A stretch of 59,296 nucleotides of DNA from an uncultured Lentisphaeria bacterium (GTDB lineage Bacteria > Verrucomicrobiota > Lentisphaeria > Victivallales > UBA1829), in NCBI GenBank assembly GCA_949282305.1, contig CASDPB010000066.1, positions 1 to 59,296 of the forward strand, written 5' to 3'. The notes below the pieces were generated by a model. It did not search any database. It had not been told where the DNA came from and saw only the letters and a list, made by a program, of their open reading frames with translations. Below, one piece after another: positions 1-59,296 of the stretch. Within the stretch, counting starts at the first letter, position 1. Each line of letters starts with the position of its first letter. A program made the position numbers and the translations under genes.

Positions 1-32
1 AAAGAGTAACGGGCGGCGTAAACGATTCTCAA

Positions 33-55
33 AAAATGAAATCTTCATTTTTTGA
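33..55. repeat. Short A/T-rich palindrome
   Basis: Two 10-base arms, AAAAAATGAA and TTCATTTTTT, are perfectly complementary around a 3-base loop. The sequence lies in decayed insertion-sequence DNA. It could form a weak bidirectional terminator hairpin, but no intact gene ends here, so its role is unknown. Confidence 0.4.
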
Positions 56-101
56 CTGCTTCTATGTAATGCCGCCCTTGACAAATGGGGGGCATTACAC
101 T

Positions 102-298
102 GACATACTCTTTGATTTGGATATTCTCATATTTCAAGGCCTGCCGAAAATGTTCCATCTTTCCATGAACCCAATAGCGTCTGTGCCCGTCTATGCTGAT
201 CAGAATGTCATGAACCCTGAGTTCCGCCACGAACATGGCATATCCATGGATCAGGAACACATTTCGTAAAAAGTCATTCTTGATTTCAAGACGCCAGA
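102..298 (-). mobile_element. IS3-family transposase remnant, copy 1
   Basis: The minus strand encodes a piece of an IS3-family OrfB, including the stretch GHRRYWVHGKMEHFRQALKY and then IQIKEYVS. This aligns with the part of IS3 (IS407-like) transposases where the consensus reads roughly DGKGR..DN.F.ERLWR..KYE..YLKEY. The usual DN and ERLW residues are altered. The same 197 bases occur at 1405-1601 with about a dozen differences by eye. Only this internal piece remains here; the N-terminal part and the C-terminal H-S-AL motif are missing, so it cannot be functional. Confidence 0.75.
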
Positions 299-497
299 TA
301 TTTTCCTACAGGCAGTATGTAATTGAGTCCAAAACCTGTTGTCTGATCTCCGGGATAGGGTATCGTATTACCTAAGGTAATAGCTCCAAAAATCATACCA
401 GGATGATTATAAAATTCGATTGCATTATTTCCAACTCCGGTATTCATCTTACCTTGTCCAAATGTATAGATTGAACCTGATAGAACAAAATTTAGGA
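286..497 (-). pseudogene. Truncated open fragment cut by IS remnant
   Basis: A minus-strand frame is open from about 497 down to a TGA at 286-288, just inside the IS remnant. It has no start codon before the ATG at 445-447. It reads SIYTFGQGKMNTGVGNNAIE and then contains FYNHPGMIFGAITLGNT and TTGFGLNYILPVGKYLAS. It looks like the beginning of a conserved domain whose rest was lost at the IS junction near 298. It overlaps the end of the upstream hypothetical gene in another frame. I do not recognise the family with confidence; a fragment of a secreted or polymorphic-toxin-type C-terminal domain is one possibility. Confidence 0.4.
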
Positions 498-1145
498 ATA
501 TCCATCTGATTCATCAGATTTGATTATTGGGAAAATAATAAGATAAATAAACAGCATTACCGATAAAATATCGAAAATGTTACTAGCCTTTAATTTCCGA
601 TGTAGCATTTTCTGTGTCGTCTCCAGCGTTCCCAACGCGATAAGTCCCAGTCCTGCACGTGATGCTATTGTTTCTTTTAGTGTATAGATGTTTTCTGAAA
701 ACAAGTGGATCAGTATACCATATTTTTTTGAACTGATGATGTATTTTATATCAGTTGAATAAGCCAATGCCGGAGAAGATAATGTAATTTCATCTTGGTC
801 GTATTTGACTTGTATATAAGGACTCAGACTTGATACCATAAAGTTGATTTTCATAGAGTTATCCAAGCAGTAAGTCCCTTGATAATAACATGGAGACAGT
901 AATCTCGCAATTCCGCTCCTATCATTTTGGGCTTCAAATACTATTTTTTCTTTTGATTTTTCATGAGAGAAATGTAATTCAATATTCTTATTTACAACCT
1001 GATAATGACACGTTGAGAGCAAAATAGATTGGCTACGATCAACTCCACCATATAATTTTATGGTTTTTAGGAAAAGACGTGATGTGTAGAATAATGCAAT
1101 TCGAGCTTTAGTTTTTTCAAGTACCCATGGCATATTTGAAGTCAT
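492..1145 (-). CDS. Hypothetical protein with C-terminal membrane segment
   Basis: A 217-residue protein of unknown family. It has no signal peptide. A single strongly hydrophobic segment lies near the C terminus (about residues 189-208, containing ILSVMLFIYLIIFPII) and is followed by a short acidic tail, so it may be tail-anchored. The DNA is clearly richer in A+T than neighbouring genes, and the gene sits between two IS3 remnants, which suggests acquired DNA. No ribosome binding site is obvious before the ATG. It may be a leftover of a toxin/immunity or phage-type cargo, but nothing in the sequence proves this. Confidence 0.5.
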   Translation of the reverse strand: MTSNMPWVLEKTKARIALFYTSRLFLKTIKLYGGVDRSQSILLSTCHYQVVNKNIELHFSHEKSKEKIVFEAQNDRSGIARLLSPCYYQGTYCLDNSMKINFMVSSLSPYIQVKYDQDEITLSSPALAYSTDIKYIISSKKYGILIHLFSENIYTLKETIASRAGLGLIALGTLETTQKMLHRKLKASNIFDILSVMLFIYLIIFPIIKSDESDGYS

Positions 1146-1233
1146 GTTTACTAACCTTAATTTTGATTATCAAAAGGAGTTTTTCAACTTGAAGGTCAAG
1201 ATACTGTGCCTTTCCCCTCAAGTTGGATAACTT

Positions 1234-1822
1234 TTATTGACAGATTGGTGTAAAGACCCTTGGTTTACTATATTCCATTGTTTGTTGATTACAAGTCCCG
1301 AAATAGACTTCATCCGGCGTTCGATATTGGAGTGCCGAATGAATCCGCCTGGAGTTATAAAAATTCACATAATGCTGAACACCGAAAACGAGCTAAGGCA
1401 AGCTGACATACTCTTTGATTTTGATGTCCTCATATTTCAAGGCCTGCCGAAAATGTTCCATCTTTCCATGAACCCAATAGCGTCTGTGCCCGTCTATGCT
1501 GATCAGAATGCCATGAATCCTGAGTTCCGCAACGAATATGGCATATCCATGGATCAGGGACACATTTCGTAAAGAGTCATTCTCAATTTTGAGACGCCAG
1601 AGCTTTTTCTATAGATTATTTATTTTCTTTTCGCTCGGTCTTGGACTGGAAAATCTCGGAAGCGCCTTCCATGAGTTTCTTTTTTCACTGCTGAACCGAA
1701 TTTGGCCGGACCTGATATTTTCCCGCGATTTCTGCCATGGTCAATTCACTGCAAAGCAATGCCACGTTGGAGTCATACGACTTTTTATAAAAAATCCCTC
1801 CCTTTTCAGGTTCATTTAACGG
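1234..1822 (-). mobile_element. IS3-family element remnant, copy 2 (orfA + orfB pieces)
   Basis: Two transposase pieces lie in order on the minus strand. Near 1622-1810 is an OrfA remnant with ELTMAEIAGKYQVRPN, then an in-frame stop, then a KKLMEGASEIF motif; this is the helix-turn-helix region typical of IS3 OrfA. Directly after it, 1601-1234 encodes the OrfB C terminus with KYEDIKIKEYVS and, after a frame break near 1400, NSRRIHSALQYRTPDEVYF. The last motif corresponds to the conserved Y-N-RPHSAL-TP--Y end of IS3 transposases. Most of orfB, including the first two DDE acidic residues, is deleted. It is non-functional. Clear terminal inverted repeats could not be identified. Confidence 0.8.
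1405..1601. repeat. Second copy of the 197-base IS-derived repeat
   Basis: This segment matches 102-298 over its full length at roughly 93 percent by eye, both starting at GACATACTC and ending at GACGCCAGA. The pair are direct repeats about 1.3 kb apart enclosing the hypothetical gene at 492-1145. They are old copies of one transposase segment and could support deletion of the DNA between them by recombination. Confidence 0.85.
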
Positions 1823-1868
1823 GCTTTTGACATCAAGTCAACTACAAGTAGTCAGTGGGACAGTGGGG

Positions 1869-1899
1869 CTTCCGGGAGGAAGGGGGGAACTCCCGGAAG
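1869..1899 (-). terminator. Hairpin after kbl, no U-tract
   Basis: CTTCCGGGAG and CTCCCGGAAG form a perfect 10-bp GC-rich stem with an 11-base loop, 25 bases beyond the kbl stop codon. There is no run of T on either side. It probably marks the 3' end of the tdh-kbl transcript. Confidence 0.5.
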
Positions 1900-1923
1900 T
1901 GGTTTCCGCAATCTATTCGGCGG

Positions 1924-3108
1924 TTATATCCCGACTTCTTTCTTTGCCTGAATGAATGCCTGGACCGCGAATTCAAGATCCGCGCGGGAATGGGCGGCGG
2001 AAATCTGTGTGCGAATACGCGCTTCGCCTTTCGGAACCACCGGATAGTAGAATCCTGTCACATAGACGCCTTTTTCAAGGAGATTTGCCGCCATATTCTG
2101 GGCGAGAACGGCATCTCCGAGCATGATCGGCACGATGGGATGGGTGCCGTCCTTGATCGTGAAGCCCGCTTTTTTCATGGCATTCCGGAAATACAGGGTG
2201 TTTTCCTGGAGTTTTTTACGGAGTTCGGGGGATTCCGCCGCAAGTTCCAGCGCTTTCAGTGAGGCGCAGACGACTGCCGGGGGAACCGTATTGCTGAACA
2301 GGTAGGGACGGGAACGCTGGCGGAGCAGATCGATGATCTCCCTGCGCCCGCTGGTATAGCCGCCGCTGGCGCCGCCGAGCGCTTTGCCGAGCGTTCCGGT
2401 GATGATGTCCACGCGTCCTTCAACACCGCAGTATTCGGAGCTGCCGCGTCCGTGTTCCCCGACAAAACCGACTGCGTGGGAGTCGTCCACCATGACCAGG
2501 GCTTCATATTTGTCCGCGAGATCGCAGATTCCCTTCAGGTTCGCGATATAGCCGTCCATGGAAAACACACCATCCGTGGCGATCAGTTTGAAACGTGCGC
2601 CGGAAGCGGCTTTCAACTGTTCCTCCAAATCCGCCATATCGTTATTCCTATAGCGGAAACGCCGTGCCTTGCAGAGACGGATACCGTCAATGATGCTGGC
2701 ATGGTTCAATGCGTCGCTGACAATGGCGTCTTCGGGACCGAGCAGAGTTTCAAAAAGACCGCCGTTCGCATCGAAGCAGGAACCGTAGAGGATCGTATCC
2801 TCCGTGCCGAGAAAGGCGGAAATTCTCTGTTCCAGCTCCTTGTGAATATCCTGTGTGCCGCAGATGAAACGGACGGAGGAAAGCCCGTATCCGCGTTTCT
2901 CCGTGCCCTCCTGCGCCGCCTTGATGACTTCGGGATGGTCTGCAAGCCCGAGATAGTTGTTGGCACACATATTCAGGACCTGTTTTCCGCCTTTGACTTC
3001 TATTTTCGCATTCTGCGGGCTGGTGATGATCCGCTCCGTCTTGTAGAGCCCCGCGCTGCGGATGCCTTCGAGTTCCTGCAGCAGATGCTTCCGGAAATTC
3101 TGATACAT
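1924..3108 (-). CDS. kbl: Glycine C-acetyltransferase (2-amino-3-ketobutyrate CoA ligase)
   Basis: Cleaves 2-amino-3-oxobutyrate with CoA to glycine and acetyl-CoA, the second step of threonine breakdown through threonine dehydrogenase. The 394-residue length matches the family (398 in E. coli). It is a PLP-dependent alpha-oxoamine synthase: the cofactor lysine is K242 in [17 protein letters not shown], the PLP-binding aspartate lies in [17 protein letters not shown] (about 207-222), and [13 protein letters not shown] (about 112-124) belongs to the ring-stacking region. The gene starts 3 bases after the tdh stop on the same strand, so the two form an operon and act in sequence on an unstable intermediate. 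Confidence 0.95.
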
Positions 3109-3111
3109 GGT

Positions 3112-4140
3112 TTACTCCTCCCAGTTGAGAATGACTTTGCCGGATTTGCCGGAGCGCATGGCGTCGAAGCCCTTCCGGAAATCCGTATAGTGGTAATGAT
3201 GCGTGATGACCGGCGAAATGTCAAGCCCGGATTCGAGCATACTGCTCATTTTATACCAGGTTTCAAACATTTCGCGTCCGTAAATGCCTTTCAGAGTCAG
3301 TCCGTTGAAGATGATCTTGTCCCAGTCGACCTGCGTCTGATTCGGGAGGATGCCGAGGAGGGCGATTTTGCCGCCGTGACACATCACGTCGATCATGCTG
3401 CTCAGTGCGGCGGGGCTTCCCGACATTTCCAGTCCCACGTCGAACCCTTCCTTCATCTTGAGTTCCGCCATGACATCGGTCAGTTTTTCGCGTTTTGTAT
3501 TGACCGCGCGCGTAATCTTCATCTTCTTTGCCAGTTCCAGACGGTCGTCGTTGATGTCTGTAATCACGACATACCGCGCTCCCGCATGTTTTGCGATTGC
3601 CGCCGCCATGATGCCGATCGGACCCGCACCGGTGATGAGCACGTCTTCCCCGAGAAGGTCGAAAGAGAGCGCCGTATGCGTCGCGTTGCCGAGCGGATCG
3701 AAACAGGCGAAATAATCGGTTGGAATATCGGGATTGCAATGCCAGACGTTTGTAATCGGGATGCAGAGGTATTCCGCAAATGCGCCCTGACGGTTGACGC
3801 CGACTCCGCTTGTCGCATTGCAGAGGTGACGCCGCCCCGCGAGACAGTTGCGGCAGCGTCCGCAGACAATATGCCCTTCGCCGCTGACCAGTTCGCCGAT
3901 CTTCACGTCATGCACGTTGCTTCCGAATGCGGCAATGCGCCCGACGAATTCATGACCGATCACCATCGGCGTCCGAATGGTTTTCTGCGACCACTCGTCC
4001 CAGTTGTAAATATGCACATCCGTGCCGCAGATTGCCGTTTTTTCGATTTTGATGAGTACATCGTTGATGCCGTATTCCGGTATCGGGACTTCTCCGAGCG
4101 TCAGACCCGGAGCGGCTTCTTGCTTGATGAGTGCTTTCAT
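3112..4140 (-). CDS. tdh: L-threonine 3-dehydrogenase
   Basis: Zinc- and NAD-dependent oxidation of L-threonine to 2-amino-3-oxobutyrate, which Kbl then cleaves. The 342-residue protein is close to E. coli Tdh (341). Visible residues are C38 and H63-E64 of the catalytic zinc site, structural zinc cysteines C93, C96, C99 and C107, and the NAD fold motif [10 protein letters not shown]. The ATG at 4140 is chosen because AAGGAG lies just upstream and the product begins [12 protein letters not shown]; the open frame extends to 4209 without family support. Transcription likely starts from the consensus promoter at 4265-4292. Confidence 0.95.
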
Positions 4141-4264
4141 GCGGTTGAATCTCCTTTTGCCGGATAAGACGGGGACGGAACAAACAGCGGAGTTCCTTCC
4201 GTTTCTCATCTTTATCCTGTTTTTGCAGTGATTCGCATTTGATATTGTGAACCGAGTTTATTAT

Positions 4265-4292
4265 ATTATACGGCGGAAAAGGAAAATGTCAA
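4265..4292 (-). promoter_or_regulatory. Consensus promoter of tdh-kbl
   Basis: On the minus strand TTGACA (4287-4292) and TATAAT (4265-4270) are separated by 16 bases. Both hexamers match the sigma-70 consensus exactly. The promoter lies about 125 bases before the tdh start and back to back with a weaker promoter for the XRE-cupin gene. Confidence 0.75.
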
Positions 4293-4301
4293 GAGTGCTT
4301 G

Positions 4302-4331
4302 TTGAATATATTTAACAAAAAATGGTATTAT
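4302..4331 (+). promoter_or_regulatory. Candidate promoter abutting the XRE-cupin start
   Basis: TTGAAT (4302-4307), an 18-base spacer and TATTAT (4326-4331) end one base before the ATG at 4333. If this is the real promoter, transcription would begin inside the first codons, so the gene would need an internal start such as the GTG at 4375, or another promoter. Confidence 0.35.
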
Positions 4332-4332
4332 A

Positions 4333-4914
4333 ATGAACAGAAGATCGGAAATACCGGATTTGCCGGCTGTCGGGGTGAATGTCCACAAGGAGCGCCGCAG
4401 ACAGCAGTTGTCGCTGGATGCGCTTGCCGCCGGGAGCGGGGTATCCAAGGCGATGCTTTCGCAGATCGAATCGGGAAAAGTGAATCCGACGGTTGCCACG
4501 ATGTGGAAGATCGCCTATGCCCTCGGGGTTGATTTTGAGCTGCTTCTGAAAGGGGAGGGGGGCAAGATCAAGAAGTTCGAGGTGAACCGTGCGGACAGCA
4601 TTACTTCGTTCTCAACGGACCGCTCCGGCACTGTGTTCAAGGTGCTGTCCCCGATCAGCATGGCGGAGGAGCTTGAGTTTTATCTGGTTACGCTGGAGCC
4701 CGGCAGTATTCACCGCTCCCAGCCGCATACGGATGGAACGGAGGAGTTCATTACCGTTCTGTCGGGGGATGTCCGTATTTCCGCAGGCAGAAACAGCGCG
4801 GAACTGCATCGGGGCGATTTCATTCATTACCAGAGTGATATTGAACACTCGATAGAGAATATTTCCGATGCGAGGGCGGAGGTTTATATGATCGTCCGCT
4901 TTGCCGCCCGTTAA
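4333..4914 (+). CDS. XRE-family transcriptional regulator with cupin domain
   Basis: A 193-residue regulator. The N-terminal helix-turn-helix (about residues 15-70) includes SLDALAAGSGVSKAMLSQIE and GKVNPTVATMWKIA. The C-terminal cupin sensor domain (about 105-190) includes PGSIHRSQPHTDGTEEFITV. This architecture is known for regulators of amino-acid and polyamine catabolism. The gene is divergent from tdh-kbl across a 190-base gap holding promoters in both directions, so control of threonine breakdown is the natural inference. There is no Shine-Dalgarno before the ATG at 4333, and a promoter-like -10 box touches it. The true start may be a few codons downstream. Confidence 0.85.
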   Translation: MNRRSEIPDLPAVGVNVHKERRRQQLSLDALAAGSGVSKAMLSQIESGKVNPTVATMWKIAYALGVDFELLLKGEGGKIKKFEVNRADSITSFSTDRSGTVFKVLSPISMAEELEFYLVTLEPGSIHRSQPHTDGTEEFITVLSGDVRISAGRNSAELHRGDFIHYQSDIEHSIENISDARAEVYMIVRFAAR

Positions 4915-5066
4915 AGTTCCGGCGTTCCAGTCAAAAACAAAGAGCGCAGTGTTCCGCTTCTGCGCGGCCGGTATTCCCGCACAGGAACGCGGCGGAACCG
5001 GAAGTCCCGCATGGTTTTTCTTCTTGCGATGCGTGCCGTGCGGTGCCAAACCTGTTTTCCGGTATG

Positions 5067-5099
5067 AAAAGCCCGGCGGAGAGTCTGAATCTGCCGGGC
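5067..5099 (-). terminator. Terminator of the multi-TM channel-like gene
   Basis: On the minus strand GCCCGGC and GCCGGGC form a 7-bp stem around a 15-base loop, followed by TTTTC. It lies 22 bases past the stop codon at 5121. The rest of 4915-5120 shows no gene. Confidence 0.55.
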
Positions 5100-5120
5100 G
5101 CAATGACAGGAGATATTGAG

Positions 5121-6602
5121 TTACTGTTTCCTGGAGAACTTGTCACACCATTCATTCAGTTTTTTTGCGGCGAGTTCACGTCCGCCGATTCCGAATGCAA
5201 TGGCGAAGGCGACGCAGACAGCGCCGAGAACCATTGTAAATGCCGTGGTGACGATTGCCCCGCCGATCTGCATTGTGTTGAGGGCGATGGCGCCGGTGAA
5301 GATCAGGACGATTACCTTGACCGCAAGGGAAAGCGTTTTTGCGTTTTCACTCCTGCTGACCGCGTCGGCTGCCACATTAGCCAGGAAAATACCGATCAGC
5401 ATTACGACGATGCCGAGAAGAATGTTGCCGCCGAAGGTCAGGAACTGGCGGAGAAGTCCGGCGAGTTCAGTGAATCCAAGAATGTTGCACGCCGCGATCG
5501 CCGCAAGGAACATGATCGCAATCATGGCCAGCTTTCCTGCGACCTGCGCGGGTGTGACTGTCGCATTTTCCTTGTATACGCCGATTGCCGTGATGAGCCT
5601 GTTGAAGCCGAAGCCTTCCAGAAGCTGGACAACGATTCCGCTGACGATTCCCCCGATCAGGAATGCCGCGAAAAGCAGAACTGCGGCGCCGATGACATTG
5701 CCTGTCGCATTCAGAATCAGGTTGAAGAAACCGGAAACGGAATCCGTGAGAGCGTCGATTTTGAGGGCGGTCAAAGAGGAAATGATGACCGGGATTGCCA
5801 CCAGAACGTAGGACACCAGTCCGAGGAGTTGCGAAAGAGTTGATTTTTCGCCGAATACCTTGCCGCAGCCTGCCTGCGACCCGAGTTCGTCAATACGCGC
5901 GGCGAAGGAGAGTCCGGAGACCGCCTTGCGGACGATTTTCGCGACAAAGAGTCCGAAGACCAGAATCGCCGCCGCGGCGATAAGGTTCGGAATGAACTCA
6001 AGGACTTTGGACATCATCTTTTCCAGGGAATCCGTGATGCCTTCGATCTTGAGAGCGCGGAGGATTGCCGGCAGGAAGAGCAGGAAGACTACATAGTAAA
6101 CCGTGGAAGCGGTAATCTGGCTGACGGACTTTGAATTTTCCAGATGCGGTGCCAGCTTTTCGTCAAGTTTGAGTGTCTTGAATACACTCAGGGAGGCAAA
6201 TTTGATGACCGTCGCCACAACCCATGCAATGAAGGCAAGCAGTGCCGCGCCGATGATATTTGCCGCATAGTTCGTGATTCTGTCAACGAAACTGGTGATC
6301 GGCTGAGCCGCTTCGTTGAGTTTCAGCACGCTGAAGCAGCCGAGAATGGTGATGAGCAGAACGATGAAGAATACGACTCTGCTGATGAGCAGTTCGATTT
6401 TTGCGCCCGCGTCATTGCCGTCTTCCGGAATGCAGCCGGACAGTTTTTTCCCGACTTCAAATTTTTTCAGGACGAGTGCCGTGCGGTTGGAAAGGAGGAT
6501 TGCCACCAGCCAGCCCGCCAGCAGGAGCAGCAATGCGCCGACCAGCTGCAGAACATTGCTCTCCACGATCATTTTCCAGATGTTTCCAAAGAATTCTTCC
6601 AT
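5121..6602 (-). CDS. Mechanosensitive-channel-related membrane protein (TM_helix repeats)
   Basis: A 493-residue integral membrane protein built of repeated helix units. Each unit has a hydrophobic helix with small residues followed by an amphipathic stretch, for example NIIGAALLAFIAWVVATVIK, FIPNLIAAAAILVFGLFVAK and GNVIGAAVLLFAAFLIGGIV. This fits the CmpX-like group with conserved TM_helix repeats, distantly related to MscS channels; the MscS beta domain is not evident. The C terminus ends with a glycine-rich AFGIGGRELAAKKLNEW, as in that group. The start at 6602 is preferred because AAGGGGAG lies just before it; the longer frame to 6647 lacks such a site. Its role is probably in envelope or osmotic stress. 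Confidence 0.8.
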   Translation of the reverse strand: MEEFFGNIWKMIVESNVLQLVGALLLLLAGWLVAILLSNRTALVLKKFEVGKKLSGCIPEDGNDAGAKIELLISRVVFFIVLLITILGCFSVLKLNEAAQPITSFVDRITNYAANIIGAALLAFIAWVVATVIKFASLSVFKTLKLDEKLAPHLENSKSVSQITASTVYYVVFLLFLPAILRALKIEGITDSLEKMMSKVLEFIPNLIAAAAILVFGLFVAKIVRKAVSGLSFAARIDELGSQAGCGKVFGEKSTLSQLLGLVSYVLVAIPVIISSLTALKIDALTDSVSGFFNLILNATGNVIGAAVLLFAAFLIGGIVSGIVVQLLEGFGFNRLITAIGVYKENATVTPAQVAGKLAMIAIMFLAAIAACNILGFTELAGLLRQFLTFGGNILLGIVVMLIGIFLANVAADAVSRSENAKTLSLAVKVIVLIFTGAIALNTMQIGGAIVTTAFTMVLGAVCVAFAIAFGIGGRELAAKKLNEWCDKFSRKQ

Positions 6603-6811
6603 TTTGAAGATCTCCCCTTGTTTGTTGTTGTTTTCACTTGGAATCATGGCATAAGGTAAAATAATATGGAAATGCGGAAAAAAAAGCCGTTTTTATACAA
6701 ATTTATCAATTTTTTTGCAAAAGGCAAAGAGTGAAAAATGAGTTGAAACAGCGGCGGTTATTCAAAAGGGAGTACAAAAATATGGGATAGATGTCCGCCG
6801 GATGCGCATTT

Positions 6812-6847
6812 CGCGGGAACCGTGCACTTCCGCAACTGGTTCCCGCG
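6812..6847 (-). terminator. Hairpin after the PhoH-like gene, no U-tract
   Basis: CGCGGGAACC and GGTTCCCGCG pair perfectly over 10 bp around a 16-base loop, 7 bases past the stop at 6854. No T run follows on either strand. The remaining DNA between 6603 and 6811 is A/T-rich and probably holds the promoter of the channel-like gene. Confidence 0.5.
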
Positions 6848-6853
6848 GTTTGC

Positions 6854-8173
6854 TCACAGATATTCCGCGGCTGCTGCGGCAAGTTCGCTGCGTTCGCTTT
6901 TCCGCAGAGTGATATGACCGTGAAGAGGCAGGTCTTTGAAGCGTTCGACAATATAGCTGAGCCCGTTGCTGGAGGCATCGAGATACGGATTGTCGATCTG
7001 TTCCGGGTCGCCGGTCAGAACCATTTTCGTTTCCTCTCCGGCACGGCTGACAATTGTTTTCACTTCATGCGGAGTCAGGTTCTGCGCTTCGTCAATGATG
7101 ACAAACTGATGCGGGATGCTGCGTCCCCGGATGTAGGTCAGTGCTTCGAGCTCAAGTTTGCCGGTGCGGATCAGCTCGTCGACTTTGCGCCTGACCGATT
7201 CTCCGCGTTTTTCCGTATGGAGAAGATAGTCCAGATTATCATAAATCGGCTGCATCCAGACACTCAGTTTTTCATTTTTATCGCCCGGAAGATAACCGAT
7301 GTCTCTTCCGAGGGGAATGATCGGGCGCGACACCAGAATGGATTCAAACAGAGCGTCGCGCAGAACCAGCTGGAGAGCCGCCGCAAGCGCCAGCAGGGTT
7401 TTCCCGGAGCCCGCCTGTCCGACGAGAGTTACGACCTGAATCGCGGGATCTGTCAGAAGCTGGAGCGCAATGCGCTGTTCCCGGCTGCGCGGCTTGATGT
7501 TCCAGACATTGTCGCCGGTGAGTTCATGCGGCATGACGAGTCTGCCGTCGCGGAAAAGCCCGATTGCGGATTTCGTGCCGCATTTCATGGTCAGGAACTC
7601 ATTCGGATGCAGACTCAGCCCGTCCGGAACTGCGACTGACTTGTTTTTGTAGAATTCGTCAATGACCTGCTGCGGGACTTCTGTTTCCGAGGTGCCGGAA
7701 TAGAGTTCTTCGGATTTGACGGTCTGGCATTCAAAGTCTTCGACGGGAATGCCGAGGCCGTCCGCGCGGAGACGCAGATTCAGATCCTTTGTAATCAGAG
7801 TGACGCTGTCGCCTTTTTTCGCACGTTTCAGGAGCATGTATGCGACTTGGAGAATCCGGTTGTCCGCGATGCTCATATCCATTTTTTCCGGCATTTCGCC
7901 TTCGCCTGTCAGGATCATGAGTCTGCCGGAAGGTTTTCCTCCCGCCGCATTGTGGAGGGGGACTCCTTCGGAGAGTCTTCCTTCGCTGCGGAGTTTGTCG
8001 ATCATCCTCACAACCTGTCTTGAATTCCTGCCGAGTTCATCCTGATTTTTCTTGAACTTGTCCAGTTCTTCGATGACCGCCATCGGGATCACGACCAGAT
8101 TGTCCTGAAAGGAATGGAGCGCGTTTGCGCTGTGAAGGAGAACGTTGGTGTCCAGAACATAAGTTTTTGCCAT
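6854..8173 (-). CDS. PIN domain-PhoH family ATPase (YlaK-like)
   Basis: A 439-residue cytoplasmic protein with two domains. The N-terminal PIN nuclease-like domain (about 1-150) starts MAKTYVLDTNVLLHSANAL and keeps acidic positions at D8, E35-E36, D104 and D130. The C-terminal PhoH ATPase (about 230-439) has Walker A GQAGSGKT at 252-259 and the Walker B-like IIDEAQNLTPHE at about 359-370. Such proteins are linked to RNA metabolism as an RNA helicase/nuclease pair in one chain. The start at 8173 follows AAGGAG; the frame upstream to 8260 is not supported. It is divergent from the RNB exonuclease gene, another RNA-turnover protein. Confidence 0.9.
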   Translation of the reverse strand: MAKTYVLDTNVLLHSANALHSFQDNLVVIPMAVIEELDKFKKNQDELGRNSRQVVRMIDKLRSEGRLSEGVPLHNAAGGKPSGRLMILTGEGEMPEKMDMSIADNRILQVAYMLLKRAKKGDSVTLITKDLNLRLRADGLGIPVEDFECQTVKSEELYSGTSETEVPQQVIDEFYKNKSVAVPDGLSLHPNEFLTMKCGTKSAIGLFRDGRLVMPHELTGDNVWNIKPRSREQRIALQLLTDPAIQVVTLVGQAGSGKTLLALAAALQLVLRDALFESILVSRPIIPLGRDIGYLPGDKNEKLSVWMQPIYDNLDYLLHTEKRGESVRRKVDELIRTGKLELEALTYIRGRSIPHQFVIIDEAQNLTPHEVKTIVSRAGEETKMVLTGDPEQIDNPYLDASSNGLSYIVERFKDLPLHGHITLRKSERSELAAAAAEYL

Positions 8174-8378
8174 AAAAACAACTCCTTGCTTTTCTAGTGC
8201 TGTTTCAGCGTCTATAATGAAAATTGCGCGCAAATCGGATTTTGCAAGTCTGCATTTCATGATTTTTCGCGAAAAAACGTTTTTTATCGTCTGAAAAAGC
8301 GGGATTCCGGCTGTTTTCTATTGCATTCGGGCGTTTTCGATGTAAGTTTTCCTTAAAAATCATAACAGGAATGAATTT

Positions 8379-10199
8379 ATGCAGAAATACAATGCCGGCG
8401 CACTGGTGGTCTACCACGGGAAAAGCGCACAGGTTTCGGCGGTCAACGCCGACAAGATCGAAATCAGAATCGAAGGCGGAGCGTCGAAATCCGTCCGGGC
8501 GAAAGACATCGAGTTTTTACATCCCGGTCCCGTCTCCTCTCTGCCTCCGCGCGCCCTGCCGGAACCGGACTGCGGCGAGATCATGGAGCTGATGGAAGGG
8601 GAGACGTTTCCCTTTTCCGAGTTTGCGGAACTTCTTTATTCGGAAAATTCCCCCGCCTCTTTCTGGGCGGCATATCAGCTTCTGACCCGGGGAATTTATT
8701 TTACCGGGTCTCCGGCGGACGGCGTGAAAGCGCGTCCGAAGGAGGAGATAGAGGCGGAGCTTGCCGCGATTCGCGCAAAGGCGCAGGCGAAGGAACAGCG
8801 GGCGGCGCTGCTGGGGCGAATCCGTACCGGAACGATTCTGCCGCAGGATCGTCCCTTGATGTCGGAGATCGAACAGCTTGCCTGGGGAATGAGCGAAAAC
8901 AGCCGCCTGATGCGTGAGCTTGAAATGGAAGCGACCCCGGAGAAGGCGCATCAGTTGCTCCTGCGGCTCGGCGTATGGGACGAACTGACCGATCCTTACC
9001 CAATGCGCGCCGGAATTGATCTGGAGAATCCTTCCCTTGCCCTGCCGCCGCTTCCCGAGGAACCGCGCGAGGATTTGACGGACATGGTTTCGCTTGCGAT
9101 TGACAACGAGGGCAGCGCCGATCCGGATGACGCGGTCGGCTTTGCAGACGGTCTGCTCTGGGTGCATGTCGCCGATCCCGCTTCGGTCGTGACGTATGGA
9201 AGCGAACTGGATCTTGCATGTGTCCGTTCCGGCGCGAATCTGTATCTGCCGGAAAAGACTGTCCACATGCTTCCGCCGGAAGCGACCGCCGTTTTCGGGC
9301 TTGGACTGAACGAGATCAGCCCCGCATTGAGTTTCGGGATACGCATCACGGAGGAAGGATGCGCGGTGTTGGAAAAATGTGTGCGGAGCCGTGTCCGCGT
9401 GGAACGTCTGACCTATGCCGGAGCCGCGTCCCGCATGGGGGAGGCGCCTTTGACGGAGATTGCCCCCGCGCTTGAGCGTTTCCGCCGGAAACGGGAAGCG
9501 GACGGCGCAATGTTCATCAAACTGCCGGAAGCCGATATTCATCTGGTGGACGGCAGAGTGGTTGTGACGCCTGTTGAGATTACGCCGGAACGCGAGCTCG
9601 TCGCCAATGCGATGCTGGCTGCCGGTTCCGCTGTCGCCAATTTTGCCGTGGAGCACGATATTCCGATGCCGTTTGCGACGCAGCCCGCGGTCGGGGAACA
9701 GGTTCCGGGCGACTCCATGAGCGATATGTATGCGCTGCGCCGGCTGTGCCCGCCGAGCGTGGTCAGGACTTCGCCCGATCTGCACGCCGGGCTTGGGCTG
9801 AATCCCTATGTCCGCGTGACAAGTCCTCTGCGGCGTTACGTTGATCTTCTTGCGCACCAGCAGCTGCGGCGCTGGATTTCCGGCGGGGAACCGCTGACGT
9901 CCGAACAGCTGGAGGAGCATTTTTTGTCCAGTGAGAAAGAGTCGGCGGTCCGTCGTCGCCTGGAGCGTCAGGTGGATGATTTCTGGATGCAGGTTTTTTT
10001 CCGGCAGAACCCGGAGTGGAGCGGTGAAGCGGTGCTTGTGAATCGCGTGGACGACCGTCTTACGTTTCTGATCCCGTCCCTGGCGTATGAATTCAGGAGC
10101 CGTTGGGGAGGGAAAATCGAGCTTGGAGAGTCCGTTCGGGTGAAAATACACTCTTCCGATCCCACGACGCTCAGCGCCCAGTTCCGGATTGAGCGGTAG
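8379..10199 (+). CDS. RNB-domain exoribonuclease (RNase II family)
   Basis: Predicted 3'-5' exoribonuclease of 606 residues. The catalytic RNB domain spans about 235-540. It has the metal-binding acidic cluster GSADPDDAVGF (D248, D250, D251) and the late motif YVRVTSPLRRYVDL, both hallmarks of RNase II/R. The N terminus (about 1-50) is a small beta-rich RNA-binding-like region, and the last 60 residues resemble a degenerate S1 domain. It is shorter than RNase R and closest to the RNase II-like proteins of cyanobacteria and chloroplasts. Its neighbour on the opposite strand is the PIN-PhoH protein. Confidence 0.9.
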   Translation: MQKYNAGALVVYHGKSAQVSAVNADKIEIRIEGGASKSVRAKDIEFLHPGPVSSLPPRALPEPDCGEIMELMEGETFPFSEFAELLYSENSPASFWAAYQLLTRGIYFTGSPADGVKARPKEEIEAELAAIRAKAQAKEQRAALLGRIRTGTILPQDRPLMSEIEQLAWGMSENSRLMRELEMEATPEKAHQLLLRLGVWDELTDPYPMRAGIDLENPSLALPPLPEEPREDLTDMVSLAIDNEGSADPDDAVGFADGLLWVHVADPASVVTYGSELDLACVRSGANLYLPEKTVHMLPPEATAVFGLGLNEISPALSFGIRITEEGCAVLEKCVRSRVRVERLTYAGAASRMGEAPLTEIAPALERFRRKREADGAMFIKLPEADIHLVDGRVVVTPVEITPERELVANAMLAAGSAVANFAVEHDIPMPFATQPAVGEQVPGDSMSDMYALRRLCPPSVVRTSPDLHAGLGLNPYVRVTSPLRRYVDLLAHQQLRRWISGGEPLTSEQLEEHFLSSEKESAVRRRLERQVDDFWMQVFFRQNPEWSGEAVLVNRVDDRLTFLIPSLAYEFRSRWGGKIELGESVRVKIHSSDPTTLSAQFRIER

Positions 10200-10343
10200 A
10201 CAGGAGGAAGCAGTTTTGCGGATGCCGTCGCGGAAGCCCTTTTTTGAATCCGCGCAGTTCTTCAGCAGGGGAACTTGTGTAAAGACACGGGCTCCGTTTT
10301 TCCGGAGATATGCCTTCTTTCCGGGAAATATGACGATTCATGC

Positions 10344-10371
10344 TTGAAACTTGAATCCGCGAACTTATATT
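10344..10371 (+). promoter_or_regulatory. Promoter of the isopropylmalate dehydrogenase-like gene
   Basis: TTGAAA (10344-10349), a 16-base spacer and TATATT (10366-10371) lie 36 bases before the ATG. A CTCCG-loop-CGGAG hairpin about 50 bases upstream may end the RNB transcript. Confidence 0.5.
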
Positions 10372-10406
10372 AATGAGTTTTTAATTTTTTAACCGAGGAT
10401 GGAAAA

Positions 10407-11519
10407 ATGGCAGTAAAAACTTACAAGATCGCTTGTCTTCCCGGTGACGGAACCGGGCCGGAAGTCATCAACGAGGGCGTGAAAGTCCTTAAGGCAGCAG
10501 CCAAAAAGTTCGGCTTTGCAATGAAGTTCGACACCTTTGACTGGGGCGGAACACGTTACGTGGAACAGGGTTCCATCATGCCCGACGACGCAACGGAAAT
10601 CCTGAAGAAATACAACGCGATTTATCTTGGCGCGATCGGGCGTCCCGACGTCGCACCCGGCATTCTGGAAAAAGGAATCCTTCTCAAGCTCAGATTCGAT
10701 CTTGACCAGTATATCAATCTGCGTCCCGTGAAACTGTATCCGGGAGTGGAGACGCCGCTTGCGAACAAGACACCGGAGGATATCGACTACGTTGTCGTGC
10801 GCGAGAACTCCGGGGATGTCTATACCGGCATGGGCGGAGTCGCCAGAAAGGGCACGGCGGACGAGGTCGCGATTCAGGAAATGGTTTATACCCGCACTCA
10901 GGTCGACCGCTGCCTGAAATTTGCGTTTGAACTCGCGAAGAAACGCCATTCCAGGAAGAATCCGTGGCGCGGACTTTCCGAGGAAGACATTGCCGCCGGC
11001 AAGACCTGCAAGCTGACACTCTGCGGCAAGACCAATGTGCTGACTTATGTCTTCAATCTCTGGGAACGCGCCTTCCATGAAATGGCTGCGAAATACCCGG
11101 AAGTGAAGATTGACTACTGCCATGTGGACGCCACGTGCATGTGGATGGTCAAGAATCCCGAATGGTTTGATGTGATCGTCACGACCAACATGTTCGGCGA
11201 CATCATCACAGACCTCGCCGCGATGACCTCCGGCGGAATGGGGGTTGCCGCCGGAGGAAACCTGAATCCGGAAGGAATCAGCATGTTTGAACCGATCGGC
11301 GGTTCCGCGCCGAAATACACCGGACTCGGCGTCATCAACCCGCTTGCGGCGATTCTTTCCGGCGCAATGATGCTGGATTATCTCGGTGAAGCCAAAGCCG
11401 CCAAAGCGATTGAGAAGAGCGTCGAATTTGTGACGGGCAAAAAGCTGAAGAGCATGTCCGCCGGCAAAATGGGCTATTCCACAAAGCAGGTCGGCGACCT
11501 GGTTGTCAAAAACCTTTAA
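10407..11519 (+). CDS. leuB: Isocitrate/isopropylmalate dehydrogenase family protein, likely 3-isopropylmalate dehydrogenase
   Basis: A 370-residue NAD(P)-dependent beta-decarboxylating dehydrogenase. The family motifs are [11 protein letters not shown] near the N terminus, the substrate-binding [18 protein letters not shown], the catalytic tyrosine in [13 protein letters not shown], the metal-binding [14 protein letters not shown] and the cofactor-site GGSAPKYTG. Length and motifs fit 3-isopropylmalate dehydrogenase (leucine synthesis). The loop [19 protein letters not shown] also resembles tartrate/malate dehydrogenases of the same fold, so the substrate is not certain. The gene stands alone, with no leuA, leuC or leuD beside it. 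Confidence 0.75.
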
Positions 11520-11530
11520 GACACCGCCGG

Positions 11531-11609
11531 TTCAACCGCCGTGACGGAACGGCGGTTGAATCCTGAATAAGAGAGTTTTTCCCTGATACGACTCTCTTAT
11601 TCAGGATTC
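11531..11609 (+). terminator. Two overlapping perfect hairpins after leuB-like gene
   Basis: The first hairpin pairs TTCAACCGCCGT with ACGGCGGTTGAA (11531-11560, 12 bp, 6-base loop). The second pairs 11558-11576 with 11591-11609 (19 bp, perfect, 14-base loop). They share bases 11558-11560, so the two full-length stems compete at their junction. Neither is followed by a U-tract. They fill the 120-base gap before the lipoate ligase gene and may act as a terminator or an RNA-processing site; RNase III is encoded just downstream. Confidence 0.6.
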
Positions 11610-11639
11610 CGCGACACATCCCTTGAGAAAGGTTGCTTC

Positions 11640-12353
11640 ATGCCTGAATTTTCCTCCAGATGTTTTCTGTGGATGGACGGTTCCCGTTCTCCCTATCAGA
11701 ATATGGCTGTCGATGAACTGCTTCTGGAACATGCCCCGGAGTTCGGCGGCGTGGTTCTGCGTTTCTACGAATGGAATATTCCTTCCGCTTCTTTCGGTTA
11801 TTCCCAGCCGATCGGCGCAGTGACGCGGAAAGGACTGACTCTTGTAAGGCGTCCTACGGGCGGCGGCGTGGTTTATCATGACTGTGATTTGACCTATACG
11901 CTGGTCGTGCCCGCCGGACATCCGATCTGCAGTCTGGACCGCATGGAGAGTTACAGGGCGGTTCATGGTCCGATCATGCGTGCGATCATGCGTCTGGGGA
12001 AGGGGGCGCATCTGGCACCCGACCTCGGGGAGAAGCATGACCGTGCCACTCTTCAGTGTTTTGTCTCGCCGTCTCCGAACGATGTGATTGCCGCGGACGG
12101 TGTCAAGCTGGCGGGAGCCGCGCAGCGGCGGACACGGAAAGGGATTCTGCATCAGGGCAGCGTAAGCCTGAAGGCTTCGGATTCCGGGCGCGGGGCGATT
12201 GTGGAAGCGGTCAGGAGTGCGTTTGCCGAGGATCTCGGTTTTGTTTATGAACCGTTTCCCGTGCCCGGTTTTCTTCTGGAAGACGCGGCGCTTCTTGCCG
12301 AACGGAAATATGCGACCGACGCATGGAATGTGGAGAAGGTCGCGCCATGCTGA
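11640..12353 (+). CDS. Lipoate-protein ligase family protein
   Basis: A 237-residue protein of the biotin/lipoate ligase (BPL_LplA) fold, predicted to attach lipoate or octanoate to carrier proteins of 2-oxoacid dehydrogenase or glycine cleavage complexes. Visible motifs are the GYSQP segment, the signature RRPTGGGVVYHDCDLTYTL (about 75-95) with the glycine loop and the histidine, and the late lysine in DGVKLAGAAQRRT. It is shorter than E. coli LplA and lacks the C-terminal accessory domain, like LipM/LipL-type octanoyltransferases. It overlaps the rnc start by 7 bases. Confidence 0.85.
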   Translation: MPEFSSRCFLWMDGSRSPYQNMAVDELLLEHAPEFGGVVLRFYEWNIPSASFGYSQPIGAVTRKGLTLVRRPTGGGVVYHDCDLTYTLVVPAGHPICSLDRMESYRAVHGPIMRAIMRLGKGAHLAPDLGEKHDRATLQCFVSPSPNDVIAADGVKLAGAAQRRTRKGILHQGSVSLKASDSGRGAIVEAVRSAFAEDLGFVYEPFPVPGFLLEDAALLAERKYATDAWNVEKVAPC

Positions 12354-13057
12354 TTGCCGATTTGCAGAAATTTCAGCGCATGACGGGAATCCGTTTCACG
12401 GATCAGAGACTGCTTCGCGAGGCGCTGACGCATAAATCCTATGCGACGGAGTTCAATCTGAAATATGACAATCAGCGCCTGGAGTTTCTCGGCGACGCCG
12501 TTGTGCAGATTGTCCTCACAAAGCACCTGTTTCACCGTTATCCCGATTTGCAGGAAGGGGACTTGACGAAAATCCGTTCCGCTCTTGTGAACCAGGATAT
12601 GCTTGCGAAGTTCGCACGTTCGATCTCTCTTGGAAGTTATCTGATGCTGGGGCGCGGCGAAACGGAATCACATGGCAGTGACCGCGATTCGACGCTTTCG
12701 GACGCATTTGAAGCGGTCTGCGGCGCAATTTATCTGGATCAGGGAGCTTCTCCGGTTTCGGAATTCATTCTGAAGACACTTCACGCGAACTGCAGGGAGC
12801 CGAGCGACCTTCTGCATTCCCTGAATCCGAAAGGACTGCTTCAGGAGTATGCGCAGGCGCATTTCGGCAAGGCGCCGGAATATAAAGTCCTCGGAATCAG
12901 CGGTCCGCCGCACAATCCCTGTTATGAGGTGGAGGTGTCGGTGAACGGACGCCTTCTTGCCAGAGGCACGGCTGCGAAACGCAAACTTGCGGAACAGGCA
13001 GCAGCCAGAACCGCCATGGAAGTGCTTGAGGCGCAGAAGAAGGAATCCCCCCGCTGA
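12347..13057 (+). CDS. rnc: Ribonuclease III
   Basis: Double-strand-specific endoribonuclease for rRNA and mRNA processing. The 236-residue protein has the catalytic domain first (about 5-150), with the signature NQRLEFLGDAVVQ and the second acidic cluster SDAFEAVCGAIYLDQG. A C-terminal double-stranded RNA binding domain (about 160-230) ends KRKLAEQAAARTAMEVL. The ATG at 12347 overlaps the preceding stop (ATGCTGA) and has GGAG upstream; the longer frame from 12323 is less likely. Confidence 0.95.
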   Translation: MLIADLQKFQRMTGIRFTDQRLLREALTHKSYATEFNLKYDNQRLEFLGDAVVQIVLTKHLFHRYPDLQEGDLTKIRSALVNQDMLAKFARSISLGSYLMLGRGETESHGSDRDSTLSDAFEAVCGAIYLDQGASPVSEFILKTLHANCREPSDLLHSLNPKGLLQEYAQAHFGKAPEYKVLGISGPPHNPCYEVEVSVNGRLLARGTAAKRKLAEQAAARTAMEVLEAQKKESPR

Positions 13058-13117
13058 CCTTTCCCCGAAGACGAAGCCGCCCGCTTCTGCGCGAATGGTT
13101 CAGGCATGTCGCGGAAT

Positions 13118-13990
13118 TCAAAGGAGCGCCTTCAGTTTCGGGAACACGCGGAGCGCATTTTCAAAAAAGACTTTGTCCTGATGCTCTTCGGGGATGATGC
13201 TCCTGATGACTCCGATATAGGAGGAAATATGAATCAGCGGCCAGTCGGAGCCGTACATCAGCTTGCTGTAGTCGTCCATGTAAGCCATCCATGTCTTGAG
13301 ATGTTCCAGATAGCCGTGATTTTTCCGGCAGTATTCCTCTGCCGTGAAATATCCTTCGGCAAGACCGGAGAGATCAATGAAGACGTTGTCGTTTTTAATT
13401 GCGACTTCCGTGGCGTCGATGATCCAGGGGCTTCCGTAGTGGGCAATGACAAACCGGACGTCCGGAAACGCGACTGCGACTTCATCCACTTCGAGCGGAT
13501 GGGAATATTTCAGGAGTCCGCGCGGGGAAGCCGTGTCGCCGGAATGAAAGACCACCGGCACATCGTATTTTCGCGCAAGCTCGTAAAACGGGTAGTTCCG
13601 CTGATCTCCCGGATAAATTGACTCGTAGCCGGGGTAGAGCTTGATTCCTACGCATTGCCTGGTGCGGAGCAGTTTCTCATATTCCTCAAGCGTCGCCTCC
13701 ATCTTTCCCGGATGCAGTTTTGTGCCGTTGACCCCGGCACAGTAGGCGATGCAGGATGGCTGGTTGTAGTTTTCTTCGTCGAACTCCCCCGCCAGGTCGA
13801 TGATGCCCGGATAGCAGATTTCCGGATCTTCCTTCCGGCTGCGGGTGCCCATGGCGATGCCGAGGACAATATTGTTTTCCTTGAACGTCTGTACTAAATG
13901 TTCCGATGTGTTTTCATGTTTTGCGGCGAGTGCAACCTGACAGAATCCCGGATTGTCGGAAAAGTGCATGTGCGCATCAATGATTTTCAT
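13118..13990 (-). CDS. Amidohydrolase family protein (TIM-barrel metal-dependent hydrolase)
   Basis: A 290-residue protein of the amidohydrolase_2 group. It begins MKIIDAHMHFSDN, giving the H-x-H metal motif on strand 1, followed by VVFHSGDT, FVIAHYGSPW and a late aspartate in LMYGSDWPL. These are the expected metal ligands and proton acceptor. The substrate cannot be read from the sequence. It resembles the second amidohydrolase at 27224-28078 in fold and start, but their contexts differ. It converges on rnc, with only 60 bases between the two stop codons. Confidence 0.8.
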   Translation of the reverse strand: MKIIDAHMHFSDNPGFCQVALAAKHENTSEHLVQTFKENNIVLGIAMGTRSRKEDPEICYPGIIDLAGEFDEENYNQPSCIAYCAGVNGTKLHPGKMEATLEEYEKLLRTRQCVGIKLYPGYESIYPGDQRNYPFYELARKYDVPVVFHSGDTASPRGLLKYSHPLEVDEVAVAFPDVRFVIAHYGSPWIIDATEVAIKNDNVFIDLSGLAEGYFTAEEYCRKNHGYLEHLKTWMAYMDDYSKLMYGSDWPLIHISSYIGVIRSIIPEEHQDKVFFENALRVFPKLKALL

Positions 13991-14063
13991 TCTTACTGCT
14001 CCAGTCTCCGGTGAAAAAAGCCAGTCATATCAGCTGAAAATATACACTTGAACGGTAATTTTT

Positions 14064-14819
14064 TCAAATCTGCCCGGCATAACTTTTCGTGATATTGGGC
14101 ATCAGCACTTTGCCGTCCCGTTCATGCCTGCGGAACAGTTCCGTGAGCGCCTCAATGAACAGGGAATACTGTTCCGTGTCTTTGAGCGGAGCATAAGAGG
14201 CGGAGAGATTGCGCCCGATGAATGCCGACAGGTCGAGCGGAAGATCGTGGGGAAACTCCAGCTCCTCATATCTGCCGTCCCGGAAAAACGTGCGGAACAG
14301 TGCGGGATCCTTGAGCCGTGTTCCGGAGAATCCGCGGAAGGCAGGGCAGAACCTCCGGCAGACTTCCGCATTTTCCTCCATCAGAGGAACAGAGTCGATC
14401 CGGTGATTCCAGACCAGTATGACGAAACGGTCTTTTTTCAGGATTCTTGCGCACTCTTTGCGGAAGAGAAACGGATCGAACCAGTGAAACGCCTGCGCCG
14501 CGGTGACGAGGTCGATACTGTTGTCCGGCAGAGTCGTATGTTCGGCGGAACCGTTGACCGATTCAAAATCCGGACAGGATTTCAGCCGCCGTTCCGCTGC
14601 AAGGCGCATATCCGCATTCGGCTCCACCGCTTTGACTCTGATTCCGGATTTCAGGAGTTCCTTTGTGAAAATGCCTGTTCCGGAACCAATATCCGCGACT
14701 ACCGAAGAGGCGCTCAGAGAGTATTTATGATACAGATGTTCAAAAAGTTCCGCCGGATAGCCGGGACGGTACTTTGCATAGACTTCCGCCTTGCCTGTGA
14801 ATTTTTCGGTGTTTTTCAT
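14064..14819 (-). CDS. Class I SAM-dependent methyltransferase
   Basis: A 251-residue methyltransferase of the UbiE/Methyltransf_11 type. It starts MKNTEKFTGKAEVYAKYRPG, the opening typical of this group. Motif I is VADIGSGTGIFTKELL (about 40-55), followed by an acidic residue in VKAVEPNADM and the motif IV-like SIDLVTAAQAFHWFDP. The target is unknown. The start at 14819 fits family alignments; an open frame to 14879 has no support. Confidence 0.85.
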   Translation of the reverse strand: MKNTEKFTGKAEVYAKYRPGYPAELFEHLYHKYSLSASSVVADIGSGTGIFTKELLKSGIRVKAVEPNADMRLAAERRLKSCPDFESVNGSAEHTTLPDNSIDLVTAAQAFHWFDPFLFRKECARILKKDRFVILVWNHRIDSVPLMEENAEVCRRFCPAFRGFSGTRLKDPALFRTFFRDGRYEELEFPHDLPLDLSAFIGRNLSASYAPLKDTEQYSLFIEALTELFRRHERDGKVLMPNITKSYAGQI

Positions 14820-14863
14820 TGGGAGTCCCGTGATGTCAACCGTGGATGATTCCGGAGGAAATG

Positions 14864-14910
14864 AAAAACGGGAAAGCATGAAATCCGCAGAGTTTCGCCT
14901 TCCCGTTTTT
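14864..14910 (-). terminator. Terminator between nagA and the methyltransferase gene
   Basis: AAAAACGGGAA and TTCCCGTTTTT pair perfectly over 11 bp around a 25-base loop. T runs lie at the 3' side on both strands, so it can work in either direction. It begins 8 bases after the nagA stop codon. Confidence 0.75.
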
Positions 14911-14917
14911 CCGGAGT

Positions 14918-16069
14918 TTACGCCTGGTATCTGAGTTCGCCTTCGACGAAGACGGATTTCACCTTGAAGTTGCTGTTCAGGATGACAATGTCCGCCAGAT
15001 AACCCGGAGCGAGTCTGCCGATCTTTTCGAGTCCGAGAGCCTGCGCCTGGTTCCAGGAGGTGGTCTTGATGAGGTCTTTCAGCGGAAGCCCCGTGATTTC
15101 ATAGACATTGCGGAGGGCATCGCAGATCTGGAGCGTGCTTCCCGCGAGGGCTCCGTTGGAGGCAAGCCTTGCCGCGCCGTCCTTCACGATCACGGCGAGC
15201 CCGCCGAGCGAGGATTCCCCGTCAGGCATTCCCGCCGCGCGCATGGCGTCCGTGATGAGCTGAATCTTCTCGACGTTTTTCAGGGAGAAGATCAGAGAGA
15301 TCATGTCCGGGCAGATGTGGAGCTTGTCGCAGATCAGTTCGATGAAGACGTCTTTGCAGGCGAATCCGGCGCCGACCAGTCCGATGTCGCGATGATGAAG
15401 CGGCGTCATCTGATTGCAGAAATGCGTCAGATTCTGGAGTCCGTGCTCGTGGGCTGCCTGGAACTGCTTGAATGTCGCCGCGCTGTGAACGCAGGACGGC
15501 GTGATGCCTTCCGCAAGACATTCCGCTGCAAACTTGTCGCCTCCGGGCATTTCGACGGCATAAGAGACTTTCTTGACAGGAAAAATCTTTGCAAGGCGCC
15601 TGACCATCTCAATGTCGGGCTCTCTCACGAAATCAGGATTCTGGGCGCCGAGGCACTTCGGATTGATGAACGGTCCTTCGAGGTGAACACCCGCGAGCTT
15701 GACGCCCTTGACACCGTTCTTGACGTAATCCGCAGCCGTCCGGAGAGATTTTGCAAGCTGTTCTTCGGGGAGGGTCAGCGTTGTGGGAAGGAAGGTGGTA
15801 ACGCCTTCTTTGAGCTTGTCGATGCCGATTGTCGTCATCGCTTCATCGGTGGCGTCGCTGAAATCGACGCCGGACTTTCCGTGACAGTGGATGTCCACGA
15901 ATCCGGGGACGGTCATGTCTCCGTTGACGTCAATCACCTTGTCCGTCTGCGGCAGGGCGTCGCCTTTGGCGAAAATCTGCCTGATTGTGTTATTTTCAAC
16001 AAGGATGGAAGCGCCTTCCAGCTCCACATCCGGCGAGATGAGGTTGCAGTTTTTGAAAAGCATGTTCAT
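14918..16069 (-). CDS. nagA: N-acetylglucosamine-6-phosphate deacetylase
   Basis: Hydrolyses N-acetylglucosamine 6-phosphate to glucosamine 6-phosphate and acetate, the committed step in amino-sugar use. The 383-residue protein matches the family length. Motifs are the metal-binding DIHCHGKSGVDFSD, GVHLEGPFINPKCLGAQ with the conserved glutamate, THFCNQMTPLHHRDIGLVG with metal histidines, and the catalytic aspartate in QLITDAMRAAGMPDG. The start at 16069 has ACAGGAG upstream. The gene is monocistronic; a NagB-like gene lies 12 kb away at 28090. Confidence 0.93.
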   Translation of the reverse strand: MNMLFKNCNLISPDVELEGASILVENNTIRQIFAKGDALPQTDKVIDVNGDMTVPGFVDIHCHGKSGVDFSDATDEAMTTIGIDKLKEGVTTFLPTTLTLPEEQLAKSLRTAADYVKNGVKGVKLAGVHLEGPFINPKCLGAQNPDFVREPDIEMVRRLAKIFPVKKVSYAVEMPGGDKFAAECLAEGITPSCVHSAATFKQFQAAHEHGLQNLTHFCNQMTPLHHRDIGLVGAGFACKDVFIELICDKLHICPDMISLIFSLKNVEKIQLITDAMRAAGMPDGESSLGGLAVIVKDGAARLASNGALAGSTLQICDALRNVYEITGLPLKDLIKTTSWNQAQALGLEKIGRLAPGYLADIVILNSNFKVKSVFVEGELRYQA

Positions 16070-16102
16070 GAGATTTACTCCTGTTTGTTTTTGAACAGGC
16101 AG

Positions 16103-16131
16103 AATATAATCAAAAAATGAAACAAAGTCAA
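16103..16131 (-). promoter_or_regulatory. nagA promoter
   Basis: On the minus strand TTGACT (16126-16131), a 17-base spacer and TATATT (16103-16108) stand 34 bases before the nagA start. No clear operator palindrome is visible around it. Confidence 0.6.
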
Positions 16132-16212
16132 GCATGTTTTGCATTATTTGACAAATTCGGAGAAGGGAAAGGGCGTCCCGCACTGCTTCCCGCCGGGGAC
16201 GCCGGATGGATG

Positions 16213-16234
16213 CTGCGGAGGCTGTCCTCCGCAG
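16213..16234 (-). terminator. Hairpin after the GT-C-like gene, no U-tract
   Basis: CTGCGGAGG and CCTCCGCAG form a perfect 9-bp stem with a 4-base loop, 20 bases beyond the stop at 16255. A second stem (GGCGTCCC with GGGACGCC) lies just beyond it. Neither has a T run. Confidence 0.5.
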
Positions 16235-16254
16235 GGGGCTTCCGTTTCATGCAG

Positions 16255-17832
16255 TTATTCCAGCAGGAAGACGGTGCCTTCCTCTGTTTCATAGACTGTT
16301 TTCCAGTTGTTTCGTTTCAGGAGATTGACGAAGTTCTCCCGTCTGGCGAGCAGGACTGCATATTTTGCATTGGTCAGGCGGCCGAGAAGTCCGGCGCTGT
16401 CCCGGACATGCTCCAGGTTCAACAGCAGCTTTTCCACTTTCTTGACGTATCTGCCGTCGAGGGCAAAAGAGAAGGCGGGATCCATTCCCCAGAGATAGCA
16501 GTTGCGGTCATTGGCATAAAAAATCGTGGGGAAATCTCCCCAGTTCAGATTGATGACGGACGTATTCGGCGGAATATTCTGCTGCATCCATTTTCCAATG
16601 CCCAGTGCCGGGTGCACCATTGCCGGACTGAGCGTCAGGTTCAGAGAGGAGGATACCATGCCGAGAAGGATGGCGAGAACCGTTCCGGCAAGGTACATCT
16701 TCAACGGTCTGCCACGAAGCGGAATCAGGATGTTTTCCTTTAACGCCTCGTTGACGACGAGCGCCCCGAACAGCATCATGAACGGAACCGCATACTCCAC
16801 CGTGCGGAGCGCGACGAACATTCCGCCGGTAAAGAGAACGGCGAGAAGTCCGATCGCCTTGATGTGGGGCGCGATGGCGGACCAGCCTTTCATGACGGCG
16901 AGACGGCAGAAGCAGAGCAGAATCAGGTAAGTGGAAACATAAAACGGGAGCATTGGCTTATGCCAGCGGAATTTCGGCGCAAGCATTTCCATGGGAAGCA
17001 TTGCCGAACTGGCTTTCTGAAAATCGCTCGTGAAAACAGGTCCGAAAAGGGCGTCGACAGACTGCACCTTCCAGATGATGAACGAATTCGGAAACTGCGG
17101 GTGAATCAGCAGTCCGAGCATGACACCGCCGAATGCCGCCGCCGGAATCCAGAACACTTTTGCCGAATCCCGCTTGAAATATGCCGCCGCAAACACGAAC
17201 GCGGGAATGACAATGAACTGCGGATTGGAATAAGTCCATGCGTAGATGAACGAGATTACGCCTGCGGCAATGATCCGGAAACGGAGCGTGCCTGCTGTCA
17301 GAAGCGCGCATGTCACCAGAAGAAAGGCGAGGGAAAGCACATGCGGGCGCATCATGAGCAGCCGGAACATGAAATGAGAGGAGATCAGCGGCATCAGAAT
17401 GGAGAAGGTCATGATGAGAGGCGGAGAGACTCCCATGCGCCGCATTGTGAAAATGAATGCAAAAAGCGCCGAGGCGATCAGCAGATACGACGGAATGTTG
17501 AATGGTGCGCCGGTCGGCAGGTGGAGAAGTTTCTGGATGCCGTGAACCACCCACAGCGCCCCGTGAAACAGCAGTTCCTTGTCGGCGAAGCGGTCGTTCC
17601 AGATGGACATTGTCAGCCACGGGAATTTTTTCGCTCCGAATACGGACGGTCCAAGCTCCGCCATCTTCATGTGGTAGTAGGCGTCGCTGTCGGTCTCTCC
17701 GCCGTCCATGATCTGCGGGCGCAGAACGCACAGCCAGGCGAACGGAATTGCAAAAGCAAGGAACAGGAAGATTTTCGCATATTTTTTGCTGTTGAGCTTT
17801 TCCTGAAGCTCCATATTGGAATATTCTTTCAT
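16255..17832 (-). CDS. Multi-pass membrane protein, GT-C glycosyltransferase-like
   Basis: A 525-residue membrane protein with about ten or more predicted helices and a soluble C-terminal region (about 400-525). The first periplasmic loop holds GGETDSDAYYHMKMAELG, which resembles the acidic first-loop motif of GT-C transferases such as STT3 and mannosyltransferases. The C-terminal part has NLNWGDFPTIFYANDRNCYL, like the soluble domain of such enzymes. A lipid-linked sugar donor is plausible but the acceptor is unknown. It begins 7 bases after mtnP and is probably cotranscribed. The frame is open upstream to 17934 inside mtnP; the start at 17832 is preferred. Confidence 0.65.
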   Translation of the reverse strand: MKEYSNMELQEKLNSKKYAKIFLFLAFAIPFAWLCVLRPQIMDGGETDSDAYYHMKMAELGPSVFGAKKFPWLTMSIWNDRFADKELLFHGALWVVHGIQKLLHLPTGAPFNIPSYLLIASALFAFIFTMRRMGVSPPLIMTFSILMPLISSHFMFRLLMMRPHVLSLAFLLVTCALLTAGTLRFRIIAAGVISFIYAWTYSNPQFIVIPAFVFAAAYFKRDSAKVFWIPAAAFGGVMLGLLIHPQFPNSFIIWKVQSVDALFGPVFTSDFQKASSAMLPMEMLAPKFRWHKPMLPFYVSTYLILLCFCRLAVMKGWSAIAPHIKAIGLLAVLFTGGMFVALRTVEYAVPFMMLFGALVVNEALKENILIPLRGRPLKMYLAGTVLAILLGMVSSSLNLTLSPAMVHPALGIGKWMQQNIPPNTSVINLNWGDFPTIFYANDRNCYLWGMDPAFSFALDGRYVKKVEKLLLNLEHVRDSAGLLGRLTNAKYAVLLARRENFVNLLKRNNWKTVYETEEGTVFLLE

Positions 17833-17839
17833 GAGCTTT

Positions 17840-18727
17840 TCACTTGACGTATTTGCCGATGATGAGATCAAGTTCTTTCCTGAGACGGGGCGCAATGGCC
17901 TCTCCGTGCGTGATGATCGCTCCGTCGAGGGCATGTCCGCAGGAACACTGCCGCCTGACGGCTGGGAAGGCCTCCGCCATGTGTGCGATGATCCGTTTCG
18001 CGAGGGCGATGTTGGCGGCGAAGTTCTCCCGGATCATATTGACGGTGACAAACTCATTATGCGGATGCCAGGAGTCGTAATCCGTCACCATTGCGATGGA
18101 ACTGTAACAGATTTCTGCCTCGCGTGCCAGTTTGGCTTCCCCCAGATTGGTCATGCCGATCACGTCGAACCCGAGCCGGTGATAGATGCGGGATTCCGCC
18201 GCCGTTGAAAATGCCGGGCCTTCCATGTTGACATAAGTGCCTTTCCGGTGGACGACGGGACGTTTTGCAGTTTCGGGCAGTTCCGCGACCGCTTTCTCGG
18301 AAACGACGGCGGCGAGCTCTGCAAATTCCGGACAGACCGGATTCGCAAACGCAAGGTGCGCAACGATCCCCCCGCCGAAAAAAGTGTGCGCGGAACTCTG
18401 CTTTGTCCGGTCGTAAAACTGGTCGATGACGACAATGTCGCGCGGCGAATACTGTTCCTGGAGGCTTCCGACCGCGGAAATGCTCAGAATATGGGTGACG
18501 CCGAGCTGTTTGAGTGCATATATATTGGCTTTATGGTTGATTTCGGACGGCAGAATGGTATGCCCTCTGCCGTGCCGGGGCAGAAAATAAAGAGTTGTCC
18601 CGCCGATGGTGCCTTCCGTAATTTCATCGGAAGGTTTTCCGAACGGAGTCTCTGCCGCATGTGCCCGGCGGCATTCCAGGCTGTCCAGTTTTTCCAGCCC
18701 GCTGCCTCCGATGATTCCTAATTTCAT
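17840..18727 (-). CDS. mtnP: S-methyl-5'-thioadenosine phosphorylase
   Basis: Phosphorolysis of methylthioadenosine to adenine and methylthioribose 1-phosphate, in polyamine by-product recycling and methionine salvage. The 295-residue protein has the N-terminal phosphate loop GIIGGSGLEKL, the FLPRHGRGH motif, the phosphate-site SAVGSLQEQYSPRDIVVIDQ and the MEGPAFSTAAESR base-binding motif. These place it with MTAP/PNP class II enzymes. AGGAGATAG lies before the ATG at 18727. Other methionine-salvage genes are absent nearby. Confidence 0.9.
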   Translation of the reverse strand: MKLGIIGGSGLEKLDSLECRRAHAAETPFGKPSDEITEGTIGGTTLYFLPRHGRGHTILPSEINHKANIYALKQLGVTHILSISAVGSLQEQYSPRDIVVIDQFYDRTKQSSAHTFFGGGIVAHLAFANPVCPEFAELAAVVSEKAVAELPETAKRPVVHRKGTYVNMEGPAFSTAAESRIYHRLGFDVIGMTNLGEAKLAREAEICYSSIAMVTDYDSWHPHNEFVTVNMIRENFAANIALAKRIIAHMAEAFPAVRRQCSCGHALDGAIITHGEAIAPRLRKELDLIIGKYVK

Positions 18728-18908
18728 AATACTATCTCCTGCTGAATCGTTGCAATCAAAGAAAAATAACATAATCAGCACGTTTTTTCAAATGTCGGAG
18801 CGGATTGTTTTAAGGAAAATGAAAAGTTGCGGCATTTTGAGATTGTAAATCCCGAAGCGGCGTATTACTTTAATTCGGATTCACGGGAATAAAAAATGAG
18901 GATGACCC

Positions 18909-20150
18909 ATGCGGAAAATATTTTTTGCCCTGCTGGCGGCGATTCTCCTGCCGCCGGCTTCTGCCGATGATTTTGAGGATTTTGAACAGGCGGCGGCGAC
19001 GGTTGCCGCCAACTACAACCGCGCGGTGGATTCCCGCGGGACACGTTTCGAGACCAGTTACAAACAGCACGTTGCCAGTATGTGCGGGCTTGCCAGGAAG
19101 GTGCAGCGCGTGATCGACCGCATGAAGCTGGGCGATGACTTGAATCTGGTGGGGATCTCGGAGGAAATCCGCTTGATCTATGAGGAAAACAACAAGGATT
19201 TCAAGGCGAACAGGAAGGAGCTGAAAAAAATGGTCGGGCGTTCCGGGGATCCCGCCACGCTGTTTAAAATCCTTGCGGCGGACATCAGAAATCTGAAGAC
19301 AATGCGCTTTACCACGGATGACGGCGGTTCCATCAAGGAGTCGCTGGAGACGAAGCGGCGTCTGATCGCTTATGACCGGATCCTGAAATTTTTCATGAAA
19401 TATCAGGCGGCATACCGGAAATCCAAGGATGACGAATCCTTCATGAAACTGTTTGACCAGCGGATGACGGTGCTGAAAAAACTGGGGGACGCCCTGGGAA
19501 TTTATCTGCGCGCGAAGCATCCGAATTCGGGGATGCGTATCAACATTCAGGCGGAAACCGACATCATGCTCAAGAATTTCTATGCGCTTTACGAGTCTCA
19601 GAAAAAGAAGAAGACTTATACCGTGAAGCGTGCAGGCGGTTCCACGACCGTCAACGCGATCTCTTCCGAAATGCACTTCGCCCTTCAGAACATCCGGACA
19701 TTTCTGATTGAACTGAACAATGCCGGCTTTGAGACGGATCCCCCTTTGAGCGGCAGGGAACAGGAGGAAAACGGCGGCAAGGCGGAAACCGCCTCTCCGG
19801 AGAACCCGTATGAAAAGATGTCCTATGCCGAACTGACTGCGGAACTGACCCGGCGGCGGAAGGAGATTTACCGTTCCAATACCTCCATGGACGGCTTTGA
19901 CCGGGAGGCGCTTGCCGCCTATCTCGCCACATTGTCGCGGGAACAGCGCAGGAAATACAGCAAGTATCTCAGGGAATACCAGGCTTCCGGCTACAAAAAC
20001 AGTCAGGCGACCCGTTCGGCAATTCTCCAGCTGCATACACAGCTGATCAGCGGGGAAAACACCATGTCGGCAAAGGAGATGGCGGATATTCTCAAAAAGA
20101 TGGACAGAAAGAAAGAGAAAGAGGAAAAAGAGCTTGATGTGCTGGACTGA
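18909..20150 (+). CDS. Secreted hypothetical protein, helical and coiled-coil-rich
   Basis: A 413-residue protein with a signal peptide (positive start, hydrophobic FFALLAAILLPPASA, likely cleavage after residue 19). The rest is strongly charged and predicted helical. Long lysine/glutamate-rich stretches suggest coiled coils, especially at about 65-110 and at the C terminus, which ends KKMDRKKEKEEKELDVLD. No enzyme motif is recognised. GAGGA stands 8 bases before the ATG. It is followed 42 bases later by an AraC regulator on the same strand, but there is no evidence that they share a function. Confidence 0.75.
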   Translation: MRKIFFALLAAILLPPASADDFEDFEQAAATVAANYNRAVDSRGTRFETSYKQHVASMCGLARKVQRVIDRMKLGDDLNLVGISEEIRLIYEENNKDFKANRKELKKMVGRSGDPATLFKILAADIRNLKTMRFTTDDGGSIKESLETKRRLIAYDRILKFFMKYQAAYRKSKDDESFMKLFDQRMTVLKKLGDALGIYLRAKHPNSGMRINIQAETDIMLKNFYALYESQKKKKTYTVKRAGGSTTVNAISSEMHFALQNIRTFLIELNNAGFETDPPLSGREQEENGGKAETASPENPYEKMSYAELTAELTRRRKEIYRSNTSMDGFDREALAAYLATLSREQRRKYSKYLREYQASGYKNSQATRSAILQLHTQLISGENTMSAKEMADILKKMDRKKEKEEKELDVLD

Positions 20151-20192
20151 CAGGCAGCGTTTCATCAATGATTCTGAATGAGGTGTCTTCCC

Positions 20193-21104
20193 ATGGAGAT
20201 CAATCCTGATGTGAAAAAGAGTATTTTTGAGTCTCATGACGCCTGGAGCGCCTCGGGGCTGCTTTTTGCGTCCCGGAAACCGCTTCTTCATTCGATGCTG
20301 GTCGGATGCGGTTACGAAACCCGTTATTCCACCAACTACGATTTCAGCGGACTTTCCCGCGGCGCCGCCGAATTTGTCATTTTCCAGTATACCATATCCG
20401 GGGAGGGGTCCCTGGATTATGAGGGGCGCACGTTCAAGATGAGGGCAGGGGACGCCATGCTGGTTCATGTTCCGCACGACCACCGCTATTATCTGGCTCC
20501 GGATTCCAAGTCATGGCGTCTTCTCTTCTTTACCTTGTCCGGCAGGGAGGCTGTCCGTCTGATGCGTGAGGCGGAAATGCTCTACGGTCCGATTATTCAT
20601 CTCAAGATGGATTCCCCGCTGCTGAACTATGTTTTTTCCGTCGTTGCGGAATTGCAGAAAACGGGAATGCGTTCCCCGTTTCAGGCATCGGCGATCGCAT
20701 ATCAGTTCGTCATGACCCTGCATGAGTGTTTTTCATACGATTCTTCACACGGAACACCGCAGGACAAGACATTCATCCGGACGGTTCTTGGATTCTGCAC
20801 GAAGCATCTGGCGGATGACATCAGCGTTGATGACATTGCCCATGCCGCGGGATACAGCCGTTACCATTTTTCCAGAATTTTCCATCAGCTTTACGGAATG
20901 CCGCCCTCAAAATTTCTTGCCGAGCTGCGTTTGAAGTCCGCAGTCCGCATTCTCCAGATGGAGTGCTGCACAATCAAAGAGACCGCCGCCCGCTGCGGCT
21001 TCAAGGATGAAAGTTACTTCTGCAAAGTGTTCCGCAAGGCGCATGGAGTTTCTCCCGACGCCTTCCGTCAGGTGCCGTCGAGGAAAACAGCGGATCGTGA
21101 TTGA
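20193..21104 (+). CDS. AraC-family transcriptional regulator
   Basis: A 303-residue regulator. The N-terminal half (about 20-160) is a cupin-like sensor domain with GEGSLDYEGRTFKMRAGDAM and HVPHDHRYYLAP. The C-terminal half (about 195-295) has two helix-turn-helix units, with ISVDDIAHAAGYSRYHFSRI and IKETAARCGFKDESYFCKVF, the classic AraC/XylS signature. The ligand is likely a carbohydrate, judged only by family. The start at 20193 has GAGGTG upstream; an in-frame ATG at 20178 is possible. No obvious target operon lies next to it. Confidence 0.88.
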   Translation: MEINPDVKKSIFESHDAWSASGLLFASRKPLLHSMLVGCGYETRYSTNYDFSGLSRGAAEFVIFQYTISGEGSLDYEGRTFKMRAGDAMLVHVPHDHRYYLAPDSKSWRLLFFTLSGREAVRLMREAEMLYGPIIHLKMDSPLLNYVFSVVAELQKTGMRSPFQASAIAYQFVMTLHECFSYDSSHGTPQDKTFIRTVLGFCTKHLADDISVDDIAHAAGYSRYHFSRIFHQLYGMPPSKFLAELRLKSAVRILQMECCTIKETAARCGFKDESYFCKVFRKAHGVSPDAFRQVPSRKTADRD

Positions 21105-21168
21105 CATGCCGTGATGCGCGGATTTTTTCCGGATGAAGTGCTTTACCGCAAAACAGGATTGAACGAAA

Positions 21169-21242
21169 TGGAGCGGGTGAAGGGAATCGAACCCTCATAC
21201 TCAGCTTGGGAAGCTGGTGCACTGCCACTGTGCTACACCCGC
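21169..21242 (-). tRNA. tRNA-Gly (anticodon CCC), CCA encoded
   Basis: On the minus strand the 7-bp acceptor stem is GCGGGTG with CACCCGC, the T arm contains GGGTTCGATTCCC, and the anticodon loop is TTCCCAA between CAGC and GCTG, giving anticodon CCC. The 3' CCA is present in the DNA (21169-21171). The first anticodon-stem pair is a C-A mismatch. The gene is 74 bases long. Confidence 0.93.
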
Positions 21243-21254
21243 TGGGGATGCAGT

Positions 21255-21282
21255 AACATACTCTGCTTTTTGCCGCAGTCAA
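21255..21282 (-). promoter_or_regulatory. tRNA-Gly promoter
   Basis: TTGACT (21277-21282), a 16-base spacer and TATGTT (21255-21260) on the minus strand place the start of transcription a few bases before the tRNA 5' end at 21242. Confidence 0.55.
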
Positions 21283-21304
21283 GGGCAAATTGCATGGAAA
21301 ATAC

Positions 21305-21340
21305 AAAAAAAAACCGGAACCCGTGAAAAAGGTTCCGGCT
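21305..21340 (-). terminator. Ferredoxin gene terminator
   Basis: On the minus strand AGCCGGAACC and GGTTCCGGTT form a GC-rich stem with a 9-base loop, followed by a run of about nine T. It lies 16 bases after the ferredoxin stop codon. Confidence 0.85.
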
Positions 21341-21355
21341 TTGAATCGAATGCGA

Positions 21356-21526
21356 TTACTGAGAGATCGCTTCCGCGGGGCATTCGCCGACACAGGCACC
21401 GCAATCAATGCACTTGCCGTCATCAACGTTTGCTTTTCCGTCGACCATGGAGATCGCTTCAACCGGGCAAGCGCCTGTACAGGCTTCGCATCCGACGCAT
21501 TTTGTTTCATCAACTTTAGCTGCCAT
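21356..21526 (-). CDS. 2[4Fe-4S] ferredoxin, 56 residues
   Basis: A small bacterial-type electron carrier. It starts MAAKVDETKCVGCEACTGAC and carries two clusters of the form CxxCxxCxxxCP: C10, C13, C16 and C20, then C39, C42, C45 and C49. The two halves are an internal duplication (CVGCEACTGACPVEAIS and CIDCGACVGECPAEAIS), as in clostridial ferredoxins. AGGAGG stands at ideal distance before the ATG, a good promoter lies at 21579-21607, and a terminator follows, so this is a complete single-gene unit. The partner enzymes (for example pyruvate:ferredoxin oxidoreductase or hydrogenase) are not in this window. Confidence 0.96.
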   Translation of the reverse strand: MAAKVDETKCVGCEACTGACPVEAISMVDGKANVDDGKCIDCGACVGECPAEAISQ

Positions 21527-21578
21527 GATAAAATCCTCCTGTTTTGAGTTCTTGAAAAAAATAAAACCAAAGTCCGGT

Positions 21579-21607
21579 ATAATAGCCCGTTATTCGGTTT
21601 TCGTCAA
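21579..21607 (-). promoter_or_regulatory. Ferredoxin promoter
   Basis: TTGACG (21602-21607), a 17-base spacer and TATTAT (21579-21584) on the minus strand, about 50 bases before the ferredoxin start codon. Confidence 0.65.
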
Positions 21608-21656
21608 GCCTTTTCGGTGTTTTTTCATGAGATTTCTGTTTTGTTCGGACAGTGAA

Positions 21657-21686
21657 AGGTCTTCCGGTGTTTTTGCCGGAAGACCT
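21657..21686 (-). terminator. Hairpin after the S24-like gene, no U-tract
   Basis: AGGTCTTCCGG and CCGGAAGACCT pair perfectly over 11 bp around an 8-base loop, 20 bases beyond the stop at 21707. It is another strong gene-end hairpin without a T run. Confidence 0.55.
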
Positions 21687-21706
21687 CCGGAAAGTCGTGG
21701 GGATTG

Positions 21707-22423
21707 TTATTTCTCCACGAGACGGTCGTCAACCCAGCGGAACTTCGCCAGGTCAAGATTGATTTCGATCACGGGATACATCCACATGATGCAGGCGGAG
21801 TTTTCTTTGGCGTTCCATTCGTATGTCTTGCCGCTTCCGTTGACCGCGGAAAGTTTTACCTGATTATCTTCCCGCGAGTAGTGGCGGATCACAATCTCGT
21901 TGGTGTCGCGCAGTTTTGCCACCACCGTATCACCGTTCTGCGCATATTCTCCGCTGGCGACCAGAAGAACCGTTCCAAGGGGGAAATCCCCGCATTTTGC
22001 TGTTTCGTCCAGCTCGATCGCGAAATAACCGGGTTTTACGTCATGTGCGAACAATGCGCTTTTTCCCCCAAGATTTTTTGCATAGGTGACGGGGGATTCT
22101 ATGGTCGGGTCGAAGTCGGCGAACTGGGAAATGGCTGCAATCGGCGCTTTATTGATTCTGGACGGTTGTTCCGCCGCATAAGTGGCTGATTCCTCACGAA
22201 GCATGTACCGGGGTCTGTCATACGGATTTCCGTGCATAAAGGGCTTGAGTTCGTGACGGAGCTTGCTGGTCCAGAGCTGTCCGCTGATGTTTCCGGTTTT
22301 ACCGTTTTTCCAGAAAAGAATGGTGCTGTGGGCAATGCCCAGATGTTTGGCAAACTGCGTGATATTGCCATAATGATCAATGGCGTTGTCAATCGCTGTC
22401 AGAATTTCAGGAGTGACTTTCAT
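21707..22423 (-). CDS. Helix-turn-helix protein with S24/LexA-like C-terminal domain
   Basis: A 238-residue protein organised like phage cI/LexA repressors. The N terminus has a DNA-binding helix-turn-helix with NITQFAKHLGIAHSTILFWK. The C-terminal domain (about 115-235) has the beta-rich S24 layout with FPLGTVLLVASGEYAQNGDT and VVAKLRDTNEIVIRHYSRED. The usual G-D/M-S-M nucleophile position appears replaced by ETAKCGD, so no serine nucleophile is visible where expected. It may be a non-cleaving regulator. No phage genes are nearby. A candidate promoter TTGAAA-N17-TATGTT lies at 22520-22548 on the minus strand. Confidence 0.7.
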   Translation of the reverse strand: MKVTPEILTAIDNAIDHYGNITQFAKHLGIAHSTILFWKNGKTGNISGQLWTSKLRHELKPFMHGNPYDRPRYMLREESATYAAEQPSRINKAPIAAISQFADFDPTIESPVTYAKNLGGKSALFAHDVKPGYFAIELDETAKCGDFPLGTVLLVASGEYAQNGDTVVAKLRDTNEIVIRHYSREDNQVKLSAVNGSGKTYEWNAKENSACIMWMYPVIEINLDLAKFRWVDDRLVEK

Positions 22424-22519
22424 GTGATTTCCCTTTCGTTTGTCGCTCAGACTGTTTTTCAGAAAAAACTAAGTTTCCTGGTTGCATCCCTCTGCGAAAA
22501 AAGTGTTCCCTGCGTTCAT

Positions 22520-22548
22520 AACATAGCATGGCGGCAACATTTTTTCAA
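22520..22548 (-). promoter_or_regulatory. Candidate promoter of the S24-like regulator
   Basis: TTGAAA (22543-22548), a 17-base spacer and TATGTT (22520-22525) on the minus strand, about 100 bases upstream of the start codon. Confidence 0.45.
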
Positions 22549-22720
22549 AGATGAATGGTGAAAATAGTCATGTAATTTTCCGAGATTCAAGTTTATTTAA
22601 ACCTCTTTCCGTTTTCATGTGGAGTCTTCTTTCTGCTCAGACAGCGGAAAAGCGGAAAAGTTATCCGCGTGAAAACAAAAACAGAAAAAATATCGGAAAA
22701 TTGTTTTCTGTCTGCCGGAC

Positions 22721-22748
22721 TTGACAAAAGCTCTTCTTCTGCAATATT
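22721..22748 (+). promoter_or_regulatory. Promoter of the SLC12-like transporter
   Basis: TTGACA (22721-22726), a 16-base spacer and AATATT (22743-22748) stand 45 bases before the ATG. The 370-base region 22424-22793 also holds an imperfect inverted repeat (ACAGAAAA with TTTTCTGT, about 22681-22712) just upstream, and no further gene. Confidence 0.55.
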
Positions 22749-22793
22749 AAGGGCGGACCATCAAGAAACATTTACTTTACGGGAGAGGCAAAG

Positions 22794-25064
22794 ATGATTT
22801 CAGATCATGACAATCAGTCCAATGGTGCCGTGAATTCCGGACATCGCTTCGGCACCTTTTACGGCGTTGTCCTGCCGTCCTTACTGACAATGCTCGGAGC
22901 AATTATGTTCCTGCGCGTCAACTACATCACCGGAAGAGCGGGCCTTGTTTACGCGCTTGCCATTCTTGCCGTTGCGATCAGCATTGTCATGGCGACGGCG
23001 CTTTCCATATCCGCGATTTCCTCCAATACTCCGGTCAAGGGCGGCGGAGTCTATTTTCTGATTTCACGCACTCTCGGACCCGGTTTCGGCGGTTCCATCG
23101 GGGTTACACTGTTTCTTGCCCAGGGAATTTCCATTCCGTTCAACATTCTTGGATTTGCCGAAGCCGTCTGCAGCGATTTTCCCGCCGCGGCTCCCTATTA
23201 TCTGTTCCTTGCACTGGCGACCGGAGTGATTCTCGGGTGCATCACGTTTTCCGGAGCGGATCTCGCAATGAAGTTTCAGCTGTTGATCTTCATTGCTCTC
23301 GCAATCGGCATTCTTACGATGTTTTCCGGTGCGCTGGGGCATATCAGCCCGGAAACCTTTCAGGCGAATCTGGAACCGGTTCCGGAAGCCCGCTTCGGGC
23401 GTCTTTTCGCCGTGTTTTTTCCTGCCGTGACCGGTATCATGGCTGGCGTGAACATGTCCGGCGACTTGAAGGATCCCTCCCGGTCAATCCCGAGGGGAAT
23501 CATCATAACGATTCTGCTGGGGGGAGGGCTTTATCTGCTTGAATTTCTCTTGTACGGCGCGGCATTCGACCGCAATGAGCTGATGCGGAATCCCTACAAG
23601 GTCATTGTCGACAACGCGCCGTTCGGAACCGGTTATCTGATTTCGCTCGGGGTGATCGCGGCGACGATTTCGACAGCGCTGGGGCTGTTTGTCTGTGCGC
23701 CGCGCGTGCTTCAGGCACTTGCCAGGGACAGTATTTTTCCGCAGCTTTCCGCTCTTGCCAAAGGATATGGGGAACACAATGAGCCGCGCCGCGCCACATT
23801 GGTTCTGGCGGTTGTCACAATCGCGATTCTGCTCTGGGGCGGTTCGGAGGGGCTGAGTCCGACCGGCATGAGCACCGGAATGAACATGGTTGCGGAAATC
23901 GCCTCCATGTGTTTCCTGCTGACTTACGCGATGGTGAATCTTGCGGCTTTTGTGGAGTCCTACGGAGCCAATCCGTCGTTCCGTCCCCGTTTCCGTTTTT
24001 TCCACTGGTCGATTGCAATGTATGGCTTCATCGCCTGCATTCTGGTCGCGTTTTATATCGACTACATTGCGGCGACGGCCGCGCTGGTGATTGCGTGGGG
24101 GCTTTTCCTCTATATCAAGCACCGTCAGTTTGAAGTGGATTTCGGGGATGCCCGGCGCGGTTTTCTCTATTCAAGAATCCGCATGAATCTCTATAAACTT
24201 GCCAGAACTCCGGTGCATCCGAAAAACTGGCGTCCCACAATGGTGATTCTGTCCAGCCGTCCGGAGACGCAGTTTTATATGCCCTACTTCGCCACGATGC
24301 TGGAATCCGAACGGGGCATCATTTCAATGGTGCAGTTCGTGGAATGCCGTGAGGACAGCGAGGCATTCGGAATGCGCGATCAATACCGGAAACAGCTTGC
24401 AGGCATTCTGGAGCAGCATGAAATCTACAGCGTTTTCCCCGAGGTGGTGGTCTGCAGGGACTTCGACAAGGCACTCTATGTCTTCCTGCAGTCGCATCTG
24501 GTCGGACCGCTGAAGCCGAATATCGTGATGATGGGATTTCCCGACAACAGGGAACGGATCGATCAGAACATCAGGCATATCCGGACGATTCAGACGCTTC
24601 ACATGAGCTGCGTCATGATGCACAATTTCGATCCTTGCCGGCGACTGCTCCGCCGTGTCGTCCGCGGACGTGTGGACATCTGGTGGCGCGGCACCAACAA
24701 CATATCCCTGATGCTGATTCTTGCCAATCTCCTTGTGAATGCTCCGCTGTGGCAGGGAACGACTCTGCGCATTCTCCGTGTGGCGGAATCGGAACGGGAA
24801 GCCGATACGCTGCGCGAAGAACTGGAAAGCATTGTGGAGTCCGCACGAATCAAGGCGGCTGCCTGTGTGTTTACGGCGGACGAGCCGTTCTATCTGGTGC
24901 TGCGCAGGGAATCGGCGAATGCCGCCGCAGTCTTCATCGGTCTCTGCCCGCCGGATTCGGACGAGGAGTTCCATAAAATCTTTCAGCGCTTCAATATCAT
25001 GCTGGAGGGAATGCCTCCCGCATTTGTCGTAACCTCTTCCGGCGGAGCCGATCTGCGGGCATAG
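22794..25064 (+). CDS. APC-superfamily transporter, SLC12-like (cation-chloride cotransporter type)
   Basis: A 756-residue inner-membrane transporter. The first 450 residues carry about twelve hydrophobic helices in the APC fold. The start FGTFYGVVLPSLLTMLGAIM and the next helix FLRVNYITGRAGL match the opening of SLC12 cation-chloride cotransporters, as does TPVKGGGVYFLISRTLGPGF. The remaining 300 residues form a soluble C-terminal domain with NWRPTMVILSSRPETQFYMP and DIWWRGTNNISLMLILANLL, again as in the SLC12 C-terminal domain. The substrate (K+, Na+, Cl- or an amino acid) cannot be fixed. It has its own promoter. Confidence 0.85.
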   Translation: MISDHDNQSNGAVNSGHRFGTFYGVVLPSLLTMLGAIMFLRVNYITGRAGLVYALAILAVAISIVMATALSISAISSNTPVKGGGVYFLISRTLGPGFGGSIGVTLFLAQGISIPFNILGFAEAVCSDFPAAAPYYLFLALATGVILGCITFSGADLAMKFQLLIFIALAIGILTMFSGALGHISPETFQANLEPVPEARFGRLFAVFFPAVTGIMAGVNMSGDLKDPSRSIPRGIIITILLGGGLYLLEFLLYGAAFDRNELMRNPYKVIVDNAPFGTGYLISLGVIAATISTALGLFVCAPRVLQALARDSIFPQLSALAKGYGEHNEPRRATLVLAVVTIAILLWGGSEGLSPTGMSTGMNMVAEIASMCFLLTYAMVNLAAFVESYGANPSFRPRFRFFHWSIAMYGFIACILVAFYIDYIAATAALVIAWGLFLYIKHRQFEVDFGDARRGFLYSRIRMNLYKLARTPVHPKNWRPTMVILSSRPETQFYMPYFATMLESERGIISMVQFVECREDSEAFGMRDQYRKQLAGILEQHEIYSVFPEVVVCRDFDKALYVFLQSHLVGPLKPNIVMMGFPDNRERIDQNIRHIRTIQTLHMSCVMMHNFDPCRRLLRRVVRGRVDIWWRGTNNISLMLILANLLVNAPLWQGTTLRILRVAESEREADTLREELESIVESARIKAAACVFTADEPFYLVLRRESANAAAVFIGLCPPDSDEEFHKIFQRFNIMLEGMPPAFVVTSSGGADLRA

Positions 25065-25296
25065 AGGGCGCCCGCCTGAAACGGGTGTCTGCATCAGGCG
25101 ATGGCGCATGGCGCGGGCTTTCCTGTCTCTTTTTTCTGGATATTTTTCTTGCTTTTTTCTTTTGCTGTGCTATCTTTAAGAAAGAAATTCTGTGTCATGA
25201 CCTGGCGTTGTGCGCGGAGTGCCGGACACAGGGCGCTCACAGGAACGCGTGCAAAGGCATCTTCTGAAAAGAAAAAGGAAAGAAAGGATAAAACCA

Positions 25297-25926
25297 ATGG
25301 GACTGTCGGAACTGTCCGGCAGCACCTCTATGCGGGCGTGTCTGCGCATTTTTCTGCGGATATGTGCCGCTGCGGTGCTGTGTATCAGTGTGCCCGCTTC
25401 GGCGGGAGATTCCGGGGAGAATCGGTTTGACGCGATTATTGATGAAGTCGCGGGCACTTACAACGTGGATCCTCTCCTGATTAAAGCGTTGGTATGGCAT
25501 GAAAGCCGTTTCGATCCGCTTGCAAAGGGCTGCTCCGGAGAAATCGGGCTCATGCAGATCAAAATGGTGGTGGTTCAGGACTGGGCGGAAGCCAAAGGCG
25601 TGAAGATTCCTTCCCGTGCGGAGGTGTTTGACCCTTATGTCAACATTGAAATCGGAACCTGGTATTTTGCCCGCGCTCTCAATAAATGGCGGGAAAGCAC
25701 TCATGCGCTGCTGCTCGCGCTGGGAGAATATAACGCCGGTCCCGGACGTCTGCGCCGCTGGATCAGCCGTTGCAACGGAAACAAGGAACTGGCGATTTCC
25801 CGTTCCGCTTCCGCCGATTACGTCAAGTCGATTCGGAACAAATATCTGGAATATGCGATCGAACAGGCGGGAGTTCTTGCCTCCTCCGCGGAACACGGAA
25901 ACTGGAAGACGGCTTTTTCCCGGTGA
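25297..25926 (+). CDS. Lytic transglycosylase (SLT domain)
   Basis: A 209-residue exported enzyme predicted to cleave peptidoglycan glycan strands. A signal peptide ends near VLCISVPASAGD. The SLT domain (about 45-190) has the catalytic glutamate in LVWHESRFDPLAKG, then GEIGLMQIKMVV, YVNIEIGTWYFARAL and LGEYNAGPGRLRRW, in the order of the soluble lytic transglycosylase family. The start at 25297 has AAAGGA upstream and gives a proper signal peptide; the frame from 25210 would add an unlikely basic leader. The 230 bases between it and the transporter show no other gene. Confidence 0.88.
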   Translation: MGLSELSGSTSMRACLRIFLRICAAAVLCISVPASAGDSGENRFDAIIDEVAGTYNVDPLLIKALVWHESRFDPLAKGCSGEIGLMQIKMVVVQDWAEAKGVKIPSRAEVFDPYVNIEIGTWYFARALNKWRESTHALLLALGEYNAGPGRLRRWISRCNGNKELAISRSASADYVKSIRNKYLEYAIEQAGVLASSAEHGNWKTAFSR

Positions 25927-26045
25927 TTCTTTTTCCTGTTTGAAGCCTTTGTTTTTATGACTCCGTTTCCGTCATGCGCAGTGCCGTGACAGCCGGGCAG
26001 GGCGGGATTTTCTGTCGCGTCTGCCCGGTTTCCGCCGGAGGCGAA

Positions 26046-27227
26046 TCAGCTTTTTTTCTGTCCGTTTGCAAAATATTCCATGAGTTCGGGACGAACCGGC
26101 GGAATATCCATCGGGATGTTGCCGCTGCGCATGGAACGGTGGGCAAGTGCTCCGGCGGCGACAGCGTTCCGCGCGGCGACCGGAGACACGACGGGCGGTC
26201 TGCCGTCGCGGACAAAATCGAAGAAGGCGTTGACGATATTCGGATCGGAACCGCCGTGCCCGCCGTCCGATGCTTTCAGATTGTAGACAATGTCCGGCTC
26301 CCTGCGGGAACCCCGCTGTGTCCAGACATGGATCTGGCAGTCGCCGAAGTCTCCGATGTTTTCCACCCGCCCATGCGTTCCGATGAATGTGTAGTTCCGC
26401 TCGGAGTCCGGCGCATACATGCACTGCTCATACGACGCCTGGACTCCGTTGTCCAGCTGCATCATCACCATGTTGTGATCTTCTACGTCCAGTTTGCCGT
26501 CCAGCCCTTTCAGTTCAAGCGGCGGCCAGCAGTCGGGCTTCCATGAAGCCTTGCGATCCGGCGCCTCTCCCTCCTTCAGGCGTCCGGTCGTGCGGTTGTA
26601 GACGGAGAGTTTACCCATTCCGATGACACGTGCCGTATAACCGCCGGCAAGCCAGTGGATTACGTCAATGTCATGTGCGCCCTTCTGGAGCAGGAGTCCG
26701 TTGCAGGTCTCTTTGCGCGCGCACCAGTGGCGGAAGTAACAGCTTCCGTAGTTGATGAAGTGACGCACCCAGACACACTGGATTTCGCCGATGGCGCCGG
26801 AGTCGATGACCTCTTTCATCTTGAGGATGGACGGCACATAGCGCATGTTATGACCGACGAACAGCTTTGACCCCGTCCGGAAGGCAGTTTCCAGAATCCG
26901 GTCGCACCCTTCGATGGAAAGCGCCATCGGCTTTTCCAGATAGACCGCTTTTCCCGCCTCAAGCGCGGCGACGGCGATTTCCTCATGATACTGGTCGCGA
27001 ACCATTACGCATACGGCATCGACGTCCGGATCGGCGATCAGCTCCTGATACGTCGCATAGAGATGCGCTTTCGAGTCCGGATGTTCCCTGCGGTAAAGTT
27101 CCAGCATGGCGGGATTGCGGTCGCAGACCGCCGTCATCTCCGCTTTGTCCCGCGGATAATTGCATTCGATGAGTGCTGCGCGCAGGGAAAAATCCGCCCC
27201 GATCAGCCCGATACCGGTTTTCTTCAT
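26046..27227 (-). CDS. Gfo/Idh/MocA-family oxidoreductase
   Basis: A 393-residue NAD(P)-dependent sugar or sugar-derivative dehydrogenase. The N-terminal Rossmann domain (about 1-125) ends in the hallmark AVYLEKPMALSIEGCD, whose EKP lysine is catalytic. The C-terminal alpha/beta domain follows, with QKGAHDIDVIHWLAGGYTAR holding the conserved D-x-x-x-W/H pattern. The dinucleotide loop is atypical: GLIGADFSLRAAL in place of G-x-G-x-x-G. The gene overlaps the end of the amidohydrolase gene by 4 bases and is third in an operon after the NagB-like gene. Confidence 0.88.
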   Translation of the reverse strand: MKKTGIGLIGADFSLRAALIECNYPRDKAEMTAVCDRNPAMLELYRREHPDSKAHLYATYQELIADPDVDAVCVMVRDQYHEEIAVAALEAGKAVYLEKPMALSIEGCDRILETAFRTGSKLFVGHNMRYVPSILKMKEVIDSGAIGEIQCVWVRHFINYGSCYFRHWCARKETCNGLLLQKGAHDIDVIHWLAGGYTARVIGMGKLSVYNRTTGRLKEGEAPDRKASWKPDCWPPLELKGLDGKLDVEDHNMVMMQLDNGVQASYEQCMYAPDSERNYTFIGTHGRVENIGDFGDCQIHVWTQRGSRREPDIVYNLKASDGGHGGSDPNIVNAFFDFVRDGRPPVVSPVAARNAVAAGALAHRSMRSGNIPMDIPPVRPELMEYFANGQKKS

Positions 27228-28078
27228 ATTCTGTTTCCTTGTTTTTGCATGAACTGACTGCGGAGCGCGATGGCGTTTCCCCGGAAAAACTTCTCCTGCT
27301 CTTCCGGCAGTCCCCAGCGGTAATACAAACCGCCGACGAACTCGAAGTAGAGTTTCCAGAATTCCGCCAGGCGCAGGGCGCGTTCATTGGACGCCTCAAT
27401 GCCGTAGAACTCGTCGGTTGCGAAATGGAGCTTGTCATTGAAGAACCGCTCCGTTCCGTCGTGAGCCCGGCGGTCCAGCAGCTCCCGAAGCGTATCCACG
27501 GAGCGCAGATAGCCGCTGACGTCGCTGCAGATGTTCCTGTAATAATACAGATTGTGCTGCACTTCCTCCAGAAAGGGATACCCCTGGTGGCCGCCGATGA
27601 TCTGCAGTTCCGGGAACGCCTCCGCGATTCCGGCAAGATGGATCGGGCGCATGTTTTCCGGTCCGAAGGCATGAGGACGCGCCGGATTGTATGGCGTTCC
27701 CTTTGCGATCAGTCCTGTGTGGAAGAGAATCGGCATGCCGAGTTCCTGCGCCCGTTCATAGAGCGGATAATATTTTTCGTGATTGTAAGGCTGAAGCTGC
27801 TTGTAGGGCTTCAGCCCGACGAATCCCATGTCGCGGAGACGGTTGATCTGATCCGGCGTGTCGCGGTCGAGGTCGAGAAACCCGAACGCAAGGAAAAAGC
27901 CGTCGTAGCGCCTGACCGTTTCCAGAAGCTCCTTCTGTTCCGCGAAACGGACGTCCCCGAGGCTGCCCACGCCGGAAAGATCCATCAGCCAGATCTGTTC
28001 AAACACGCCGGATTCGACAATTCTGTCGATCCCCGCCGCGTTGTGCGTCAGATGCGCATGTGCGTCAATGAATTTCAT
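27224..28078 (-). CDS. Amidohydrolase family protein (amidohydrolase_2)
   Basis: A 284-residue TIM-barrel hydrolase starting MKFIDAHAHLTHNAAGIDRI, with the H-x-H metal pair. Later ligands lie in MPILFHTGLIAKG, LQIIGGHQGYPFLEEV and, near the end, KLHFATDEFYG with a candidate catalytic aspartate. It sits between a NagB-like gene (11-base gap) and a Gfo/Idh oxidoreductase (4-base overlap), so it likely acts on a sugar lactone, a deamination product or an N-acyl group of an unusual sugar. The frame is open far upstream into the nagB-like gene, but the ATG at 28078 gives the family start. Confidence 0.8.
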   Translation of the reverse strand: MKFIDAHAHLTHNAAGIDRIVESGVFEQIWLMDLSGVGSLGDVRFAEQKELLETVRRYDGFFLAFGFLDLDRDTPDQINRLRDMGFVGLKPYKQLQPYNHEKYYPLYERAQELGMPILFHTGLIAKGTPYNPARPHAFGPENMRPIHLAGIAEAFPELQIIGGHQGYPFLEEVQHNLYYYRNICSDVSGYLRSVDTLRELLDRRAHDGTERFFNDKLHFATDEFYGIEASNERALRLAEFWKLYFEFVGGLYYRWGLPEEQEKFFRGNAIALRSQFMQKQGNRI

Positions 28079-28089
28079 CGGATGCTCCG

Positions 28090-28941
28090 TCAGATGTTGA
28101 ACTTCGGCGCCGTGGCGGTCTTGAGGTCGGTGACGATCAGCAGGTTTTTGTGGTTTCTCGCATGTGTGACCGGATAGTCGTCGCCGGGCTGTCCGAGCGC
28201 GGCGATGCGGATGATCGTATTTGCCCAGAAGAATTCCTGCGATTCGTTGCGGGTCATGAGCAGCATGCGGCGTGCGGCGAGGCACTGTTTCATTCCCATT
28301 GTGATTGCGCGGCGCGGGAAGTTTTCAAGGTTTCCGCCGACTCCCTTGTGGCGTGTCGAATCAATGGTGCGTGTGAACTCGTTGATCGTGAGGATGCGGG
28401 GATCGGAATCCCTGACGCCCGGCTCCGGTTCATTGAATGCGACGTGCCCGTGGATGCCGATTCCGCCGTAGCAGACTTCGATTCCGCCGGCGTCTTCAAT
28501 CATTTTCGGGAGATCCTTCAGGTTTTCCGGCGTGGGGAAGATGATCTGATCCGCCGGCATGAGAAGGTCGGGGCGGATGCGGTTGAAGAGCAGAGGCCCG
28601 ATCTGCCCGCGGAAACTCAGCGGATGCGTTGCCGGAATGAGCTGATCGTTGTCGTCGCAGTATTCATCCATGAAGAAAAAGCGGACGTTTTTCAGGTTGA
28701 GGTTCAGATAGTTGATCTTTTCCGCCATGATGCGGTAGGGCTGCGTCGGACCGACCGGCATGATGAATGATACAATTTTATCACCCTCGGCGGCTTTCCG
28801 GAACTCCCCGACCATTTCATCCGCGAGAAATTCGTAGACTTCGTCCAGAGTCTCCATGACCTTGAGCTGACCTCTGGATTCTCTGACAAGCTCTTCCACG
28901 GACAGACTCAAAATTCTTCTTACTTCTTCGGAACGGTTCAT
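28090..28941 (-). CDS. Glucosamine-6-phosphate deaminase-like protein (NagB family)
   Basis: A 283-residue sugar-phosphate isomerase/deaminase. The family motifs are FFFMDEYCDD, whose D92 corresponds to NagB Asp72, and GGIGIHGHVAFNEPEPG (about 159-175). In E. coli NagB this motif reads G-G-V-G-N-D-G-H-I-A-F-N-E-P. Here the aspartate (Asp141) is replaced by H164, while the following H166 and E171 are kept. It also carries a 30-residue N-terminal extension compared with NagB. The chemistry may be modified or the substrate a different amino sugar. It is first in an operon divergent from an AraC regulator. Confidence 0.8.
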   Translation of the reverse strand: MNRSEEVRRILSLSVEELVRESRGQLKVMETLDEVYEFLADEMVGEFRKAAEGDKIVSFIMPVGPTQPYRIMAEKINYLNLNLKNVRFFFMDEYCDDNDQLIPATHPLSFRGQIGPLLFNRIRPDLLMPADQIIFPTPENLKDLPKMIEDAGGIEVCYGGIGIHGHVAFNEPEPGVRDSDPRILTINEFTRTIDSTRHKGVGGNLENFPRRAITMGMKQCLAARRMLLMTRNESQEFFWANTIIRIAALGQPGDDYPVTHARNHKNLLIVTDLKTATAPKFNI

Positions 28942-29078
28942 ACTGTTGCCCTTTCATTTGTTTTTTTTGCAAGTGCATGAGTTCTCCTGTTGCAATTATA
29001 TTATAGGCGTATATTTTAAGAAGAGAAATAATATTTTTGACGCATTTTTATCACAAATGATGCAAAAGGTGGAAAAAC
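28942..29078. promoter_or_regulatory. Divergent control region between nagB-like operon and AraC gene
   Basis: A 137-base A/T-rich gap. The minus strand has TATAAT at 29000-29005 with only a poor -35, as expected of an activator-dependent promoter. The plus strand has TTGCAA (28990-28995), a 16-base spacer and TATTTT (29012-29017). The neighbouring AraC protein is the natural candidate to bind here. Confidence 0.45.
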
Positions 29079-29903
29079 ATGGGAAAAATCAAGATCATCA
29101 GCCGTCCGGACCCGAATAAACTGCCGGATTTCCAGCTTCCGCTGCATGTGCGTTCCGTAGGGTGCAATGAAAGTGACTGCGGATGGAGTGAATGTGTCGC
29201 CGGCGGGAAAAAGCTCTTCGTGCAACTCTTCTGGACACTGAAGGGCAGCGGGGAGATCACGCTTCCGGACCGTAAAATCATTACGCGGGAGGGAGAGGTT
29301 TTTTATCATCTGCCCGGGGAGGAGCACCGGCACAGGACGCTGGGGAAACAATGGCACTATTACTGGTTCACGTTTGACGGCGCGGGCGCGGCGGATTTTA
29401 TCACGTCCTACGGCTACGGACGCGATTCCCGTTATGCCGGAGAATGTCCGGTCAAACTCTTTCTGGAACTGGAACTCCTGCTCCGGGAACGCACGCCGTA
29501 TGCGCAGAGACATGCCGTATCCGTCGCGGCGGAGATTCTGGCGCTTGCCGGAGGCAGGTTCAGCGACAAGGCAAGCCGGGATGTGGTCAGGCGGTTCATT
29601 GATATTGCGCAGGAATCCGCCTCGGATATCCGGCTGAGCGCCACCGGTCTGGCGAAGGAGCTTGGCGTGCACCGGACGACGCTCAACCGCATCTTCCTCC
29701 AGGAAATGGGGATGACGCCCGGCAGCTACCTGCAGGAACAGCGGATTCAACATGCGCTGTCCCTGCTGCGGGAGACGGAACTTCCGATCAAGGCGATTGC
29801 CTCGGAATGCGGGATGCCGCACACCAGCTATTTCTGCCGCCTGATACGGAAAGCGACGGGCTTTACTCCCGCCGGTTATCGGAAACAGGGCGGTGTGGAT
29901 TGA
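29079..29903 (+). CDS. AraC-family transcriptional regulator
   Basis: A 274-residue regulator. The cupin-like N-terminal domain (about 30-110) includes GSGEITLPDRKIITREGEVF and YHLPGEEHRHRTLGKQWHYY. The C-terminal AraC domain (about 170-270) has LSATGLAKELGVHRTTLNRI and LPIKAIASECGMPHTSYFCR, the two helix-turn-helix units. AAAGGTGG lies just before the ATG. Its divergent position next to the NagB-like, amidohydrolase and oxidoreductase operon suggests it controls that operon in response to a sugar. Confidence 0.9.
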   Translation: MGKIKIISRPDPNKLPDFQLPLHVRSVGCNESDCGWSECVAGGKKLFVQLFWTLKGSGEITLPDRKIITREGEVFYHLPGEEHRHRTLGKQWHYYWFTFDGAGAADFITSYGYGRDSRYAGECPVKLFLELELLLRERTPYAQRHAVSVAAEILALAGGRFSDKASRDVVRRFIDIAQESASDIRLSATGLAKELGVHRTTLNRIFLQEMGMTPGSYLQEQRIQHALSLLRETELPIKAIASECGMPHTSYFCRLIRKATGFTPAGYRKQGGVD

Positions 29904-29936
29904 AAGTTTCCCCGCGCGGACAGGAGGAAACTGCGC

Positions 29937-29968
29937 AAAAAAACACCCCCGCCGCAGGGCAGGGGTGT
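29937..29968 (-). terminator. Terminator of the phosphohexomutase gene
   Basis: On the minus strand ACACCCC and GGGGTGT form a 7-bp stem around a 12-base GC-rich loop, followed by TTTTTTT. It lies 37 bases past the stop at 30006. Confidence 0.8.
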
Positions 29969-30005
29969 CGGAAATACAGAGCAATTCGGAACGTCAGGCG
30001 ACGGG

Positions 30006-31331
30006 TCAGCCTCTGATGATTTTCAGAAGTTCGTCACGCTTCTCTTCCATCGTCTCTTTGTCCTTGGCTTCGACGATGAGGCGGAGGAGCGGCTCCGTAT
30101 TGGAGGAGCGGACATTGAACCACCAGTTGGAATATTCCGTGGAAATGCCGTCGAGCTCGAACATGTGCCCGTCGGAGTATTTGGTTCTGATCCGGTCGAG
30201 AATCGGCTTCACGTCGGCGACTTTGGAGTTGATCTCGCCGCTGGAGAAATATTTGCGGAGCGGGGCGACCAGTTCGCTGACCGGCTTTTTCCTGCGGCAG
30301 ATGAGATTTGCCAGTTTGATCATGGCGAGTCCCTGGGATTCCGCCACGTAGTTTTCCTTGAAATAGTAGTGACCGGAGAGTTCGCCGGCGAAAACGGCTC
30401 CGTATTCCCGCATCTGCGCTTTGATGAAAGCGTGTCCGACTCGGGACATGATCGGCTTGCCGCCGTTCTCCTGAATACATTCCTTGACCGCCCAGCTGCT
30501 GCGGAGGTCGTAAAGAATCGGAACGGTGCCCTGTCCCTTTTCGGAAAGGATGTCCTGTGCAATCAAGGCAGTGAAGAGATCCATCGGAATGATCTCGCCC
30601 TTGTCGTCTACGAATCCGCAGCGGTCGGCGTCGCCGTCGAATCCCGCGCCGAAATCCGCGCCGACTTCCACGACTTTTGCGCGGAGGGCGTTCAAGGTGT
30701 CCGTATGAAGCGGGTTTGCCTCATGATTCGGGAAGGTGCCGTCCAGCTTTTTGTAGAGCGGAATGATCTCGAAGAGGTCTTCGATTCCCCCGATTTCGTA
30801 GGAGCCCATGGCGTTGGCGTAGTCCACGACGACTTTGAGCTTGCGGTCCATTTTCGCGTGGGAGCGGAGAAACTCTCCGTATTCCCTGCCGATGTCATAG
30901 GAGGAAATCGTGCCGGTGCGTTCCGCTTTCGGCCATTCATTCCTGGCGACGAGATTTTCAATGTCGGCGATGCCTGTTGCGCCGCTGATCGGAACTGCCT
31001 GCTGACGGCAGATTTTGAATCCGTTCCATTCCGCGGTATTGTGGGAAGCTGTGATCATGATGCTGGCATCCGCGCCGAGCTTGCCGTTTGCATGATAAGA
31101 CATCGGCGTCGAGCACATGCCGAGGTCAATGACGTCCGCGCCCTGTTCCGTAATGCCTTTTGCGAGTGCGTTGAAGAGCGGGAATGAATGCGGGCGCATG
31201 TCTCTGCCGACCACGACCTTTTTTGCTTTCAGGAACACAACGACTGCTCTGCCGATTCTCTCGGCAATATTCTCGTCCAGCTGCTCCGGATAGACGCCAC
31301 GGATATCGTAGGCTTTGAAAATTCCTGACAT
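30006..31331 (-). CDS. Phosphomannomutase/phosphoglucomutase
   Basis: A 441-residue alpha-D-phosphohexomutase that interconverts hexose 1- and 6-phosphates for polysaccharide and lipopolysaccharide precursors. Signatures are the N-terminal FKAYDIRGVYPEQLDENIA, the active-site phosphoserine loop IMITASHNTAEWNG, the metal-binding GAGFDGDADRCGFVD, and FAGELSGHYYF of the sugar-binding loop. The C-terminal phosphate-binding part has WWFNVRSSNTEPLLRL. It is close to ManB/AlgC. AAGGAG lies before the ATG at 31331. A possible promoter TTGACA (minus, 31390-31395) lies about 60 bases upstream. Confidence 0.93.
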   Translation of the reverse strand: MSGIFKAYDIRGVYPEQLDENIAERIGRAVVVFLKAKKVVVGRDMRPHSFPLFNALAKGITEQGADVIDLGMCSTPMSYHANGKLGADASIMITASHNTAEWNGFKICRQQAVPISGATGIADIENLVARNEWPKAERTGTISSYDIGREYGEFLRSHAKMDRKLKVVVDYANAMGSYEIGGIEDLFEIIPLYKKLDGTFPNHEANPLHTDTLNALRAKVVEVGADFGAGFDGDADRCGFVDDKGEIIPMDLFTALIAQDILSEKGQGTVPILYDLRSSWAVKECIQENGGKPIMSRVGHAFIKAQMREYGAVFAGELSGHYYFKENYVAESQGLAMIKLANLICRRKKPVSELVAPLRKYFSSGEINSKVADVKPILDRIRTKYSDGHMFELDGISTEYSNWWFNVRSSNTEPLLRLIVEAKDKETMEEKRDELLKIIRG

Positions 31332-31516
31332 GATACATCTCCTTATGAAATTCAAATTGAATAAGTAACTTACTGTCAAAGTCTTTCATTGTCAAGAGGA
31401 GGGAATGAGATTAAACGTGAAATAAATGAAAGGCGTGTCGCCGGATGAAAATCTTCCCACAAAGCAGAGGGAAATTACTATATTAGTTATTTTTAAGCGT
31501 AAACCTGCATATTTAT

Positions 31517-31549
31517 CGCATAAAAAAGCTGAACTTTGCATTTTATGCG
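31517..31549 (+). promoter_or_regulatory. Inverted repeat (putative operator) before the symporter
   Basis: CGCATAAAA (31517-31525) and TTTTATGCG (31541-31549) are perfectly complementary 9-base arms with 24-base periodicity, and the right arm touches the -35 box. A very similar repeat precedes the lacI-type gene at 34389-34423. This suggests one regulator acting at both sites, most likely the LacI-family protein itself. Confidence 0.55.
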
Positions 31550-31577
31550 TTGACATACCGCTGTTCCTTGTTATATT
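31550..31577 (+). promoter_or_regulatory. Symporter promoter
   Basis: TTGACA (31550-31555), a 16-base spacer and TATATT (31572-31577). The -35 box is a perfect consensus match and adjoins the putative operator. Confidence 0.65.
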
Positions 31578-31771
31578 GTCCGAATGGCTGGGCGGATACA
31601 GATACATGCTGTAACGTTGAATTAAAAAACTATGTTTGCAACCAATTAAAATAAGGACGGATAAAAGTATTATCATGAAGAAAAACGACTCCACATGACG
31701 GAACCGGTCGCAGGACAAGGGGGGTATCATAGAAAAAAGAGAGTGTAAAATAAGGGTAGATAAGGTTTTTT

Positions 31772-34090
31772 ATGTTTTGGCTGGACTGGATTATTGTAGT
31801 CATTCCGTTGCTGGTCGTTCTGGCAATCGGATTGAAATCTCAGAAATATGTGAAAAGCGTCGCCGACTTTCTGGCGGCGGGTCGTGTTGCCGGGCGTTAT
31901 GTGATCTGCGTTGCCAGCGGTGAAGCCGGGATGGGGTTGATTTCACTGGTGGCAATGTGGGAAATGTACTATACCTGCGGATTCGCAGTCAGTTTCTGGA
32001 GTGCGATTTCGGCTCCGCTGGCGCTGATCTTCGGATTGACCGGTTTCTGTATTTACCGTTTCCGTGAAACCAAGGCGATGACGATGGGGCAGTTCTTCGA
32101 GATCCGCTACAACCGGGCGTTCCGTATTTTTGCCGCTGTCCTCCAGTCCATTTCCGGTGTGATCAACTACGCTATCTTCCCTGCCGTCGGCGCACGCTGC
32201 ATGATGTATTTCCTGGATCTGCCGGTGCATTTTTACATCTGCGGCTGGAGATTTTCCACGTTCGGACTTCTGATGCTCTTCTTCCTCGGTCTGGCTGTCT
32301 GGATCGTGACCATGGGCGGGCAGATCACCATCATGGTTACGGACTGCGTGCAGGGGCTTGTCTCCTATCCGCTGTATGCCATCATCGTCGCTTATATTTT
32401 CTACCGTTTCTCCTGGAATGGCGAAATGGTGCCGGCTTTGATGAACCGGGCTCCCGGCGAGAGTATGCTGAATCCCTATGACATTGAAAATATGCGGGAC
32501 TTCAATCTGTTCTACGTGTTTGTCGGTATCTTCAGCACGATATTCAACCGCATGGCATGGAGCGGCACACAGGGTTACAATGCAGCCGCCGCCAATGCGC
32601 ATGAACAGAAAATGGGCGGTCTTCTCGGAACATGGCGCGCCGGTTTTTCCACCATGATGATCGTCCTGCTGGCTGTTGCCGGATATACCTACATGAATCA
32701 TATCGACTTCAAGAAAGATTCCGACAAGGTTCACAGGCAGCTTACGGCAAAGACCATGGAGGAGATTGCGTATGAACAGCCTTACGCCGGAATCCGCAAT
32801 GACGTCGAGACTCTGACGGAAACGGGCACTGTCACTCCCGCTCTGAAGGAAATTCTGGCGCAGGACAAAAAATTTGATCTCAGCAAACCGTTGGATCCTT
32901 CCCAGTACAGAGAGGCCGCCCAGGCGGCTGTCGCCACTGTTGACAAGGGAAAAGCGCAGACGATCGGAACAATTTACCATCAGATGCTGGTTCCGGTTGC
33001 ATTGCGTGAAATGCTTCCGATAGGAATGACGGGCGTGCTTTGCGCTCTGCTGATCTTCCTGATGCTTTCCACGGATACGACTTACATGCACTCGTGGGGC
33101 AGCATTATTGTGCAGGACATTATTCTGCCTCTCAGAAAGAAACCGTTTACTCCGAAGCAGCAGTTGAATCTGCTGCGTCTGATTATCGCCGGCGTTGCCG
33201 CATTTGCATTCCTGTTTTCGTTCTTCTTTGCACAGATGGACTACATTCTGATGTTCTTTGCCATTACCGGCGCGATCTGGCTGGGCGGTGCCGGACCCGT
33301 GATTGTCTTCGGGCTTTACTGGAAGCGCGGAACGACTTCAGGAGCTTTTGCAGCCCTGATTTCCGGTTCTTTCCTTGCCGTTGCCGGTATTATCTGCCAG
33401 CAGACATGGGCGAAATACATTTATCCGTTCCTGGTTGATATGGGCTGGGTGGACTCCGTTGCGTGGTTCTTCCATACTGTTTCGGCGCCCTTCAATCCCT
33501 ATATTGTCTGGGAGGTCGCGCCGAACAAGTTCCCCGTGAACTCGCAGGAAATCTACTTCATCGCGATGGTTCTTGCGATTGTCCTCTATATCGGTTTTTC
33601 TCTGATGACCTGCCGCAAACCGTTCAACCTGGACCGCATGCTGCACCGCGGCGCTTATGCCACCGAGGGACAGACCCTTGAGAAGGTTCCGTGGAACAGA
33701 CACACGCTCATTCCGAAACTGCTTGGCATCGACGCGAACTATACCCGCGGCGACAAGATTCTCGCATGGAGCGTATTCCTCTGGTCTTTCGGATGGAGCT
33801 TTATGCTTTGCTTTGTCGTGGTTGTGGTCTGGAACGCCTTCTATGAATGGCCGGATTCCTGGTGGTCGGTTCAGTTCTACATTACCAACCTGCTTGTTCC
33901 CGGCATTGTGGCTGTGGTTTCCACGATCTGGTTCTCCATCGGCGGTTCAGTGGATCTTTACAGACTGTTCCAGAGACTGAAGGACAAAGAGGAAAATGAT
34001 CTTGACGACGGACGCGTGATCGGCAATGTTTCCGCCGCGGACCTTGCTCTTGTGGAAAAAGTCGAGGATTCCGCAGCAGAGAAGAAATAA
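31772..34090 (+). CDS. Sodium:solute symporter family protein, long form
   Basis: A 772-residue member of the SSS family, predicted to import a small solute (sugar, sialic acid, amino acid or similar) with Na+. The core helices start with FWLDWIIVVIPLLVVLAIGL. KSVADFLAAGRVAGRYVICV is the family's early motif. SLVAMWEMYYTCGF and later helices such as LLIFLMLSTDTTYMHSWGSI fit as well. It is longer than the usual 450-600 residues because of a hydrophilic insert at about 310-410 between membrane segments and an extended C-terminal tail. It leads the locus that also has the LacI regulator, a pseudopilin and a GH50-like enzyme. Confidence 0.85.
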   Translation: MFWLDWIIVVIPLLVVLAIGLKSQKYVKSVADFLAAGRVAGRYVICVASGEAGMGLISLVAMWEMYYTCGFAVSFWSAISAPLALIFGLTGFCIYRFRETKAMTMGQFFEIRYNRAFRIFAAVLQSISGVINYAIFPAVGARCMMYFLDLPVHFYICGWRFSTFGLLMLFFLGLAVWIVTMGGQITIMVTDCVQGLVSYPLYAIIVAYIFYRFSWNGEMVPALMNRAPGESMLNPYDIENMRDFNLFYVFVGIFSTIFNRMAWSGTQGYNAAAANAHEQKMGGLLGTWRAGFSTMMIVLLAVAGYTYMNHIDFKKDSDKVHRQLTAKTMEEIAYEQPYAGIRNDVETLTETGTVTPALKEILAQDKKFDLSKPLDPSQYREAAQAAVATVDKGKAQTIGTIYHQMLVPVALREMLPIGMTGVLCALLIFLMLSTDTTYMHSWGSIIVQDIILPLRKKPFTPKQQLNLLRLIIAGVAAFAFLFSFFFAQMDYILMFFAITGAIWLGGAGPVIVFGLYWKRGTTSGAFAALISGSFLAVAGIICQQTWAKYIYPFLVDMGWVDSVAWFFHTVSAPFNPYIVWEVAPNKFPVNSQEIYFIAMVLAIVLYIGFSLMTCRKPFNLDRMLHRGAYATEGQTLEKVPWNRHTLIPKLLGIDANYTRGDKILAWSVFLWSFGWSFMLCFVVVVVWNAFYEWPDSWWSVQFYITNLLVPGIVAVVSTIWFSIGGSVDLYRLFQRLKDKEENDLDDGRVIGNVSAADLALVEKVEDSAAEKK

Positions 34091-34130
34091 GAACATATCT
34101 CATTCATGTGCCCTGTTTCCGCAGGGCATG

Positions 34131-34170
34131 AAAAAACAGGAGCCGGCAACTGCCTTCTCCTGTTTTTTTT
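34131..34170 (+). terminator. Symporter terminator
   Basis: AAAAAACAGGAG (34131-34142) pairs with CTCCTGTTTTTT, and the stem is followed by further T residues up to 34170. A smaller stem (GCCCTG with CAGGGC) precedes it. It lies 40 bases after the stop codon. The DNA from 34171 to 34380 holds no gene that I can see. Confidence 0.85.
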
Positions 34171-34388
34171 GCTTTCCTCTGAATCAGGATTTGTCTCCGA
34201 TGTCGTGATGCTCCTCCGCATTGCGCAGAGAGAATCATGCAGGATTCTCATGGCCGCGATTCTGCGGAAATACCGGACGCAGCATGCAAAATGAAACCTT
34301 CCGGCTTCCTGTATGCTTTGTTCCGTGGTACTTCCTTTCACTTCTTTCGTTTTTTTTCGTTTTCCCCAGTCAGTCAGCTTTATATTTT

Positions 34389-34423
34389 ACGCAAAAATTG
34401 CATAAAATACTTAATTTTTGCGT
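34389..34423 (+). promoter_or_regulatory. Inverted repeat (putative operator) before the lacI-type gene
   Basis: ACGCAAAAAT (34389-34398) and ATTTTTGCGT (34414-34423) are perfect 10-base arms with 25-base periodicity. A TGCATAAAA half-site like that of the symporter operator lies between them. The repeat ends 9 bases before the -35 box. Confidence 0.55.
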
Positions 34424-34432
34424 TTGCAGGTA

Positions 34433-34460
34433 TTGACATTATCGAAAAATACAATATAAT
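34433..34460 (+). promoter_or_regulatory. lacI-type gene promoter
   Basis: TTGACA (34433-34438), a 16-base spacer and TATAAT (34455-34460): both boxes are exact sigma-70 consensus. A strong promoter like this for a repressor gene suggests autoregulation through the adjacent inverted repeat. Confidence 0.7.
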
Positions 34461-34540
34461 TTAGAGTATCGTCCGTATGATTTTTTATTTCGACATGGTA
34501 TGGAAAGTGGATTTGTTTCTGTAGAATGGAGAGGGACATT

Positions 34541-35533
34541 TTGGAAACAAAGACAAAAAAGGGAAACGGTGCTGTACTGGCGCTGGTGGCGGATCGCGCG
34601 CGGGTTTCCGCGGGAACGGTAAGCAGAGTCTTCAACAATTGCGGAGAGATACCACCCCGAACCCGGATTCGGGTTCTGGCGTCCGCACGTGAACTGGGGT
34701 TCCGTCCTCGTGTCGGGATACGCGGCAAACAGATTGCGCTTGTCACTGAACCTCCGCAGAATACAGTGATGGGCGGTTATGTCAATACCTTGACGCAATA
34801 CATCTGTTTTGCCCTTTCCCTGCGAAAAGCAAGCGTGTCAATGATAACGGAAGATCATATTAATCTTCTTGCCGAAAGCTGGTTTGACGGAGTGATCGGA
34901 ATTGCATGGCGGGAAGACACCATTGAAGTGCTGAAAGAACTGCATATTCCAGTAGTCTGGTTCTGCGACAATCAGGCGAAATGGTTTCATACTGTTTATT
35001 CGGATGCCCGCAAGACGGGGGAATTGGTCGGCAGTTATCTGCTTGCAAAGGGGCACCGGAAAATTGCGGTGATTCATCAGACCGACTATACCGGGTGCAA
35101 CCGTCTGGTTGGGGTCCGGCTGGCGATGGTAAAAGCCGGACTTGACCCGGAGCGGCTGCTTCTGGGACTGGAGACAACTCCCGAACTGCTCCATTTTTCC
35201 GTGAAACGGCTGATTGATGCGGATTGTTCCGCGGTATGGGTGCCGGGCGAGGACATGAATGCGATAAAAGTAAGCTGGCTGATTCAGGAGCTGGCGGGGA
35301 AGCGGATTCCGGAGGATATTTCATTGATTGCGTCGGAAAACCCGGAAATCACCGCATTTCAGCGTCCCGCTCTGACAGCTGTTCAGGCTCCGTTACGCGA
35401 AATGGCGGAAGCGGCGGTTCGGATCATCATGGAAGACCGGCATGAGGGATTGACCAGCATTGAGATGCCAGTCCGGCTGATAGAGAGAAATTCCGTTGCG
35501 GTTTTACCCGCGGCGGCTCCTGTTCGTCAATGA
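34541..35533 (+). CDS. LacI-family transcriptional regulator
   Basis: A 330-residue regulator. The N-terminal helix-turn-helix has ALVADRARVSAGTVSRVFNN followed by GEIPPRTRIRVLASARELGF, the LacI DNA-binding domain and hinge. The C-terminal periplasmic-binding-protein-like domain (about 65-315) includes FDGVIGIAWREDTIEVL and the late ITAFQRPALTAVQAPLREMA. The recognition helix and hinge are intact. A TTG at 34541 is preferred as start because GGAGAGG lies 6 bases upstream; an in-frame ATG at 34526 has no such site. It lies between the symporter and the pseudopilin/hydrolase genes and likely controls this sugar locus. Confidence 0.88.
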   Translation: METKTKKGNGAVLALVADRARVSAGTVSRVFNNCGEIPPRTRIRVLASARELGFRPRVGIRGKQIALVTEPPQNTVMGGYVNTLTQYICFALSLRKASVSMITEDHINLLAESWFDGVIGIAWREDTIEVLKELHIPVVWFCDNQAKWFHTVYSDARKTGELVGSYLLAKGHRKIAVIHQTDYTGCNRLVGVRLAMVKAGLDPERLLLGLETTPELLHFSVKRLIDADCSAVWVPGEDMNAIKVSWLIQELAGKRIPEDISLIASENPEITAFQRPALTAVQAPLREMAEAAVRIIMEDRHEGLTSIEMPVRLIERNSVAVLPAAAPVRQ

Positions 35534-35569
35534 AAGTTCAATAAAATAATTTTGAAAAGGAGAAAAGCC

Positions 35570-36352
35570 ATGAAGAAAATCAAGACGGCGCCGGACATCT
35601 TTTCGGGAAAAAAGTGTTCCGGCGAAGAAAAAAAGCGGAACGGAGACTGTGGAAAATTCACATTGATCGAGCTCCTCATTGTAATTGCTGTCGTTGCAAT
35701 TCTGGCCGCATTGCTACTGCCTGCGCTGAATCAGGCAAAAATGACGGCACAGTCCATCTCCTGCGTCAATAATCTGGGGCAGTTCGGGAAGGTTTCGCAG
35801 ATGTATATGGCGGATTACAACGACTGGGCGCTGACCGCCTACATGAAGGGCAGCGGATACTGGTATAAAATGCTGACGGATACTTACGGTATAACGGAAA
35901 AGACATATCACTGTCCGTCGGAACCGTTTTTTGAGTATTCGACAGCCGGGATTAATTACGGAATCAACACCCATACATTTGGGGTGTCCAAGGACGACAA
36001 CCAGAAATTGCTGCCGCAAAAAGGCAGCAGAATATCCATGTTCGGACGGGATTCCCGTCTGGTTATGTTCATTGATACTCCGCCGATGAGTCCCGATTAC
36101 AAAGGTCGGATACGGCATACATCCGGAAGTCCGACGCAGTTCGCGCCGACTTCGCCGGTTGCTCCGTATGAGTCCTCCACTGCGTGGTATCCATCGTATG
36201 TGCGACACAGAAAGCGTGCCAATACCGCGATGTTTGACGGTCATGTCCAGTCACTGAGCTATCATGATCTGCGCTACCGGCGCAATGAGTTTTTCAATCC
36301 CTGTCTGAAACAGTATGTTGACAGCACGTTGCAGATTCGGGAACTGAATTGA
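35570..36352 (+). CDS. Pseudopilin-type protein with pilin-like N-terminal helix
   Basis: A 260-residue protein. An unusually long basic leader of about 34 residues precedes the type IV pilin-like segment [20 protein letters not shown] (residues 36-55), with the conserved glutamate at +5. The residue before F is lysine, not the glycine that prepilin peptidase normally needs, although G-K-F is near. After the helix come [20 protein letters not shown] and a C-terminal [20 protein letters not shown], typical of the abundant DUF1559/GspG-like proteins of Lentisphaerota and Planctomycetota. AAGGAGA precedes the ATG at 35570. No secretion ATPase or prepilin peptidase genes are nearby. It is likely cotranscribed with the hydrolase after it. 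Confidence 0.85.
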
Positions 36353-36396
36353 CGTTTTTACCATATTGCAACTGAAATCATGGAAGGAATGTGAAG

Positions 36397-39351
36397 ATGA
36401 GAAGATTTTCTGTGGCTTTGTCCGCCATTGTATGTCTGGCTGTTTTCCTAGTCGGGAATGCGGCTGAGATCATGCCGCTGCCGGCTGGAAAACCGAAGAC
36501 GCGCGGGTCCTCAACCGCCGTATACGGCAGAGACGGCTCCCTGACGGTTACGATCAGTCGTCCTCACGGGAACCCGGACATCCGGCTTTTCGCTCCTGAA
36601 GGCCATAAATACTGGGATATGTCCCGAGGCCAATATTTTGCGGTTGATGTGACCAATCTTTCACGGGAACGCCAAGCGCGCCTGTTTCTGCTTCTGCGGA
36701 CGGAAGTCCCCGGAAACAAGGGGCATCTCAATGCGGGCATAGCCTTGAATCCAGGCGAAACCCGAACACTCCGTGTGGCTCTGCCACATCAGTGGAAGTA
36801 TGCGACGCCGGAAAAGATTCCGGGGCAGCGAACCATTGACACCGCCAGGATCGTTTCGATTGATTTCAACATGAAGGGATGGTATGAACCGACTGTACCG
36901 CAGTTGATCCATTGCAGATTGTCTGATTTCCGGCTGGAGGGGAAGCTGATTCCGGCGGAGAATGTATCGCCTGTCCACATGAAGAATTTCTATCCGTTTG
37001 TGGATCTTTATGGCCAATATGCGCACAGCGACTGGCCGGAGAAGATTCATTCCGACACCGATCTGAAAAAAGAGTTCGCGAGGGAAAAAGCCGAGCTTGA
37101 CGCTTCCCGGCGTCCTATGGAGTGGAATGAATATGGAGGCTGGAAAAACGGCCCGAAGCTGGCTGCGACCGGAAATTTCCGTGTGGAAAAATACCGGGGT
37201 AAATGGTTTTTCGTCGATCCTTCGGGATGTCTCTTCTTTTCGCACGGACTGGATGTGCTGATCAAACACACCGATCCGGTGAAAATCGATGGGCATGAGC
37301 ACTGGTTTCCTGCCGAAATCGGAAAATGGACTTTCCCGCATCGGGGAGCAACCTGCTGGCAAACAACGGACCGTTCTCTTCAGGTGAAGTACGGCAGGAA
37401 GGATTATGACGGCGATTTTTATCGAACATTGTCAAAACGTTTGGAGTATTGGGGATTCAACTCCGTCGGTGACTGGGGCAGCCCGGAGCTGATGGCGCTG
37501 GGGACTACGCCTTACACACTCCAGCTGACGGATTTCGACTGGAGCATGCCGCGGATCGGCAGAAAGTTCTATGACGTGTACGATCCTGTCTACCAGAACA
37601 AGATGAGGAATCTCTTCAAAATCGCCGCAGAGCGCAATCCGCAGGTAAGCAAATCAATCAACGACCCGATGTGCATTGGTTATTTTATTGACAATGAGCT
37701 GAATTTCGGAAACCGCAGCAACTTTGCGTTTCTCAGCGATGTAATGAGTGCTCCGGCGGAGAAAGCTGTCAAAAGGGCATTTGCTGCCGCAGTAAAGAAA
37801 AGATATGCCTCGATCGACGCTTTGAACAAGTCCTGGGGAACCGATTATGCCGATTGGGATGCGCTTCTGAAATCGACTGCCGTGCCGAAGAAAAGCCGCG
37901 GGCTGCGGATTGACATGGAGAAATTTTTCATGCAGACGGTTGAGCTTTATTTCCGCATGTGCCGTGATGCGGTGAAATCGGCTGCCCCGAACCGTCTTTA
38001 TCTGGGATGCCGCTTTGTGAATCTGGATGCCACTCATGCCGGTGTCGTGGTGCCCTGCGCAAAATATGCGGATGTGATCTCCGCCAACGTTTACGGACAT
38101 ACTCCGGCAAATTTCAGAATTGAGGGAATGCCGGACCGTCCGGTGCTGATCGGAGAATTCCAGTTCAGCACGAGTCTGCCGGGGCGCGGGCGTTTTGCTC
38201 CGAATATTGTGGCGGGAAGCACGGAACAGGAGCGCGCGACGGTTTACCTGCGCTATCTGCAGGGGGCGCTGCTTCATCCGAATATCATCGGTGCCCATTG
38301 GTTCCAGTTCCGCGACCAGCCTTTGACCGGGCGCTCTGACGGGGAGGGATTCCAGACGGGATTTGTGGACATTGCGGACACTCCTTACCGAGAGCTGACG
38401 AAAATGTCCCGCGAAATCGGTGAGAACATGTACCGCTTCCGCATGAATGGAAAATATTCCGATGGAATGAAAACCGACGGCGAGGAAGATAAATCTTATC
38501 AGAATGAGGCGGATTACGGCGAAAGCCATACCACGGCGTCTTTCGCTGCCGCGCCGATCAATTTGGCTCTCGGCGCCGAGGTTTCCGCCAGTTCCGAAGA
38601 CGGCAAGGATCCCGGTGCGATGCGTGCGGAAAAGGCGGTTGACGGCGATTGGAATTCCCGCTGGTCAAGCGGGACGAAGGCTCGGACTGCCTGGTTTTTG
38701 CTTGATCTGGGAGAACCGAAGGAGATCTGCGAAATCAAATTGCAATGGGAGTATGCCGGTGCGAAGGAATACTCCATTCTTTTCTCGGAAGATGGAAAGG
38801 AGTTTACCGAAGTCGCAGTAAAGAAGAACGGAAGGGCGGAGGAGGCAATCCGCTTTTTCATCAAACCGCGGAAAGCGCGGTTTGTCAAACTGGACTGCCG
38901 GAAAAGAGTGACATCTTTCGGATATTCTCTTTATGAGATTGAATTGTATGACAGAAGTTCCAATCTGGCGGCTGATGCTGGAGTGACCGCCAGTTCGGAG
39001 GATCGCGCCCCTTATGCCGCGGTTTATGCGGCGGATGGCGCAAGGTCAACCCGCTGGTCTTCTGTGCCCAGGGACGGACAATGGCTTCAGCTTGAACTCC
39101 CAGAGGAACGGGAAATCGCCCGGATTGTTCTCGACTGGGAACGTGCCGCGGCAGAGGATTTTTCCATTTCCCTTTCCCAGGACGGCAGACATTTTCAGGA
39201 GGTCTTCAGGGAAAAAGACGGGGCGGCAGGCCGACAGACTGTCAGCATTAAACCGCAAAAGGCGCGTTTTGTCCGGATAGACTGTCGCAAGCGTTTGACG
39301 TCCTACGGTTTTTCTCTTTATGAAGTGGAGCTTTACGGCAGACAATATTGA
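36397..39351 (+). CDS. Secreted GH50-like glycoside hydrolase with two CBM32/F5-8C domains
   Basis: A 984-residue exported enzyme; the signal peptide covers about 1-22 (VALSAIVCLAVFLVGNA). An N-terminal beta-sandwich (about 25-190) precedes a TIM-barrel of GH clan A type (about 220-690), most like GH50 beta-agarases. The expected acid/base is E434 in YFIDNELNFG and the nucleophile E587 in VLIGEFQFSTSLPGRGRF. Two tandem discoidin-like domains follow (about 721-855 and 860-984), each with a SASSEDG- or TASSEDR-type start, a W-S-S motif and a KPRKARFVKLDCRKR or KPQKARFVRIDCRKR end. They are an internal duplication. The preceding symporter and LacI regulator suggest uptake of the released sugar. 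GGAAGGA precedes the ATG at 36397. Confidence 0.8.
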   Translation: MRRFSVALSAIVCLAVFLVGNAAEIMPLPAGKPKTRGSSTAVYGRDGSLTVTISRPHGNPDIRLFAPEGHKYWDMSRGQYFAVDVTNLSRERQARLFLLLRTEVPGNKGHLNAGIALNPGETRTLRVALPHQWKYATPEKIPGQRTIDTARIVSIDFNMKGWYEPTVPQLIHCRLSDFRLEGKLIPAENVSPVHMKNFYPFVDLYGQYAHSDWPEKIHSDTDLKKEFAREKAELDASRRPMEWNEYGGWKNGPKLAATGNFRVEKYRGKWFFVDPSGCLFFSHGLDVLIKHTDPVKIDGHEHWFPAEIGKWTFPHRGATCWQTTDRSLQVKYGRKDYDGDFYRTLSKRLEYWGFNSVGDWGSPELMALGTTPYTLQLTDFDWSMPRIGRKFYDVYDPVYQNKMRNLFKIAAERNPQVSKSINDPMCIGYFIDNELNFGNRSNFAFLSDVMSAPAEKAVKRAFAAAVKKRYASIDALNKSWGTDYADWDALLKSTAVPKKSRGLRIDMEKFFMQTVELYFRMCRDAVKSAAPNRLYLGCRFVNLDATHAGVVVPCAKYADVISANVYGHTPANFRIEGMPDRPVLIGEFQFSTSLPGRGRFAPNIVAGSTEQERATVYLRYLQGALLHPNIIGAHWFQFRDQPLTGRSDGEGFQTGFVDIADTPYRELTKMSREIGENMYRFRMNGKYSDGMKTDGEEDKSYQNEADYGESHTTASFAAAPINLALGAEVSASSEDGKDPGAMRAEKAVDGDWNSRWSSGTKARTAWFLLDLGEPKEICEIKLQWEYAGAKEYSILFSEDGKEFTEVAVKKNGRAEEAIRFFIKPRKARFVKLDCRKRVTSFGYSLYEIELYDRSSNLAADAGVTASSEDRAPYAAVYAADGARSTRWSSVPRDGQWLQLELPEEREIARIVLDWERAAAEDFSISLSQDGRHFQEVFREKDGAAGRQTVSIKPQKARFVRIDCRKRLTSYGFSLYEVELYGRQY

Positions 39352-39532
39352 ACTGTCCGCAGCCGCTTTTGTTTGACTACCGGGCATGGAAGCTGGCTCC
39401 GGGAGGCTTTCAAGGCGGCTGGGACGGACTGGTCAGGTCAGGATGACTTATTTTCCTTACTTTGTGAGGGATTCGATTTGAAAGAGATTTCCTCCTGTGC
39501 TAGACTATCCGGAAAACAGAAGGAGATACCCC

Positions 39533-40657
39533 ATGTCATACGCACCTTTTACGCTGAATTATCCGTCCAGAATCATTTTTGAGATCGGCGGCGCCGCACG
39601 TCTGGCGCAGGAACTTGCCCCCCATCGGCGGGTCCTGCTTGTCACAGGAAACCATTTCCGGGAGACGGCGGATTTTCATAAGATCATGGAGAGTCTCAAG
39701 GGATTTGAGGTGCGTCATGAGAGCGGGATTCATCCGGAACCGCCTCTGGAGGACGTCGACCGGCTGATTCGCGCAGGACGGGATTTCCACGCGGACTGTG
39801 TGGCTGCCGTCGGGGGTGGGAGCATCATTGATTCCGCAAAAGCCGCGGCGGCGCTGATTCCGCTCGACGGTCGGTGCGCGGATTATTTTTCCGGCGGAAA
39901 GGAGATTCCGGGGAAAGGGCTCTTCTTTGCCGCTCTGCCGACCAGTTCGGGGACAGGCGCGGAAATTACAAACAACTCCGTGCTGACGGATGCCGCAACG
40001 AGGATCAAGAAATCTCTGCGGCATCCGTCCATGATTGCGGATGTCGCCATTGCAGACCCCGTTCTGACACTATCCTGTCCTCCGGCTCAAACCGCCGCGA
40101 GCGGACTGGATGCCTTTGTGCAGGCGTTTGAGTCGTGCACGTCTCCGAAGGCTTCTTCGGTTTCCCGCGCGCTTGCCTATGCGGCGATCCGCAGAATCAG
40201 GGAAAATCTGCTGAATGCCTGTCAATACCCGTCCGTGCTCGACTACCGGACGGGCATGAGCGAAGGAAGTCTGCTGTCGGCGATGGCGTTTTCCCAGACC
40301 GGACTGGGAGCGATCCACGGTCTTGCGCATCCGATCGGTTCCCTGCTTCATGTTCCGCACGGGAAGACGTGTGCGACTCTGATTCCCTCGGTCGTCGCCT
40401 GGAATCTGCCGTGCTGCCGTGAGGAATATGCGGCGATTGCCCGGGAATGCGGATTCGGTTCCGCCGCGGAAGACTTTCTGAACGGCGCGCTGGAGCTCTG
40501 CCGTGCGCTGGGAGTCCGGGCGGATTTTTCCGAATATGGATTGAATGAATCGCATTTTAACTTCATCGTGAAGAACTGCCGGAGTGCAAGCATGAAGCTG
40601 AATCCGCGTCCGATGTCGGATGATGATGTGCGGGAACTTCTGAAAACTCTGGTTTGA
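39533..40657 (+). CDS. Iron-containing alcohol dehydrogenase family protein
   Basis: A 374-residue NAD(P)-dependent dehydrogenase of the group III (Fe-ADH) family. The nucleotide-binding domain has [20 protein letters not shown], the metal region has [17 protein letters not shown] and [20 protein letters not shown] with the metal aspartate, and the metal histidines are in [27 protein letters not shown] lies before the ATG at 39533. The substrate (aldehyde, lactaldehyde, glycerol or similar) is not clear. It could process a product of the upstream sugar locus. The 180 bases before it show no gene. Confidence 0.9.
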
Positions 40658-40726
40658 CTCCTGCTCTCTCGCGGCAGGAAGAGAGGAAAGACCTTCTGTT
40701 TTTTGTGTTTTTTTCGGAATGGGGCT

Positions 40727-40754
40727 TTGCAAACTCTTCTTCCCGGGTTATATT
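40727..40754 (+). promoter_or_regulatory. Promoter of the cobalamin operon
   Basis: TTGCAA (40727-40732), a 16-base spacer and TATATT (40749-40754) are placed so that transcription would start near 40761, directly at the riboswitch. Confidence 0.55.
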
Positions 40755-40759
40755 AGTGG

Positions 40760-40880
40760 CTCCGTTGACTGCAAACAGTGAATTCGGTGTGAGTCCGAAG
40801 CTGTCGCGCAACCGTTATAGTCGGGTCCTGTTGCAGTCAGATTTTTTTTCGGCGGGTATTGCAAGCGAATATGCCGCCAG
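40760..40880 (+). promoter_or_regulatory. Cobalamin riboswitch
   Basis: The conserved core reads GTGAATTCGGTGTGAGTCCG (40778-40797) and then AAGCTGTCGCGCAACCGTTA (40798-40817), followed by TAGTCGG. This matches the B12-box region of cobalamin riboswitches. A closing helix pairs TTGACTGCAA (40765-40774) with TTGCAGTCA (40831-40839). Eight T residues follow, and then a hairpin (40851-40878) that probably gives the kissing-loop partner. The short form without the large P7-P12 extension resembles the type II class. The ATG of the first gene is 33 bases further on, so control at translation start or by termination is possible. Confidence 0.88.
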
Positions 40881-40911
40881 AATTGTGCGCGTAACACAAA
40901 GGATAAAAAAA

Positions 40912-42033
40912 ATGCGGCACCATTCTATTTCATCTCCATGCCGGATCGCGGGACTCTTCCCCGCGGAGCAGAAAGCGAACCATGAACCTCTTCACACGGC
41001 GGAACACCGGTCCGCACCCGGTTTCCGGAAAACATCAGACGGCGGCAGGGCAGGGACCGCGACCTGCTGTGAGGCAGGCGGCAGGGGGATTCCCGGAATT
41101 GCAGTTTCCGTCTTTCTCCGTAATTCCCTGTTTTCCGCTTCTCTTCCCATGAGGGGAAAGATGCGGAATTTCTCCCTCATAGAGCTTCTCGTCGTGATTG
41201 CGGTCATCGCCATTCTCGCAGGGATGCTTCTGCCCGCATTGGGGATGGCGAGAGAAAAGGCGAAAGGCATCCAATGCGCCTCGAATCTGAAGCAGGTCGG
41301 GACTGCGTGGAAATTCTATTCCGGAGACTGGGATTATAATATGCCGAGCTATGGAACAGATAAAAAAACTATCTGGCTGGGAAAAAAAGAAGGAAGCAAT
41401 CTTTCCGGTGTTTCCGGTGTTTTTATTTATCAATGGCATTTGGAGCAGGGATTTATGGGAATGTATTTAAACCCTAAAACCGTGCATTCATTGAAATGTC
41501 CTGCTATGGAACAAAGTCTGGATCCTGATGATGATTTGCTGGTTACAGGAGCCGGCGGATATGCGTATAATGTGAACATAGGTTCACAGATGTATTTCCA
41601 GTCCGGCACTGGAGGAAGCGGCTCTTCCGGTTCTTCGCGAAGCATGTACAATGGTTACGGATTGAAAGACTCTCAAATCCAACAACCAAGCCAGACCGTT
41701 ATATTTGGAGATTATGCAACTCCGGCATCTGGCAAATTGGGATCCGTTGTAGCTTATCCCGATATGTACGGATACTATTCCGTCGGAAGCACTACCGGGG
41801 ATACTCATAGTCTGGTGATAGATGGTTCCAAAGCTGCAAATGGATGCGGAATTCATTTTCGACATGCGGCTTCCGCCAATATTTTATGGGCTGATGGTCA
41901 TGTGGATTCCCGTAAAATGGCTTTTGTGAATGAATCGCAGACGGCGTGTGCAGGTTTTAATACGATTCATAAAATCGGAGATTTCGGTCCCAGGAACAAC
42001 ATGTATTACGATCCATGGAGCATTACGGAATGA
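40912..42033 (+). CDS. Pseudopilin-type protein, first gene of the cobalamin operon
   Basis: A 373-residue protein of the same superfamily as 35570-36352. The pilin-like segment [20 protein letters not shown] starts at residue 87. It is followed by the [20 protein letters not shown] motif and ends with a [16 protein letters not shown] motif. The start at 40912 has AAAGGATA at good distance and would give an 86-residue leader rich in G, R and C. An internal ATG at 41161 with GAGGGG just before it would give the usual short leader. The last codon overlaps btuF (ATGATGA), so translation is probably coupled. No glycine precedes the processing position (R-N-F). Its place under the B12 riboswitch suggests a role in B12 acquisition at the envelope; this is inference. 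Confidence 0.8.
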
Positions 42034-42968
42034 TGAAACAGCTTATTGCAGTCTTGTTGTCGCTTCCTCTTGTGCTTTCCGCGGGAATCGTTTCCGAAAC
42101 GGCGGACACGATTTCCTATCGGCAGAGCAACGGCGAGACCGTTACGGTGCATAAACTTCCGAAGCGTCCGGTGGTGCTTCATATCTCCCTGACGGGAATG
42201 TGGTATGCGGCGGGGGGAAAGGCAATCGCCAGACCTCATGCGCCGAGACTTCATGTTCTGCCGGAGGAGGCGAGAAATCTTCCCGATGTCGGTGACTTCT
42301 ACAATCCGAATCTGGAAAAACTGCTTGCTCTCAAGCCGGATCTTGTTCTGCTTCACAGCAAACGCGGGAAGCATTGGGAGGTTCAGAAACTCCTGCGTTC
42401 CGCCGGAGTGGAAAGTGTCTGCGTCGATTACACGAATTACGACGATTTCCTGAATCTGCTTGACTTTTTCAGCCGTTTGAACGGCAATCCGGAAGAAGCG
42501 GAAGCCGTGCGCAGGAAAATTACCGCGGAGGTGGATGTACTCTGTGCGGAAACGGCAAAGCTCAACCCGGTCACGTTCATCAGCATGATCGTTTCCGGCA
42601 CCGGTTTTCTTTCGGAGACTCCGCGCGGAAACACGGCGAACATGGCGACGCGCCTCGGCGGGCGAAATCTGGTTCCTCCCGCTTCTGTCGTCCGTGTGAA
42701 ATACAGCATGGAACAGCTGCTGATGTCCGATCCCGACGTGATTTTCCTGCTTTGCGCCGGTTCAAACAATAAACTTTCATCAAAAGTGCGCGCAATCCTT
42801 GACAAACGCCCCGACTGGCGTAATTTGAAGGCGGTAAGGAATCACCGTGTTTACGTGCTGGACGCCGAAAGTTATCTCTATCTGCCCGGCAGACGGTATC
42901 CCGAGGCGTTTCTCGGGCTTGCGAAATGCCTTTACCCGGAAAAGGACTGGGAGAAGATCGTGAAATGA
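42030..42968 (+). CDS. btuF: ABC transporter substrate-binding protein, BtuF-like (cobalamin/corrinoid)
   Basis: A 312-residue periplasmic binding protein with a signal peptide ([19 protein letters not shown]). The two-lobe class III fold is marked by [18 protein letters not shown] at the start, a long linking helix around [20 protein letters not shown], and the C-terminal [20 protein letters not shown]. The riboswitch and the following permease and ATPase genes identify it as the corrinoid binder rather than a siderophore binder. It has no lipobox cysteine, so it should be soluble. It overlaps the pseudopilin gene and btuC by 4 bases each. Confidence 0.88.
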
Positions 42969-43975
42969 TCGACGGGGACGTAAGACAGCGTCCGGGATTC
43001 CGGATTGTAATTTTGCTGCTGCTGGCGCTTTTTGCCGTTTCGGCTTTGCTCGGTGCGATGCGCTGCGGTTCCCGTGAACTGTCTTATGCCCGGATCATTG
43101 AAACTCTCTGGAACGCGGACGGGGGAACGGATTTCCTGATTCTGTATTACATCCGTCTTCCCCGGGTGGTTCTGGGGGCGATGGTGGGGGCGAGCCTTGC
43201 CTTGTCCGGCGCGATTCTTCAGGGAGTCATGCGCAATCCGCTGGCGTCGCCGGGAATCATCGGCGTTTCCGCCGGAGGCGCGCTGACTGCCGTTGCGATT
43301 ATGCTTCTTCTGCCTCAGTTTGCGTCGCTTCTGGTGCCGTCTGCCTTCTGCGGCGCACTGGCGACCGCCGTTCTTGTGTATGCGCTTGCGTGGAAAGGCG
43401 GCATCCAGCCGGTGCGCCTGATTCTTTCCGGCGTGGCGGTCGCGAGCATGTTGAGCGCCCTTGTCAGCGTCCTGCTGCTGTTCAATTCCGAGCGCGCCGT
43501 GGTGATTCTGGATTTCATGATCGGGAGTCTTTCCGCGAAGTCATGGACACAGATCCAGCTTGTCTGGCCGTATATGGCGGGCGGCGTGATCGTGTCGCTT
43601 CTGCTGGCGCAGACGTTGAACATTCTGGTGCTTGGCGATGAAGTCGCAACGGGGCTCGGGCTCCGCGTGGAGCTGGTGCGTGTGATTCTGCTTGCCCTGA
43701 GCGCGCTTCTTGCGGCGGCGTCCGTGAGCGTGGTCGGGCTTCTCGGTTTCGTGGGGCTGATCGCGCCTCATATCGTGCGGCTCATGATCGGTTCCGACTA
43801 CCGTTATCTGCTGCCCGGTTCCGTCCTGTTCGGCGCGGGGATGCTGGTATGGTGCGATACGGTCGGGCGGATGGTGATGGACCCCGTGGAGCTTCCCGTC
43901 GGGATCATTCTCGCGCTTCTCGGTCCCCCTTTCTTTCTGTATCTGCTGAGAAGGAGCGGCGGGCATGAAACTTGA
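42965..43975 (+). CDS. btuC: Cobalamin ABC transporter permease (FecCD/BtuC family)
   Basis: A 336-residue inner-membrane permease with about nine or ten helices. Motifs are IRLPRVVLGAMVGASLALSG and GVMRNPLASPGIIGVSAGGA, both typical of BtuC/FecCD, and the ATPase-coupling region VGLLGFVGLIAPHIVRLMIG near the C terminus. The ATG at 42965 overlaps the btuF stop; the frame from 42926 is less likely. It pairs with the ATPase encoded next, whose start lies inside this gene (11-base overlap). Confidence 0.92.
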   Translation: MIDGDVRQRPGFRIVILLLLALFAVSALLGAMRCGSRELSYARIIETLWNADGGTDFLILYYIRLPRVVLGAMVGASLALSGAILQGVMRNPLASPGIIGVSAGGALTAVAIMLLLPQFASLLVPSAFCGALATAVLVYALAWKGGIQPVRLILSGVAVASMLSALVSVLLLFNSERAVVILDFMIGSLSAKSWTQIQLVWPYMAGGVIVSLLLAQTLNILVLGDEVATGLGLRVELVRVILLALSALLAAASVSVVGLLGFVGLIAPHIVRLMIGSDYRYLLPGSVLFGAGMLVWCDTVGRMVMDPVELPVGIILALLGPPFFLYLLRRSGGHET

Positions 43976-44759
43976 CATTTCCGAACTGACCGCGGGATAC
44001 GGTTCCAATCACGTGATCGAGCGTCTGAACCTTTCCATTGCCTCCGGCGAGATCGTGACGCTCATCGGGACGAACGGATGCGGAAAATCGACGCTTCTGA
44101 AAACGATGGCGCGCATTCTCAAACCCTGCGCAGGAACCGTTCTGCTTGAGTCGAAAAGTGTGCACTCCATGAATACCGGGCAGCTGGCGAAACAGCTTGC
44201 CGTTCTGCCGCAGATTCATGCCGCGCCGGAGGATGTGACCGTGCGTCAGCTGATAGAATACGGGCGTTTCCCGCATCACGGCGCATGGCGCATGGCGTCT
44301 TCGTGGGATCGCATGGTGGTGGACGATATTCTGAAAATGACGCGCCTGGAGGAGCTGGCTTCCCGCAAAGTCGTGAGTCTTTCCGGCGGAGAGCGCCAGC
44401 GCGCATGGATTGCGATGACTCTGGCGCAGGAGCCGAAGGTGCTTCTGCTGGATGAGCCGACGACCTTTCTGGACGTATGCTGTCAGTTCGAGGTGGTCGA
44501 GCTGGTGCGGAAGCTGAACCGCAAACTCGGAATCACCGTCGTGATGGTGCTCCATGACCTGAATCTCGCCGCCCGCTGTTCGGATCGTCTTGCCGCGATC
44601 CGCGACCGCCGCATTCTGCACGTCGGAACGCCGCGCGAGATTATCACGCCGGAGATTCTGCGCGGGATTTTCAATATTGAATCCGAAGTGATTTACGGCA
44701 GGGACGGCATTCCGTTTTTCATTCCTGTCGGTTCCTGCTGCGGGGAGGTGAAGTCATGA
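43965..44759 (+). CDS. btuD: Cobalamin ABC transporter ATP-binding protein
   Basis: A 264-residue ATPase that drives corrinoid import. Walker A is GTNGCGKS at 35-42, the Q-loop is in LAVLPQIH, the signature is LSGGERQR, Walker B is VLLLDEPTTFLD and the switch histidine is in VVMVLHDLNLA. The FecE/BtuD subgroup is supported by the neighbours. It ends with a 4-base overlap on the cobD-cobQ fusion gene. Confidence 0.93.
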   Translation: MKLDISELTAGYGSNHVIERLNLSIASGEIVTLIGTNGCGKSTLLKTMARILKPCAGTVLLESKSVHSMNTGQLAKQLAVLPQIHAAPEDVTVRQLIEYGRFPHHGAWRMASSWDRMVVDDILKMTRLEELASRKVVSLSGGERQRAWIAMTLAQEPKVLLLDEPTTFLDVCCQFEVVELVRKLNRKLGITVVMVLHDLNLAARCSDRLAAIRDRRILHVGTPREIITPEILRGIFNIESEVIYGRDGIPFFIPVGSCCGEVKS

Positions 44760-47332
44760 GCATTGACCACGGCGGCAATCTGGAAAAACTGGCGGCGGAG
44801 GCGCATTGCGCCCCGGATGAAATACTGGATTTCAGCGTGAACCTGAATCCGTGCGGACAGCCGGAAGGCTTGTTTCAGGCATGGTTCCGTGCGTTCGATC
44901 ATGCCGCGCCATATCCGGAACCGTATGCGGAAAGCGTCTGCCGGATGATCGCGCGGAAACTTTCGTGTCCGGCGGACTGCGTTCTTGCCGGAAACGGTTC
45001 CGGCGAACTGCTGGATCTGCTTCCGCGCGCGTTCGATTCCCGCCGCGCGGTGATCGTGACGCCCGGTTATCTGGAATATGAGGAATCCTGCCGGAAAGCC
45101 GGGCTTCCCGTGACTCATTTCGCGTTGAAGGAGGAGGAAGATTTTCAGCTCGACATGAAGGCGCTGGACTCCTTTCTGCTGTCCGGCGACCTTGTGATGC
45201 TGGGCAATCCCGTGAATCCCGTCGGCGTCGCATCGGAACCGGAGAGACTTCTTGCGCTGATCCGGGAGCGTGGGGACTGCAATTTCATCATAGACGAGGC
45301 TTTTGCCGATTTCTGCCCGGATTGTTCCCTGAAAAATGCGATTCTCCCGAATCTCGCCGTGACGCATTCCATGACGAAGTTCTATTCTCTCGCCGGTGTG
45401 CGCATGGGGTATGTGCTTGCGGACGCCTCCGTGATCGCCCGTCTGAAAGAGCTTCAGCCGTGCTGGAGTCTCGGTTCCGCCGGATGCGAACTGATGAAGT
45501 TCCTTTTCTCTCTGGATGATGCGTTCGCGGAAACGAGCCGGAGGGAGACGGAGCGTCTGCGCAGTGAATTCTCCGCGCGGCTTGCCCGGATTCCCGGCGT
45601 GAAAGTGTATCCCTCCGCCGCCAATTACCTGCTTGTGCGTCTGCCCCGTCCGCAGCTTGCGGACCGTCTGCTGAAGGAGCATCATATTGCGGTGAGGAAC
45701 TGCGGCGGCTATCCCGGTTTGAGCGCCGGTCATATCCGGGTTGCCGTCAGGAAGGAGTCGGAAAATCGTCTTTTGCTTGCCGCGCTGGAAGACATGTGCG
45801 GGCGGAGCGGGGACGTTGCGCCGGAGATTTCCGGAAAATCCGGCAGAAGCGGCGGGAAAATGTGCCGCCGGACTCCCGCCCTGATGCTTCAGGGAACGTG
45901 TTCCAACGCGGGAAAGAGCATTCTTGCGGCGGCGTTCTGCCGGATTATGCTTCAGGACGGAATCCGCGTGGCGCCGTTCAAGGCGCAGAATATGGCGCTG
46001 AATTCGTTTGTCACGATGGACGGCGGGGAGATGGGACGCGCGCAGACAGTTCAGGCAGAGGCATGCCGTCTTGATCCCGACGTCCGCATGAATCCGATTC
46101 TCCTGAAACCGAACAGCGATACCGGCAGTCAGGTGATTGTATGCGGAAAACCGGTCGGCAATATGCGCGTGCGCGAGTATTACGCCCATAAAAAGGAACT
46201 CTGGGAGAAGGTGAAGGAGAGTTATGATTCTCTGTGTGCCTCGTATCAGGCGATTGTGCTGGAAGGCGCGGGAAGTCCCGGGGAGATCAATCTCAAAAGA
46301 AACGATATTGTGAATATGCGCATGGCACAGTATGCGCAGAGTCCCGTCCTGCTGGTCGGCGATATTGACCGCGGCGGTGTTTACGCTTCATTCATCGGGA
46401 CTTACGCGACGCTGGAAAATTGGGAGCGCGAACTGCTGAAGGGGTTTCTGGTGAACAAGTTCCGCGGCGATCCGACGCTGCTGGACGATGCGCACCGCGA
46501 TGTCCTCGCCTATACGGGGCGTCCGGTGATGGGCGTGATCGACTGGCAGCGGGATCTGGGGCTGCCGGAGGAGGATTCCGTGAACTTTTCGCTGATCCGT
46601 CCCGCTCCGAAACATGCGGAAACTCTGGACGCGGTTCTGATTCATCTGGGGCATATCGCGAATTTCACGGACTTCGTTCCTTTTGAGCTGGAGCCGGATG
46701 TGACGGTCCGCAAGATTGACTCCGTCGCGGAATTCGGTTCGCCGGATCTGGTGATTGTGCCTGGGAGCAAAGGAACCGCGGCGGATATGTATGAACTGGA
46801 AAAACGGGGACTCGCGCGGAAAATACGCGAAGCCGTAAGGAACGGGGCATGGTTTGTCGGAATTTGCGGCGGACTCCAGATCGCGGGGGAAAGACTGCTG
46901 GATCCTCTTGCTGTGGAGTCGGACTGCCCCGATGCGGCGTGTCTGGGGCTTCTGCCGCTGGTGACGGAGATGATGCCGGAAAAGACTCTGCGGCAGACTC
47001 GCGCCGAATGTTTCGGAATGTCCGTTTCCGGGTATGAGATTCATCACGGGCAGACACGCATGACTGCGCCGGTGGAGTCCGTTTCGATTGCGGACAACGG
47101 GACTGTCGCCGGATATTCCACCGGCAGAATTTTCACCAGCTACCTGCACGGCGTGTTTGACGATGACGTGTTCCGGCGGAATTTCATCGACCGGGTGCGC
47201 GTTTCCCTCGGCTGGGAACCGCTCGGCGGAGTGACGGCGCATTATGGAATCGAAGATTCGCTGAACCGTCTTGCCGACCACGTCCGCTCCCGTGTCGACA
47301 TGAAGAAAATCTATCAGATGATGGGGCAGTGA
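44756..47332 (+). CDS. Fusion of threonine-phosphate decarboxylase (CobD) and cobyric acid synthase (CobQ/CbiP)
   Basis: One 858-residue chain with two enzymes. Residues 1-350 are a PLP-dependent decarboxylase making (R)-1-amino-2-propanol O-2-phosphate, with K208 in THSMTKFYSLAGVRMGYV as the cofactor lysine and IIDEAFADFCPD as the PLP aspartate region. Residues 351-371 are a Gly/Ser/Lys-rich linker. Residues 372-858 are cobyric acid synthase, which amidates the b, d, e and g side chains. They start LMLQGTCSNAGKSILAAAFC (P-loop) and include FKAQNMALNSFVTMDGGEMG. A class I glutamine amidotransferase part has the nucleophile C704 in GICGGLQIAG and H798 in YLHGVFDD. Both halves are full length. 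CbiB uses both products. Confidence 0.93.
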   Translation: MSIDHGGNLEKLAAEAHCAPDEILDFSVNLNPCGQPEGLFQAWFRAFDHAAPYPEPYAESVCRMIARKLSCPADCVLAGNGSGELLDLLPRAFDSRRAVIVTPGYLEYEESCRKAGLPVTHFALKEEEDFQLDMKALDSFLLSGDLVMLGNPVNPVGVASEPERLLALIRERGDCNFIIDEAFADFCPDCSLKNAILPNLAVTHSMTKFYSLAGVRMGYVLADASVIARLKELQPCWSLGSAGCELMKFLFSLDDAFAETSRRETERLRSEFSARLARIPGVKVYPSAANYLLVRLPRPQLADRLLKEHHIAVRNCGGYPGLSAGHIRVAVRKESENRLLLAALEDMCGRSGDVAPEISGKSGRSGGKMCRRTPALMLQGTCSNAGKSILAAAFCRIMLQDGIRVAPFKAQNMALNSFVTMDGGEMGRAQTVQAEACRLDPDVRMNPILLKPNSDTGSQVIVCGKPVGNMRVREYYAHKKELWEKVKESYDSLCASYQAIVLEGAGSPGEINLKRNDIVNMRMAQYAQSPVLLVGDIDRGGVYASFIGTYATLENWERELLKGFLVNKFRGDPTLLDDAHRDVLAYTGRPVMGVIDWQRDLGLPEEDSVNFSLIRPAPKHAETLDAVLIHLGHIANFTDFVPFELEPDVTVRKIDSVAEFGSPDLVIVPGSKGTAADMYELEKRGLARKIREAVRNGAWFVGICGGLQIAGERLLDPLAVESDCPDAACLGLLPLVTEMMPEKTLRQTRAECFGMSVSGYEIHHGQTRMTAPVESVSIADNGTVAGYSTGRIFTSYLHGVFDDDVFRRNFIDRVRVSLGWEPLGGVTAHYGIEDSLNRLADHVRSRVDMKKIYQMMGQ

Positions 47333-47333
47333 A

Positions 47334-47855
47334 ATGAACGATCTGGACAGCGGTTTGATTCTCAACATCACGGGGAACGGCAAAGGAAAGACCACCGGCG
47401 CGCTTGGAATTGTGATCCGCGCACTCGGCTGGGAGTGGCGCGTTGCCGTGATTCAGTTCATGAAGAGTTCGCGCGAAACGGGCGAACTTCAATTTTTCCG
47501 CCGCTTTTTTCCCGACATGATCTTTGAGCAGTATGGACTCGGACTCACGAGCCGTCCGGGGGATCATGCCGGAGCCGCCCGCGGAGGATGGGAACGGGCG
47601 AAGTGTCTGCTGGCGGATTTCGAGGGGGAACTGCTGGTGCTGGACGAACTCAACGTCGCACTGTCGCACGGTTTTCTTGACGTGGCGGAGGTCGTGGATG
47701 CGCTTCGGGGCAAACGGCATGGCCTGAATGTGGTCGTGACCGGGCACGGGGCGCCGGAGGAACTGCTTGAAATCAGCGACATGGTGTCGGACATTGCGGA
47801 GATCAAACATCAATACCGGCGCGGAATACCCGCGGGAAAGGGGCTGGACTTCTGA
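47334..47855 (+). CDS. cobO: Cob(I)yrinic acid a,c-diamide adenosyltransferase (CobA/CobO/BtuR type)
   Basis: Transfers the 5'-deoxyadenosyl group of ATP to Co(I) corrinoids. The 173-residue protein has the modified P-loop GNGKGKTTGALG typical of CobA, then AVIQFMKSSRETGELQFF and a Walker B-like LLVLDELNVALSHGFLD. The C-terminal VTGHGAPEELLEISDMVSDI is also diagnostic. It starts 1 base after the fusion gene and its stop overlaps the next start (TGATG). Confidence 0.93.
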   Translation: MNDLDSGLILNITGNGKGKTTGALGIVIRALGWEWRVAVIQFMKSSRETGELQFFRRFFPDMIFEQYGLGLTSRPGDHAGAARGGWERAKCLLADFEGELLVLDELNVALSHGFLDVAEVVDALRGKRHGLNVVVTGHGAPEELLEISDMVSDIAEIKHQYRRGIPAGKGLDF

Positions 47856-48526
47856 TGAACCAACTGTTTGATGCGATTACATGGAATCTGAGCGGAAGCG
47901 GAATCGAACAGGAGAGTTTCCGCAGAATTGATGCGGAAGCGGCTCCGGAAATCAGGGCGCGTTTCTCCGACGCCGAATGGCATGTCGCGCGGCGCCTGGT
48001 GCACACGACCGCGGATTTTACGATTCTGGAACAGCTCGAATTCCGGAACAACGCCGTGGAGGCGGGGCTTGCCGCGTTGCGGCGGGGGGCTTTGATCTAT
48101 TCGGACTCCAATATGATTAAATCGGGGCTTTCCATACCGAAGCTGAAACGGTTTCATGACTCCTATGCGCGTGATTCGATTCTCTGTTCCGTTGCCGATC
48201 CCGCTGTTGCGGAACTGGCGGCGAAGGAGAACATTACGCGCGCCCTGGCTTCGGTACGGCTTCATGCGGATGAACTGGACGGAGCAATTTTCCTCTGCGG
48301 AAACGCGCCGCTTGCGCTTGCCGGGGTCGTGAGGCTGGCTGTTGAACGCGGCATCCGCCCGGCGCTGATTGTCGGAATGCCGGTCGGTTTTGTGAATGTC
48401 GTTGAATCAAAGGAACTTCTGAAACTGGTGGATGTTCCGTATATTGTTCTGCACGGACGGCGTGGAGGCAGTCCTTTGGCTGTTGCCGCCCTGCATGGAA
48501 TCATGGAAAACGGGCTGTATGGATAA
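47855..48526 (+). CDS. cbiC: Cobalt-precorrin-8 methylmutase
   Basis: Moves the C11 methyl group to C12, giving cobyrinate. The 223-residue protein has the catalytic histidine H50 in RRLVHTTADF, the segment ALIYSDSNMIKSGLSIPKLK, and the C-terminal GMPVGFVNVVESKELLKLVD and LHGRRGGSPLAVAALHGIM, all conserved in CbiC/CobH. It overlaps cbiD by 8 bases. Confidence 0.94.
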   Translation: MNQLFDAITWNLSGSGIEQESFRRIDAEAAPEIRARFSDAEWHVARRLVHTTADFTILEQLEFRNNAVEAGLAALRRGALIYSDSNMIKSGLSIPKLKRFHDSYARDSILCSVADPAVAELAAKENITRALASVRLHADELDGAIFLCGNAPLALAGVVRLAVERGIRPALIVGMPVGFVNVVESKELLKLVDVPYIVLHGRRGGSPLAVAALHGIMENGLYG

Positions 48527-49595
48527 CAGGAATCTTCGATGCGGGTATACGACCGGAAGCGCCGTCGCGGCGGCGGCCTGCGCTGCATACCGGTGCCGGG
48601 TGTCCGGGGAAAAGCCGGAGCGGGTGCGGCTGACTTTGCCGGACGGTTCTTTTCTGTCTGTGCCCGTGTCGGAAGTGTCGGAAAAACATGCGGTTGTGAT
48701 AAAGGACGGCGGCGACGACCCCGATGTGACGACCGGTGCGCATATTGTCGTAAGGCTTCAGGAACATGAGGATGCCGATCCGGCGGAATATGCGGAACGC
48801 TGCGGATTCGGGACTCTGTTTCTCCGCGGAGGACGGGGTGTCGGCAGGGTGACGCGCGGCGGGCTGAATGTGCCGGTCGGGCGCTGCGCAATCAATCCGG
48901 GGCCGCGGCGCATGATCGTGGAGAATATGGCGCTTGCCGGATTCGGAAAAAAAGAGGAGGAGCTTGTCATTTTGATTGAAGTCCCGGAGGGGGAGGCGCT
49001 TGCTGAAAAGACCCTGAATCCGGCGCTCGGCATCATCGGCGGGATTTCGATACTGGGCAATTCGGGAATCGTGTATCCGTATTCCAATGCGGCGTATGCG
49101 GCGAGCATTGCGCTGCAGCTCAGGAGTATTGCGGCGGAGGGCGGAACCTGTGCCGCGCTGGCGACGGGAGGACGGTCCGCGGCGGCTGTCGCCCGTGATT
49201 TTCCCTTTCTGCGGGAGCGGGAAATCGTGCGGATTGCGGATTTCATTTATGTTGCGGTGAATGCGGCGAAAAATGCGCGTCTGAACCGCTTGATTGTCGG
49301 ATGTATGCCGGGTAAATTATTCAAATATGCGTGCGGGGAAAAATATACCCATGCGCATAAAACGAAACTGATGTTGCCGCGTCTGCGCGAGTTCACGGCG
49401 GCACTGCCTGCGGAGCTGCCGCTGGAGTCGATGGAGTCCATGGGAGAGCTGGCGACGAAAGTTCCGGCGGAACGTTACCGGAAGATATTGCATGATTGTC
49501 ATGAAAAGGCGTCGGAGCGTCTTTCCGCATGGGGCGGGGAGGATATGAAAGTGGAGATCGCGCTTTACAACGATCAGGGGGAGAGGCTGATATGA
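48519..49595 (+). CDS. cbiD: Cobalt-precorrin-5B C1-methyltransferase
   Basis: Adds the C1 methyl group in the anaerobic corrin pathway. The 358-residue protein has the family opening RCGYTTGSAVAAAACAAY, then GDDPDVTTGAHIVV and VGRVTRGGLNVPVGRCAINP, and a late LIVGCMPGKLFKYAC. CbiD marks the pathway as the oxygen-independent, early-cobalt route. The ATG at 48519 lies inside the end of cbiC; the open frame further upstream is not supported. Confidence 0.94.
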   Translation: MDNRNLRCGYTTGSAVAAAACAAYRCRVSGEKPERVRLTLPDGSFLSVPVSEVSEKHAVVIKDGGDDPDVTTGAHIVVRLQEHEDADPAEYAERCGFGTLFLRGGRGVGRVTRGGLNVPVGRCAINPGPRRMIVENMALAGFGKKEEELVILIEVPEGEALAEKTLNPALGIIGGISILGNSGIVYPYSNAAYAASIALQLRSIAAEGGTCAALATGGRSAAAVARDFPFLREREIVRIADFIYVAVNAAKNARLNRLIVGCMPGKLFKYACGEKYTHAHKTKLMLPRLREFTAALPAELPLESMESMGELATKVPAERYRKILHDCHEKASERLSAWGGEDMKVEIALYNDQGERLI

Positions 49596-50806
49596 AGGAT
49601 GAATGGGTGATTGATGTTGCGGGTGTCTCCGCGGGCGGATGGTCTGCGGAAACGGAAAAACTTGTCACTGGCGCGGAGCTGATTGTCGCCGGACAGCGCA
49701 TTCTGGACATGATCCCCCGCGGGGATGTGGAAAAAATTCCGCTGGATGCGTCGGCTTTGCGGAATCTGGAAGGGATTCTTGCGCGGGCAAAGGAGAAGCG
49801 GACGCTCTTTCTGGCTTCGGGCGATCCGCTTTACAACGGGATCGGCGGCACCCTGCGCCGTCATCTGCCGGGGGAGCGCCTGCGGATTCATCCGAATCCG
49901 ACCGCGTTTCAGGAACTTTTTGCGAAACTGGCGCTTCCGTGGGAGAATGCGGCATTGTTCAGCGTGCATGGGAAGAAAACTCTGCCGTGGCGGCGAATTC
50001 TCTGTTCAAAGCTGGCAGTGATTTACTGCGATGCGGAACGTTCCGCAAAAGTGATTGCCGCTGAATTGATTGCAAAATATCCTGCCTGTGCGTCCCGCAG
50101 GGCTGTCGCCGGATGTGACATCGGCATGGAATCGGAGTTCATACGTTCTGCTTCTCTTGCGGAGATCGCGGAGGATTCCGGGGCGGACCGTTCCCTTTCG
50201 ATTCTGGTTCTGCTGGAAGACCGCGCTCTGCCGCCGCTGACACTGGGGCTTGACGACGGATGTTATGAACATGCCGGGAATATGATTACGCATCCCGAGG
50301 TGCGGGCGGTCGTGCTTTCAAAGCTGCGTCTGCACGGCGGGGTGATGTGGGACGTCGGCGCCGGAAGCGGTTCCGTGGGGCTGGAAGCCGCCGGGCTGTG
50401 TCCTTCGCTTTCCGTCTATGCCGTGGAAAAAAACGCGGATCGCGCGGGACAGCTTCGCCGCAATGCGGAGCGGGAGTCGCCGGCAGAATTTCACCTTTGC
50501 GAAGGAACGTTTTCGGATTTGGAGAAAGAGCTTCCCGATCCGGATTTCGTGTTTGTCGGCGGCGGAGGCGCGGAACTGGAATCCATTTTGAACAGAGCGT
50601 TCGGGCGTCTGAATCCGGGCGGCGTCATGGCGGCGACTGCGGTCATGCCGGAAAGCTGCTGTGTTCTGACGCAGACACTGAAAGAGTTCCGGCGCGAACT
50701 GCTGGTATTGAATCTGGCACGCGCGCTTCCGCTGGGAGACGGAACCTGTTATAAAGCCGAGAATCCGATTACGCTTGCGGTGTTCTCGAAGAAAGGAGAA
50801 AAATGA
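49592..50806 (+). CDS. cbiET: Fused cobalt-precorrin-7 C5-methyltransferase/C15-methyltransferase (decarboxylating)
   Basis: A 404-residue two-domain methyltransferase, like CobL. The CbiE half (about 1-200) is a tetrapyrrole methylase with FLASGDPLYNGIGGTLRRHL. The CbiT half (about 205-404) is a class I methyltransferase with the SAM loop WDVGAGSGSVGLEAAGL at about 252-268, the acidic AVEKNADRAGQLRRNA and PDFVFVGGGGAELESIL. It adds methyl groups at C5 and C15 and removes the C12 acetate carboxyl. It overlaps cbiD and cbiFG by 4 bases each. Confidence 0.93.
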   Translation: MKDEWVIDVAGVSAGGWSAETEKLVTGAELIVAGQRILDMIPRGDVEKIPLDASALRNLEGILARAKEKRTLFLASGDPLYNGIGGTLRRHLPGERLRIHPNPTAFQELFAKLALPWENAALFSVHGKKTLPWRRILCSKLAVIYCDAERSAKVIAAELIAKYPACASRRAVAGCDIGMESEFIRSASLAEIAEDSGADRSLSILVLLEDRALPPLTLGLDDGCYEHAGNMITHPEVRAVVLSKLRLHGGVMWDVGAGSGSVGLEAAGLCPSLSVYAVEKNADRAGQLRRNAERESPAEFHLCEGTFSDLEKELPDPDFVFVGGGGAELESILNRAFGRLNPGGVMAATAVMPESCCVLTQTLKEFRRELLVLNLARALPLGDGTCYKAENPITLAVFSKKGEK

Positions 50807-52599
50807 GCGGAAAGATTACATTCGTCGGTGCGGGACCAGGAGCTCCCGACCTGATCACAATACGGGGAGCGGAGACTCTGAAACAGGCGGAACTTGTGGT
50901 TTACGCCGGTTCCCTTGTGAATGAGAAACTGTTGGAGCTTGCGGAACATGCGGAACTTGTGAACAGCGCAAAGCTGGCTCTGGAAGAGGTGCTGGAACTG
51001 CTGGTTTCCGGTTTCCGGGCGGGGAAAAATGTGGTGCGTCTGCATACCGGAGACCCTGCGATGTATGGGGCTGTTTCCGAGCAGTACCGCGAACTGGACC
51101 GTCTCGGCATTCCCTATGACGTTGTTCCCGGCGTGAGCAGCGCGTTTGCCGCCGCCGCCGCGCTGAAGACGGAATATACGATGCCGGGGCTCAGCATGAG
51201 TGTGATTATGACGCGCGACGCCGGGCGCACTCCTGTTCCGGAGAAGGAGGAGTTGTCCTCGCTCGCCGCCCATGACTGCACGATGTGCATTTTTCTGAGC
51301 GTTGGAGAGATGCGCGGGCTTGTCGGGAAACTGCTTGCCGCGGGGCGCGTTCCTTCGACGCCCGTTGCCGTGGTCTACCGCGTGAGCTGGGAAAATGAGA
51401 AAATCGTGCGCGGCACGCTGGAGGATATTGCGGAAAAGGTGGAGGCGGCGGGAATCAAGCGCCAGGCGATGATCGTGGTGGGCGATGTTCTGAACAAGGA
51501 ACAGGGCGGGCTTTCCAGATTGTATGACAGAAATTTTACGCACGGCTACCGTGCCTCTGCCGGTTCGGCTGTGTTTCAGGGAAGATGCGCTGTGTTCGGC
51601 ATGACTTCCGCCGCTGTTGCCAAGTCCGTGGAGATTGCCGCCGGACTGGAAAACGCGGATGTGTTTGTTTCGGAAATGTATGCGGACATGGTGCCGGAGA
51701 AGCGGCGCGTGGTTTATCCTGCCGGGCGTTCCGCGAAGGCGCTGGCGGATGCGTGGGGAAAATACCGCGGATTCGTAATGGTGATGGCGGCGGGGATCGT
51801 GGTGCGCCATATCGCGCCGCTCTGCAAAAGCAAGACCAGTGATCCGGCGGTGGTGGTCTGCGACGAGCGCGGGGATTATGCGGTCAGTCTGCTGAGCGGG
51901 CATCTCGGCGGCGCGAACCGTCTGGCTTCGGAAGTTGCGCGGATTACCGGCGGCAGGGCGGTTGTCACAACCGCCAGCGATGTGCGCGGTTCGATGGCGT
52001 TTGACGAACTGGCTTCGAGACTGCATTACCGCGTTGTGAATCCCGGCGCGATTCTGAAAGTGAGCTCCCATGTTCTGGAGAACAAGCCGGTGGAGGTGAA
52101 GATGCCCCGGGCGCTGTTCGAGCAGTATTATGCGGATGATTCCCGTTTCATTTTTGCCGGAGAGAGCACGGAGATTTCCGTTGCGGTTCCTGGAACGGAT
52201 ACGGTTCTGCGCATGGTTCCGTTCCGTTTCTCGCTTGGAATCGGATGCCGGAAAGGAACTTCGTGCGGGGAGATCGACAAAGCCGTGACCGCGGTTCTGG
52301 AACGTTTCGGAGTCCCCATGGACGCCGTTGCCGTGGTCGCGAGCGCGGATGTGAAGGCGCAGGAAAAGGGACTGTTCGATTTTGTGGAGAAATACCGGAA
52401 GGAACTGCGCTTTTTCCCGGCGGAGCAACTGAATTCCGTACCGGTTCCGAATCCGTCGAAACATGCGATGGAGCATCTCGGAATCCATTCCGTGTCGGAG
52501 GCGTCCGCCCTGCTGGGGGCTGGAGAAGGCGGAACTCTTCTTGCGGAGAAAACCGCATTCGATGCGGTCACGGTCGCGCTGGCGAAGATGAAAGTGTGA
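50803..52599 (+). CDS. cbiFG: Fused cobalt-precorrin-4 C11-methyltransferase and cobalt-precorrin-5A hydrolase
   Basis: A 598-residue fusion. CbiF (about 1-250) is a tetrapyrrole methylase with FVGAGPGAPDLITIRGAETL, VVRLHTGDPAMYGAVSEQY and VVPGVSSAFAAAAALKTEYT. CbiG (about 258-598) has its central SLLSGHLGGANRLASEVARI and a C-terminal domain with GIGCRKGTSCGEIDKAV. CbiG opens the delta-lactone and removes the C20 fragment as acetaldehyde. The two reactions are consecutive, so the fusion joins neighbouring steps. The gene that usually follows, cbiH, is absent here. Confidence 0.92.
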   Translation: MSGKITFVGAGPGAPDLITIRGAETLKQAELVVYAGSLVNEKLLELAEHAELVNSAKLALEEVLELLVSGFRAGKNVVRLHTGDPAMYGAVSEQYRELDRLGIPYDVVPGVSSAFAAAAALKTEYTMPGLSMSVIMTRDAGRTPVPEKEELSSLAAHDCTMCIFLSVGEMRGLVGKLLAAGRVPSTPVAVVYRVSWENEKIVRGTLEDIAEKVEAAGIKRQAMIVVGDVLNKEQGGLSRLYDRNFTHGYRASAGSAVFQGRCAVFGMTSAAVAKSVEIAAGLENADVFVSEMYADMVPEKRRVVYPAGRSAKALADAWGKYRGFVMVMAAGIVVRHIAPLCKSKTSDPAVVVCDERGDYAVSLLSGHLGGANRLASEVARITGGRAVVTTASDVRGSMAFDELASRLHYRVVNPGAILKVSSHVLENKPVEVKMPRALFEQYYADDSRFIFAGESTEISVAVPGTDTVLRMVPFRFSLGIGCRKGTSCGEIDKAVTAVLERFGVPMDAVAVVASADVKAQEKGLFDFVEKYRKELRFFPAEQLNSVPVPNPSKHAMEHLGIHSVSEASALLGAGEGGTLLAEKTAFDAVTVALAKMKV

Positions 52600-52626
52600 C
52601 GGGAACAGGTTTTCAGGGAGGAGCCA

Positions 52627-53973
52627 ATGAGGATACCGGCGTTTCTGATCGGCGGAGTCAATTCGGGGAGCGGCAAAACCACGCTTTCCCTGGCGCTGAT
52701 GCGTGCGTTTGCGCGGCGCGGCCTACGTGTCGCGTCCTTCAAATGCGGGCCGGATTACATTGATCCTCTTTTTCACCGCCAGGCGACCGGGAGACCTTCG
52801 ATCAACCTGGATACGTTTCTGATGGGGCGCGACGGAGTGAAAGAGGCGTTTTACGGAAACCTTGCCGATGCCGATGTCGCCGTTGTGGAAGGTGTCATGG
52901 GGTTGTTCGACGGGATTCGCCCGGATTCGCTTTCGGGAAGCAGCGCGGAGATTGCCGCGCTGCTGGATATTCCCGTGATTCTTGCCGTGAATGCGCGCGG
53001 GATTTCCGGTTCGATTGCGCCTATTGTCAGGGGATTTTCGGAATGGAGCCCCGATGTGCGGCTCGGCGGAGTCATTGCGACTTTCACCGGTTCTCCGAAT
53101 CATGGTTTTCTCCTGCGCGATGCTCTCCATGCCGCGGATTTGCCGCCGCTCCTCGGCACTCTGCGGCGCAATGGAAAATGGACTTTGCCGGAGCGGCATC
53201 TCGGACTTGCGACGGAACGTGTCGGCGAAGTCTGGCTGGACTCTCTTGCGGAAGCCGCCGAAGATGAGATTGATCTGGATGCGCTTCTTGCCCTTCGGTC
53301 TGCGGAGCGTCCGGATGAGAACGGGGACGGAACGGACGGACATACGGCTGCAAGGCTTGCCGTGGCGAGGGATGAAGCGTTTCATTTCTATTACGAGGAC
53401 AATTTCCGAATTCTGCGGAGTGCCGGAGCGGAGCTGGTTGATTTTTCTCCGCTTCATGACGATTCCCTTCCGGAAAATGTTCATGGCGTCTATCTCGGCG
53501 GCGGATTTCCCGAACTCCATGCCGCGGAGCTCTCCGCAAACCGTTCGATGCTGGATTCGATCCGTGATTTTGCCGCGCGCGGAAAATGGATTTACGGCGA
53601 ATGCGGCGGATTTCTCTATCTCCTGGACGCCCTGACGGATTTCAGGGGGCAGAGGCATACCATGCTCGGTCTGCTTCCGGGAGAGGCGAAAATGAATGAC
53701 CGGCTGAACTCGCTCGGCTACCGGACGCTGAGGTGCGTATCCGACTCGGTGTTCAGGAAGGATACCGTCATGCGCGGACACGAGTTCCATTACTCGAGCG
53801 CTGTCATGGCGGAGGGGACACGGGAGCTTTTTGCCGCGGAGAATACGAAAGGTCTGCCCGTCTTTTCCGCGTCCGGCGCAGTCCGCGGAAGTGTCTGCGG
53901 CAGTTATGTGCACCTGCATTTCGCCTCGAATCCGGAAGCCGTGAAACAGTGGGTGGAGGCAATGACGCGATGA
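52627..53973 (+). CDS. cbiA: Cobyrinic acid a,c-diamide synthase
   Basis: ATP- and glutamine-dependent amidation of the a and c acetates of cobyrinate. The 448-residue protein has a dethiobiotin-synthase-like domain with P-loop GGVNSGSGKTT (9-19), KCGPDYIDPLFHRQATGRP and VVEGVMGLFDG. The glutamine amidotransferase domain has LGGGFPELHAAEL and the nucleophile C326 in YGECGGFLYLL. GGGAGGA precedes the ATG. The 27-base gap before it is the widest inside the coupled operon. The CobB name is used for the same enzyme in other organisms. Confidence 0.94.
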   Translation: MRIPAFLIGGVNSGSGKTTLSLALMRAFARRGLRVASFKCGPDYIDPLFHRQATGRPSINLDTFLMGRDGVKEAFYGNLADADVAVVEGVMGLFDGIRPDSLSGSSAEIAALLDIPVILAVNARGISGSIAPIVRGFSEWSPDVRLGGVIATFTGSPNHGFLLRDALHAADLPPLLGTLRRNGKWTLPERHLGLATERVGEVWLDSLAEAAEDEIDLDALLALRSAERPDENGDGTDGHTAARLAVARDEAFHFYYEDNFRILRSAGAELVDFSPLHDDSLPENVHGVYLGGGFPELHAAELSANRSMLDSIRDFAARGKWIYGECGGFLYLLDALTDFRGQRHTMLGLLPGEAKMNDRLNSLGYRTLRCVSDSVFRKDTVMRGHEFHYSSAVMAEGTRELFAAENTKGLPVFSASGAVRGSVCGSYVHLHFASNPEAVKQWVEAMTR

Positions 53974-54947
53974 TTTTTCTTTTGATGGCTTTCCTGACTG
54001 CTTTTCTGCTGGATTTTCTGTTCGGAGACCCGCATTCCGCATTGCATCCCGTCGCATTGGCGGGAAGGCTGGCCTCCTCGGTTGAAAAAGTCTGCCGGAA
54101 GCTGCCGGGCGGCGGCATTTTCGCCGGTATGGCGGGATGGTTTCTGATGACCGGCGTATGCAGTCTGGCGGCTTACGGGGTGACATGGGGCGGCTGCCGG
54201 CTGAATGTCTGGTTCGGAACAGTCCTTGCCGGTGCGTGGCTGTATGTCTGCATCGCCCTGCGGAGCCTGATCGACCATGCGGAAGCGATCCGGCGTCCTT
54301 TGAAAAACGGGAATCTGAGGGCGGCGCGGGAGGCGCTCGGCATGATCGTGAGCCGCGATACGGAGTCGCTGGACGAAAGCAATATCATCCGCGGAGCGGT
54401 GGAATCTCTCAGCGAAAATGTGATTGATGCGGTGAACAGCGCGCTTTTCTGGGCAGTGCTCGGGTATCTGGCGGGCGGTTTGCCGGGGCTTGCCGCGGGA
54501 GCGGTTTTCCTGCGGATTGTGAATACGCTGGACGCCTGCTGGGGATACCGGAACGTGCAATATGAAAAGTTCGGAAAGTTTGCGGCGCGGGCGGACGATT
54601 TCGCGCATTGGGTTCCCGCGCGCATGACAATGGCAGCGATCGCATTTGCAAGTCTGTTTTTCGGCGGCAATTTGATGCGGACGCTTGAAACGGGGATCCG
54701 GCACCGGAAAGATCATCCGAGCCCGAATTCCTGCTACGGGATGGCGTCGTTTGCCGGAGCATTGGGGATTCGGCTGGGCGGTCCGACGGCATATGACGGC
54801 GTGGTGGAACCTTATCCCTGCTGGGGCGATGGCAGAAGCGGACTGGTCGAAGGAGATCTTGTCCGCGCGGAACGCCTGACCGTTGTCACCGCTCTGGTGT
54901 TTGCAGTCATGATTCTCGGAGGTGCCTGGCTGTGGATCGCGCTCTGA
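53970..54947 (+). CDS. cbiB: Adenosylcobinamide-phosphate synthase
   Basis: A 325-residue membrane protein joining adenosylcobyrate to aminopropanol phosphate, the product of the CobD half of the fusion. Motifs are FLLDFLFGDPHSALHPVALA at the N terminus, SRDTESLDESNIIRGAVES with its conserved acidic residues, and the late HPSPNSCYGMASFAGALGIR. About four to five hydrophobic segments are seen. The ATG overlaps the cbiA stop by 4 bases; the longer frame from 53733 is a shadow of cbiA. Confidence 0.93.
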   Translation: MIFLLMAFLTAFLLDFLFGDPHSALHPVALAGRLASSVEKVCRKLPGGGIFAGMAGWFLMTGVCSLAAYGVTWGGCRLNVWFGTVLAGAWLYVCIALRSLIDHAEAIRRPLKNGNLRAAREALGMIVSRDTESLDESNIIRGAVESLSENVIDAVNSALFWAVLGYLAGGLPGLAAGAVFLRIVNTLDACWGYRNVQYEKFGKFAARADDFAHWVPARMTMAAIAFASLFFGGNLMRTLETGIRHRKDHPSPNSCYGMASFAGALGIRLGGPTAYDGVVEPYPCWGDGRSGLVEGDLVRAERLTVVTALVFAVMILGGAWLWIAL

Positions 54948-55522
54948 AAAAACTGCTTCTGATCCGTCACGGAGAACTGCCGCCGAGATACCGGGGGCGT
55001 TATGTGGGCGCAAGCGATGTCCGGCTGAGCGCACAGGGAACACGTGACTGCCGGAAACTGGCGGAACGTTTTGCCGTATGGAATCCCGGAAAGATTTTCG
55101 TGAGCCCGCTGCGGCGCGCCCGCGAAAGCGCCGCGGCAATCTGCCCGGAGCGGAGGGATCTGATTTTCGACCGGCGGATTCGCGAAGTCGATTTCGGAGA
55201 CTGGGAGAATCTGACGTTCGATGAGATTCAGAAAACCGCCCCGCCGGAACTGCTGGATCTCTGGTTCCGGCATCCGGAGATGATGCGTTTCCCGAACGGT
55301 GCGTCTGTTGCGGATCATTTTGCCGCAGTGGACGAGTTCATGGCGGAGATTCTTGCCTTGCCGGAGCCGGTCGTTGCCGTAATCACCCATGGCGGCGTGC
55401 TGATGCGGATGATTTCGCAGGCAATGAAAATTCCCCCGGAACGGCAGTTCGAGGTTCTGCCGCCGAGGGCGTCGATGACAATATTGAACTTTCATGAGGA
55501 AGTTTTTGTAAATGGAGAATAA
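54932..55522 (+). CDS. cobC: Alpha-ribazole phosphatase-like histidine phosphatase
   Basis: A 196-residue histidine phosphatase predicted to act on the ribazole phosphate made by CobT or on adenosylcobalamin 5'-phosphate. The catalytic LLLIRHGELP is near the N terminus, SPLRRARESA follows, and the second histidine is in VVAVITHGGVLMRMI. The start is a GTG at 54932 with GGAGG upstream, inside the end of cbiB (16-base overlap). The operon position supports the CobC assignment over other phosphoglycerate-mutase-type enzymes. Confidence 0.88.
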   Translation: MDRALKKLLLIRHGELPPRYRGRYVGASDVRLSAQGTRDCRKLAERFAVWNPGKIFVSPLRRARESAAAICPERRDLIFDRRIREVDFGDWENLTFDEIQKTAPPELLDLWFRHPEMMRFPNGASVADHFAAVDEFMAEILALPEPVVAVITHGGVLMRMISQAMKIPPERQFEVLPPRASMTILNFHEEVFVNGE

Positions 55523-56048
55523 AATTGTATTGGTGACAGGCGGCGCGCGAAGCGGGAAAAGCGCTTTTGCCGAACGCCTGGTGCGCGAAAACAGCAGCCG
55601 GCATGTTTATATCGCAACGTGTCCCGTGCTGGATGATGAAATGCGGGAGCGTGTGAGGAATCATCAGGAGAGAAGGCGCGGTTGTCAGTGGATCACGATT
55701 GAGGAACAGCTTGATCTTTCCGGCGCCCTGGAGCGGGCGCGGGAGGAAAAAGCGGACGGCGTTCTGATCGACTGTCTGACACTCTGGATCAACAATCTGA
55801 TGTATCATCTTCCGGAGTTCGGCGAGGAGGAGATGAAAAAGAAAACGGCGGACCTGCTCGGTGCGCTGGAGGAATACCCGGGACTGGTTGTTCCGGTATT
55901 GAACGAGGTCGGCCTCGGGATTGTCCCGGGGACGCCGGAAGGACGTGTTTTCCGGGATTGTTCGGGGCGCTGCGGACAGATGTGCGCAGCTGCTGCGGAT
56001 GAAGTCTGGATGTGTGTATGCGGAATACCGCTGAAAATCAAGGGGTGA
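55512..56048 (+). CDS. cobU: Adenosylcobinamide kinase/adenosylcobinamide-phosphate guanylyltransferase
   Basis: A 178-residue bifunctional enzyme making AdoCbi-GDP. P-loop TGGARSGKS at 9-17, then YIATCPVLDDEMRERVRNHQ with the guanylylated histidine expected at H51, and LIDCLTLWINNLMYH. The end LNEVGLGIVPGTPEGRVFRD is also typical. The start codon lies inside cobC (11-base overlap). Confidence 0.94.
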   Translation: MENKIVLVTGGARSGKSAFAERLVRENSSRHVYIATCPVLDDEMRERVRNHQERRRGCQWITIEEQLDLSGALERAREEKADGVLIDCLTLWINNLMYHLPEFGEEEMKKKTADLLGALEEYPGLVVPVLNEVGLGIVPGTPEGRVFRDCSGRCGQMCAAAADEVWMCVCGIPLKIKG

Positions 56049-56051
56049 AAA

Positions 56052-57119
56052 ATGTCTTTGCTGAAAGATACTGTCGCAAAAATCGAAAAACAGGATGTGG
56101 ACTGCCGCGAACGGGCGAAGGAACATATCCTCAACCTGACCATGCCGCCATGGGCGCTGGGGCGTCTGCTGGATCTCGCCGTGGATCTTGCGGGAATGAC
56201 ACGTTCCATGACGCTTCCCGTCGCAAGGAAAAATGTTGTCCTGATGGCAGGCGACCATGGAATCGTGAAACAGGGTGTCTGCCCGAATCCGCAGTCCGTC
56301 ACAACGCAGATGATCTATAATTTCGTGAACCGGGGCGCGGGCATCAATGTGCTTGCGGAGAATGCGGGAGCGAAGATTACGGTTGTGGACATGGGGGTGG
56401 CTGCCGATCTTTCGCCGCTGGTGCAGTCGGGTGCGGTGCTTAACCGCAAAATCAGGATGGGCACTTCAGATTTCACGGAAGGTCCCGCCATGACGCGGGA
56501 GGAGGCTGTGCGTTCGATTGAAGCCGGAATTGAGATTGTGCAGGCGCTTGCCGCCGATACCGATGTGTTCGGAACGGGCGAGATGGGGATCGGCAACACG
56601 TCTCCGAGTTCCGCGATTACGGCGGTGCTGTCCGGCATGGATGTAACTCCTCTGGTCGGACGCGGCGCGGGGCTGGACCCGTCGCGGCTCTCTCACAAGG
56701 TGGCGATGATCCGCCGGGGAATCGAGGTGAATCAGCCGGATCGCGACGATCCGCTGGATGTTCTTGCCAAGGTCGGCGGACTTGAAATCGGCGGTATCGC
56801 CGGAGTGATTCTCGGCGCGGCGTCTCTGCGGCGCCCGGTGGTGGTGGACGGCTTCATTTCGAGTGCCGGAGCATTGATCGCGGCGGCGATTGAACCGGAT
56901 TCCCGCGACTACATGATCCTTGCGCACGGAAGCGCCGAACCCGGACACGCCGTAATGGCGAAACTGCTCGACAAGAAGCCTCTGCTTGATCTCTCCATGA
57001 GGCTGGGGGAGGGGACGGGCGCGGCGCTCGCCATGAATCTGCTTGATGCCGCATCCGCAATTATGAACCGCATGGCGACATTCGAGTCGGCAAATGTCAC
57101 CTCCGGGGGAACCCGATGA
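56052..57119 (+). CDS. cobT: Nicotinate-nucleotide-dimethylbenzimidazole phosphoribosyltransferase
   Basis: Activates the lower-ligand base to its alpha-ribotide. The 355-residue protein matches the family length (356 in Salmonella). Motifs are LMAGDHGIVKQGVCPNPQSV, FGTGEMGIGNTSPSSAI, GRGAGLDPSRLSHKV and the catalytic glutamate E320 in RLGEGTGAALAMNLLDAA. The lower-ligand base may be dimethylbenzimidazole or another base; no synthesis genes are present. It starts 3 bases after cobU and overlaps cobS by 4. Confidence 0.95.
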   Translation: MSLLKDTVAKIEKQDVDCRERAKEHILNLTMPPWALGRLLDLAVDLAGMTRSMTLPVARKNVVLMAGDHGIVKQGVCPNPQSVTTQMIYNFVNRGAGINVLAENAGAKITVVDMGVAADLSPLVQSGAVLNRKIRMGTSDFTEGPAMTREEAVRSIEAGIEIVQALAADTDVFGTGEMGIGNTSPSSAITAVLSGMDVTPLVGRGAGLDPSRLSHKVAMIRRGIEVNQPDRDDPLDVLAKVGGLEIGGIAGVILGAASLRRPVVVDGFISSAGALIAAAIEPDSRDYMILAHGSAEPGHAVMAKLLDKKPLLDLSMRLGEGTGAALAMNLLDAASAIMNRMATFESANVTSGGTR

Positions 57120-57838
57120 GGCCGTTTCTTGCCGCATTGTCGATGCTGAGCTGTATTCCGCTGGGGCGTTTCTGCCCTACGGAGAAGGATGTCATGCGTT
57201 CGATTCATTTCTTCCCCGCGGCGGGAATGCTTTTCGGCGCGATGTTTTACGCCCTTGCGTGGCTGTTTGCGAATTACCTCCCTCATCCTGCTGCCGCAAT
57301 GCTGCTTACGCTTCTTCCGGAGTTCCTGACGAAAGGGTTTCATCTGGACGGTCTTGCGGATACCGCGGACGGTTTCATGAGCAGCCGTCCGAAGGAACGC
57401 AAGCTGGAGATTATGCGGGACAGCCGGATCGGCACGATGGGGGTGTTTGCGATCGTCGCCCTGCTCGGCATGAAGTTCGCCCTGTTCGATTCCATGACGG
57501 ACAGGATGGTGCCCGCCGCCGCCCTGATGATGCTGAACGGGCGTTGTGCAATGGTATTGTATATCGGCATGAGCAGATATGCGCGCCGGGAGGGGCTGGG
57601 AGCGTTGTTTTTCCATACGAAACCGTGGTTCGGCATCTTGTTTGCCTATTGTGCCATGCTTGCCTGCGGCTGGTTCCTCGCCGGAATGAAAGGGCTGACG
57701 GCGGCAATCATGGTGACGGTGTTCGCGTTCGTCTGGAGTCATGTCACGCGCCGTGTGATCGGCGGCGCGACCGGCGACACCATCGGCGCGAATGAAGAGC
57801 TGAGCGAGCTTCTTACACTGTTTCTACTGCTCTTCTGA
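57116..57838 (+). CDS. cobS: Adenosylcobinamide-GDP ribazoletransferase (cobalamin synthase)
   Basis: The last step: joins AdoCbi-GDP and alpha-ribazole (phosphate) in the membrane. The 240-residue protein has several hydrophobic helices, the acidic motif HLDGLADTADGFMSSRPKER and the conserved MRDSRIGTMGVFAIVALLGM, and the end VIGGATGDTIGANEELSELL. It is the last gene of the operon. Its final 15 bases overlap the 3' end of the AI-2E permease gene on the other strand, and no terminator hairpin is visible between them. Confidence 0.94.
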   Translation: MRPFLAALSMLSCIPLGRFCPTEKDVMRSIHFFPAAGMLFGAMFYALAWLFANYLPHPAAAMLLTLLPEFLTKGFHLDGLADTADGFMSSRPKERKLEIMRDSRIGTMGVFAIVALLGMKFALFDSMTDRMVPAAALMMLNGRCAMVLYIGMSRYARREGLGALFFHTKPWFGILFAYCAMLACGWFLAGMKGLTAAIMVTVFAFVWSHVTRRVIGGATGDTIGANEELSELLTLFLLLF

Positions 57839-59272
57839 TTGTTTCCCGGGGCTCCAGACATTGTAGATTTTGGGGATGAGATACTTGATTACAGCAGCCG
57901 CGGGAACGGCGAAGATCATGCCGGTGATTCCGGCAAACAATCCGCCGAGCAGAACCACGATGATCGTTTCGACGGTGGTCAGCCCGATGGCGCCGCCGAC
58001 CAGAGAGGGATACAGAATCAGCTGTTCCAGCAGACCGTTGATAATCAGGTAGGTGATGGATATTCCGATCAGGGCAGTTGCGAGATGTGCGTCCATGAAC
58101 GCAATGCACATCAGAGCTGTCAATACGAAACTGGCGACGGGACCGATGAAGGGAAGAAGAATCGTCAGTCCCGCCACAATCCCGAGGGGAATGGCGTAGG
58201 GAACGGAAAAGATCGAAAACGCCGTGATGTAGAGCAGGGATTCCAGAAAGATGATGGAAATGTAACCGCGCGTCCAGCTGTCGAACATGTTGCAGATCCG
58301 GTTGATGATGTTTGCCGCTTCCTTCCTGCTGCCTTCGGAAGTCTTCGGAAGCCAGCGGGAATCAAAAATGCTTTTGACGCACCAGTCGCCGATGCTTTCC
58401 CCGCTCGCGTTGGCGGAAGCTCTGAACGAATTGGAGAAGAGCGCCATTTTCTGGATGAAATAAAGGAAGAAGAAGATGCAGAGAAGCAGATCGAATACAA
58501 ATGTGCCGAGTGTTGTCACAATTCCGACCAGAGTGGAGACAATGCCTCTGCCTTTGGTGAAGGCGACGCTGGCAATGTCCTTGCTGTTTTCCTGAATATA
58601 GGCGCGGATTTCCGGGCGGATCCATTCGATGAACTCTTTGATGGAACGGATTTCAGGTTCCTTGTTCTCGTCCGTTTTTCTGGTTTTTTCCGTAAGTTCC
58701 GCCATTTCGATGTTTTCCGGCGTCTTTTCTTCCGGCACGAACCAGGTGGAGACGGTTTTCTCCAGATGCCCGAGGACGGGACTTGAATTTGCCCAGCGGT
58801 TGATGGAGCGCCCCATGTTGATTGCCGTCGGAATCAGGATGGATACCGTCAGCACCAGGATCAGCAGGGCGCCAGCAATCACAGTCACCAGTGTCGCGAC
58901 GGATGATTTCATGACCAGCACCCTGCGTTCCGCCAGTTTCTTTTCCTGAGGCGTCAGCTCCTTTTCCGGCGAAAAGATCCTGCCGAGCTTCTGAAATGGA
59001 TAATAGAAGAAAGAGAAGAACTTTGAGATTGCAATGACGGGTTTCGTATTGAAGAAATGCCGTTCAAAATATTTTTCCAGCGGCAGAAAGAAATAAGCGA
59101 GGATAATTCCGAAAATCAGGGATTTCAGAAAGGTCGCGGCAAGAATGAACACGAGAATGACGACAAGCGCGACGGCAAGTCCGGCGCCGGAATTCAGCAC
59201 TTTTGCCGCTGTGGCGCGGCGCGCCGTCTCCTGCGCGATCAGATCCTGAATGCGGCGCGGGTAAATCTCCAT
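57824..59272 (-). CDS. AI-2E family transporter (PerM-like)
   Basis: A 482-residue membrane protein. N-terminal helices (about 30-70 and 120-155) flank a loop, then a soluble amphipathic stretch (about 165-250), and a C-terminal bundle of helices with LGIVAGLTILLPFIGPVASF and GLFAGITGMIFAVPAAAVIK, the family's most conserved parts. The family exports autoinducer-like or other small molecules, or works as an Na+/H+ antiporter in some members; the substrate here is unknown. It is larger than usual because of the charged region at about 95-115 and the E/K-rich stretch at 175-210. GGAG lies before the ATG, so the gene is complete in the window. Confidence 0.88.
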   Translation of the reverse strand: MEIYPRRIQDLIAQETARRATAAKVLNSGAGLAVALVVILVFILAATFLKSLIFGIILAYFFLPLEKYFERHFFNTKPVIAISKFFSFFYYPFQKLGRIFSPEKELTPQEKKLAERRVLVMKSSVATLVTVIAGALLILVLTVSILIPTAINMGRSINRWANSSPVLGHLEKTVSTWFVPEEKTPENIEMAELTEKTRKTDENKEPEIRSIKEFIEWIRPEIRAYIQENSKDIASVAFTKGRGIVSTLVGIVTTLGTFVFDLLLCIFFFLYFIQKMALFSNSFRASANASGESIGDWCVKSIFDSRWLPKTSEGSRKEAANIINRICNMFDSWTRGYISIIFLESLLYITAFSIFSVPYAIPLGIVAGLTILLPFIGPVASFVLTALMCIAFMDAHLATALIGISITYLIINGLLEQLILYPSLVGGAIGLTTVETIIVVLLGGLFAGITGMIFAVPAAAVIKYLIPKIYNVWSPGKQSEEQ

Positions 59273-59296
59273 GGCTCCGGCTAGTTCCGTGAAGAT

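Follow-up and report, generated by a model that had tools for sequence, protein, structure and literature searches.

What does the compact enzyme cluster between positions 26046 and 29903 of an uncultured Lentisphaeria bacterium degrade? The window, which is the whole 59,296-nucleotide stretch of DNA analysed, carries there three enzyme genes on the minus strand and a divergent regulator gene. NAG (28090-28941, minus strand; NAG1 clade) encodes a 283-residue protein of the NagB deaminase/isomerase fold, with an altered phosphate pocket and a histidine in place of Asp141. AMI (27224..28078, minus strand) encodes a PF04909 amidohydrolase, a proposed deacetylase, of 284 residues if translation starts with the ATG at 28078; a longer GTG-initiated form, reaching 28285, is listed in the ORF table. 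GFO (26046-27227, minus strand) encodes a 393-residue protein with a Gfo/Idh fold, an EKP lysine and a GGHGG loop, and is a proposed NAD-dependent glycosidase with GH109/GH188-like chemistry. ARA (29079-29903, plus strand) encodes a 274-residue AraC-family regulator containing the Pfam domains PF12833 and AraC_binding. NAG and AMI are separated by 11 bases, and AMI and GFO overlap by 4 bases (27224-27227); the coordinates thus match the tight, co-directional packing of three enzyme genes facing AraC that an earlier note had described. No kinase, PTS or aldolase gene is present inside the three-gene unit.

We tentatively favor an AraC-controlled operon for the intracellular salvage of an N-acetylhexosamine glycoside by a glycosidase, a deacetylase and a deaminase-isomerase, for which we infer the activities, the substrate and the order of steps. 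GFO would free the N-acetylhexosamine in an NAD-dependent sequence of 3-oxidation, elimination, hydration and reduction; GH123 or GH4 in other loci, and GH20 in some Kiritimatiellia-type loci, would replace it in this release step. AMI would strip the acetyl group, filling the slot of NagA elsewhere. NAG would isomerize and deaminate the hexosamine, which in this scheme lacks an ordinary 6-phosphate, to a ketose and ammonia by chemistry of the Asp72/His143/Glu148 type. The earlier note had left the operon unassigned, with a modified amino sugar or an inositol-like compound as possible substrates; it remains unassigned and the modified amino sugar is our best guess too, while a plain dehydrogenase is less likely than a glycosidase and the case for an inositol-like compound is weak. 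If the salvage scheme is right, it provides a route to glycan carbon and nitrogen for Lentisphaeria and Kiritimatiellia, and the "dehydrogenase" label of GFO should be corrected to likely glycosidase.

The gene set recurs among relatives. AMI follows NAG in 23 of 44 related loci, and AraC is divergent in 19 of the 44. NAG, AMI and divergent ARA co-occur in 19 of the 44 loci, beyond chance, which bears out the idea of a real catabolic operon with a divergent AraC regulator. In a sample of 288 genomes, AMI of at least 52% identity is found in 11 genomes and lies beside NAG in all of them; AMI-like proteins of at most 45% identity occur in 15 further genomes of the sample, some of which have no NAG match. 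Since our in-house gene caller picks antisense ORFs on GC-rich contigs (for example, L036 and L162), gene runs were re-checked with tblastn. No established pathway was found for the operon, and the earlier note had likewise matched it to none. Searches of open-access literature, judged by their listings, turned up neither a paper on an operon of this kind nor a pathway degrading a 6-sulfonated amino sugar; a term search of the main text of PMC13219744, PMC11659671 and PMC13372026 returned no mention of Lentisphaerae.

The partner genes in other loci point to N-acetylhexosamines. The slot of the third gene is taken by GH123, next after AMI, in L043, L049 and L120, and in L055 by GH4, which has a 4-base overlap with AMI. 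Some loci lacking AMI have NagA or GH20 as the companion of NAG. GH20 directly follows NAG in L048 and L068; in L058 and L075 it comes later in the run. NagA is located directly after NAG in L061 (where it was matched in two pieces), L063, L072 and L078, and upstream of NAG in L056; none of these five of the 44 loci has AMI, and the 23 AMI-bearing loci have no NagA in the fetched flank. The NagA of L063 scores 263.5 bits (cut-off 225.65) and overlaps NAG by one base; that of L078 is a relative at 83%. The distribution of NagA and AMI partly follows taxon, and several contigs end close to NAG. The genome has four NagA matches (best E 5.7e-85). In a residue comparison that left out rows L072 and L056, the NagA Arg227 column holds leucine with an adjacent basic residue in L063, L078, L061 and L122, and arginine in the window NagA.

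The deacetylase role proposed for AMI comes solely from the slot that NagA takes elsewhere. AMI matches PF04909 with 73.9 bits (cut-off 26.4), and its metal-binding set of HxH, H, H and D is preserved, with H7, H9, K90, H120, H164 and D222 invariant in 18 sequences. The nearest structures to the AMI model are 3irs, which is uncharacterized, and others that are uncharacterized or decarboxylases; structure searches with AMI gave no functional lead.

NAG matches no Pfam family at E<=0.001 and, though NagB-like, scores far below every NCBIfam cut-off, including that of NagB (TIGR00502; 73.1 bits, cut-off 236.9). Among PDB sequences it matched NagB, with a best E of 4.8e-12. The AlphaFold2 model of NAG has a pLDDT of 91 and most closely resembles the NagB structure 2bkv (VIA Z 27.1, rmsd 2.2, 232 aligned residues); the top 29 rows of the structure search are all NagB-type or 6-phosphogluconolactonase-type entries. 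NAG resembles NagB in fold, in the FNEP motif and in Asp72, His143 and Glu148, which together with Asp141 we take to be the catalytic residues. Besides its low score, it differs in Asp141, which is replaced by histidine in 37/37 NAG1 sequences and 7/7 NAG1' relatives, and in Thr41, Arg172 and Lys208, which presumably form the NagB phosphate site. Thr41 is changed to valine and Lys208 to alanine in the same 37 and seven sequences. The Arg172 column contains threonine or valine in all 37 and is replaced in all seven NAG1' relatives too, with an arginine shifted one place past it in 25/25 aligned sequences. The 43-44 loop is shortened in all 37 NAG1 sequences. Because Thr41 and Lys208 are absent from 37/37 sequences, the pocket residues suggest that the substrate of NAG is probably not an ordinary 6-phosphate sugar. 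Arg197 and Arg231 are invariant (25/25) and close to the old phosphate site, and therefore an acid group, phosphate included, could still bind. The genome has four NagB matches, perhaps with NAG among them (best E 9.5e-78). Database records of NAG-lineage proteins bear names such as 6-phosphogluconolactonase. If the salvage scheme holds, these names would cover a NagB lineage defined by its changed phosphate site.

GFO contains the Pfam domains PF01408, PF22725 and PF02894. Its GLIGADFSL nucleotide loop, previously singled out as unusual, is real: aspartate or asparagine follows GLIGA in nine close GFO sequences, the window protein included, and neither does in the distant GFO of L114. The GxHGG loop is present in 10/10 aligned GFO sequences, half of which (5/10) have the strict GGHGG form, as does the window protein, and half a different second residue. 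Only 3 of the 30 Gfo/Idh genes inspected in this genome, GFO counted, carry GxHGG (also tallied as GGHGG). The catalytic histidine of GH109 is described as sitting in the GGHGG loop, and BcGH109 as an alpha/beta-N-acetylgalactosaminidase (PMC12269599). Compared by sequence only, GFO shares with GH109 the Gfo/Idh fold, the EKP lysine and the GGHGG loop. The overall similarity to GH109 is low (2ixa matched at E 4.6e-16, Rossmann part only), the alignments of both 2ixa and 8qc2 stop short of the GxHGG loop of GFO, and solved Gfo/Idh dehydrogenases outscore GH109. The best NCBIfam matches are UDP-GlcNAc 3-, inositol and levoglucosan dehydrogenases, all below cut-off. Because of the GxHGG loop and the glycosidases occupying the same slot elsewhere, an NAD-dependent glycosidase is a likelier identity for GFO than a plain dehydrogenase; the earlier note had called it a dehydrogenase.

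Other readings of the operon were weighed against these observations. It is possible, if rather doubtful, that AMI (or NagA) deacetylates a HexNAc-6-phosphate and that NAG acts as a divergent deaminase of GlcN6P or GalN6P. The NagA of L063, above cut-off beside NAG, and its relative in L078 agree with such a phosphorylated route, as do a class II aldolase in the vicinity of NAG (L046, L058 and L063), an FGGY kinase in L046 (where kinase and aldolase precede NAG on the same strand) and the two invariant arginines. Also in its favor, no AgaS (TIGR02815) scores above cut-off in the genome (best 41.9 of 529.2 bits), and therefore a GalN6P deaminase would be needed. The loss of Thr41 and Lys208 and the shortened 43-44 loop in all NAG1 sequences speak against it, as does the window operon, which is without a sugar kinase. 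Further against it, passages of PMC3668189 describe E. coli NagB and AgaI as not acting on GalN6P. The E. coli Aga/Gam system (AgaA, AgaS, KbaY) shares the deacetylase and deaminase logic of the window operon, whereas its deaminase AgaS belongs to the SIS family (PMC3668189) and NAG has the NagB fold. An oxidative route, in which GFO is a sugar 1-dehydrogenase, AMI a lactonase and NAG an isomerase of the product, is improbable. The Gfo/Idh fold and the dehydrogenase matches of GFO would fit it, and PF04909 includes sugar lactonases; however, GFO has the GxHGG loop, its slot is also used by GH123 and GH4, and NAG keeps AMI as a partner in loci lacking a GFO match. An inositol or amino-inositol pathway is very improbable. 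L053 has IolB (234.7 bits, cut-off 205) and an IolC-like kinase across AraC, and L036 and L037 have an IolC-type kinase about 7 kb past GFO and, in clustered ORFs, an IolB-like start at their flank ends. However, in a search of the fetched flanks with two markers, iol-type genes appear in only 3 of the 44 loci and in separate transcription units, and the inositol-like compound of the earlier note was set aside for that reason. Neither IolE nor IolD was seen in the operon.

A sulfosugar reading, in which NAG would use its NagB fold to isomerize or deaminate a sugar sulfonated or sulfated at C6 and GFO would be a glycosidase resembling the NAD-dependent sulfoquinovosidase SqgA (GH188), is unlikely. 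Its boldest extension, equally unlikely, is that the NAG family left phosphosugars for C6-sulfonate or sulfate sugars. The window operon would then begin an undescribed pathway for an N-acetylhexosamine with a 6-sulfo or 6-O-sulfate group, and in distant relatives the product would pass to a sulfo-transketolase or to a kinase and aldolase of the sulfo-EMP-like type. We take SqwI to be RpiB-like and SqwE to be TauE-like. NAG1' and NAG2 relatives share a P-V-G-P loop and, with a 110-bit dividing line chosen after inspection of the list, are found in 8 of the 9 genomes carrying L109-type RpiB in the 288-genome sample. In L109, L116 and L119 their neighbors are transketolase halves, RpiB, TauE and Fe-ADH; in L114, where the contig is cut, GFO (39%), AMI and NAG1' adjoin RpiB, with transketolase nearby. 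These neighborhoods resemble the sulfo-TK enzyme set (SqwGH, SqwI, SqwF, SqwE) in enzyme types, on our reading of section 3.4 of PMC12890257. On a Haloarcula pelagica plasmid, NAG1' and NAG2 are near a Gfo/Idh protein that best matches SqgA (8qc3/8qc2) and is closer to it than the window GFO; the cluster also has a ketohexokinase and a DhnA-type aldolase, and no other isomerase is annotated. Again compared by sequence only, the window GFO shares with SqgA the fold type, the EKP lysine and, by eye, a histidine at matching spacing. By eye it also differs from it, with glutamine at ArSqgA Glu189 and no clear alignment to the sulfonate Arg166/Lys172 loop (PMC10755693). As a search at E<=1e-25 with the L109 protein (not SqwI) found no RpiB of this type in the window genome, sulfo-TK was set aside as the window's own pathway and kept for distant relatives. 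In the same search none of the 13 genomes with window-clade NAG gave a hit, and the GH20, GH123 and NagA partners indicate HexNAc. L158, L159, L160 and L162 carry the set, whole or in part, with a fucose-isomerase-like gene and no NAG, and one relative on a Vibrio plasmid is part of a nucleoside cluster. If this reading is right, the distant NAG relatives would be candidate sulfosugar isomerases for the haloarchaeal and verrucomicrobial clusters, where no other isomerase was seen.

The control of the salvage operon by ARA is consistent with the intergenic region. A pair of 15-base direct repeats at a 20-bp spacing forms a likely AraC operator at 29028..29062 (minus strand). Of the 20 intergenic regions compared, 19 have the 20-bp spacing and 17 outperform all 300 shuffles. 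With up to three mismatches allowed, the operator repeat has one match genome-wide. A consensus scan for promoters missed the TATAAT at 29000..29005 (minus strand), which was read directly off the sequence and is possibly the -10 element of the NAG promoter.

The earlier note described three tightly packed genes facing a divergent regulator, and the window sequence bears out all four genes with their strands, as well as the gap of 11 bases and the overlap of 4 bases. The minus strand encodes a NagB-like protein (NAG, 28090–28941), a protein with an Amidohydro_2 domain (AMI, 27224–28078), and a protein with Gfo/Idh domains (GFO, 26046–27227), whereas the regulator with an AraC domain (ARA, 29079–29903) is on the plus strand (domains from Pfam). 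NAG matches zero Pfam families at E ≤ 0.001 and scores 73.1 bits against TIGR00502, which has a cut-off of 236.9. Contig C66, which is the window, belongs to a genome of 4.36 Mb (96% complete), and its closest named relatives are Lentisphaeria/Victivallales MAGs.

The contig scan with NAG produced 44 loci, 43 of which have 72–93% identity to NAG and the remaining one, L077 from Anaerolineae, 46% (values are from the best segment, some of them partial). AMI is positioned directly downstream of NAG in 23 of the 44 loci, and 19 loci have a divergent ARA; both counts are minima, because several contigs stop near NAG (L070, L074, L076). GFO-like genes (at least 66% identity) occur in 12 loci: directly past AMI in nine and farther along its run in two (L045, L055), whereas the gene of L057 lies upstream of AraC. 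The phylum sample comprises 288 genomes, 13 of which encode NAG at 67% identity or more. AMI at 52% or more is found in 11, with coordinates adjacent to NAG in every case, and the only two of the 13 NAG genomes that lack such an AMI are G195 and G282. AMI-like matches at 45% or less occur in fifteen further genomes. Since the NAG-AMI pairing and the divergent ARA recur across the 44 loci, the operon, unassigned in the earlier note and still so here, is judged to be a real unit. Our preferred reading is that it salvages an N-acetylhexosamine whose C6 acid group is modified or missing; the chemistry that we give each step is inferred.

The AlphaFold2 model of NAG (pLDDT 91) has NagB enzymes as its best structural neighbors (Z 27.1). 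We aligned 52 NAG sequences to the E. coli NagB reference: 37 from the window clade NAG1 and 7 and 8 from the more distant clades NAG1' and NAG2, respectively. The three clades are separate in a FastTree phylogeny (support 0.97, 0.69, and 1.0), in which NAG1 and NAG1' group together (1.0). We take Thr41, Arg172, and Lys208 of NagB to form the phosphate site, and Asp72, Asp141, His143, and Glu148 to be catalytic. NAG shares the fold of NagB, but lacks Thr41, Lys208, and an arginine at the 172 column. Thr41 is replaced by Val and the Arg172 column is changed in all 52 sequences, while Lys208 is replaced by Ala in NAG1 and NAG1' and by His in NAG2. An invariant Arg is located one place past the 172 column in 25/25 NAG1/NAG1' sequences. 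Asp72 and His143 are retained throughout (52/52); His takes the place of Asp141 in NAG1 and NAG1', as Thr does in NAG2, and Glu148 is retained in NAG1 and NAG1' and is Asp in NAG2. The invariant Arg231, Asn232, and Trp239 of NAG are near the former Lys208 position, as judged by sequence only. Among the molecular findings, this alteration of the phosphate site is the firmest.

The earlier note had regarded GFO as a dehydrogenase with an unusual nucleotide loop. The slot past AMI is occupied by GH123 in L043 and L049 (Pfam) and in L120 of G202 (58%, tblastn), and by GH4 in L055 (Pfam); in L045, a single run combines DUF4838, a GH20-like protein, GH123, and GFO. The GFO loop reads GxHGG in 10/10 aligned sequences and strictly GGHGG in five, including the window GFO. 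The window genome has 42 Gfo/Idh matches, and we retrieved 30 of them; GHGG is present in four of these and GxHGG in three, all GGHGG (window GFO, a paralogue on contig C11, and L155). The paralogue (55%; L123 8835–10121, G000:C11; loop in L149) adjoins another AraC-like gene. The GGHGG loop is common to window GFO and GH109; in GH109 it holds the catalytic His, according to PMC12269599, which also gives BcGH109 as an α/β-N-acetylgalactosaminidase. Related NAD chemistry is ascribed to the sulfoquinovosidase SqgA (GH188) in PMC10755693. Because of the slot-sharing glycosidases, the loop, and the GH109/SqgA chemistry, we read GFO as a predicted glycosidase.

The AMI model (pLDDT 86.6) resembles 3irs and other PF04909 proteins, and none of its structural neighbors offered an informative functional lead. 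In loci without AMI, GH20 is directly past NAG (L048, L068) or further along the run (L058, L075), and the deacetylase NagA is downstream of NAG (L061, L063, L072, L078) or upstream (L056). All five NagA loci fall among the 21 without AMI, a distribution confounded by taxonomy and cut contigs. The idea that AMI may be a deacetylase comes from this NagA slot.

Two 15-base repeats spaced 20 bp are the top pair in 19 of 20 NAG-ARA intergenic regions (19 loci and the window). The pair outscored all 300 shuffles in 17 regions (exceptions L044, L045, L071), a descriptive result, as the consensus was built from the same 20 regions and the shuffles were single-base. The window operator pattern, with up to three mismatches allowed, has one match genome-wide, and this single match of the candidate operator suggests that ARA is a local regulator.

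A sulfosugar substrate is an open candidate for the window operon, by analogy with distant relatives. In L109, L116, and L119, genes for RpiB, transketolase halves, TauE, and Fe-ADH accompany NAG1', NAG2, or a 37% relative; in L114, where the contig stops, NAG1' lies with RpiB and the transketolase C half. These loci resemble sulfo-TK sets by enzyme type, and it is on enzyme type that we ourselves match RpiB to SqwI and TauE to SqwE. Section 3.4 of PMC12890257 lists such sets as transketolase SqwGH, isomerase SqwI, alcohol dehydrogenase SqwF, and exporter SqwE, or SqwD with SqwKL. In L115, NAG2 accompanies an aldolase, an aldehyde dehydrogenase, two CoA-ligase subunits, and a Na/sulphate-type symporter (Pfam). 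RpiB of the L109 type (at least 51%; the tenth match has 43%) is present in 9/288 genomes and NAG1'/NAG2 (at least 110 bits, a line we set) in 10/288. Eight genomes have both (hypergeometric 3.8e-13, a statistic that ignores relatedness); G029 has this RpiB without NAG, and G213 and G211 have NAG without it. L109-type RpiB is absent at E ≤ 1e-25 from 13/13 genomes of the window NAG clade. The set, whole or in part, also occurs in loci that lack NAG and have a fucose-isomerase-like gene (Pfam for L158 only): L158 (4722–15699), L159, L160, and L162, which are Verrucomicrobiota-type clusters with transketolase, RpiB, and aldolase; L158 additionally encodes a GH116 protein (Pfam).

In two Haloarcula plasmids, NAG1' and NAG2 are adjacent and divergent, with matching neighbors (L079 12034–19283; L080 8672–16742) and no other isomerase annotated in either cluster. 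The neighbors in L079 (Haloarcula pelagica) are a ketohexokinase, a DhnA-type aldolase, and a Gfo/Idh protein, the best solved matches of which are 8qc3 (97 bits) and 8qc2 (96.8 bits; next 66.7), codes named as SqgA in PMC10755693. The plasmid clusters look like sulfosugar clusters. A NagB-like relative on a plasmid of Vibrio nigripulchritudo (35.5% to Haloarcula NAG1') is surrounded by nucleoside genes, so the NAG lineage is not solely sulfosugar. That locus (L165 9004–16230) has an annotated nucleoside hydrolase, adenosylhomocysteinase, adenosine deaminase, and ribokinase.

Other gene runs were observed around the loci. L053 (164–8126) contains IolB, an IolC-like kinase, a fucose-isomerase-like protein, an FGGY kinase, an FAD oxidase-like protein, an Fe-S-like protein, and an aldolase, the last four types of which are directly upstream of NAG-AMI in L046 (1–4501). 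The window encodes NagA 10 kb off the operon (14918–16144, minus strand; TIGR00221 285.7 bits, above cut-off), with a second amidohydrolase-like ORF nearby (13118–13990, minus strand, by eye). An ABC transporter and probable cobalamin-synthesis genes span 42926–57838 (by eye), and the sole RNA detected is tRNA-Gly(CCC) (21169–21242, minus strand). Prepilin-like ORFs with an FTLIELL start are near sugar-regulator genes at 35552–36352, and also within the run downstream of the trio in L045, L055, and L062.
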